From positions 1 through 36,121 of the forward strand of contig NZ_JALJYG010000016.1 of assembly GCF_024170505.1 (NCBI RefSeq): 36,121 nt of DNA, read 5' to 3'. Positions 1 through 36,121 of this stretch are shown here, piece after piece. Made by a program: the position numbers and the translations under genes. Under the pieces are notes generated by a model. The model worked only from the letters and a program-made list of their open reading frames with translations, did no database searches and had not been told where the DNA came from. Within the stretch, counting starts at the first letter, position 1; every line of letters begins with the position of its first letter. The DNA is from Methanocalculus alkaliphilus. Its GTDB lineage: Archaea; Halobacteriota; Methanomicrobia; Methanomicrobiales; Methanocorpusculaceae.

Positions 1-79
1 CCTTAATTGCAAAATTAAAGAACGTGCTCATTGAGTACTGATCGATCACACACTATAAAGTACTTTCGATGGAACGAGG

Positions 80-1468
80 TTATTCGAAGTTCTCTTTACA
101 TAATAAATGTAGCTGAGTTTCTGTTGCCCGAGGATTTGCCGGATATGGCGTTGGTTCGACATAGCGTCTGGCATCATGTACATAGTAAACCGGACCTTTT
201 TTTGATAATACCCCCTGAATAATATTATTACTCATATACACTTTTCCATACGGACTCTGTTCTGGTGCGAGATCATGAAACGTCTGTCTAACAGGACCAG
301 TTTCCGCATACCGACTATCCATAATATTATATTCAATCCATGCTCCGGTTCGTGGCTGGCCTCTCTGATTATAGGCATTCTGATCCGTTCCAAGGAAGGT
401 ATTATGATGAATCCAAATCCAGTCGCCTCCCCATTGCAAAGCGTCCGGATCCTGATGCATATCAAAATAAGCAGACTCTGCATTTGGACCGACGATATTG
501 TACCGTGCTTCAAATGAGCAGTATGGTCTGCCCGCACCTGTTATGGAATGCCGATTATTATCGAACAGATTTGCTTCGATTAAAACTTCCGAATTAAATA
601 AAATAATTCCATACCCGGTTCCAGTAAAAAGATTTGTATGGATATGGTTGTGATGGATGTATTGCCCGCTGTCTGGCCCTGTATCCTGTAAACGAATAGC
701 TGCATATCCCCATTCATAAATTTCACAATTATCTACTTCGAAATTGTCATGGTTTGATCGTATGGCGTGTCGTCCATCCCTGAAATTCTCTGAGGTCGGG
801 TATGGCCCCTGCAGTCTGAGCCCGGTTATTCGGATATCAGGACCATCAGTGTTAAATGGGCGGCCGGATTGAGGATCACCAGCAAATGCGTTCTGATATA
901 TCCGGCCGCCAGGAGCTCCGTTTTCACCTCGATTACTCGCTATTGTCACGCCTCCGGGAATACGGATATCAAAGGTTCCTGAGAGGTCGATGTGTGCATT
1001 TCCATCAACATACACAATATCGCCAGGCTTCGCCTGGTTTAATGCTGCAAGTAACCCGGCCTTATCATGAATGATCGCTATGACCCGGGGATCATTGGGT
1101 TGAATAATATCATTATATCCAATTCCACCCCCGATGGGGTTCCCTGTGGGGTTTGCATCTGCACCATAGGGTAACGAAGTGTCAGGATTTTGATCAGGAT
1201 GAAGAAGAAGCAATAAAGTTGAGAGCCACAGATCTTTCTGTTTCATAATCGAATTAAGCGACAGAATTCCTATGGGTATAGTATGATCATGTCTTTCTGC
1301 AGTATTTTTCATCTCCAGGTTCTCACAGTCGTTTATGGGTATAGACTCTGGTGCAATGGAGCTTGAGGGAAGTGCTATAGCATTGGAAGTAGAGAAAAAA
1401 CTTAAAAGTAGAATAAAAACCATAGCTTTTACATAGTCATCTACTCCTGATATTGATAAACGATACAT
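80..1468 (-). CDS. Secreted right-handed beta-helix (pectate-lyase-like) protein
   Basis: Probable exported polysaccharide-binding or -cleaving protein. The N-terminus has a hydrophobic stretch (AMVFILLLSFF) followed by a small-residue region, as in a signal peptide. The body has the Asn/Gly/His-rich repeats of parallel beta-helix proteins: PGDIVYVDGNAHIDL, an IRITGLRLQGP rung, NNRHSITGAG, and WIWIHHNTFLGTDQN, which resembles the core of pectate-lyase folds. The exact substrate cannot be read from the sequence. The frame opens at a TTG (1480), but an AAGGAG box lies almost on top of it, so the ATG at 1468 is preferred, although its spacing is long (about 14 nt). It diverges from the glycosyltransferase at 1801 and may trim or anchor the glycan made by this locus; that role is inference. 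Confidence 0.75.
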   Translation of the reverse strand: MYRLSISGVDDYVKAMVFILLLSFFSTSNAIALPSSSIAPESIPINDCENLEMKNTAERHDHTIPIGILSLNSIMKQKDLWLSTLLLLLHPDQNPDTSLPYGADANPTGNPIGGGIGYNDIIQPNDPRVIAIIHDKAGLLAALNQAKPGDIVYVDGNAHIDLSGTFDIRIPGGVTIASNRGENGAPGGRIYQNAFAGDPQSGRPFNTDGPDIRITGLRLQGPYPTSENFRDGRHAIRSNHDNFEVDNCEIYEWGYAAIRLQDTGPDSGQYIHHNHIHTNLFTGTGYGIILFNSEVLIEANLFDNNRHSITGAGRPYCSFEARYNIVGPNAESAYFDMHQDPDALQWGGDWIWIHHNTFLGTDQNAYNQRGQPRTGAWIEYNIMDSRYAETGPVRQTFHDLAPEQSPYGKVYMSNNIIQGVLSKKGPVYYVHDARRYVEPTPYPANPRATETQLHLLCKENFE

Positions 1469-1480
1469 AAGGACGTGCAA

Positions 1481-1800
1481 ATCTCCTTAGGAAGCTGCAT
1501 AATATATATTTATCCACATATACAATTATATTATATACAATAACTATTTATATAATAAACAATAGTTGTATAAAAATTGACGATTGTGAAGGTACCTTCA
1601 TGTTCAGAAGTGGCGAATACTTCTAAATTTATAACTAAATCATATTATTTAAATATAAGAATTCAATAAGATATGTAGCACGAGTAATTCAACCCTTTTA
1701 ATCGACCCGGGAGAGTAGACAAACACTGGTAAGGAGGAGATATTATTAATATCAAGAATAAATCACTCTTATTTATGATTTATATTATAGAGGCGGTTGA
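1481..1800. promoter_or_regulatory. Divergent AT-rich intergenic region with candidate promoters
   Basis: This 320-bp stretch has no convincing gene. It is very AT-rich, with TATA-like runs such as TTTATATAATAA near 1549, and it separates two divergent genes, so promoters for both probably lie here. A strong Shine-Dalgarno-like AAGGAGGAGA at about 1732 is not followed by a usable start codon at normal spacing. The site that probably serves the next gene is GAGGCGG, just before 1801. Confidence 0.4.
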
Positions 1801-2991
1801 ATGGATCATACGACGTTAAAACAAGGAAAGAATCTACTCGTAATCAGTCATTCATACAATAACTTCCAAAAAAGCACCATTGAAGGTCTATCCCCCTTTT
1901 TTCGGAGTATTAACGTATTAGTTCGAACGAATCCCTTTGCTGAAGTAGCTGCCTATATTCCGATTGCATACCTGGAAAGATTTAAAAAGAGTTATAAGAT
2001 AGATACGCATCAAATCCCAGAGAATATTAATGTGCAATTAACACCAATCTGGTATCTCCCAGGTGATAGAAGCTACAAATCACTTGGCAATAAACATTTT
2101 TCTTCTGTTGATAAAGCCATACGAACTCATCAGCTGGAATGGGATCTAATTCATGCGCAATTTACATGGTCAGCAGGATATGTTGGAGCTAAATTAAAAG
2201 AAAAATACAATGTACCTTTCATAGTAACGGCACGAGGAGATGACATCTATTCCCTGCCATTCAAGGATGATGATTGGCAAACCCGGATTGAGTATGTTCT
2301 AAATACTGCAGACTATATTACAACAGTGAGTAGGAGCAATATTGATTGTATTAAAAAATTACATGTTAAAACACCAGTAGAATTAATATATAATGGATAT
2401 AATCCGGACATCTTTTATCCGAAGGATATGGTGACATGCAGAAGGGATCTCAACCTTCCATCTGATAAAAAAATTATTTTGACTGTAGGAAATCTCGAGC
2501 CGGTGAAAGGTCAAAAATTTTTAATTGATGCTATGAATACCATCATTCAAAAAAGAGAAGATGTCCTGTGTATTATCGTTGGAGCCGGAGGACTGAGGAA
2601 TGTTCTTAAACGGCAGATACATGCACTAGGGTTAGATCGATCAATAATTCTTACTGGTGAAAAACCCCACAATACCATCGCAGACTGGATAAATGCATCT
2701 GATATATTTGTTTTACCAAGTCTGAATGAAGGGAATCCGAATGTCATGTTTGAAACACTCGGATGTGGAAAGCCTTTTGTCGGCACAAGAGTTGGCGGAA
2801 TTCCAGATATTATTACATCAGAGCAATATGGCTATCTTGTAGAACCAGGTAATTCAGATGAGTTAGAGCAAAAAATTTCTATCGCGCTCGATAAGTCCTG
2901 GAACAGAAGAAGTATTGTGGATTATGCAGAGCAGTTTGCTCGAGAGAAGATGTCATACAAAATGATTGCTTTATATAATAAGTTCATATAA
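1801..2991 (+). CDS. Glycosyltransferase family 4 (GT-B fold)
   Basis: Cytoplasmic or membrane-associated retaining glycosyltransferase, expected to move a sugar from a nucleotide donor onto a growing surface glycan. The 396-residue protein has the GT-B layout: an N-terminal acceptor half with VTARGDDIY, the linker IYNGYNPDIFYP, then a donor-binding half opening with ILTVGNLEPVKGQKF and carrying the EX7E motif in NEGNPNVMFETLGCGKP, followed by GTRVGGIPDII. The length is normal for GT4. The start is ATG with GAGGCGG upstream. It is followed after 224 bp by a flippase gene in the same direction. Donor and acceptor are not predictable. Confidence 0.88.
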   Translation: MDHTTLKQGKNLLVISHSYNNFQKSTIEGLSPFFRSINVLVRTNPFAEVAAYIPIAYLERFKKSYKIDTHQIPENINVQLTPIWYLPGDRSYKSLGNKHFSSVDKAIRTHQLEWDLIHAQFTWSAGYVGAKLKEKYNVPFIVTARGDDIYSLPFKDDDWQTRIEYVLNTADYITTVSRSNIDCIKKLHVKTPVELIYNGYNPDIFYPKDMVTCRRDLNLPSDKKIILTVGNLEPVKGQKFLIDAMNTIIQKREDVLCIIVGAGGLRNVLKRQIHALGLDRSIILTGEKPHNTIADWINASDIFVLPSLNEGNPNVMFETLGCGKPFVGTRVGGIPDIITSEQYGYLVEPGNSDELEQKISIALDKSWNRRSIVDYAEQFAREKMSYKMIALYNKFI

Positions 2992-3129
2992 TTAATTTCA
3001 TGATCTCTATTTAAATATTGTATATAACTCTTAATTCAGGAAGGAATTATATTTTTAACCTTTTCCAAGTATATTGTATGTCAACACAGACAAAGAGAGG
3101 AGGGTGGAGCGAAGTATACGTACATATCA

Positions 3130-3219
3130 ATGCCTGATAGAAAAGAACGATGGCAACATAGTGAATTTTCAAATGCGATAATTATTATAATTACACAGAC
3201 ATCATATATTAAATCATGA
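3130..3219 (+). CDS. Possible 29-residue leader ORF overlapping the flippase start
   Basis: A short frame starts at ATG 3130 (MPDRKERWQHSEF) and ends in a TGA that overlaps the ATG of the flippase gene as ATGA. The flippase has no clear ribosome site of its own, so reading this small frame could couple translation into it. The peptide has a run of five isoleucines, no recognisable domain and no good ribosome site of its own. It may simply be chance in AT-rich DNA. Confidence 0.2.
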   Translation: MPDRKERWQHSEFSNAIIIIITQTSYIKS

Positions 3220-4577
3220 ATTGGTGGCCGTTTGGAAAGCAAAAAGCAGTCACTTTTTTAACCAGTACCTCCATTGGTGCCAAATTCATACATTTCATTA
3301 ATAAAAACCCATTGTATAAGGGTGTATTAGTCCTGGGCAGCGGAACTGCATTAGCCCAGCTGATAGGAATTCTCTCGATGCCAATCATCACACGGCTCTA
3401 TACCCCTTCCGATCTGGGTATGCTGACGATTTATTCATCAATTTTGTCATTAGTTATTGTTACAGCTTCCTTTCGATATGAAATTGCATATCCTTTGCCA
3501 AAAAAGAATGAGGATGTTGTAAACCTCTTTGCATTATGTCTTCTTTTGCTTATTGGAACAACCATCGGTTTTTCTCTTCTGCTCATCATTGCAGGGAATT
3601 TTTTTATTGTTTTTTTTAATCTGGATTCTGTTCAATCGATAGTATGGTTACTTATCATTGGTTTTTTTGGTATGGGGCTCTATACAATCCTCAACCACTG
3701 GGCAATTCGCCAGAGAAACTATACGAAAATCACTCATACAAAAATTAACCAGAGTGTTAGTGGATCTGTCGCAAAAATCGTACTTGGAATGCTAGCGATG
3801 GGTCCCATAGGTTTAATAGTAGGTCATATAATCAGTCAGATCGCAGGGATCGGGACATTTTTAAAGGCCATTTGGAAGAGTGAGCGGACCAGTTTCAAAG
3901 TGGTTTCATTTTCAGGCATCAGGTCGGTTGCAAAGGAATACTGGAAATTTCCAGCATTTAGTATCCCTTCATCTTTTTTAAACGCCTTTGCTTTACAACT
4001 ACCTCCAATCATGTTATTATACTTATATAATTCACAGATTGTTGGCTTCTATGCACTTGCCCATATGTTAATCGTCGCACCAGGGAGTGTTATTAAAGCA
4101 TCAATAGGACAGGCATTTCATGGAGATGCAGCCAAGATGGTTCGAGAGGGATCTCCTGAGTTAAAGACATTATATATTCAAACAGTGAAACACCTCTCTC
4201 TGCTTGCAATTCCTCTCATAGGTATACCCTCCCTGTTGGGGCCTTTGTATGTACCAATACTATTTGGAGAGGAATGGATTGATGCAGGGTGGTATTTACT
4301 TCCATTAGCACTGATGGTTATACCAGCATTCGTCATCTCTCCAATAACACGATTGGATCTCCTGGGATATAACCACTGGATGTTAATCTGGGATGCAATG
4401 AGGGTCTTAGGAGTCGTTGGAGGTTTTTATATTTGTTATCTATTTGAATTTCCAGTGCTCCTTACCCTTACGGTTTACTCAATCATATTATTAATAATGT
4501 ATTTTATTGTTATGCTCCTCAATCTTAAGGCCATCGACAACTTTAATCTTCAGCAATGGGCAGATAAACCAGTATGA
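3216..4577 (+). CDS. Wzx-type polysaccharide flippase (MOP/MATE-like superfamily)
   Basis: Polytopic membrane protein predicted to flip a lipid-linked oligosaccharide across the cytoplasmic membrane. The 453 residues contain about 12 hydrophobic segments. The N-terminal part has the family signature: GSGTALAQLIGILSMPIITRLYTPSDLG followed by a loop and an RYEIAYPLP segment typical of O-antigen/teichoic-acid-type exporters (the first stretch is residues 43-70 or so). The length is normal for Wzx. No strong ribosome site precedes the ATG, and the gene overlaps a tiny upstream frame by ATGA. Together with the ABC exporter at 32.5-34.5 kb, the window offers two alternative routes for glycan export. 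Confidence 0.88.
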   Translation: MNWWPFGKQKAVTFLTSTSIGAKFIHFINKNPLYKGVLVLGSGTALAQLIGILSMPIITRLYTPSDLGMLTIYSSILSLVIVTASFRYEIAYPLPKKNEDVVNLFALCLLLLIGTTIGFSLLLIIAGNFFIVFFNLDSVQSIVWLLIIGFFGMGLYTILNHWAIRQRNYTKITHTKINQSVSGSVAKIVLGMLAMGPIGLIVGHIISQIAGIGTFLKAIWKSERTSFKVVSFSGIRSVAKEYWKFPAFSIPSSFLNAFALQLPPIMLLYLYNSQIVGFYALAHMLIVAPGSVIKASIGQAFHGDAAKMVREGSPELKTLYIQTVKHLSLLAIPLIGIPSLLGPLYVPILFGEEWIDAGWYLLPLALMVIPAFVISPITRLDLLGYNHWMLIWDAMRVLGVVGGFYICYLFEFPVLLTLTVYSIILLIMYFIVMLLNLKAIDNFNLQQWADKPV

Positions 4578-4717
4578 ATCAGGGCTGGGCAAGAGATCCA
4601 TGGGAGGAGGACGGGCACGTGTCAACGCAGTTCTGGATGGTATACGATCTATAATAAAAATACAATTCATCAAAAAACTTCATAATCGGAGTTCAGGTAT
4701 TGTCACCAAATTATCAA

Positions 4718-5698
4718 TTATAATGCAATTCTAAACGAATGAAAAATGGTTTTTGTATGAACTCCATAATAGGGAATTAATATCGGATCGAAATTTAAGG
4801 CAAATTTTGAAAGGTTTTCTGTATTGGCTGCCATCATGAAAATTTTGTTAACATCAGAAGACTGAAGGTTCTGCAATATCTCTGATAATAAAAAAAAGGT
4901 GGCTCCCGTGTGCAGGTAATCCGGATCAGCAGCAGCAAACCATCGATATGCCCCTTGCTTGTCCCAAATAATACATTCTCCTGATATCGGTATACCATCC
5001 TGCGTTGAGGCAATCCACATTGCTCCGATATTTGTCTGATGTATCATATCCAATAATGTCGTTAATTGCTTTTTTTCAAAAGGAACTTTCATATTCTGTT
5101 TTTCATATGTTTTGACTGCGAGATCCCACATCAGATCATTATTAAATTCTTTACTAATAGATATATTTTCATTTTGTGCTTTAGTGATATTTCTCTTTGC
5201 ATTTCTCGAAAGAGAAGCAAAAATATTGCGATCAAGAGGCAGAACATATGTATATTTAATAAAAGACTTCCATTTACTCCAGATTAAAGGTCGAATGTCG
5301 GTAAGTGCAGGATTATTAATAATTGTAATATTCGGATATCCAAGTTTATATATTGCATCAGATAACGCCGTGATAATTTCCTGAGTCCATACTTCCTGCT
5401 GACGAACATCTGCAGAGTCACTAAATGCTAATACAAAACCCGAGTAGGGAGTTAAAGGAACGCTTGTAATAGCACTTTTTATCCCATACAAATAATTTCG
5501 TTCATATAAACAACAACCCCCGACCAGTTTATCCTGGTGGAAGGCCCCCAATAATACAAATCTACAGTCCAAGCTTTCTGAATTGCATTTCAGCCAATTA
5601 ATTGTGTGAAATACCGTTCCCTGAGGGGATGATGATACCAGGTCATCCCAGCGACGATAGTCATTGGAACCTAATTCATGGACTGATATACCGGTCAT
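4718..5698 (-). CDS. FemAB/GNAT-like acyl- or aminoacyltransferase, paralogue 1
   Basis: Member of the FemAB/peptidoglycan-bridge (Acetyltransf_6-like GNAT) group. In bacteria such enzymes add amino acids from aminoacyl-tRNA to cell-wall precursors; archaea lack murein, so the acceptor here is unknown. Visible conserved blocks are SSPQGTVF near residue 27 of the full frame, VGGCCLYERN near 62, NNPALTDIRP near 131, SGECIIWDKQGAYRW near 242 and MMAANTENLSKFALNFDP near 291. The frame opens at 5707, but the second Met (5698) is better spaced from GAAGGGATG. It is the most divergent of the three paralogues in 4.7-9.4 kb and is followed by convergent flippase DNA. Confidence 0.78.
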   Translation of the reverse strand: MTGISVHELGSNDYRRWDDLVSSSPQGTVFHTINWLKCNSESLDCRFVLLGAFHQDKLVGGCCLYERNYLYGIKSAITSVPLTPYSGFVLAFSDSADVRQQEVWTQEIITALSDAIYKLGYPNITIINNPALTDIRPLIWSKWKSFIKYTYVLPLDRNIFASLSRNAKRNITKAQNENISISKEFNNDLMWDLAVKTYEKQNMKVPFEKKQLTTLLDMIHQTNIGAMWIASTQDGIPISGECIIWDKQGAYRWFAAADPDYLHTGATFFLLSEILQNLQSSDVNKIFMMAANTENLSKFALNFDPILIPYYGVHTKTIFHSFRIAL

Positions 5699-5874
5699 AG
5701 GTGGCATCCCTTCAGAGGCTTCTCATTCGTCATTACCATCTTCCCCCTTCGCGATCATCAAATATTTAAAAATATTAAAAGAAGACATATCATACATAAT
5801 ACAATACACCCAACATAATTATTATACATAAAAAATTTAAACCATATATACCATATACCATTTAATAATCACCC

Positions 5875-6879
5875 TCACCCATTTTTGAAGTGACGTAAGA
5901 GAGTAAGGATTAAGGAATCTCTACTAACACCATAATATGGCACCAAAACAGGATTGAAGCCCGTTGCAAACCCAGTAGATTGGGGGGTGTTCGCATGCAT
6001 AATATTAACCTCCTTCAACCCTCTCTTCTGTAATTCCTCGAATGTACGATACATCAATAGATACTTCGCTCCGGTGTCGTGAATGTCCGGTGAGTGAGCA
6101 GCATTCCAGGCATATGCTCGTTTATTATCCCATACCCAGAAATATGATGCCAATAGTTCTCCGGATGAATCCCTCACAGTCTTCATCTCACCGGAACCGG
6201 TCAATTGGAAGATATCAAAAAATTTTTGGAGCATGAGCTTATTCAGGGGAGGTGGTGAATTGCGTTGTTCAAACTCCTCCATAAGTAATTGATAGTGAGA
6301 GTCGATGGAGAAATGATTTCCAAATTGAAGATCTTCATTAATTGCCTGACGTATCTGTTCCTTGGTATTCGATGAAAAATCCTCATATGAGAATTGTTCC
6401 AGATTGATATAGTACGTATATGCTACGGTACATTCCCAGTCCTGCCGGAGAAATGGCCGAATATCCACAAGATTCGGAGAGTTTGAAATGGAGATTGAGG
6501 CATACTTTTCCTTAATAATATATTCACTAAGTGCATTAAGGCAGACATTATACTCCATCTCTTTCTTCCGTATCTTTATCTCATCCGTCTTTTTATATAT
6601 AAAGCCACAAAATGGCGTATCCGGCCCCTTCGAGACGGCATATTTACCAATGATGTGGTTTCTCCGTTCAAATAATGAACATCCACCAATGAGATCTTCA
6701 TCCAAAAAACATCCGATTATCTTCAGCCTGCTGCCCGTTGCTTCAGCAAGGATAGCCAAGTACCTACTGGAAGAAAAAATACTCCCCTGTGGTGATTCTT
6801 CAACGAGACTGTCCCATTGTGGATAATCCACTTGTGTAAGAGGGCGGACCCAGGCTGCATTCCGACTCATCAGGATCAA
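5875..6879 (-). CDS. FemAB/GNAT-like acyl- or aminoacyltransferase, paralogue 2
   Basis: Close relative of the protein at 8376-9386. Shared blocks are VRPLTQVDYPQWDSLVEES then PQGSIFSSSRYL, LIGGCSLFERRN, GPDTPFCGFIY, SISNSPNLVDIRPFL, TYYINLEQF, ASYFWVWDNKRAYAWN and NIMHANTPQSTGFATGFNP. At 334 residues it is shorter than bacterial FemA/FemX proteins and fits compact archaeal or bacterial FemAB-like proteins of exopolysaccharide loci. The start may be the first Met or the Met three codons later (6870). An amino-acid or acyl transfer onto a sugar amine of the local glycan is a reasonable inference but is not shown by sequence. Confidence 0.8.
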   Translation of the reverse strand: MILMSRNAAWVRPLTQVDYPQWDSLVEESPQGSIFSSSRYLAILAEATGSRLKIIGCFLDEDLIGGCSLFERRNHIIGKYAVSKGPDTPFCGFIYKKTDEIKIRKKEMEYNVCLNALSEYIIKEKYASISISNSPNLVDIRPFLRQDWECTVAYTYYINLEQFSYEDFSSNTKEQIRQAINEDLQFGNHFSIDSHYQLLMEEFEQRNSPPPLNKLMLQKFFDIFQLTGSGEMKTVRDSSGELLASYFWVWDNKRAYAWNAAHSPDIHDTGAKYLLMYRTFEELQKRGLKEVNIMHANTPQSTGFATGFNPVLVPYYGVSRDSLILTLLRHFKNG

Positions 6880-7048
6880 TTCACTGCTTATTCTGTTTTC
6901 TGTACCATTCTTATCCCTCTCTTGTCCGAGGGGTACATCATCACCCGGCGTATCACCATACGATTATTTTTACCATAGAATATATGTTTGTAAATAATAT
7001 TAATATCTTTTCATGTCAATGTAATTATGAAGGAGGAGAAACACTCCC
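6880..7048. promoter_or_regulatory. Divergent promoter region between FemAB paralogue 2 and the radical SAM unit
   Basis: AT-rich DNA between two divergent transcription units, with a TATA-like stretch around 6962-7010. A very strong ribosome-site motif AAGGAGGAG at 7030-7038 lies 10 nt before an ATG at 7049. No larger gene is seen here. Confidence 0.35.
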
Positions 7049-7135
7049 ATGGAACAATCCATGAGATCCATTCTGAAGGCTTCCGTCCTCCACTACCAGT
7101 ACAAGTACGAAATATATAAAATAAATAAAATATAA
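7049..7135 (+). CDS. Candidate 28-residue peptide ORF upstream of the radical SAM gene
   Basis: A short frame starts at ATG 7049, 10 nt after AAGGAGGAG, the strongest ribosome site in this part of the window. It reads MEQSMRSILKASVL and then a Tyr-rich tail, HYQYKYEIYKINKI. It ends 62 nt before the radical SAM gene on the same strand, the position usually taken by a precursor peptide of a radical-SAM-modified peptide or by a leader. The AT-rich codons of the tail could equally be chance. An overlapping alternative frame (ATG 7027) lacks a ribosome site. Confidence 0.3.
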   Translation: MEQSMRSILKASVLHYQYKYEIYKINKI

Positions 7136-7197
7136 TAATATTACAGATAGTTTCTTTGAAACATCCAACTGAAAGAGTGACGTCTGATGAGTGAGAT

Positions 7198-8358
7198 ATG
7201 ACACTTATTGAAGAGTTGAAAATACTACTATCAGGTCTGTGTGAACACCCTGTTCCATCTGTAGTGGATATCAACCTCACAACGAGATGCAATCAAAATT
7301 GTATGTATTGTGAGATAGGTCAGGGGATGCTCAAGCCGGAAAGAGAAGGCAAGCGCTTTCTGAACCTGCATGATATACAATGGATCATCGATCAGATGAA
7401 GGATGGTGAAATTCAAAGTTTGATTCTCCTTGGGGGAGAGCCCTTTTTATTCAGAGATATATTTTCTGTTATTGAATATGCATCAGATAAAATACAAAAT
7501 ATTTCCATTATAACAAACGGAATGCAGATTCCACAATTATCAATAGAAGAATTAACCATATTGCGATTATCGAATTGCAAAATTATTGTATCTTTAGACT
7601 CGTTTGATGCAAAAACACATAACAGGATACGGGGGTGTCCCGATGCGTACGAAAAAGCTGTTCAGGCTATCAGAATTCTCATCGATCACCAGATTCCTGT
7701 ACAGATAGAAACCGTCATGACACACTATAATTATCACGAACTCTCTGATATCGTGAAGAAGGCATATTCAATGGGGGTTTCATCAGTTCAATTTGTCCCG
7801 CTCATAACGGTCTCAAATTTTCCATCAGTCAATGGGATACCAGAAAAATATACATTAAATCCCAAATTAGAACATATTGAGAGACTTTCTCAGGAATTTG
7901 ACGCGATTCTTTCTTTTGAAGAAGAGCATACAATAAAAACCAATATCCATGACATTAAAAAATGGATGGGGTACTATATCCTTTTCCATACAGCATCAAC
8001 GAATGAGAGTGATTTCTTTTTTGAATATCGTCTGAAGAGATTTTTTTGCTGGACGATATACACTCGTATCAAGATCAATGCCTATGGGGAAATACAGCCA
8101 TGCAACCTTATACCATCTCATATTTCCATATATACTGACCCTGATGAACCGCTTCTCCACAAATGGAATAGATCCTGTGAGGAAGTTCGTACGGCAATAA
8201 AAGAGCAGAACTATCCCCGGCAGTGTAATGGCTGTTACAGTTCCCATACAAGAAACCTTCTGTTATCCACGATGAAGTATCCTTTCGAGAACAGGCATAC
8301 TATTCCTCAAATAATCCTTGAACAGATAGAAAGGATGAAAAAGAAGAGCCTCGGTTAG
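7198..8358 (+). CDS. Radical SAM protein with SPASM-like C-terminal cysteines
   Basis: Predicted [4Fe-4S] radical S-adenosylmethionine enzyme of 386 residues. The cluster-binding CxxxCxxC motif is C31-C35-C38 within TTRCNQNCMYCEIG, and the SAM-binding GGEP is at 79-82 (LILLGGEPFLF). SLDSFDAKTHNRIRG follows, as in the MoaA/PqqE/anSME-like group. The C-terminus has further cysteines in FFCW, GEIQPCNL and RQCNGCYSS, which suggest a partial SPASM or twitch domain with extra clusters, typical of enzymes acting on peptides or other macromolecules. It lies alone on the + strand between two FemAB-like genes on the - strand. The substrate is unknown; peptide, glycan or lipid are all possible. Confidence 0.88.
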   Translation: MTLIEELKILLSGLCEHPVPSVVDINLTTRCNQNCMYCEIGQGMLKPEREGKRFLNLHDIQWIIDQMKDGEIQSLILLGGEPFLFRDIFSVIEYASDKIQNISIITNGMQIPQLSIEELTILRLSNCKIIVSLDSFDAKTHNRIRGCPDAYEKAVQAIRILIDHQIPVQIETVMTHYNYHELSDIVKKAYSMGVSSVQFVPLITVSNFPSVNGIPEKYTLNPKLEHIERLSQEFDAILSFEEEHTIKTNIHDIKKWMGYYILFHTASTNESDFFFEYRLKRFFCWTIYTRIKINAYGEIQPCNLIPSHISIYTDPDEPLLHKWNRSCEEVRTAIKEQNYPRQCNGCYSSHTRNLLLSTMKYPFENRHTIPQIILEQIERMKKKSLG

Positions 8359-8375
8359 TTCGTCCGGGTTGATAA

Positions 8376-9386
8376 TTATCTTCCCATATATTTCTTCATG
8401 ATCTGATAGCATGATGCCAGGGGACGATTGGTTTCAATAGTATAATATGGTTTTAATTCGGGGTTAAATCCTGATGCAAACTGTGTCAGCCGCGGCGTAT
8501 TAGCATGCATTATATTGACCTCCGTAAACCCCATCTCCTTTAACTCTTCTAAAAAGGTATAAAACATTAATTTATTTGCACCACCATCCCGGAAGTCGGG
8601 GGATAGAACTGCACCTCCGCTCCACGCGTACGCCCGTTTGTTATCCCAGATCCATACATATGATGCCAGAAGTTGGTCCGACGAGTCTTTAAGAACTCTC
8701 ATACCTCCTGAATGGGTTGATTGAAAAAAGTGTAATAATTTCTCATAATAAACCTCGCTAAAGGGGGGATGAGCGCCATGCTGTTGGAAAACTGTAGTGA
8801 GTAAATGAAAATAGGAATGAATGTCATCACTCTTTTCATAAGATAGATTTTTACTTTGAGCCATTTTGATGCTTTTCTTAACACTCGATGAAACGTTCGC
8901 TAAGGAAAAGCTGTTCAGATAGATATAATATGTATACGACACCCGCTCTTTCCAGCCACGCTGAAGAAAAGGACGAATATCCAGAAGATCCGGAGAGTTG
9001 CTAATCGATACTGAGGTGTACCGTTGACTTTTTATATAGTCGCAGATGGCATTGACACATCGATTATAGTCCATCTCAGTTTTCCGTATGTGTGCGTTCC
9101 CGACGTCATGATACAGTAGGCCACAAAACGGGGTGCCGGGTCCACCGGAGATGACATGAGTGCCGAGGAGGCCTCTGCTTTTTTCAAGTACTGAGCAGCC
9201 GCCCATGAGATCATCATGAACGAAATAACCAATTATCTTCAGCCTGCTGCGAGATGCCTGAGAAATAATCTCCAGATACCGACTTTTAGAAAAAATACTT
9301 CCTTGTGGTGATTCATCAACAAAAGCATCCCATACGGGATATTCCTCTTCTGTAAGAGGGCGGACCTGAGGGACCTCAAGACTCAT
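8376..9386 (-). CDS. FemAB/GNAT-like acyl- or aminoacyltransferase, paralogue 3
   Basis: 336-residue paralogue of the protein at 5875-6879, with the same blocks in the same order: QVRPLTEEEYPVWDAFVDES, PQGSIFSKSRYL, LMGGCSVLEKSRG, GPGTPFCGLLY, SISNSPDLLDIRPFL, TYYIYLNSF, ASYVWIWDNKRAYAWSGG and NIMHANTPRLTQFASGFNP. Its 3' end converges on the radical SAM gene with only 17 bp between the stop codons. It probably arose by duplication, with the radical SAM unit later inserted between copies or retained by selection. The start is the first ATG. Function as for the other paralogues; the acceptor is unknown. Confidence 0.8.
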   Translation of the reverse strand: MSLEVPQVRPLTEEEYPVWDAFVDESPQGSIFSKSRYLEIISQASRSRLKIIGYFVHDDLMGGCSVLEKSRGLLGTHVISGGPGTPFCGLLYHDVGNAHIRKTEMDYNRCVNAICDYIKSQRYTSVSISNSPDLLDIRPFLQRGWKERVSYTYYIYLNSFSLANVSSSVKKSIKMAQSKNLSYEKSDDIHSYFHLLTTVFQQHGAHPPFSEVYYEKLLHFFQSTHSGGMRVLKDSSDQLLASYVWIWDNKRAYAWSGGAVLSPDFRDGGANKLMFYTFLEELKEMGFTEVNIMHANTPRLTQFASGFNPELKPYYTIETNRPLASCYQIMKKYMGR

Positions 9387-9571
9387 ACTATCACATCAAT
9401 TCCAGGTTCTCCCGGATGCTTCGTTAACACTCTCCCTGATAAACAATATTTACACCGCCTGGATGGTATTAATATAAAATAACTGTATTACAATAATAAG
9501 TACACCCTGCAGCCTATGGAAGCTGATCCGGAGCTAACAGTTTATTGAGATTATCAGAGAGACAGATGTAC

Positions 9572-10603
9572 CTATGTATCCCGAAAAGCTTCTGCTATCT
9601 CCTCTCCGGTCGTCATCCATGCACCCTTCCCATGGCAGTATTCAAGTATCCTTTTATACACCCCCAACGTCTCCCCTTCCATAAAACTGTTATGCCAGAG
9701 TATGGTGATCACCCCATGGCATTGCTCCACAGTATCAATGAGGTGCCGGACGATCTCAAAGGCCAATCCTGGATCAAACTGCATATATCCATACAAGGTA
9801 TCATCCATGACAATTAGGGGAATTTCAACCAGTTTGATCTCCTTCTCTTCTGCACGATCATACGGCCTGAATGGGTAACACATTCCATTCCGAAAGCCGA
9901 CGCAGTCAGCATAGCCAAATGTGGTATCATACAGAAATCCGGCCTTCTCAAGATGATGCCATGTATCCGGAACCCTGAATCTGAGAAAGTGATTCCGATA
10001 ACCGGTGACCGGGTGGCCAACAACCTTCTCAAGCCGTGCCTTCTCAATCGATACCTGATCAGAGTCGCAGTATGCCTGGTGGCCCCCATGAAGACCAACC
10101 TCCCAGCCGGCATCATCGATCATCTCTATCTCTTCCTGAAGGTCCTGGATATCATATACATAATCCTGATCACCGGGGCTGAGAGACTTAAAATAGAAAC
10201 TGGATTTTGCCCCATAATACTCCTCAAGCGCCATTATCTTCTGAAAGTTACTGAGTGGGAGCTTTCTCGATCGCATGGAACATGCCGTTTGAATGCTCCG
10301 GCGTATCTCCCCTCGCTGGAAGGCTACGAATGAATCATACGCCTTTGAAGGTGTCGAGGTGTAGATACCATCAATATCATGTGTGAGACAGACCGCGAAG
10401 GGCTGGCCATCAGGATACTCCGGACAGTACCCCTGCCCGTGAAGGAATTGGGATGCAAGGGGTTTTAGGATTGTACGATTGGAACTGAGATAGTACGGAA
10501 AACGGTCATATTTATCCCTGTACCGACTCCCATACTCTTCAGCACTCGTGAAGAGATCCCAGATCGCAGGATCCTGCCTGAGAATATCATGCATCGACGT
10601 CAT
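9572..10603 (-). CDS. Polysaccharide deacetylase family protein (NodB-like)
   Basis: 343-residue member of the carbohydrate esterase 4/NodB superfamily, expected to remove N- or O-acetyl groups from a sugar in the local glycan. The metal-binding motif appears as LTHDID at residues 73-78, with the histidine pair in GLHGGHQAY (H172 and H175) and a conserved Arg in GYRNHFLRF (R203). ILWHNSF near residue 305 is the C-terminal His motif. The N-terminal 60 residues (PYYLSSNRTILKPLASQF) are typical of the archaeal and bacterial surface-polysaccharide subgroup. There is no signal peptide, so it would act in the cytoplasm on a lipid-linked or nucleotide-linked precursor. GGGGTGA sits just before the ATG. 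Confidence 0.82.
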   Translation of the reverse strand: MTSMHDILRQDPAIWDLFTSAEEYGSRYRDKYDRFPYYLSSNRTILKPLASQFLHGQGYCPEYPDGQPFAVCLTHDIDGIYTSTPSKAYDSFVAFQRGEIRRSIQTACSMRSRKLPLSNFQKIMALEEYYGAKSSFYFKSLSPGDQDYVYDIQDLQEEIEMIDDAGWEVGLHGGHQAYCDSDQVSIEKARLEKVVGHPVTGYRNHFLRFRVPDTWHHLEKAGFLYDTTFGYADCVGFRNGMCYPFRPYDRAEEKEIKLVEIPLIVMDDTLYGYMQFDPGLAFEIVRHLIDTVEQCHGVITILWHNSFMEGETLGVYKRILEYCHGKGAWMTTGEEIAEAFRDT

Positions 10604-10647
10604 ATTTCACCCCATAGTATTTATAATAAATTAATATATAAAATAAA

Positions 10648-10809
10648 CTATTTATCATCGCATCTTCCTCCCCACGGATGCTCTGAAAGGTGCTGCCACC
10701 GGTCATCCCCCCTCTCCTGATACGTATCTGCCAACGGGAAGGGCTCATCATCAAAGAAACCCATCTCCTGCTCAAGCATCACAAATGAGAGGAACAGAAT
10801 CAATTCCAC
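10648..10809 (-). CDS. Small acidic hypothetical ORF downstream of the sugar dehydrogenase
   Basis: An unrecognised frame follows the dehydrogenase on the same strand. It can start at GTG 10809, overlapping the dehydrogenase stop, or at ATG 10779. From the ATG it reads MLEQEMGFFDDEPFPL, then ADTYQERGDDRWQHLSE, and ends HPWGGRCDDK before TAG. The composition is GC-rich and protein-like, unlike the AT-rich DNA downstream. It could be a small real protein or the N-terminal stump of a longer gene lost by recombination at about 10650, where base composition changes sharply. Confidence 0.35.
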   Translation of the reverse strand: MELILFLSFVMLEQEMGFFDDEPFPLADTYQERGDDRWQHLSEHPWGGRCDDK

Positions 10810-12245
10810 TCCCCTCTCCCAACCCCCTTATACAGAAACCCTGCCTCCACCCATTTCTCCGGCTCCACAATATTCCTCCCATCCACGATCACCGGCCGCT
10901 CGCACCCACAGAACCGCTTCACCTGCTCAGGCACCAGTCCCCGGTATATCGCATGGCCGGTGAAGATCACCACGGCATCTGCATCGGTAAGTACCTCCTC
11001 AAGATCACCGGTGAGCCCGCCATCCGGGAGATCCGGTGACGTCGCAGGATCAACCCAGGGATCATGAACCCGAACTTCTGCTCCCGCCGCCCTTGCAGCC
11101 TTGAAATACGGTTCGGACGGGCTGTTCCGGGCATCATCGCTGTCGTTGATGAAAGCCCAGCCGAGGAGTGCGATCCGAGCGCCCGTGAGGGGCTTTCCCG
11201 CCTCTGCAAGGGCTGCTTTGGTGAGATGGAGCATATGCTCAGGCATGAAGTCGTTGATGTCACGGGCGAGGGTGTAGAGCGACTGCATCCCCTTGGGATA
11301 ATCAAGGGTGGAACCTGCAGACTGCACCCCCCGCTCCAGGTGATAGGTATCCTTCGTCAGGCAGTGTCCGCCGACGCCGGCACCGGGCCAGAGGATGGCA
11401 CGGGTGATCCCTTCGCCCTTCAGCGAGTCGATCCCGGCCCGGACATCATAGAAGTTCACGCCCATCGCCTCGCAATAGAGGGCGAGCTGGTTCGCAGCGG
11501 CAATCTGAAGGTCGCGGAAGGTATTCTCGGCGGTCTTCGTCACTTCGGCCGCGGTTGCGGTCATCGGGATGACGCGGCCGGTCGTCAGGACCGGGGTATA
11601 GAGTTCAACGGCCCGCATCGTAGAGACGCGATCGATCCCACCGATAATCCGGTCATGCTCGCGGATGTTTCTGAGGAGCCGGCCGACCATCACCCGCTCA
11701 GGGGCATGGGCGAGGGCGAAGTCCCGGCCGGCGACAAGCCCGGACTCCTCTTCGAGGATCTCCCGGGCCATCCCGACGGTGGTGCCGGGGGTGATGGTCG
11801 ACTCAAGGACGACGAGCATACCGGGTGTAAGGTTTGCACCGACATGCCGGAGGCCGTCGATGAGGGGGGTGAAGTCAGGGAGGAGATCAGCATGATCTTT
11901 AAATGGCGTCTGGATGGCGAGGCAGACGGCATCGCAGTCTGCGATCTTCGAAAAGTCCGGTGTGCAGGAGAAGGTTCCTGCATCGACAACCTTTTTGAGG
12001 AGCGGCTCAAGCCCCGGCTCCTCGCCTTTGAGTGGTGACTCGCCACGGTTCAGCATCGCGATCTTGTAGCCAGAGGTCGTTGAGTCCCGCTGAAACCCGT
12101 AGACATGTCTGATCCCGGGGATATCGGCGAAGAGGACTGCGGCGGGGATGCCGACATACCCCATGCCGATGACACCGATGGTCCTTATTGGCCCGCGTTC
12201 TGTGATGCGTGCTGCGAGATGATTCTCTGGGTGCTGGTCTGTCAT
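10800..12245 (-). CDS. UDP-N-acetyl-hexosamine 6-dehydrogenase (WecC/WbpA-like)
   Basis: Nucleotide-sugar dehydrogenase of the UDP-glucose/GDP-mannose family, which oxidises C6 of a UDP-HexNAc to a uronic acid using NAD+. The Rossmann motif is IGVIGMGYVGIP (residues 23-34). The catalytic half has AEVTKTAENTFRDLQIA with the conserved Lys at 237, and the nucleophilic Cys at 295 in GVGGHCLTKDTYH. At 481 residues it is slightly longer than usual because of a short N-terminal extension. It lies 29 bp downstream of the 2-epimerase, which favours UDP-ManNAc or a 2,3-diacetamido analogue as substrate; sequence alone does not separate WecC from WbpA/WbpO types. Confidence 0.9.
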   Translation of the reverse strand: MTDQHPENHLAARITERGPIRTIGVIGMGYVGIPAAVLFADIPGIRHVYGFQRDSTTSGYKIAMLNRGESPLKGEEPGLEPLLKKVVDAGTFSCTPDFSKIADCDAVCLAIQTPFKDHADLLPDFTPLIDGLRHVGANLTPGMLVVLESTITPGTTVGMAREILEEESGLVAGRDFALAHAPERVMVGRLLRNIREHDRIIGGIDRVSTMRAVELYTPVLTTGRVIPMTATAAEVTKTAENTFRDLQIAAANQLALYCEAMGVNFYDVRAGIDSLKGEGITRAILWPGAGVGGHCLTKDTYHLERGVQSAGSTLDYPKGMQSLYTLARDINDFMPEHMLHLTKAALAEAGKPLTGARIALLGWAFINDSDDARNSPSEPYFKAARAAGAEVRVHDPWVDPATSPDLPDGGLTGDLEEVLTDADAVVIFTGHAIYRGLVPEQVKRFCGCERPVIVDGRNIVEPEKWVEAGFLYKGVGRGEWN

Positions 12246-12274
12246 GGTCGTCTCCTCATGTGTTGTTGCTCGTA

Positions 12275-13357
12275 CTATCTCCTGTATTCTTTCTCAAATG
12301 CACTGATAATTCGTCTGATCCCGTCTGCGGCGGTGCCGTCGCCATAGTGTGCGGCGTGGTTTCCACAGCGGTCGCTATCCCCGGTCATCTGACGGACTGC
12401 TGAAATAATACGGCCGGTATCGGCACCTGCCAGCACGTTCCAGCCATCATCCACCGTCTCGATCCACTCGGTATTCTCCCGCAGGGTGATACAGGGGACC
12501 TGCAGGATATATGCCTCCTTCTGGACCCCGCCTGAGTCGGTGAGAACAGCGGCAGCCTGGGAGAGCAGCCGGAGCATATCCAGATAGGGGAGCGGGTCGA
12601 TGAGCCGGATAGTTCCTTTGGCAAGAATTCCATACTGTTCCAGGTATTTCCTCGTCCTCGGGTGTGCCGGGAAGATCACCGGCCGGTCAAGAGCGGCAAA
12701 TGCGGCAATGATAGATCTGAGGTTCTGCTCGAGATCGGTGTTGCTGGCACGGTGGACGGTGGCGAGGTAATAGGTGCCGGATTTGAGACCAAGCCGATCC
12801 AGAATACCTGATGTTGCAGCCAGCTCCCGGTTATAGAGGAGGGCATCGACCATCACATCCCCGACACGATGCACACCCTTCTGTATACCCTCGCGGGCAA
12901 GGTTTGCTACCCCGTTTTCAGTCGGGACAAAGAGGAGATCAGACGCATGGTCGGTGAGTACACGGTTGATCTCCTCAGGCATGCTGCGATCAAAGCTCCG
13001 GAGGCCGGCCTCAACATGCGCAACCGGGATATGCAGTTTTGCAGCAGCCAGTGCACCAGCAAGGGTGGAGTTGGTGTCGCCATAGACGAGGACCATATCC
13101 GGGGTTTCCTTCAGCAACACCTCTTCAATCGCGAGAATCATCCGGCCGGTCTGTGCCCCGTGGGACCCGGATCCGATCCCGAGGTGGTAGTCTGGTGTCG
13201 GGATGGATAGTTCCTCGAAGAAGACATCCGACATATTCTCATCATAATGCTGGCCGGTATGTACCAGGATCTCCTGGTGATCTGTTCTGAGTGCCCGTGA
13301 GACCGGTGCGCATTTGATGAACTGGGGCCGGGCGCCGATGATTGAAACGATCTTCAT
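12275..13357 (-). CDS. wecB: UDP-N-acetylglucosamine 2-epimerase (non-hydrolysing, WecB/WbpI-like)
   Basis: Interconverts UDP-GlcNAc and UDP-ManNAc, or the 2,3-diacetamido-uronic forms in WbpI-type enzymes. Motifs are MKIVSIIGARPQFIKCAP at the N-terminus, VYGDTNSTLAGALAA, HVEAGLRSFDRSMPEEINR, TVHRASNTD, IFPAHPRTRKYL and LTDSGGVQKEAY. The frame extends to 13378, but the family N-terminus and spacing choose ATG 13357. This ATG overlaps the TGA that ends the decayed PIN-toxin frame (ATGA), so translation may once have been coupled to the toxin gene. It is followed by the dehydrogenase after 29 bp. WecB versus WbpI cannot be settled; the neighbouring 3-oxidoreductase and aminotransferase lean toward WbpI. 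Confidence 0.9.
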   Translation of the reverse strand: MKIVSIIGARPQFIKCAPVSRALRTDHQEILVHTGQHYDENMSDVFFEELSIPTPDYHLGIGSGSHGAQTGRMILAIEEVLLKETPDMVLVYGDTNSTLAGALAAAKLHIPVAHVEAGLRSFDRSMPEEINRVLTDHASDLLFVPTENGVANLAREGIQKGVHRVGDVMVDALLYNRELAATSGILDRLGLKSGTYYLATVHRASNTDLEQNLRSIIAAFAALDRPVIFPAHPRTRKYLEQYGILAKGTIRLIDPLPYLDMLRLLSQAAAVLTDSGGVQKEAYILQVPCITLRENTEWIETVDDGWNVLAGADTGRIISAVRQMTGDSDRCGNHAAHYGDGTAADGIRRIISAFEKEYRR

Positions 13358-13604
13358 GAGGTCATCCTGTAATCCCAATAGGTATTTCGTATCGTTGTTT
13401 CGAGCAGAAATTGTATGGCTGCTGGTTTGAACAAAGGGTCGGTGCGTGCATGTGCAGTCTCATCAAGAACTGCTGATGGTGTAACGAGATAATAGATTTC
13501 CTAAGGTTTTTATAGATCGTATCTCTCTTTTCATGAAAACGCTCTTTGCGGTTTAAAAGCGCAATCCAGCAGACTGTATCGACAAAACAGAGATTATTCT
13601 TCAT
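13354..13604 (-). pseudogene. Decayed PIN-domain (VapC-like) toxin, frameshifted and truncated
   Basis: The first part reads LCFVDTVCWIALLNRKERFH, the start of a PIN ribonuclease with its first acidic residue in FVDT. After KNLRK, at about 13490, the reading frame has to change: the next frame gives IYYLVTPSAVLDETAHARTD, then PLFKPAAIQFLLE, matching the middle of a PIN domain with its conserved Glu. Without the shift the frame runs into unrelated residues. Even when repaired it is about 83 residues against about 130 for the family, and the last acidic motif is missing where the epimerase begins. It overlaps the antitoxin by about 11 nt. The protein is probably inactive. Confidence 0.7.
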
Positions 13605-13836
13605 GCACTCTCACTTTTGGCTTTCCATAGAGGTAATGATCATGCTCTATTGCCAGATCTGAAATTCCGGTATCACCAGCAAGGGATGAAATATTGAAGG
13701 CAGGATCATTCTCAACATCAGAATCTTCAACAGGAGTGGTCACGATGATGGTAGACCTTCTTCCGGCTTCCAGATGAACAGGCTTTGATGGCCGAAATAC
13801 TGATCCATCATACAGGACGTCCCTTGTTGTTGCCAT
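13594..13836 (-). CDS. AF2212-like (DUF104-type) antitoxin of a VapBC-like pair
   Basis: 80-residue protein with the usual antitoxin start: VLYDGSVFRPSKPVHLEAGR and a short beta-rich segment (STIIVTTPV). It then has SLAGDTGISDLAIEHDHYLY, the TGI-DLA-HDHYLYG motif common in antitoxins that partner PIN toxins. It should bind the toxin and its own promoter. The gene is complete and overlaps the broken toxin downstream, so it may be an orphan antitoxin. It sits between the sugar oxidoreductase and the 2-epimerase, an unusual place for a toxin-antitoxin module. Confidence 0.7.
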   Translation of the reverse strand: MATTRDVLYDGSVFRPSKPVHLEAGRRSTIIVTTPVEDSDVENDPAFNISSLAGDTGISDLAIEHDHYLYGKPKVRVHEE

Positions 13837-13911
13837 ACATACTCACCACGTCGTATCAGGTATACACATATGTTATCGTGATGTAATTCTCCTTCTGGTT
13901 CCTCTTTTGAT

Positions 13912-14831
13912 TTACCGCTTCATCTCCTCAATAACCCCTTCACAGATCCGGAGATTTGAGAGAGCCTGTTCAGGTGTCACCAGGAACGACGTCCCTTCAC
14001 GTACTGAGCGGACGAAGGCTTGAAGTTCGGCTTTCAATGGTTCAACCTTGTTGACCAGCACCTTCTCGATGATATTCTCCTGCCTGTAGAGGCCATTGGT
14101 CTGGTCATAGGTGTTTGGTTTTCGGTGAACATAGATCTCCTGGGTCATGAAGTCACCCTCGATCGTCATATTCTCCTCCTCAATGTAGATTGACCGGACC
14201 TTCTTTGCAGACTTCCGGGAAGCGGAGAGATAAAAGGACTTTTTTTCCCAAAAGATCCGAGTACAAGGGCAATATCCCCGTTACCCTGGGCAGAGAAGGT
14301 ATACTCCTGGTCCGGGAAGAAGGCATTGAAGAGGATATCAATATCATGAATCATCAGGTCCTCTATGACCGATGAACCACTCACCCGTGCAGAGGCGGGG
14401 TTGTGCCGGTGGAAGGCAATATACTCAGGATTTCTTGAAATTTTCTTCAGCTCCGCGACGATCGGGTTGAACCGCTCGATATGCCCGACCCCGACGATAA
14501 GATCCTCTGAGATACCCTGAATCAATGCTTCCCCTTCTGCTGCAGTGAGGCAGATCGGTTTTTCGATGAGGGCATGGACGCCTGCCTTCATCACCTTCAT
14601 TGCAGTATCGAAGTGGAACGGTGTCGGTACCGCAAGGGTCACGAGATCCACCTTGCGAAGGAGTGCCTCCATCGAAGGGCAGACCTCTGCTTCCGTCAAT
14701 GCTGCAATTTCTTCTGCACTCTTTGTGTTCAGATCATAGACATATGTCGCCCCGACCTCTTTCAACTCGCTGTAAACCCGAACATGGTTTCGCCCCATGA
14801 TTCCGGTCCCTATTACTCCAACATCCATCAT
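13912..14831 (-). pseudogene. Gfo/Idh/MocA-family oxidoreductase (WbpB-like), split by a frameshift
   Basis: NAD-dependent sugar oxidoreductase, in the Wbp pathway the 3-dehydrogenase acting on UDP-GlcNAcA. The N-terminal part (14831 down to about 14247) has MDVGVIGTGIMGRNHVRVY, VTLAVPTPFHF and the conserved EKP motif in ALIEKPICLTAAEG. The frame shifts at a run of seven A (7 T on the + strand at 14240-14246). The other frame continues SFYLSASRKSAKKVRSIYI, then EEENMTIEGDFMTQEIYVHR, and ends at 13912. Adding one base to the run restores a protein of about 306 residues, normal for the family. This may be a true inactivating deletion, a phase-variable tract or a sequencing error. Confidence 0.8.
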
Positions 14832-14915
14832 AGTGTACCCTCGATTGTTCTGGTTTCATCTGACACACACAATCATCTTATCAAATATAATTCCTTTTAT
14901 TCAAATCACTCTGCC

Positions 14916-16001
14916 TCATGGTGTCACCTCATTCAGACATTCAACAATATACCCACGTTCATCTGCTCCAACACCCGGATGTACCGGCAGGGAGAGCACC
15001 GATGCTGCCAGCTCCTCAGCAACCGGCAGTCTCAGGCCGGAGTCGTATATCGGCTGCCTGTGAAGCGGGACCGGGTAGTGGATTGCCGAACCAATCTCCT
15101 TCTCTTTCAGATATGCCATCAGGGCTTCACGGGAGAGCGGGGCATCACCGGTCACCCGGATCACATACTGGTGCCAGACAGGGGTGCAGCCGGGGGCGAT
15201 CCCGGGTGTCAGAATCCCGGGCACCCTGATATGGTCGTTGAAGTATGCTGCATTCTCCTGCCGTGCCCGGATAAATTCGTCCAGCTTTGATAACTGCACC
15301 CGCCCGATGGCGGCGGCGATATCGGTCATCCGGTAGTTATACCCGATACCGGTATGGAGATACTTCTCGGACTGCCCATGGTTGATGATCCGCCGGAGCC
15401 GTTCATGGAGGTGATCTGATCCGGTCGTCACCATCCCACCTTCACCGGTTGTCATATTCTTTGTTGCATAGAAGGAGAAGCAGGCGAGGTCCCCAAACGA
15501 ACCCACCTTTTCCCCATTGATCATCGCCCCGTGTGCCTGCGCCGCATCCTCGATGAAGGTCAGTGCATGATCTGAGGTGAGCTCCCGGAGGGTGACGGCG
15601 TCGCAGGGGTGTCCGTAGAGATGCACCCCGATCACCGCTTTTGTCTTTGACGTTATATTTTCCACGATTGAGCCGGGATCGATACAGCAGGTATCTCGTC
15701 TGACATCGGCAAAGACCGGTGTTGCCCCGGTCATCGAGACGGAGGATGCGGTTGCAAAGAAGGTGAATGCAGGCAGAATCACCTCATCGCCGGGACCCAC
15801 ACCTGAGGCAAGGAGGGCGGCATGGAGGGCTGCGGTGCCGTTGTTGACGGCGACTGCATATTTTGTACCGCAATATGCGGAAAACTCGTCTTCAAAGGCT
15901 CTTGTGATCGGCCCTTCGGCTATGATACCGGATGCAAGGACCGAGGCGACGGCATCTGACTCCTCTGTGCCGAGGGATGGGCGTGCAATTGGAACATTCA
16001 T
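14916..16001 (-). CDS. DegT/DnrJ/EryC1-family sugar aminotransferase (WbpE-like)
   Basis: PLP-dependent aminotransferase that converts a UDP-keto-sugar to an amino-sugar, usually with glutamate as donor. Visible motifs are NNGTAALHAALLASGVGPGD, EVILPAFTFFATA, FIEDAAQAHGA with the PLP-binding Asp (D152 from the chosen start) and SFYATKNMTTGEGG with the Schiff-base Lys (K181). YNYRMTDIAAAIGRVQLSKL is also typical. The frame reaches 16058, but MNVPIARPSLG at 16001 matches the family N-terminus. With the MocA-family gene 84 bp downstream it forms the oxidation/transamination pair that makes 3-amino-3-deoxy sugars, consistent with a 2,3-diamino-uronic acid product. Confidence 0.88.
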   Translation of the reverse strand: MNVPIARPSLGTEESDAVASVLASGIIAEGPITRAFEDEFSAYCGTKYAVAVNNGTAALHAALLASGVGPGDEVILPAFTFFATASSVSMTGATPVFADVRRDTCCIDPGSIVENITSKTKAVIGVHLYGHPCDAVTLRELTSDHALTFIEDAAQAHGAMINGEKVGSFGDLACFSFYATKNMTTGEGGMVTTGSDHLHERLRRIINHGQSEKYLHTGIGYNYRMTDIAAAIGRVQLSKLDEFIRARQENAAYFNDHIRVPGILTPGIAPGCTPVWHQYVIRVTGDAPLSREALMAYLKEKEIGSAIHYPVPLHRQPIYDSGLRLPVAEELAASVLSLPVHPGVGADERGYIVECLNEVTP

Positions 16002-16348
16002 TGCTCTACCAAGGGATATGTTGCTTTTTAGTATATTTTGCATTATATAAATATACATCTATTCACCATTACCTATGTGGTGAGGGTGTCATACAGATGC
16101 ACAATACGAAATATGCTGAAAAATGGCGCAATGCATGCTTCTGTCGCGATGCAGGAATGCATCCTACATTACACTCCGGATCAGGGTCAGCCGCATCCTG
16201 GAAGAGGGTGTGTGGTCAGGGGCGGTGCCGGCGATACATACGGCATCGTACGGGCAGATGAATCGCCGGGCGTGATCATCTCTCCTGCCGCGTAGTCGGG
16301 TGGTCGGCCGGGGGGATCATCGCCCGGATCAGGCTGAAGAAGCAGGGG
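16002..16348. other. Intergenic region without a convincing gene
   Basis: This gap separates the aminotransferase from the ATGA-coupled unknown operon. The part next to the aminotransferase (16030-16100) is AT-rich and probably holds its promoter. The remainder (16120-16340) is GC-rich, with short open frames on both strands but nothing recognisable. It may be remnant coding DNA. Confidence 0.3.
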
Positions 16349-17116
16349 TTATACCCTGCTGAGGACAAGCCGGATCGACCGGGTCCCCGGATCCAGGGAG
16401 ACCTCGCTGAACTGCCAGGGTTTGCCTGTCGCCTCGGCAAGGATCAGGCCTGCCAGTCCACAGACCCCGCAGGGGGCTGTGGTGCAGCATGCGGGGCATT
16501 CTCTCCGGGCAAGGGCACACCCCCCAAAGAGCTTGTACCAGGTGATCTCGATGATGCAGTCATCCCCCTCAAATTTTCCATCAACCCGGTCGGCCAGTTC
16601 AAGAACTGTCCGGACTGATTCGGCATAGGCGATGAGTGCGAGGTCGGGGTTCCCGGGGATGGTCAGATGGTTGCCTCTCCTGAGCTGGTCAAGGATAGGA
16701 AGGGCAGGGGGAGATACCGAAAGGCCCCGGTGTCCATTCCATGTATTCAGCGCTGAGTCGAGGGATCCGGAGTTTTTCATCGGGATGAACTGGATGGGTC
16801 TCTCCCCGGGGATGATGATGGCGCCTCCATCTGCACCGAGACGGGATGCAAGCGTTCCAAGGGCAATCTGTTCACCGGAGAGGACCAGGCCGGCAACATC
16901 CATGGCAACCTGATCCACCCTGAGAAACGTCAGCAGGATCAGTCCGGTGGTGAAGGTGGCAAACCCGCAAAGCACCAGGACCGAGGAGAGCGGGGTGGAG
17001 AGGCCGGCGAGGAGGGGCAGGCCGATTGCGAGGGCTGCGATGGTGAAGAGGAGAAGAGACGCCTTCACTTCGTTTGATCCCGACGCATACCGGAGGAGGA
17101 GTCTGAAATCCATCAT
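16349..17116 (-). CDS. Unknown membrane protein with two N-terminal TM segments and a Cys-rich C-terminal region
   Basis: Unrecognised 255-residue protein. Two adjacent membrane segments lie at about residues 19-38 and 43-65 (SLLLFTIAALAIGLPLLAG; VLVLCGFATFTTGLILLTF). A soluble domain follows, with ALIAYAESVRTVLELADRV and then six cysteines within 20 residues (about 200-219: ECPACC, APCGVC), which could bind a metal or Fe-S cluster. The frame opens at 17200, but GGGGGACC before the ATG at 17116, and an exact ATGA overlap with the preceding gene, fix the start. It is the last gene of a three-gene unit. No function can be assigned. Confidence 0.6.
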   Translation of the reverse strand: MMDFRLLLRYASGSNEVKASLLLFTIAALAIGLPLLAGLSTPLSSVLVLCGFATFTTGLILLTFLRVDQVAMDVAGLVLSGEQIALGTLASRLGADGGAIIIPGERPIQFIPMKNSGSLDSALNTWNGHRGLSVSPPALPILDQLRRGNHLTIPGNPDLALIAYAESVRTVLELADRVDGKFEGDDCIIEITWYKLFGGCALARRECPACCTTAPCGVCGLAGLILAEATGKPWQFSEVSLDPGTRSIRLVLSRV

Positions 17117-17409
17117 GGCCGGTCCCCCGGATAATGCTTTGATATGCCATTGACGGGAGGCTCTCTTCGCAATGCCAGGGGGAGAGGCGGGATGTCGCAC
17201 AGCGGCACCGGTGCCCGAAAGAGCTCATCTGAGGGGAGATCTGGATGAATCACCATATCACAATCCAATGGAACTGATGCTTTCTCAAAGGGCGGGGGAT
17301 GCACGCCGGCGGCTGCCTCGATCCTGGGACTGTTCTCAAAACGATGCGCAGCTGAGATATCGTCCTCTCTCGTCCGTATGGACATGGTTTTCCGGGATTT
17401 CCGCTTCAT
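17113..17409 (-). CDS. Unknown 98-residue Pro-rich protein, middle gene of an ATGA-coupled operon
   Basis: Unrecognised soluble protein beginning MKRKSRKTMSIRTREDD, basic at the N-terminus and proline-rich in the second half (DLPSDELFRAPVPLCDIPP). No signal peptide or membrane segment is seen. Support for a real gene comes from architecture: its ATG overlaps the stop of the upstream membrane gene by ATGA, and its own TGA overlaps the ATG of the downstream Cys-rich gene in the same way. The low-complexity composition leaves some doubt. Confidence 0.45.
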   Translation of the reverse strand: MKRKSRKTMSIRTREDDISAAHRFENSPRIEAAAGVHPPPFEKASVPLDCDMVIHPDLPSDELFRAPVPLCDIPPLPLALRREPPVNGISKHYPGDRP

Positions 17410-17672
17410 ACACCGATTACCTCCATGATCGCCTGGATGAAGTAGAGAGCAAAGATGACGACACCTGTTGCGATGATGATATTCAATCCCTTCAGGAACG
17501 TCGGCCTGACATGGGAAGGGGTTGTGATATCAGCGATGAGAAGCATGCCGAGGAGGGTGAGGGCAAAGAGGATCTCGATGCTTGGAGCCTCGGTAAGGAT
17601 CATGAAGAGGATGATAAAAAACATCCATACACTCATGGCCAATGCAATGCTGCGCCCTGATCTATGTTTCAT
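17406..17672 (-). CDS. Small three-TM membrane protein of unknown function
   Basis: 88-residue hydrophobic protein starting MKHRSGRSIALAMSVW. Three membrane segments are seen: about residues 9-27, 31-48 and 63-84 (NIIIATGVVIFALYFIQAI). The frame opens at 17702, but GAAGG eight bases before the ATG at 17672 makes that the better start. It is the first gene of a three-gene unit with 4-nt overlaps. Its family is not recognised; a small membrane partner of the downstream two-TM protein is a reasonable guess. Confidence 0.55.
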   Translation of the reverse strand: MKHRSGRSIALAMSVWMFFIILFMILTEAPSIEILFALTLLGMLLIADITTPSHVRPTFLKGLNIIIATGVVIFALYFIQAIMEVIGV

Positions 17673-17751
17673 CGTAATGCCTTCTGAATGATATATGCAC
17701 AATACAATATATTACTCTTTGTTTTCATCATCCGGATAATCACCTCCGGAT

Positions 17752-18131
17752 TCAACCTCCCTTGTTGGCTTTCGACTGGTGTAACCCATCTGGATCTGCA
17801 TCTCCTGGTTTTCGTTCGACGAGCTCCTCTCGCGGATTGTGGGGGATGACCCGTAATGTCCTTTGTATCTCTGTATTTTTGTTCAATTCCTTCAATGAGG
17901 AGATAGCAGATCATCACCTTGTATCCCCTTCTGCCACAGGGTAACAGTATCCTATGATATGCAGATACGAAGAGCAGAATCTTCAAGTTCCTCTGCGCGG
18001 AGAGAGATCAATTGGCTGAGGCGGGGTGGGGATGGGCGAATCCCACGTGCATTGATCAGGTCTGATGTCGCTGTGGGGATCCTGAGTACCGGGTGCTTTG
18101 CATCGTACTCTGCATTTTCCTTAAAACGAGT
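17752..18131 (-). pseudogene. Coding remnants without an intact gene
   Basis: Two stretches on the - strand have protein-like, GC-rich codon content but no proper gene. From 18131 to 17952 an open frame with no start codon reads ENAEYDAKHPVLRIPTATS, then DLINARGIRPSPPRLSQLI, and ends in TAG. From 17895 to 17752 another frame with only a TTG start reads KELNKNTEIQRTLRVIPHN, then PREELVERKPGDADPDGLH. Together they look like a decayed gene or two fragments. The family is not recognised. Between here and the GT2 start (18132-18509) no other gene is convincing. Confidence 0.3.
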
Positions 18132-18509
18132 TTAAAGGCAAAGGAAAAGATAACTACAGATATATAGAGGAGGGATCAGGTAGAAGACATTTATATGTAT
18201 ATGAGAGAGTAAGCAGCCACGAGATGAGCAGCTCTGAGTAAAATAAACGCTCTTTGCGGATTTTGTGGCCATGGCATACCGGTATGTATTATTATGATGG
18301 GGGCTAATTCTGTAGTAGTGAACGGGAGTACGACAGGCGAGAGATATTCCGAGCACTCTATCAGATGTGGTGGAGTAATTGGAGATGAGGTATATCTCAA
18401 TAGCTCGCCTCAATACCAAAGTGCTTTAGCATCGTCAATAGCTTCGACAACGAATCAATGCAAATCATTGGATAACTGCTCAAACGGTTTTATTCCAACA
18501 AGAGAAATC
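18132..18509. other. Region upstream of the GT2 gene with no convincing gene
   Basis: The GT2 reading frame is open from 18294, but residues before 18510 do not resemble the family and are Ser/Asn-rich, so this is treated as upstream DNA. AT-rich stretches around 18130-18250 may hold the promoter. Confidence 0.3.
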
Positions 18510-19454
18510 ATGGATGCTGACGAGGCTGATCTGATGAAGTCACAACACCATACTGTTGTTGCGATGCCCGCCTACAATGAGGAGCGATTTATCGCAAAGA
18601 CGATCGTCGGGGCCCAGCCTTTCGCGAATACAGTCGTTGTCGTTGATGATGGTTCATCAGATGACACCGTCCCTATTGCCCGTGCACTCGGCGCTCTCGT
18701 CATCCAGCATGAGACGAACAAGGGATATGGCGGCGCCCTTCAGACGATCTTTGCGACCGCACGGGAGATCGGTGCTGATGAGCTTGTCATCATCGATGCT
18801 GACGGCCAGCACAACCCTCAGGATATCCCCCGGCTCCTCAAAGAACTCCGAAGAGACGGGGTTGATGTCGTCATCGGATCCCGATTCGTTGACGGTCCGG
18901 GTGAGGGCATCCCCGCCTATCGGAAAGTCGGTATGAAGGTACTTGACACTGCGACGACGATGGCGGGGAATGGTCTTGCCATCTCTGATTCACAGAGCGG
19001 ATTTCGCGCCTATGGGAAGGAGGCGATCGATGTTATCAAACTCAACGGCAACGGCATGTCCGCAGGTTCGGAGATTCTGATCCAGATGAGTGATCATCAG
19101 CTGAAGGTTGCCGAGGTCCCGATTAAGGTGCGGTATGACATCGAGGGAACATCAAGTGAGAACCCTGTGAAACACGGAGTGGGGGTATTGATGAACCTGA
19201 TCAGGATGATCAGCATTCGCCATCCCCTTGTATTCTTTGGCATACCAGGGCTCGTTCTCGCAGTTGCAGGTATTGCCGCAGAGGTCTTTGTATTCTCCCA
19301 ATACTTCCGTACCGGGGCGTTCCATTATCTGGTATTTACAGGTGGGTTTTCAATGCTCATTCTCGGGCTGTTGATGATCACGGCGGGGATGATTTTGTAT
19401 GCGATGATTCATCTTATTCGAGAAGATAAAGAGTCGCATTTAAAAACACGCTAA
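18510..19454 (+). CDS. DPM1-like polyprenol-phosphate glycosyltransferase (GT2) with C-terminal membrane domain
   Basis: Inverting GT2 enzyme that probably transfers a sugar from a nucleotide donor to dolichyl or other polyprenyl phosphate at the inner face of the membrane, the first step of archaeal N-glycan or glycolipid assembly. Motifs are VVAMPAYNEERFIAKTI, VVVVDDGSSDDTVPIA (donor-binding), VIIDADGQHNPQDIPRLL (DxD-like metal site) and VVIGSRFVDGPGEG. The C-terminus has two membrane segments (FFGIPGLVLAVAGIAAEVF and MLILGLLMITAGMILYAM). The start at 18510 (MDADEADLMKS) fits the family better than 18294; the Met at 18534 is also possible. A C-terminal relative follows at 19551. Confidence 0.88.
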   Translation: MDADEADLMKSQHHTVVAMPAYNEERFIAKTIVGAQPFANTVVVVDDGSSDDTVPIARALGALVIQHETNKGYGGALQTIFATAREIGADELVIIDADGQHNPQDIPRLLKELRRDGVDVVIGSRFVDGPGEGIPAYRKVGMKVLDTATTMAGNGLAISDSQSGFRAYGKEAIDVIKLNGNGMSAGSEILIQMSDHQLKVAEVPIKVRYDIEGTSSENPVKHGVGVLMNLIRMISIRHPLVFFGIPGLVLAVAGIAAEVFVFSQYFRTGAFHYLVFTGGFSMLILGLLMITAGMILYAMIHLIREDKESHLKTR

Positions 19455-19550
19455 GTTAAGCAATCAGAGGTCAAGGAATGAACGATAAAATTATCGATAA
19501 CCAATCTGAAATTTTCAAGACATCTATTGCGATTAAGGAGAATATTTGAG

Positions 19551-19931
19551 ATGATTCATCATTTCATAAAGAGTGAGCACGCCCTCGGGGAAGTTCCATT
19601 CAACGTCACCTATGACGTCCCCCATAAGCACAAGAAGAACGCGCTCTCCCACGGCCTCGGGGTGCTCGCAAAGCTCATCGGGGTGATCGGGTACCGCCGG
19701 CCCCTGCTCTCGTTTGGGATTCCGGGACTGGTCTTCTTTGTGGCCGGGTTTGTCCTTGAGATCTATACGTTCTCGCAGTATGTGCGGGCCGGGGCGTTTC
19801 ATTTTATACTGTTTACGGGGGGCATTTCGTTTCTGACGTTCGGGTTGCTGTTGATGATGTGCGGGTTGATCCTGAATTCGCTTGTTATTATTATGAAAGA
19901 GCATCGAGATGATACAAACCGACATGTTTAG
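19551..19931 (+). pseudogene. C-terminal fragment of a second DPM1-like GT2
   Basis: A 126-residue frame matches only the last third of the GT2 just upstream: EVPFNVTYDVPHKHKKNALS aligns with the EVPIKVRYDI region, GLGVLAKLIGVIGYRRPLL with the linker, and FGIPGLVFFVAGFVLEIYTF plus a second membrane segment with its membrane domain. The catalytic DDGS and DADGQH region is absent. An AAGGAG motif 10 nt before ATG 19551 means the piece could still be translated as a small membrane protein. The GC-rich body meets AT-rich DNA at about 19550, which marks a recombination junction. Confidence 0.75.
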
Positions 19932-19977
19932 ATAGATAATATTATAAAATAATATATATTTTGTTGAGGGAATTTAG

Positions 19978-21114
19978 TTGAATATTTTACGCGTAACCAG
20001 TGATCTCTACCCCTATGTCATTGGAGGTATTGGAGTCCACACTAGGGAGATGTCGAAGTCTCAAGCATCGTTAGGACATCAAGTAACCGTAATCACATCA
20101 AGGATGAAAGAGATAGAGCCCTCAAAGCAGGATGGTTTTCATATAATCTGGTTCACCAGTACACTCAAGGTGCTCGGCAATAGCATTAGTCTGGATTTAC
20201 CATTGATATTATTCAGAATAAGAGATGAGTTTGATATAATCCATGCACATTCGCACCTCTTCTTCTCAACAAATCTGTGTGCTCTATTCCGAAAATTCAA
20301 TACAACCCCTCTGGTTATCACCAATCATGGCCTTATATCCGCAAGTGCCCCGGAATGGTTTAATGTGCTTTATTTAAAGACCATTGGTAAATGGACCTTG
20401 AATGCTGCTGATGCGATCATTTGCTATACAGAGGATGAAAAGAAGCGGCTCATTGAATATCTCCATCTGGATGAAACCAGAGTTACGGTTATTTCAAATG
20501 GTGTCAATACAGATCTTTTTCATCCCAGAAATTATGATCACCTGACAGATCAGAAAGGTATAATTCATCTCCTATGGGTTGGACGATTTGTCAAGGGAAA
20601 AGGGGTTGAGTTTATCATTCAGGCAATGGATACCCTGGTAAAGGAATACCCAGACCTCATGCTGACACTTGTCGGAGAAGGACCAGAGAAAAGATCAATC
20701 CAGAATCAAATTGCAGGTTTAGGATTAGAAAATGCTATAAAAATTATTGACTTTATACGTAATGATGAAATGCCTGTAGTATATCAGCATTCAGATATCT
20801 TTCTGCTTCCAAGTCTCCATGAGGGAGTGCCACGTACCGTTCTTGAGGCGATGTCGTGTGGCTTGCCAGTTGTGATCTCTGAGTTTACCCATTTACGAGA
20901 TCTACTTGATGGTGGCGGTATTATGTTTCCAAAAAAAAACGTGCCTGCCCTTGCTAACTGTCTTCGAATTCTTATAAATAACGAAGATCAAAGGAAAATA
21001 ATGGGAAATCTAGCCAGAGAAAGGATAGTACGTGAGCTATCTTGGGATGAAACAGTGAGAAGAACTTTGGATTTATACCAAAAAATACTTTTAAAACCCA
21101 AAGAGAGAAGATGA
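19978..21114 (+). CDS. Glycosyltransferase family 4 (GT-B fold)
   Basis: 378-residue GT4 enzyme, probably adding a sugar to the lipid-linked glycan. The N-terminus NILRVTSDLYPYVIGGIGVH is the classic acceptor-side start with a GGIGVH loop. Further motifs are IIHAHSHLFFSTN, VISNGVNTDLFHPRN, LLWVGRFVKGKGVEFIIQAM, TLVGEGPEKRSIQNQI and the EX7E region LHEGVPRTVLEAMSCGLPVV. The start is TTG with GAGGGAA six bases upstream. It lies downstream of the GT2 fragment and is followed closely by epimerase remnant DNA. Confidence 0.9.
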   Translation: MNILRVTSDLYPYVIGGIGVHTREMSKSQASLGHQVTVITSRMKEIEPSKQDGFHIIWFTSTLKVLGNSISLDLPLILFRIRDEFDIIHAHSHLFFSTNLCALFRKFNTTPLVITNHGLISASAPEWFNVLYLKTIGKWTLNAADAIICYTEDEKKRLIEYLHLDETRVTVISNGVNTDLFHPRNYDHLTDQKGIIHLLWVGRFVKGKGVEFIIQAMDTLVKEYPDLMLTLVGEGPEKRSIQNQIAGLGLENAIKIIDFIRNDEMPVVYQHSDIFLLPSLHEGVPRTVLEAMSCGLPVVISEFTHLRDLLDGGGIMFPKKNVPALANCLRILINNEDQRKIMGNLARERIVRELSWDETVRRTLDLYQKILLKPKERR

Positions 21115-21124
21115 TTATGGTTGA

Positions 21125-21715
21125 TTTAGAGAAGCCATCACATATAGAAAAACACGAAAAGGAGCGTATATCCCCTTTGATGAGAAGCATTCAATATCGC
21201 TATATGAGATATCAAAGGTCGCCGCTGATCATTATTGCAGGATTTATCACAAGGTTGATGGACAGTCAACAATCTCGCTCAGCAACTTTACAGTTCACGG
21301 GCACCGAATGCGATCAGACCTTGCGATCACCATCTCCACCAGTAAGATGCTCACCAACGATCCTTTCATAGTCTATAGGGATGGCGAGAAGACCCGTGAT
21401 TTTACGTATATCAGCGATATCGTCCGGGTTAACCTTGACCCCCTGAAGACGAATGCAGCTGATGGCAATGCGATGAATGTCGGCGGCGGCCACCGGATCA
21501 CAGTGAATGATCTGATTGGTCATCTCCGGGAGATCACCGGGAGCGCTTCTGAGGTGGTGTACTCGGATAAGCAGAAGGGTGATGCGGAGCATACGCTGGC
21601 GGGTGTAGGGTTGGCAGGGGAGTTGGTTGGGTATCGGCCAGGTGTTGGTATTGCGGAAGGCCTAGGTAGGTTTGTTGATTGGTTTAAGAAGCCTCAACAC
21701 CCATCAACATTGTGA
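21125..21715 (+). pseudogene. C-terminal fragment of an NDP-sugar epimerase (SDR family)
   Basis: An open frame without a proper start codon encodes the C-terminal half of a GalE-like extended SDR. Recognisable residues begin with YIPFDEKHSISLYEISKVAA at about 21167, which retains the catalytic YxxxK. They continue with STISLSNFTVHGHRMRSD, DGEKTRDFTYISDIVRVN and MNVGGGHRITVNDLIGHL. The NAD-binding N-terminal half (GxxGxxG) is missing, and the DNA just upstream is AT-rich and unrelated. The complete homologue at 34611-35624 aligns with this piece from its YGVSKLAAEH motif on. It is probably non-functional. Confidence 0.75.
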
Positions 21716-21729
21716 GGTATAGGTTTTTC

Positions 21730-22851
21730 ATGAAACTGTTAATATGTACGACGGAATACTTTCCCAATGGTGCAGGTATTGCAAATGTTACTTACAATAT
21801 CGTTGAAAAGCTAAAGGATCTGGGAATTGAGTGTACAGTCTGTTCACCTACAGGGCCGGATATCAAACTTGGAAATGATAGCCTGATCCAGAAGACTGGT
21901 ATCGTCGGTTTACTATACTATTGGTATAGCGTCTCGCGGTATTTCAAGAACAATGATTACGATGTCGTCTGGCTTCAGAATCCATTTATTCTTACTGATA
22001 ATCCTTTCAAACGTTGCCTGGTGACGATGCATTCAACTTACTATGGTTCGAGCATATATGGCGTTGGGAATCTACCTTTTAACCTATATAAGTCAGTGGT
22101 GGCCCACAGCGAGCGCTATTGCCTTACCCGCATGCATCCCAACACTTTTTTCACCGGGGTGGGCATACCTGTCTGTGAGGAGCTAGAGAAAATCGGGATT
22201 GCAAGAGATCGGATAACCCATATCCCTAATGGAGTTGACACCAGACTTTTTCATCCATCGCCAGATAAAATATCGCTACGGAATAAGTTCAAGATCCCGG
22301 AGAATGATATCATTCTCCTGAGTGTTGGCCGGTTGACTCACCAAAAGCAACCTCATATTGTGATCGAGGTTTTCTCGCGCCTCCAAAAGGAAATAGGCGA
22401 CGTAACCCTCTGTATTGCAGGTAAAGGCGAGTTATTGGAAGAGACAAAAGGTCTTGCAAAGAAAAAAGGATTGCACAAGGTTCTTTTCTTGGGATATGTG
22501 GACGATCAGGATCTCCCTGACCTATATGCCTGCGCTGACTACTATATCATGGCCTCAAATTACGAAGGGGGTATGCCCCCTTTGACTCTTGCAGAGGCTA
22601 TGGCATCAAGTTTGCCTTGCATTGTATCTGATATACCGCAATTAAGAATAGTTAAGATGGCTGAATGTGGGATAATGGTTAATTTTGAGGACACAGCGGA
22701 ACAATTTTCGAAAATAAGAGAATATATATCTAGCGATAATGAATCCCATTCAATTAATGCTAGAGAATTCGCAAAAGAAAATTTAGATTGGAAGAGCATA
22801 GCAGAGCAATATCACAAGGAATTTTTACGAATGACTGATCTCAAAGACTAG
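21730..22851 (+). CDS. Glycosyltransferase family 4 (GT-B fold)
   Basis: 373-residue GT4 protein starting MKLLICTTEYFPNGAGIANV. The donor half has ITHIPNGVDTRLFHPSPDK, ILLSVGRLTHQKQPHIVIEV, LCIAGKGELLEETKGLAKKK and an EX7E-like segment YEGGMPPLTLAEAMASSLPC in which the glutamates are two residues further apart than usual. The frame opens at 21712, but the Met at 21730 matches the family start. It overlaps the tail of the epimerase fragment if the earlier start is used. The acceptor region (NIVEKLKDLGIECTVCSPT) is normal. Donor unknown. Confidence 0.88.
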   Translation: MKLLICTTEYFPNGAGIANVTYNIVEKLKDLGIECTVCSPTGPDIKLGNDSLIQKTGIVGLLYYWYSVSRYFKNNDYDVVWLQNPFILTDNPFKRCLVTMHSTYYGSSIYGVGNLPFNLYKSVVAHSERYCLTRMHPNTFFTGVGIPVCEELEKIGIARDRITHIPNGVDTRLFHPSPDKISLRNKFKIPENDIILLSVGRLTHQKQPHIVIEVFSRLQKEIGDVTLCIAGKGELLEETKGLAKKKGLHKVLFLGYVDDQDLPDLYACADYYIMASNYEGGMPPLTLAEAMASSLPCIVSDIPQLRIVKMAECGIMVNFEDTAEQFSKIREYISSDNESHSINAREFAKENLDWKSIAEQYHKEFLRMTDLKD

Positions 22852-22909
22852 ATTTTCAATAGTTGGATGATATAATATTTATCGAATAAAAAAGGAGAGT
22901 GTAATCATA

Positions 22910-24070
22910 GTGAAAAAAAATAGTAATAAATGTATTGGTCTTTTAACATTACCTTTAGGCAAAGCCAGTTTGACACCATTAAGTAACTTAGTCGGTATTT
23001 TCTCTACATTGTTTAATGATTTTATTTTGGTAACAGGCAATGCAGGTTATGAAAGATATAAGAATAATTGTTCATTCCAACTTATTGCCATAAATTATCC
23101 AATAGATAGTTCTATGAAAAAAATACCTCGATATCTATACGGTCAATGTAAAGCACTGTCAATTATTTTAATAACTAGAGAAAAAGTGACCAGTTGGTTT
23201 TTTTTGGGGGGGCAACGCTCAATAATCCCAATTATCTCAGCCAAATTGTTAAATAAACAAATAAACATAGTCATGGTAGGATCCGCTATTCGTGAGTCTC
23301 AATTATCTGATGATAGATATTTAAATATTATAAAGATACTGGCACATTTTTGTTTATCTCTTGCCGATAAAATCATCATTTACTCTCCAAATTTAATTAA
23401 AGAATGGAGCCTCGAACCCTACCGCCACAAAATCATTATCGCCCACCGCCACTTCCTCGACTTCACCACCTTCACCGTCACCACCCCCTACACCGACCGC
23501 CCCCCCCTTATAGGCTACATCGGCCGCCTGAGCGGGGAGAAAGGCGTCCAGCACTTCGCCCAAGCCCTCCCCGCCATCCTCAACGACAGCAACAGTGATG
23601 GCGGCCATCCACATAACCAAGACCTCCGCGCCTTCATCGGCGGGGATGGGCAACTGAAGGAGTCGATCGAAAACTCCCTGCAAGAAGAGGGCATTACAGA
23701 CCGTGTCGACCTTCCAGGCTGGATCTCCCACGACAACCTTCCCAAGTACTTGAACCAACTCCGGCTCCTCGTCCTCCCCTCCTACACCGAGGGGCTCCCC
23801 AACATCATGCTTGAAGCGATGGCCTGCGGCATTCCGGTGCTGGCGACGCCGGTCGGGGCGATACCGGATGTTATAATAGATGGGAAGACCGGATTTATAA
23901 TGGAGAATAATTCCCCCGAGTGCATCGCGGAGAATGTGAAGAGGGCGCTTGCGTGTCCGGAGCTGGAGAAGATTGCTGAGGCGGGGAGAAGGTATGTGGA
24001 GGAGGAGTATCAGTTAGAGAAGGTTGTGAATAATTGGAAAAATATATTAAAAATTATTATTAATAATTAA
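22910..24070 (+). CDS. Glycosyltransferase family 4, composition-chimeric
   Basis: 386-residue GT4. The start is GTG with AAGGAGAG about ten bases upstream. The N-terminal half is AT-rich and only loosely family-like (LIAINYPIDSSMKKIPRYL). From about 23400 the codons switch abruptly to C-ending, GC-rich DNA and the protein becomes strongly conserved: LIGYIGRLSGEKGVQHFAQA, FIGGDGQLKESIENSL, LPSYTEGLPNIMLEAMACG with the EX7E motif, and ATPVGAIPDVIIDGKTGFI. The last 40 bases are AT-rich again. The frame is intact across both junctions. This fits a gene assembled by recombination between divergent homologues, with new acceptor specificity possible. Confidence 0.87.
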   Translation: MKKNSNKCIGLLTLPLGKASLTPLSNLVGIFSTLFNDFILVTGNAGYERYKNNCSFQLIAINYPIDSSMKKIPRYLYGQCKALSIILITREKVTSWFFLGGQRSIIPIISAKLLNKQINIVMVGSAIRESQLSDDRYLNIIKILAHFCLSLADKIIIYSPNLIKEWSLEPYRHKIIIAHRHFLDFTTFTVTTPYTDRPPLIGYIGRLSGEKGVQHFAQALPAILNDSNSDGGHPHNQDLRAFIGGDGQLKESIENSLQEEGITDRVDLPGWISHDNLPKYLNQLRLLVLPSYTEGLPNIMLEAMACGIPVLATPVGAIPDVIIDGKTGFIMENNSPECIAENVKRALACPELEKIAEAGRRYVEEEYQLEKVVNNWKNILKIIINN

Positions 24071-24098
24071 ATCAATATAAAAATAAGAGGAGAATAAA

Positions 24099-26282
24099 TT
24101 GGCTTTAATAAACCCTAAATATCAGCAGGCATATCTCTTAACCACAATTTTGGTTATTTCATCAACATATATTTTTTTCGATGTACCTTATTTATCATTT
24201 ATATTCGGTTTTCTTTTCATACTTGTTTTGCCAGGACTCATAATACTACCAATTTTAAACATACAAAATATTAATATTTTTGAAAAATTTTTCTTAATCG
24301 TTGGAATTAGCGTCAGTTTTAGTTATATATATGGATTCTTAATCAACCATAGTTTACCCTTAATGGGATTTCAAGAGCCTCTCAGTACGAAATGCATTTG
24401 GGTTACCTTCACTACAGCATATATAATTTTGATAATAATAGGAGTTAAAAATAATTATTATAAATTTTCTTCATGCCTTATTCCACGATTCAAATCGATG
24501 GATAAAATTCTTCTTTCTTTTTTAATTTTAATCCCTGCGGCAATTTTTTTTTCAGTTCATAGGTTAAGCGTAACGGGGAGTAATACATTAATAATTGGAG
24601 CTTTGTTAACAATCCCGGTTTATTTATTGATTCTAACCTTGTATAAGGATACGATCAACGATAGCATCTTTCCACTATCGCTATTTGTCATCTCCTTCTC
24701 ATTATTATCAATGGTCATGCTTCGTTTCCCATATATTTTCGGTTCAGATGTTCAGAGGGAATATGGATTACACTTCTTGACCGTTTATGAAAATGCCCAA
24801 TGGACCTTTTTAGGCGGAAACCTAGGACTGTCTTTAAGTATTTCGTTACTTCCAACGATAATTTTTTCTATATGCGCTATACAGCAGACAGAATTACTTT
24901 TCAAATTTATTTATGTTTTTATTTGCTCCCTTTCACCTTTAGTTATCTATTATTCGATTAAACAATATCTTGGATCTTTTTTATCCCTTTTTGCATCCTT
25001 TTTTTTTACATCACAATACTATACAATAATATCTTCTGCAGCACCCAGAACAAACCTTGCCATCTTTTTTTGTGCATTGATTATATATATAGCAACTAAT
25101 AAAAATATTGATCACACTGGAAAAAATTTTTTTTACGTTGTTTTTATCATATCGATAGTCCTAACTCATTACACCACCGCTTATATATTTCTCGCAATTT
25201 TTTCAATCTGGATATTATATGCACACTTTTTATATCAAAGAACCGACACATATGATAAAGTGAGTTTAGGGCTTATTGCTTTTTATATCATTTTTCTCCT
25301 GTCATGGACATTCCTTCTCTTCCGAGGAGGTGTTTTCATAACATTGGTGGAGGTTGTATCTGAATCATTTCATCAATACCTATTTAGTGCTAACGCTCAT
25401 GATACACTAGATTTACGTGGAAAAGAGATGCTTTTTTCACCCACATTCAGGGTAGCCTTTTTGAGTGCAATTCATTGGTTAACTGTATGGGCATGTTTAC
25501 TATCCATAGGTATTGGAACCCTTGTGAGCATGTTATTTTTATTCATACGGACACCTGGAAAATTGGATTCTTTAGTCAAAAACAAACCTTTAAGTCCTTT
25601 TCCAACAATCAGAGGGGAGTACATAATATGTGCGTTTTTCTGTATTACAATATTAGGCTCAATTGTATTTGTCCCTCAAATTAATGCCGTTTATGGGTAC
25701 GTAAGGTTATTTCCCCTTACTCTTATTTTTACATCACCCTTCCTAATTCTAGGAGTATTGTATACATTCAGAATACTATCATTCATCATTGACAAACCTA
25801 ATAGGTTTAATTATAAATGTGTTGCAACAACTTGTCTATTGCTGATGATTATAAGTTACTATCTGTTCTCTTTTGGTATACCATATCAAATTGTTGGAAC
25901 AAGTGATAATGTCTTCACTAGTAATGAATCTACTGAGTATTTACAAACAAAAATTTCTGAAAATGAAAAATACGCTGCTTTATGGTTAAAAGAAAATTTT
26001 AATGAAAATACAAATATTATAAGACCAGTTTCGAGGCAGACAAAGGAACTATGGAGTATAGGAAGGTTTCCTTTGTCAACAATACGCAGACAAGATCATG
26101 ATTATTTCTATGTGTATTTTGGAAATTATGAAATATTGAATGATTTAGATGCAATATTTTTAAATATTAATAATCAGAGAGAGCTCAGTAAAGTGTTTAC
26201 AAATAAAAAAGTCTACATATATTATGGAAATAATATAATATATCCCACCTTCGGCAGTAAAACCGAAAACACTCAAAATTAA
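24099..26282 (+). CDS. Large polytopic membrane protein, DUF2206/DUF1616-like
   Basis: 727-residue membrane protein with roughly 13-14 hydrophobic segments and a C-terminal soluble tail of about 120 residues. The N-terminus (FGFLFILVLPGLIILPILN, then EKFFLIVGISVSFSYIYGF) resembles the DUF1616/DUF2206 start found in archaeal surface-polysaccharide loci. A large central loop holds GSDVQREYGLHFLTVYENAQ, an acidic loop placed like the catalytic loops of GT-C-type glycosyltransferases. The start is TTG with GAGGAG six bases upstream. It could be a polymerase- or GT-C-like enzyme using polyprenol-phosphate sugars outside the membrane; that role is inference. An insertion sequence lies just downstream. 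Confidence 0.75.
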   Translation: MALINPKYQQAYLLTTILVISSTYIFFDVPYLSFIFGFLFILVLPGLIILPILNIQNINIFEKFFLIVGISVSFSYIYGFLINHSLPLMGFQEPLSTKCIWVTFTTAYIILIIIGVKNNYYKFSSCLIPRFKSMDKILLSFLILIPAAIFFSVHRLSVTGSNTLIIGALLTIPVYLLILTLYKDTINDSIFPLSLFVISFSLLSMVMLRFPYIFGSDVQREYGLHFLTVYENAQWTFLGGNLGLSLSISLLPTIIFSICAIQQTELLFKFIYVFICSLSPLVIYYSIKQYLGSFLSLFASFFFTSQYYTIISSAAPRTNLAIFFCALIIYIATNKNIDHTGKNFFYVVFIISIVLTHYTTAYIFLAIFSIWILYAHFLYQRTDTYDKVSLGLIAFYIIFLLSWTFLLFRGGVFITLVEVVSESFHQYLFSANAHDTLDLRGKEMLFSPTFRVAFLSAIHWLTVWACLLSIGIGTLVSMLFLFIRTPGKLDSLVKNKPLSPFPTIRGEYIICAFFCITILGSIVFVPQINAVYGYVRLFPLTLIFTSPFLILGVLYTFRILSFIIDKPNRFNYKCVATTCLLLMIISYYLFSFGIPYQIVGTSDNVFTSNESTEYLQTKISENEKYAALWLKENFNENTNIIRPVSRQTKELWSIGRFPLSTIRRQDHDYFYVYFGNYEILNDLDAIFLNINNQRELSKVFTNKKVYIYYGNNIIYPTFGSKTENTQN

Positions 26283-26323
26283 TCGTACATAGTTTTATAT
26301 ACATTTACATTTTTAAAATGTAC

Positions 26324-27931
26324 ACCTAAGTTTGCCACTTTGGCTTCAGTCACCGGTCACAGCATCCACTACCGTGATCTAATTTTTCCAGAATTTCATC
26401 GGGATACTGTATTTGACAGTTGACGATTTTCCCATCAAAATTTCATGTAACCGCCCAGTTATACCGTAAAACCATCGTGTTAATGGCATCAAAATTGGAG
26501 TAAATGAACTTTTTTGACTTCCTCTTCCACGAATCTACTGTAACTGTCAAATTCGATAGCGCCTTTTTCATGAATTTTGTTGACGTATGCTTCAGTTCCG
26601 GGATCTCGAACCGGACCAGTGAGATGAATAACTGTGCAAGAAATCCAATAATTAAAGCACCGTAAATGCTGTTATCTGTCCATACACGCAATGGTTTGAT
26701 CTCGATCTCATTCTTGAGAGAGTTGAATATCTTCTCGATCGAGTCCTTTTTTCGATAGGTCAGAAGGGTTTCGGGAAGTGTCAAATTCTCACTCGATTTC
26801 TGGCAGAAAAATCCCTCCCTCCCGGTGATGAACTTCTCTTCAAGAAGTCTGACGGCATCATCTTCTGAGAGTTCCATCAGTTTTGTCTGGATGGAGTAGT
26901 CCACATCCACAAGAAGATTATTTATCCTGAATCGCTTGGGAAGAGCCTTTTTCTTCTCAATACTTTCCTGAATGGCCTTGGCTTCCTGTATCTGTCGCAC
27001 AACTTTTCTGGCCCTGGATTCCAGCTGCTCTTTCTGTAGCTTTTCTGAGAAGTAGAGATAGTTGGTACTGTTTGGCTTATCAATGATAATTCCGCGAATT
27101 CCTGATTCCTCATCAACAACCTGAGGATTATAAGTTTCAAATTCAGCGATTATCTTGTCATCGCTCTTGTTGAGTTTCTTTCCTGTGATTGTACTGCATA
27201 TTGTCTGCCGGGATCATCTGGGTATTGGCGATACTGTTCGCTCCTTTGTCAAATATCACCAGAGAACCCTCTCTGAGCCGGCCGCTGGACTGCCGATAGG
27301 TCTTCTTGAAGTGGATCTGATCATTGAGATTGCCAGGTTCGATTGTCATTCCAATCGGGACATTGATCGGATCGGCAAGTTCTGTAACACCAATGGTAAT
27401 CTGTTTCTTGTCTGGTCGATGATCACGGCTGTACCCATACTTTCCAAGTGGAGCCTTCTGACCATATAGAACAAGGCTGGACCAGTCCATGTTGATGTTG
27501 GTGTGTTCAAATTCATACCTCTCAAACAGGACATCCTGGATGTCGGAGATGATTTCTTCCCGCTTGGCACCAAGAATTTCGAGGACACGGTAGAGTGTTC
27601 TTTCACTAAATGAAGGGAGGGTGAATTCGGCACGAACTTCAGGCCGGTTGATCCAGTCGTGTGACCTCTTAATGCTGAAGTTATCTGTCAGTTTGTAGCT
27701 GATGAGTGCTCGAAGCAGATTATTGATATCGATACCTCTTGTCTTGTGTTTCCCGAAAATATCGCAAAAGTTCAGGACTTCATACAGCCGATTAACGAGG
27801 TACATAGTGCCGATAGGAAAGGATATATTGTCATTCGGCTCAAATTCATTAGTTCTTAGTTTTTTTTGCATTTTGGTCGATTCAAACATCACTAAGAACA
27901 CATTTATTTCTTGTTAATGGCAAAGTTGGGT
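26324..27931. mobile_element. Insertion sequence, IS1634/IS4-superfamily type
   Basis: About 1.6 kb. Imperfect terminal inverted repeats are seen: ACCTAAGTTTGCCA (26324-26337) and, on the other strand, ACCCAACTTTGCCA (27931-27918), 12 of 14 matching. The element carries one transposase gene on the - strand, broken by a frameshift. I found no clear target-site duplication next to these repeats, so the exact ends may be off by a few bases. It sits between the DUF2206-like gene and the right-hand glycan module. Confidence 0.75.
26443..27901 (-). pseudogene. DDE transposase (IS1634-like), frameshifted
   Basis: The first part (27901 to about 27200) includes NINMDWSSLVLYGQKAPLGK with the first catalytic Asp, then KYGYSRDHRPDKKQITIGV and LVIFDKGANSIANTQMI with the second Asp. 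At about 27195-27205 the frame shifts by one base: the next frame continues ITGKKLNKSDDKIIAEFETY, then IIIDKPNSTNYLYFSEKLQK, and includes YRKKDSIEKIFNSLKNEIEI with the catalytic Glu in an E-x6-K arrangement. The repaired length is about 480 residues. Unless programmed frameshifting occurs, the copy is inactive. Confidence 0.82.
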
Positions 27932-28023
27932 AGAACAGTGAATATCCGGGGAGAAAGTTACCGTATGAAAGACAGAAAGAGCCACAAATTATGGGTGAAC
28001 AAGCATGAATCGGCAGAATAGAG

Positions 28024-28118
28024 GTTTCCTAATGTTTGATAGAGAATTGACGATAAGTTTAAGTGGGGTGGGGAGAATTATTCCGACATACTTGGGGATT
28101 TCTAGACCGACGTTGACA
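28024..28118 (-). repeat. Inverted repeat, left copy (~95 bp)
   Basis: This stretch matches the reverse complement of 36027-36121 with about 7 mismatches in 95. One end is sharp: it starts at TGTCAACGTCGGTCTAGAAA (reading from 28118 downwards), and beyond it the two copies have nothing in common. The other copy reaches the window edge, so the repeat may be longer. It could be the end of an insertion sequence or a MITE. It lies 93 bp from the right end of the IS1634-like element. Confidence 0.85.
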
Positions 28119-28209
28119 GCCGGGGGTGGAAAAATATTATGCATGAAAAATTAGATGCCGAATGTCGGATATAATATAATATATTATATATTCGCTAATC
28201 GCATATATA

Positions 28210-29328
28210 CTATTGACTTATGATATGGATCAACCTATTAGCTCGTGAGTACCAGGAATATTTATTCGTAAAATCATCCCTTGCATTTTCTCCCAATCGG
28301 ATTTGTAAATTCAAATCTTCACACAAATATATCAAAGCTCTCTCCCATGAATCAACATCATCAGGATCGCACAATAATGCATTATAGCCATCATCAAGAA
28401 CTTCTTGTAAAACAGCTACATTTGAAGAGATAATCGCCCGCCCTGCTGCCATGTATTCAAAAAGTTTTAAAGGAGATGTCCACTCACCTATATCCTCTCT
28501 TCCGTATGTGCTTACTTGCTTTTGGTTTGGAAGAAGAACAACGTTAAAAGCCAAAAGATATTGTGTTGTTTTTGAATGTGGAACATAACCATGAAAGTAT
28601 ATATTTTTCAGATTATCCATTTTATCCTTCCAATACTTAATATCTGATTCAAACCCACCAATTATATGGAAATCAGCCCAATGGCATCTTGGGGTAAGCT
28701 CTCGAATAATTTCCATACCTTTGCCAGGATATAAATGACCAACATAACCAACTTGCAATTTCTTAGCTTTATTTGGTAAATTTACAGGAACTACATTATT
28801 AGGCAAAGGATCCGCTCCATCCGGAGCAACAATAATTTTATCAGCAATAATATCATAATTATTAATATAATAATTTTTCAATGCATAGGTAATAACTACA
28901 AGTTTTTTCAGATAGTGACTTTTCAACAATTGCTTCAATAAACTTCCATAAAAGAAATCATTCATTGGTGCATGGGATTCAAAAACGATTGATTGCTTCA
29001 GACATGAGGTAAAAAAGCATGCTGCAACGTCTCTCCCATAGACTAAGTCCGGATCAAACACCAGAGCTTTTCGTGCAGCTTGATATCCAAATAATAACCC
29101 TTTCCCCTTTATCGAATATAATGGGATATATTCAATCTCAAAACACTTCTCCACTCCATAAAAATCGAAAGCATTGAGTACCCCAGGCTCTCGTCTTTCT
29201 ATCCAATCTGGCACAATGAGAACCACTTCATGCCCATTCTGTGCGAATGCCTGACACATCTTCATCACATGAATACTATTCGCTGTGCGTGACGGGATGA
29301 TCGAGGTGGCAATATAGACAATCTTCAG
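28210..29328 (-). CDS. Glycosyltransferase family 4, probable CTG start
   Basis: GT4 enzyme whose conserved N-terminus, KIVYIATSIIPSRTANSIHV then MKMCQAFAQNGHEVVLIV, extends 20 residues upstream of the first ATG (29268). In that frame the only suitable start is CTG at 29328. It is preceded by GGGGAGG at a good distance of 7 nt and overlaps the stop of the upstream gene as CTGA, a one-base change from the common ATGA overlap. Donor-side motifs are KLQVGYVGHLYPGKGMEIIR and GEWTSPLKLFEYMAAGRAII. It is the last gene of the right-hand - strand module. Confidence 0.85.
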   Translation of the reverse strand: MKIVYIATSIIPSRTANSIHVMKMCQAFAQNGHEVVLIVPDWIERREPGVLNAFDFYGVEKCFEIEYIPLYSIKGKGLLFGYQAARKALVFDPDLVYGRDVAACFFTSCLKQSIVFESHAPMNDFFYGSLLKQLLKSHYLKKLVVITYALKNYYINNYDIIADKIIVAPDGADPLPNNVVPVNLPNKAKKLQVGYVGHLYPGKGMEIIRELTPRCHWADFHIIGGFESDIKYWKDKMDNLKNIYFHGYVPHSKTTQYLLAFNVVLLPNQKQVSTYGREDIGEWTSPLKLFEYMAAGRAIISSNVAVLQEVLDDGYNALLCDPDDVDSWERALIYLCEDLNLQIRLGENARDDFTNKYSWYSRANRLIHIISQ

Positions 29329-29858
29329 GCGAATACCTCCCCTTCTCTATCATATAGAGCATCATCACCCAGTGGATTCTCCACTAGGTTCGCCGTAAGC
29401 CCGATCAACACACAGAACGCATCCCCATGATCCCGTCGGCGCCGAACATGCTCATCCCATAGCAGATCCAGGTCCACCCACGACACAACCTGTTCATCAT
29501 TCAGATACGCAAAGGCAGCCGCGAGCGTCACCTGATAATCCTCTTTGGTACGAATCCAGCTGTCCCGGCATTCCAAAGGTAAAAAACGAGATCTGAACTG
29601 GTTCAATACGCTCCAGAAGAGCACCGAAGATTGCCCTGCGGTCCCATCCCCTACTGAGAGGGATGATGTGACGTTTTGAGGATGTGTGTTCAATAATGTG
29701 TTAAAGAGTGGATCAAAGCGATCGGTGGCTTCCCCGGGAGAGTATTGGGTCCCTCTGGCTTCCGGTGTAATGCAGTCTGATGGCCAAGTTGGAAATTCGG
29801 CTGGGGGAAGGTAGGTGCTCCAGAGATAGGCGTTAATTTTATTAGAAATACGAGTCAT
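29325..29858 (-). CDS. Hypothetical protein, family not recognised
   Basis: 177-residue soluble protein starting MTRISNKINAYLWSTYLPP. It is rich in Trp and charged residues, with no signal peptide or membrane segment. The second half looks folded and conserved in character (LNDEQVVSWVDLDLLWDEHV, then RRRRDHGDAFCVLIGLTANL). A GAGG motif seven bases before the ATG and a 4-nt overlap with the GT4 gene downstream support a real gene. Codon use is more GC-rich than in its neighbours, which suggests a separate origin. It may be a shortened remnant of a longer protein. Confidence 0.5.
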   Translation of the reverse strand: MTRISNKINAYLWSTYLPPAEFPTWPSDCITPEARGTQYSPGEATDRFDPLFNTLLNTHPQNVTSSLSVGDGTAGQSSVLFWSVLNQFRSRFLPLECRDSWIRTKEDYQVTLAAAFAYLNDEQVVSWVDLDLLWDEHVRRRRDHGDAFCVLIGLTANLVENPLGDDALYDREGEVFA

Positions 29859-29917
29859 TTTAATCCTCTTTTAACAATACATATAATATTAATTATATCA
29901 TTTAATGAACACATCAT

Positions 29918-30916
29918 CTAAAAATTACCTCGATTAACTATATAGGATTCAAGATGCTTTTCAATATATTTATATTCTGCAACTGACAGTTCTCTATGAT
30001 ATTTACCTATATTTTTAGCCGAAATACCTGGTTGAAATGTTGATATGACATCGGTTTCTATACCAAGAAATGAGCAAAGTCGCTCTCGCTCTTGCTCATG
30101 CTTAAGAACGAAATCTTCGAATTGTATGTAGATAATATTAGTATTATAATTAGTACAGCCATAATTAATTGATTTAAGGGCCATAATAGATTTGTACCAG
30201 CTGACAAATGTTTTTACATCAGTAAGCCCTTTTTTGACTTTCAGCTCAGCAAATTGATCGCGAGGATCACGCGAGACAACAATCAGACGAGGATTATGGA
30301 AAAGATCCAGAGATTTTTCAGGACACCAATATGAACCCGCTTGATTTATAATAACACCTCTGATGGTATCAGAAACATAGATCCTATGCTCAAGCAAACT
30401 AAGTAAAAAATCTTTTGTTATAGTAATAAATTGTTCTTTCGATACGGGAATTCGCTGACACGTAGTAATCTTATTTTTTAAAATTGATTCAAGTATTATA
30501 GTTTTCAAAATCCTGAGCTTCGAAGCATTTAACATATAGTGTTGATATGCAAAAGGATACTGAATGTCAGTGATTTCGTTGATATATTTTTTTACCTTAT
30601 GATTATAATCAGGTATAATATTTTTTAATCCATATCCACATGTATACCCACGGCGTGGATATCCCGCGCGATATAACATCCACTCCAGTTTATCAAGTAA
30701 TTCGGCGCCAATGGTCGGATAATATGATTCGTAAACAGCGGAAATAAATGACAAGATTCCATAAGGATTCTGCATGATTGATAGTTCCTGTCCTTGTAAA
30801 GGATCAGCGATGTCTGCTCTACCAGCTAAATAATCAAAAACCGCACTCGAACCACTTTTATTAGATCCTAAAACAATTATATTAATAAGCTTATCCTCAT
30901 TTGAGTGTAAACACAT
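29918..30916 (-). CDS. P-loop sulfotransferase family protein
   Basis: Predicted PAPS-dependent sulfotransferase, likely acting on a sugar of the surface glycan. The 5'-phosphosulfate loop is NIIVLGSNKSGSSAVFDYL near the N-terminus, and the 3'-phosphate motif is PRLIVVSRDPRDQFAELKVK. A late IQFEDFVLKHEQERERLCSF segment is also typical of the family. The frame can start at TTG 30967, but the Met at 30916 has AAGGATGA at good spacing and places the P-loop about 15 residues from the N-terminus, as is usual. Sulfated glycans are known on archaeal S-layers; the link here is inference. Confidence 0.83.
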   Translation of the reverse strand: MCLHSNEDKLINIIVLGSNKSGSSAVFDYLAGRADIADPLQGQELSIMQNPYGILSFISAVYESYYPTIGAELLDKLEWMLYRAGYPRRGYTCGYGLKNIIPDYNHKVKKYINEITDIQYPFAYQHYMLNASKLRILKTIILESILKNKITTCQRIPVSKEQFITITKDFLLSLLEHRIYVSDTIRGVIINQAGSYWCPEKSLDLFHNPRLIVVSRDPRDQFAELKVKKGLTDVKTFVSWYKSIMALKSINYGCTNYNTNIIYIQFEDFVLKHEQERERLCSFLGIETDVISTFQPGISAKNIGKYHRELSVAEYKYIEKHLESYIVNRGNF

Positions 30917-31039
30917 TTCAATCATCCTTTTTTTTTCAAGCAGATCACACAATCGATCATTAATCAACTAATAGTTTAAATATATAATTAAATCTAATCG
31001 ATTATTTTTTTTAATTAGATGTCAATTATATACCAACAA

Positions 31040-32215
31040 TTATTGCTTTCCATTTATTACCTCTCGATATATCCTAGTAAATTGATTACGAACTGATGAA
31101 CGTGAAAAGCGCTGTAAAGCACTATTTCGAATCAGCTCAGGATCGAATGTTCGTCTGGTATTATAAATCTCCTTCATAGCTGAGGCTAATATTGAAGAAT
31201 CGCCTTTTTCAACAACCCTTCCCAGTTTTGTGGAATTTATAATATATTCTGGTCCATTGCAACGAGTAGATACGACAGGCTTACCAGCCGCCAAGGCTTC
31301 TAAAGCAGGTAAGCCAAATGTCTCATAATCGCTTGATATAACACAGCAATCTATGGCATATGCGATTTGATGAATTTGCTCCCGATCGGCAACTCCGAAT
31401 AGCAAGATATAATTATCAAGGGAGTTCTCAGTAATAAAATTTTTAACCCATATCTCATCCGATTGTGATTGAATCGAACCTGCAATAATAAGTTTTGCAT
31501 TTATGTCAGAACACCGTACCTCAAGAAATGCCTTTAATAATATATCAAGTCGCTTAATATCCCTCCAATTTGTCCAAGCCCCATAAATAAAGCCTCCATC
31601 ACCCCATTTTCTTATTTCATCACAAAGCATACCTTTCTCAACTACAGGAGTAATATAAAATTCATCGGACAGAGCATTTGGTATTACAGCAATATCCTTT
31701 CGAACCCCAAGTTTTATCATTACATCTTTCGCTTGAGGTGATACAGTTATCAATGCGTTTGCATCTCTCAGTGACTTAAGGTATAATTTATCAATATCAT
31801 CCAAAAACGAATATTTCCGTTCAAAATTTTTATGCTCCTGTATCACATAAGGAATCCCACTCACATCATTTATCGCATATGCACATAAACCTGGATAGTC
31901 TGCTGTGCAGACGGCTAAGATGACATCAATTGGATCACTCTTGTGTTCACGGATAACAGATCGAATAATATGAGGTTGACGATAGTGAAATGCCAAGGGT
32001 GTTGAGATTTTACCTAATAACCAATATAATGCCCTTTGATGCAGCCAGAAACCATCATTAATCACGTCCCACTTGGATGGGGCGGCCCAACTAGTGCTTA
32101 AAAGAAGAACAGAGTGCCCCTCTTCTTCATGCCCCTTAATGATCGTATGTAATAGATCTGATTTGAAGTTTGAAGAAAATGTGGGAATATACTTTAAAAT
32201 TATAAGTACTCGCAT
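31040..32215 (-). CDS. Glycosyltransferase family 4 (GT-B fold)
   Basis: 391-residue GT4 with MRVLIILKYIPTFSSNFKS at the N-terminus, YVIQEHKNFERKYSFL, ALITVSPQAKDVMIKLGVR, VIPNALSDEFYITPVV, the donor-side IYGAWTNWRDIKRLDILLKA and the EX7E motif in YETFGLPALEALAAGKPVV, followed by STRCNGPEYII. The length is normal. It begins 9 bp after the stop of the truncated methyltransferase upstream and lies in a run of - strand genes that extends from 35.6 down to 28.2 kb. Donor unknown. Confidence 0.9.
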   Translation of the reverse strand: MRVLIILKYIPTFSSNFKSDLLHTIIKGHEEEGHSVLLLSTSWAAPSKWDVINDGFWLHQRALYWLLGKISTPLAFHYRQPHIIRSVIREHKSDPIDVILAVCTADYPGLCAYAINDVSGIPYVIQEHKNFERKYSFLDDIDKLYLKSLRDANALITVSPQAKDVMIKLGVRKDIAVIPNALSDEFYITPVVEKGMLCDEIRKWGDGGFIYGAWTNWRDIKRLDILLKAFLEVRCSDINAKLIIAGSIQSQSDEIWVKNFITENSLDNYILLFGVADREQIHQIAYAIDCCVISSDYETFGLPALEALAAGKPVVSTRCNGPEYIINSTKLGRVVEKGDSSILASAMKEIYNTRRTFDPELIRNSALQRFSRSSVRNQFTRIYREVINGKQ

Positions 32216-32224
32216 TAATTCAAC

Positions 32225-32527
32225 TCACACGAAAGGAGATATATCAAACCCAATATAATTAATATAGTTTGCCATACTTAATTGGTTTCCATCACAACAT
32301 CCAAATTTAATTACTTCACTTACATTTTCCGATTCAACAAATGAATTTAAAATTCTAGCTTTTAAAGCCCCCAATTCACCATATGAACCATTTCCAGACC
32401 TTTTTCCATTCTCATATCTTTTTAACCAATAATCTGTTGATCCATGAAAATCACAATCCGCACATTGATATTTATTTGCAAAAAGCCGAATAAATTTATC
32501 ATTAATAATTTTTATCAATCGAGTCAT
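32225..32527 (-). pseudogene. N-terminal stump of a SAM-dependent methyltransferase
   Basis: 100-residue frame that resembles the start of a class I methyltransferase of surface-glycan loci: GSTDYWLKRYENGKRSGNGS, then YGELGALKARILNSFVE, then EVIKFGCCDGNQLSMANYI, where motif I (usually E-F-G-C-G-D-G) is altered at two positions. It stops at YIGFDISPFV, right after the second strand of the fold, so most of the catalytic domain is absent. The next gene begins 9 bp later, so the tail was probably removed when that glycosyltransferase was joined here. Confidence 0.65.
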
Positions 32528-34523
32528 AACATTTTTCCTTAATTACCATTTTAATTTAAAATTTAAATTTTTTATCCTCTCTTTAGGCTGTCGAATTGAT
32601 ATTTACTAAATTCATCTACCACTCCTGATTTGAAAGGGGATAGGTATAAATTTAACTTTGTGGTTTCACCTTTAGAGCCCTCACGTTTCTATACCCTCCC
32701 ACCCCATATTTTTATTTTTTCCCGCCCCCCCTCTCATACAACTCATAGTACCTCCCTCTCAACTCCATTAACTCATTGTGGGAACCGCTCTCCAAGACTC
32801 TCCCCGTGCTCATCACATAGATCGTATCTGCCCGCCGGATCGTCGAAAGCCGGTGGGCGATAATGAAGGTTGTGATAGTCTCAGAAATCTGGTTGATGGA
32901 TGCCTGGACAATCGCCTCTGACTCATTATCAAGATTGCTCGTCGCCTCGTCCAGCACCAGGATCTCGGGCTCGCGGACGAGGGCGCGGGCGATGGCGATC
33001 CGCTGCTTCTCCCCGCCGGAGAGCTTCAGCCCCTGGTCGCCGACGATCGAGTCATAACCCTCAGGGAGGGCGGCGATGAAGGTGTGGATGTTTGCCTTCC
33101 GGGCGGCCTCAATGATCTGGTCATCGGTGTAGTCGCCGCCAAAGGCGATGTTCTCTCGGACAGAAGCATTGAAGATGAAGGTATCCTGGCTCACATACCC
33201 GACCTTTGAAAGGAAGGTGGCGATATCGTACTCCCTGAGATCGATCCCGTTGATGGTGATTCTGCCTTCGGTGACATCATAGTAGCGGAGGAGGAGGGAG
33301 ACGATCGTCGACTTGCCGGAACCCGAATGGCCGACGAGTGCGGTGACCTGGTTTTTGTGTATCGTGAGGTTAACATCAGTGATCAGATCCTGGTCTTCAT
33401 AGTAATGGAAGCCTACATCCTCGAAGACGATGTCGGAGGTGAGCTCCTCGAAGGGAACGGTGCCGTTCTGGATGGTGTTGTACTGTGAGTCATTAAGGAA
33501 ATCATGGATTCGCTCGAGGTTCGCATACGCATCCATCATCTTCATATTTAGGTTACTGACTTCTGAGAGCCGCGGCAGGATCTTGAGTGCTGAAAATGCA
33601 AATGTCCCGATGAGAGGGACGATGTACATGAACTGATCAGTGTGGATATAATAGAGAACGATGACAATTCCCGCTATTGCACTGAAAAATATCGTCTGAA
33701 GAAGCATCGCAGGAATGGATTCAGCAAACCGATACCTGACAAATTTATCCCAGTAATGGCGTAGGGCCTTTACATACTCCTTTTTCCAGTGTCCATCGGC
33801 ATGGACGGATCGTATCTGTCGGAGACCCGAGACATATTGTGTGATAACTGCATTTTCTGATGAAACGGATGCCATCTGGACTTTTCCGATGACATATGCC
33901 ACACGATTCCCAACAAACCGCACTACTATAACAAACACAATCCCCCCAACGAGGAGAATTCCCATGGCGACAGGGCTCATAAAGAAGAGGGTGGTAAGAA
34001 TCACAAGGACAACGACGACATCGGAGAAGATTTTCGTTGAGTATTCGAGAAATTCTTTTATCTTTTGGGGAGAGGTGATTACATTGTAGAGCACATCCCC
34101 CTGCTTGTTATCCACAAAATACCGGTAGTCGCTCTCCTTCAGTTTGTCAAAGATACTTCCCTTCGTCTTCACAATCACCGCTTTCGTAAAAAGGAGTGAG
34201 ATCAGTTTATAGAGGATCGTCACCACAAACGTCAGGAAGACAAATCCGATGAACAAGAGACAGAATGTCACGATCTCTGGCAGGGAGCTATAATTCCGCA
34301 CAATACTATAGAGAGGTTCAATAAACGGAATTCCGGCCTCCTGAATATTAAACGAGGCATTCAGGATCGGATACAAAAGAACAATCTGGAACGTCTCCAT
34401 CAGGCCAAGGAGCATCGAGAAGACAAGGAGGGCGAGAAGATGGCGCTTAAATCCCCGTGAGTAGAACTCCAAGATTGTATAGGTCCTGCGATACCGCTTC
34501 ACCGATGTCTTCAGGCGTGCCAT
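32523..34523 (-). CDS. ABC exporter, MsbA/PglK-like, TMD-NBD fusion (gene ends at 32712)
   Basis: Half-transporter expected to dimerise and move a lipid-linked oligosaccharide or lipid across the membrane using ATP. The coding frame ends at 32712; 32523-32711 is AT-rich intergenic DNA with no gene. The membrane domain with about six segments fills the first 330 residues. The ATPase domain has Walker A ALVGHSGSGKSTIVSLLL (419-427 of the longest frame), the Q-loop VGYVSQDTFIFNASVRENIA, the signature KLSGGEKQRIAIARAL, Walker B ILVLDEATSNLD and the switch His in IIAHRLSTI. Starts at 34586 (GTG) and 34523 (ATG, GAGG upstream) are both possible. It follows the epimerase gene closely on the same strand. 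Confidence 0.88.
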
Positions 34524-34610
34524 GACCCCATTCCTCATCCTACGGGTATACCCACCATGGTATACTGTCTCCGGACTCATTGGCACTCAATCTTGTACAG
34601 GATTCTCATA

Positions 34611-35624
34611 TCAACCATCAATCCACCCCACATACCGCTCCAGCCCCTCCTGGATCCGCACCTTCGCAGTCCACCCAAGGACTCGCTCCGCCTTCCCGGC
34701 ATCCGCCCAGGTGTCCTGGACATCGCCCTTCTGCTCCTCTGCATGGTGGAGGAGGGCGGTCCGGCCGGTGGCATCCTCGATCGCATGGATGAGATCGATG
34801 ACGCTGATCCGGTTGCCGCCGCCGATATTGAAGGCCTCGCCGAGGATTCCGGCACCATTGGGGGTGGCTGGATCGGCAGGATCTGCGAGAGCCGCCGCCA
34901 CATTCGCCTCAACCGCATCATCGATATAGGTGAAGTCGCGGGTCTGGGTGCCGTCGCCGTAGATGGTGATCGGATCGCCCGCACGGATCGCCCGGACGAA
35001 CTTGTTGATCCCCATGTCGGGCCGCTGCCGGGGGCCGTAGACCGTGAAGTAGCGGAGCGAGACGGTCGGCACCCCATAATTCTTCCAGTACAGGTAGCAG
35101 AGGTGCTCGGCGGCGAGCTTCGAGACGCCATAGGGGGAGACGGGCTGCACCATCCGGTCCTCACGCATCGGGAGCTCGATGTCGCCGTAGACCGATGAGG
35201 AGGAGGAGTAGACGAAGCGCTTCAGGCGGGAAGAGGCGGCTGCATCAGTTGCATAGAAGTCAAGCAGCCGCTGGGTCGCCTGGATGTTGTCGCGGGTGTA
35301 AATATCAAAGCTCCGGCCCCAGGATGCCCGGACACCGGCCTGGGCGGCGAGGTGGAAGACATAGTCGACTGCGGGGAACGTATCCATCTCCACGATATCC
35401 TCTTCGATGAGGGTGAACCGGGGGTGCTGCATGGCAGCGGCAAGGTTCTGCTCCTTCAGCTCCCGGTCATAATAATCCGAGAACCGGTCGATCCCGATAA
35501 CTTCAAACCCGTCTGCGAGCAGCCGGTCGGTCAGGGTGCTCCCGATGAACCCGGCACACCCGGTTACGAGGGCTTTTGGACTGTCTGAACCGAGTTCGCC
35601 CCCATTGTTTGATTGAATAGTCAC
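34611..35624 (-). CDS. NAD-dependent NDP-sugar epimerase (GalE / UDP-glucuronate 4-epimerase-like)
   Basis: 337-residue extended SDR that probably inverts C4 of a UDP-sugar. The NAD site is ALVTGCAGFIGSTLTDRLL (TGxxGFIG, residues 21-28). Further motifs are VDYVFHLAAQAGVRASWGRS, FVYSSSSSVYGD and the catalytic pair Y165/K169 in PYGVSKLAAEHL, followed by LRYFTVYGPRQRPDMGINKF and DGTQTRDFTYIDD. The AGVR-SW sequence after HLAAQ is more often seen in UDP-glucuronate 4-epimerases. The start is GTG, with a GGAGAGG motif 9 nt upstream. The gene is GC-rich and is the first of the - strand module. Confidence 0.87.
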   Translation of the reverse strand: MTIQSNNGGELGSDSPKALVTGCAGFIGSTLTDRLLADGFEVIGIDRFSDYYDRELKEQNLAAAMQHPRFTLIEEDIVEMDTFPAVDYVFHLAAQAGVRASWGRSFDIYTRDNIQATQRLLDFYATDAAASSRLKRFVYSSSSSVYGDIELPMREDRMVQPVSPYGVSKLAAEHLCYLYWKNYGVPTVSLRYFTVYGPRQRPDMGINKFVRAIRAGDPITIYGDGTQTRDFTYIDDAVEANVAAALADPADPATPNGAGILGEAFNIGGGNRISVIDLIHAIEDATGRTALLHHAEEQKGDVQDTWADAGKAERVLGWTAKVRIQEGLERYVGWIDG

Positions 35625-35736
35625 CTCTTGAATCCTCTCCTGAGTCGCTGCCTCATTGTTTGTATTGTGACCGTCTGGTTGAGCCTCTGCTCAGCAGGGG
35701 GTCACATCCCTGTCGTATATAGGTATTAGATTCTCT

Positions 35737-35898
35737 CTATCTAAGAAGCCTTTGATTCTCAGCCGCCTGAAGATCAGACAGGGAGGATCCATACTCCCGG
35801 ACCTGATGAGCCGGGTTCATATCGATCTCTCTGGGCGCAATGAAAAATACTTCACCATTATTCTTGTGTTCTCTTAATTCATCTGGCTTCTCTCTCAT
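35737..35898 (-). CDS. Small hypothetical ORF (53 residues)
   Basis: Unrecognised small frame with AGGTG five bases before the ATG: MREKPDELREHKNNGEVFF, then IAPREIDMNPAHQVREYGS, ending QAAENQRLLR. The FFIAP segment and charged tail loosely recall the C-terminal domain of patatin-like phospholipases, but this is weak. It may be a remnant. The rest of 35625-35965 holds nothing else recognisable apart from probable promoter DNA of the epimerase gene. Confidence 0.35.
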   Translation of the reverse strand: MREKPDELREHKNNGEVFFIAPREIDMNPAHQVREYGSSLSDLQAAENQRLLR

Positions 35899-35965
35899 AC
35901 TACACCTGTACTATCATATTATTCCAATAATGATCTCACTATACCCGAAACAACGGTGAGTAATC

Positions 35966-36043
35966 ATGAAATATACAGTAGCTCTTGCGGCAGTAGAAAA
36001 AGGTGGATTTACTGTACGTTGTCTGGTGTCAACGTCGGTCTAG
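35966..36043 (+). pseudogene. N-terminal fragment of a HicB-like antitoxin, interrupted by the repeat
   Basis: ATG with GGTGAG at good spacing, then MKYTVALAAVEKGGFTVRCL, the typical first strand-turn-strand of HicB/UPF0150 antitoxins. After residue 20 the frame enters the inverted-repeat element (TGTCAACG at 36027) and stops at TAG 36041. The remainder of hicB, if it exists, would lie beyond the repeat and outside the window. Confidence 0.6.
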
Positions 36044-36121
36044 AAATCCCCAACTTCGTCGGAATAATTCTCCCCACCCCACTTAAACCTATCGTCAATT
36101 CTCTGTCATATATTAGGAAAC
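36027..36121 (+). repeat. Inverted repeat, right copy (~95 bp, reaches window edge)
   Basis: Reverse complement of 28024-28118 with about 7 differences. Its sharp end, TGTCAACGTCGGTCTAGAAA, lies inside the hicB-like gene, which indicates insertion of an element at this point. The inner end is not visible because the window stops. The two copies bracket 28.1-36.0 kb, which carries GT4, sulfotransferase, GT4, ABC exporter and epimerase genes. Confidence 0.85.

Follow-up and report, generated by a model that had tools for sequence, protein, structure and literature searches.

Fem-type transferases join the carbonyl group of an amino acid to an amine. Sbb17/Sba18 and Orf11 are aminoacyl-tRNA-dependent and act on the amino sugar of streptothrisamine, and the exopolysaccharide module associated with XrtA/PEP-CTERM includes a FemAB protein (TIGR03019) and a deacetylase (TIGR03006). 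The Wbp/Vim pathway, known from Porphyromonas gingivalis and Tannerella forsythia, has a deacetylase of the VimE kind beside a transferase that resembles TIGR03019, together with genes of the Wbp type that lead to a diamino uronic acid. The sugar of this pathway carries a 2-N-seryl or 2-N-glycyl group, a swap of vimA changes the serine in the sugar to glycine, and VimA itself matches TIGR03019 (PMC7468200). In the BD-12 pathway, the related GNAT-fold enzyme Orf11 is known to transfer glycine from Gly-tRNA to the streptothrisamine amino sugar (PMC12945691).

The window analyzed here is a stretch of 36,121 nucleotides from the archaeon Methanocalculus alkaliphilus, and it shares with the Wbp/Vim pathway the grouping of deacetylase, transferase, and sugar genes. 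It differs in its archaeal host, in the presence of three transferases and an extra radical SAM gene, and in that no type IX secretion is expected.

Gene content of the locus

The open reading frames of three Fem paralogues and of the radical SAM gene were confirmed in the Methanocalculus genome at the coordinates below.

3216-4577, plus strand: MOP-family polysaccharide flippase, Wzx-like; also adjoins Fem/deacetylase pairs in other genomes
4718-5707, minus strand: Fem1, 329 residues; putative FemX-fold (double GNAT) aminoacyl-transferase-like protein; 56% identity to the M. chunghsingensis orthologue
5875-6879, minus strand: Fem2, 334 residues from the listed TTG start (the true start may be slightly downstream); paralogue of Fem1 and Fem3
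6880-7197: divergent intergenic region of 318 bp that separates Fem2/Fem1 from the radical SAM gene
7198-8358, plus strand: radical SAM protein, 386 residues; CxxxCxxC and a C-terminal twitch-type auxiliary-cluster motif
8376-9386, minus strand: Fem3, 336 residues; predicted FemX-fold aminoacyl-transferase-like protein; Ala-304 is the equivalent of FemX Lys-305
9572-10603, minus strand: VimE-like CE4-type sugar N-deacetylase, 343 residues; next gene after Fem3
10800-12245, minus strand: UDP-HexNAc 6-dehydrogenase, WbpA-like; TIGR03026 above cut-off; nearest to archaeal UDP-ManNAc dehydrogenase
12275-13378, minus strand: UDP-GlcNAc 2-epimerase, WecB/WbpI; TIGR00236 above cut-off
13912-14831, minus strand: WbpB-like UDP-GlcNAc 3-dehydrogenase, frameshifted at an A7 run near 14240-14246; pieces 14166-14831 and 13912-14169
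14916-16058, minus strand: DegT/DnrJ aminotransferase, WbpE-like

Across the genome, the WbpA, WbpE, and WbpI types lie in the window, two intact WbpB homologues are present on contigs C18 and C4, and a hexapeptide WbpD-like gene is situated on contig C6, away from the locus. The broken local WbpB and the distant WbpD set the arrangement apart from the bacterial Wbp/Vim pathway.

M. chunghsingensis K1F9705b has orthologues of Fem1, Fem3, and the radical SAM protein with 54-56% identity. Gene order and orientation are conserved there, including the divergent Fem/radical SAM layout (gap of about 245 bp). No counterpart of Fem2 was seen in the M. chunghsingensis contig. The island as a whole is a mosaic, with the frameshifted WbpB gene, transposase-like fragments, and a GC content that ranges from 31 to 56%.

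Three paralogues with a FemX-type fold

The blocks SPQG(T/S)(V/I)F, DIRP, and (H/A)ANT are common to Fem1, Fem2, and Fem3. Fem3 is 50% identical to Fem2 (E 1e-109) and 30% identical to Fem1 (E 2e-45), and in a tree Fem2 is the sister of Fem3. The reading frames, blocks, and E values bear out the initial annotation, which had described three related proteins with common blocks on one strand; judged by their sequences, the three are true paralogues and not a chance likeness. There are no further Fem copies in the 2.09-Mb genome.

In Pfam, the best family for all three proteins is Acetyltransf_6 (GNAT), above its cut-off. The gathering score of 24 bits for FemAB (PF02388) is not reached by two of the window proteins (21.3 and 16.6 bits), and the third has no match. 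TIGR03019 is matched weakly, below its equivalog cut-off; this match is the common link to VimA, which is taken here from its description.

A confident AF2 model of Fem3 (pLDDT 91.5) contains two GNAT domains in the arrangement of FemX. A fold search of the PDB with this model gave Z scores of 24.7-27.9 over 273-301 residues for FemX, FemA, and Sbb17/Sba18, compared with 17-19 for MprF and at most 17.8 for CoA-dependent GNATs. A sequence profile, when searched against PDB sequences, matched Sbb17 (4e-14), Staphylococcus aureus FemX (3e-13), Weissella viridescens FemX (1e-12), and FemA (2e-6), and at E < 1e-5 this search returned aminoacyl-tRNA-dependent enzymes only. The comparison with FemX that had been proposed for these proteins thus identifies aminoacyl-tRNA-dependent transferases as the best PDB matches of the Fem3 model. 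Because the FemX-type fold outscores the CoA-dependent GNATs, the proteins do not, by fold, group with plain acetyltransferases, a grouping that the initial annotation had held would speak against its proposal. A plain acetyltransferase was dropped as the first choice after these searches, and the model supports the view that the window Fem proteins take the fold of aminoacyl-tRNA-dependent transferases.

The proteins resemble FemX of W. viridescens and FemX and FemA of S. aureus in their double-GNAT fold, in a length like that of FemX-Wv, in clear profile similarity, and in lacking an acetyl-CoA motif; motif A ([QR]xxGx[GA]) occurs in 0 of 48 Fem homologues. They differ in an identity of about 12%, in Pfam FemAB scores below the cut-off, in a host that has no murein, and in the catalytic residue. 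In an alignment, the equivalent of Lys-305 of FemX-Wv (Lys-329 of DhpH-C) is alanine in Fem1, Fem2, and Fem3, and they are therefore not classed as true FemX. The catalytic lysine is present in 11 of the 48 homologues, and both Fem proteins of Haloferax mediterranei retain it. Sbb17, the best sequence-profile match, and Sba18, with Z scores of about 25, belong with Orf11 to Streptomyces secondary metabolism, and they keep an F-K motif that the window proteins do not have. The basic helix at residues 164-181 has a median charge of +4 in the family (range -2 to +8), with -2 in Fem2.

A VimE-like deacetylase is the conserved partner

The NF053580 (VimE) model matches the window deacetylase with 117 bits (E 9e-34). 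This is far below the curated equivalog cut-off of 440, a further difference from the Wbp/Vim pathway, and on this score the protein is a relative of VimE and not an equivalog. When 296 genomes were searched from the phylum to which a Bacteroidetes locus belongs, none had a VimE that scored above the cut-off.

Of 77 named deacetylase loci from archaea and bacteria, 32 also contain a Fem-like transferase. In 17 of these paired loci the two genes are on the same strand within 400 bp, and in 12 of the 17 they overlap. The remaining 45 loci have no Fem gene in the stretch examined, which implies that the deacetylase has other uses as well. Among plasmid records that bear the deacetylase, Fem is also present in 27 of 30, and in a set of 61 relatives 11 of the 15 Fem-positive genomes pair Fem with the deacetylase (Fisher p = 2.6e-4). 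The pairing thus recurs across phyla.

Two genomes carry the complete set in one cluster. In a relative (G058) the order is hexapeptide acetyltransferase-DegT-Gfo-UDPdh-WecB-VimE-Fem, and on plasmid pHME505 of H. mediterranei it is acyltransferase-DegT-Gfo-UDPdh-WecB-VimE-orf-Fem-Fem, with the deacetylase and the two Fem genes at about 343.3-348.2 kb of NZ_CP039140.1. The conserved partner of the Fem genes is the VimE-like deacetylase with Wbp sugar genes, and not the radical SAM gene.

The window also resembles the XrtA/PEP-CTERM module in that a Fem-like transferase accompanies a polysaccharide deacetylase, but its sequences score far below the equivalog cut-offs. No exosortase was detected in the Methanocalculus genome. 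In two archaeal relatives (G058 and G038) an exosortase lies no more than about 15 kb from the Fem/deacetylase pair.

A proposed pathway for an aminoacylated diamino uronic acid

The locus probably does in an archaeon what the Wbp/Vim pathway does in bacteria, and it would make an N-aminoacylated diamino uronic acid. From the gene content, the fold, and the conserved pairing, we infer the donor, acceptor, and product as follows. The Wbp-type enzymes would provide a UDP-2,3-diamino-2,3-dideoxyhexuronic acid with acetylated amines, and the VimE-like deacetylase would strip one acetyl group to give a free amine. The FemX-fold enzymes would then put an aminoacyl group on the freed amine, most likely from aminoacyl-tRNA. 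The finished unit would enter a surface glycan, which the adjacent MOP flippase may move. Fem1 on the one hand and Fem2/Fem3 on the other are old lineages, which suggests that they use different amino acids, act on different amines, or make their additions one after another. The initial annotation had proposed that the block could modify the local glycan, or a peptide, with amino acids and radical chemistry; the aminoacyl-tRNA-transferase fold and the glycan locus favor the addition of amino acids to the glycan, and the radical SAM gene as a conserved partner did not hold.

The threonine of Methanococcus, offered earlier as a precedent, is located at position 6 of an N-acetylmannuronic acid, which places it on the carboxyl group (PMC2952790). 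This is the opposite of acylating an amine as Fem enzymes do, and the precedent was rejected; the 2-N-seryl or 2-N-glycyl sugar of the bacterial pathway is the better one. The literature searched contained no archaeal glycan with an aminoacylated diamino uronic acid. This weighs against the proposed pathway, as do the alanine in place of Lys-305, the FemAB, TIGR03019, and VimE scores below their cut-offs, the broken WbpB and remote WbpD, and the many deacetylase loci that have no Fem gene.

Alternatively, the FemX-fold proteins could be acyl-CoA-dependent N-acyltransferases that re-acylate the freed amine with acetyl, formyl, or another group, so that one acyl is exchanged for another without tRNA. 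The assignment to Acetyltransf_6 and the missing catalytic lysine are compatible with this, and a plain GNAT adjoins the Fem/deacetylase pair in G058, which makes acyl exchange plausible. We consider it unlikely, however, as the fold and profile matches to aminoacyl-tRNA-dependent enzymes are well above those to CoA-dependent ones, acetyl-CoA motif A is missing from all 48 homologues, and the genetics of VimA indicate amino acids.

By this pathway archaea, in which murein is absent, would attach amino acids to surface sugars as some gum-disease bacteria do. If so, tRNA-dependent aminoacylation of surface sugars is no bacterial speciality and would be widespread in methanogens and haloarchaea, with the enzymes hidden under the label "GNAT family N-acetyltransferase." Archaea could then place free amines or peptide-like branches on glycans, much as happens in the bacterial pathway when proteins are joined to glycolipids. 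The proposal is directly testable in H. mediterranei, which is genetically tractable and bears the whole gene set on pHME505.

The radical SAM protein is specific to Methanocalculus

The radical SAM protein contains C31-x3-C35-x2-C38 and matches PF04055 (E 2e-20). At the C terminus it has C284-x12-G-x4-C302, C343-x2-C346, and Cys-327, all of which are invariant in the orthologue. The C-terminal part matches the NCBIfam twitch model NF033640 (E 1e-4 and 5e-6). For Pfam SPASM, the window protein scores 15.6 bits against a cut-off of 21.5, and the orthologue is just above with 23.3. With four or five C-terminal cysteines, the protein does not have the seven-cysteine SPASM domain. A CxxxCxxC radical SAM gene on the opposite strand is therefore present as annotated, and the SPASM label is reduced to a four-cysteine pattern of the twitch type. 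Like BlsE, SkfB, and other twitch/SPASM enzymes, the protein has a radical SAM core and a single predicted auxiliary cluster; the alignment with these is confined to the core. Among the NCBIfam radical SAM equivalogs none scores above its cut-off for this protein, and a structure predicted from an alignment of two sequences has a pLDDT of 48.9.

Close homologues occur in 2 of 393 genomes of the phylum, both Methanocalculus species and each amid Fem genes. Outside Methanocalculus, no match was found at E 1e-40 in 232 genomes of the class or at E 1e-30 in the 393 genomes of the phylum, plasmids contained no homologue, and viral contigs and 18 genomes with deacetylase loci gave weak generic radical SAM matches only. 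The expectation that Fem and radical SAM genes co-occur in relatives was accordingly abandoned beyond these two species. The protein would be a Methanocalculus-specific accessory that probably alters the same sugar or its aminoacyl group further. It is quite unlikely, although conceivable, that the three lysine-less Fem-like enzymes add tRNA-borne amino acids to two or more amines, or one after another, on the diamino uronic acid of the surface glycan, and that the dedicated radical SAM enzyme then modifies the aminoacyl sugar, giving a radical-modified, glycopeptide-like surface polymer in an organism that has no murein.

A second alternative, in which the Fem-like enzymes act on a peptide or a non-sugar lipid and, jointly with the radical SAM enzyme, build a modified peptide natural product, seems very unlikely to us. 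Peptide maturation is a frequent role of radical SAM enzymes that carry auxiliary clusters, SkfB is the nearest solved sequence, and Fem-type enzymes lengthen peptides in natural products (PMC12945691). However, in neither species was a small conserved ORF or a peptide precursor seen next to the radical SAM gene, and a sugar deacetylase, Wbp genes, and a flippase form the constant neighborhood. A chance gathering of decaying Fem relics and an unrelated radical SAM passenger, which the mosaic island and the occurrence of the radical SAM gene in only two genomes might suggest, is likewise very unlikely given that all four genes are intact, that the orthologues of Fem1, Fem3, and the radical SAM protein keep order and orientation in a second species, and that the Fem-deacetylase pairing is repeated across phyla.

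In another relative (G035), a different radical SAM/SPASM gene is located two genes from a Fem gene.

Fem-like Proteins and Their Genomic Setting

Open reading frames for three Fem-like proteins (Fem1 to Fem3) and a radical SAM enzyme were confirmed where the initial annotation had placed them, and they adjoin a deacetylase and sugar-nucleotide genes:

4718–5707, minus strand: Fem1
5875–6879, minus strand: Fem2
7198–8358, plus strand: radical SAM gene
8376–9386, minus strand: Fem3
9572–10603, minus strand: VimE-like deacetylase
Beyond the deacetylase: UDP-HexNAc dehydrogenase
Beyond the deacetylase: UDP-GlcNAc 2-epimerase
13912–14831, minus strand: WbpB-like 3-dehydrogenase, frameshifted at an A7 run near 14240–14246
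Beyond the deacetylase: DegT aminotransferase

The proposed kinship of the three minus-strand proteins is borne out by comparison with Fem3, which shares 50% identity with Fem2 (E 1e-109) and 30% with Fem1 (E 2e-45); no other such gene occurs in the 2.09-Mb genome, which belongs to a Methanocalculus. In its congener Methanocalculus chunghsingensis K1F9705b (G003), contig39 (16,348 bases) carries the deacetylase, Fem3, the radical SAM gene on the opposite strand and Fem1, with 54–64% identity and conserved order and orientation; Fem2 alone is missing.

All three proteins are assigned to Acetyltransf_6 in Pfam, and two also match Pfam FemAB below its cut-off. TIGR03019, the FemAB family of the XrtA/PEP-CTERM system, is the best or second NCBIfam match, at weak scores. 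A structure model of Fem3, built on 48 homologues (pLDDT 91.5), lies nearest to Staphylococcus aureus FemX (Z 27.9 over 301 residues) and FemA (25.9), followed by Weissella viridescens FemX and the streptothrisamine enzymes Sbb17 and Sba18 (about 25 each). MprF-type aminoacyl-tRNA transferases score 17–19, and CoA-dependent tandem GNATs 17.8 or less. A profile search over PDB sequences, independent of the fold, retrieved Sbb17, Sba18, both FemX proteins and FemA, with no CoA-dependent enzyme among its results, and the acetyl-CoA motif is absent from 48 of 48 homologues. Together, the fold, the profile matches and the missing motif therefore argue against a grouping with plain N-acetyltransferases, an outcome that the initial annotation had named as refuting its reading.

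One feature is at odds with FemX identity. FemX and DhpH-C require a lysine (PMC12945691), and its position, assigned by sequence alignment over a short F-x-x-x-F motif rather than from superposed coordinates, is alanine in Fem1, Fem2 and Fem3. Nearly all methanogen relatives have Ile, Tyr, Thr, Val, Asn or Leu there; a second, more distant Fem type within their clusters retains the lysine, as do both Haloferax Fem proteins.

Pairing of Fem and Deacetylase Genes

The 9572–10603 protein resembles the VimE deacetylase of Porphyromonas gingivalis (NF053580, E 9e-34, under the equivalog cut-off) and has profile matches to solved polysaccharide deacetylases. A scan with the deacetylase alignment yielded 77 named loci, many from Methanosarcina and thus non-independent, and 32 hold a Fem gene. 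In 17 of these 32 the Fem gene is on the same strand within 400 bp of the deacetylase, with overlapping genes in 12 of the 17; a MOP flippase gene is also present in 22 of the 32. The taxa include Methanoculleus, Methanoregula, Methanosarcina, Methanomassiliicoccales, Chloroflexi, Anaerolineaceae and Clostridia.

Across 61 related genomes, 11 have both genes, 4 Fem only, 9 the deacetylase only and 37 neither (Fisher p = 2.6e-4, uncorrected for kinship). Among plasmids, 27 of 30 deacetylase-holding records, mostly haloarchaeal and non-independent, carry Fem at a median distance of 10 kb. Complete gene sets in one run occur in one related genome (G058) and on pHME505 of Haloferax mediterranei, where the cluster (3736–13877 of locus L153) reads acyltransferase-DegT-Gfo-UDPdh-WecB-deacetylase-orf-Fem-Fem; its Fem genes carry no annotation beyond GNAT N-acetyltransferase. 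This host is a genetically tractable haloarchaeon.

Strong exosortase matches (PF09721, E 2e-23 and 1e-20) lie within about 15 kb of the deacetylase and Fem genes in G058 and a second relative, G038, an archaeal parallel to the bacterial XrtA exopolysaccharide module. These deacetylase and Fem regions lie at 7437–14081 of locus L038 (G058) and around 1247478–1262558 in G038, and their deacetylases are longer, about 530–540 residues. Four relatives have a strong exosortase match (G058, G038, G007 and G044), and each of them also carries Fem-like genes. Among eight Methanocalculus genomes (G000 to G007), an archaeosortase/exosortase homologue went undetected only in M. alkaliphilus (G000) and M. 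chunghsingensis (G003), the two that have the Fem/deacetylase/radical SAM block.

A Proposed Aminoacylation Route

The Wbp enzymes of P. gingivalis and Tannerella forsythia produce a 2,3-diacetamido uronic acid; VimE presumably takes off one acetyl group and VimA presumably attaches Ser or Gly, and swapping vimA between the two species changes the amino acid (PMC7468200). Orf11 of the BD-12 pathway transfers Gly from Gly-tRNA onto an amino sugar (cited in PMC12945691). By analogy, the Methanocalculus deacetylase would probably expose an amine on the sugar, to which the Fem-like enzymes would attach an aminoacyl group. In the Fem tree, Fem1 forms one old lineage and Fem2/Fem3 another, which makes it plausible that the enzymes use different amino acids or sites, or make their additions one after another. 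The threonine of Methanococcus, offered earlier as a precedent, is attached to a mannuronic acid at position 6 (PMC2952790); the polarity of that bond is reversed, which puts it outside known Fem chemistry. A report of such an archaeal system was not found in the open-licence literature, which is weak evidence for novelty.

The frameshift in the WbpB-like gene may be due to phase variation at the A7 tract, to a sequencing error or to decay into a pseudogene; two intact homologues lie on other contigs (C18 and C4), and a WbpD-like acetyltransferase is on a different contig. GC content across the island ranges from 31 to 56%. By eye, two short reading frames at 13362–13836 (minus strand), between the WecB and WbpB genes, resemble a toxin-antitoxin remnant (a PIN-like fragment and an antitoxin-like protein), those at 26443–27901 (minus strand) resemble fragments of a broken transposase, consistent with a mosaic glycan island, and a glycosyltransferase (18294–19454, plus strand) precedes an incomplete repeat of its own C-terminal membrane portion (19527–19931, plus strand), suggestive of a duplication. 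A right-handed beta-helix protein at 80–1480 (minus strand) has a weak "Disaggregatase related" match; its relatives are found close to Fem/deacetylase clusters in four compared loci (L023, L032, L051 and L113).

The Radical SAM Gene

The 7198–8358 protein is a radical SAM enzyme (PF04055, E 2e-20) with a twitch-type motif at its C terminus. Its expected co-occurrence with Fem genes in relatives held in two Methanocalculus species and failed beyond them: close homologues were found in 2 of 232 class genomes and 2 of 393 phylum genomes. Because it is limited to these species and divergent from a Fem gene in both, it is linked to the Fem genes and stands outside the general Fem/deacetylase system. 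The initial annotation had allowed for a glycan or a peptide as substrate; no conserved peptide reading frame was found beside the gene, and from its position we would guess that the enzyme modifies the same sugar or its aminoacyl group. Another relative, G035, encodes a different radical SAM protein, one that has a true SPASM domain, a few genes away from a Fem-like gene (5866–10321 of locus L026, minus strand), apparently a second, independent neighborhood of this kind.
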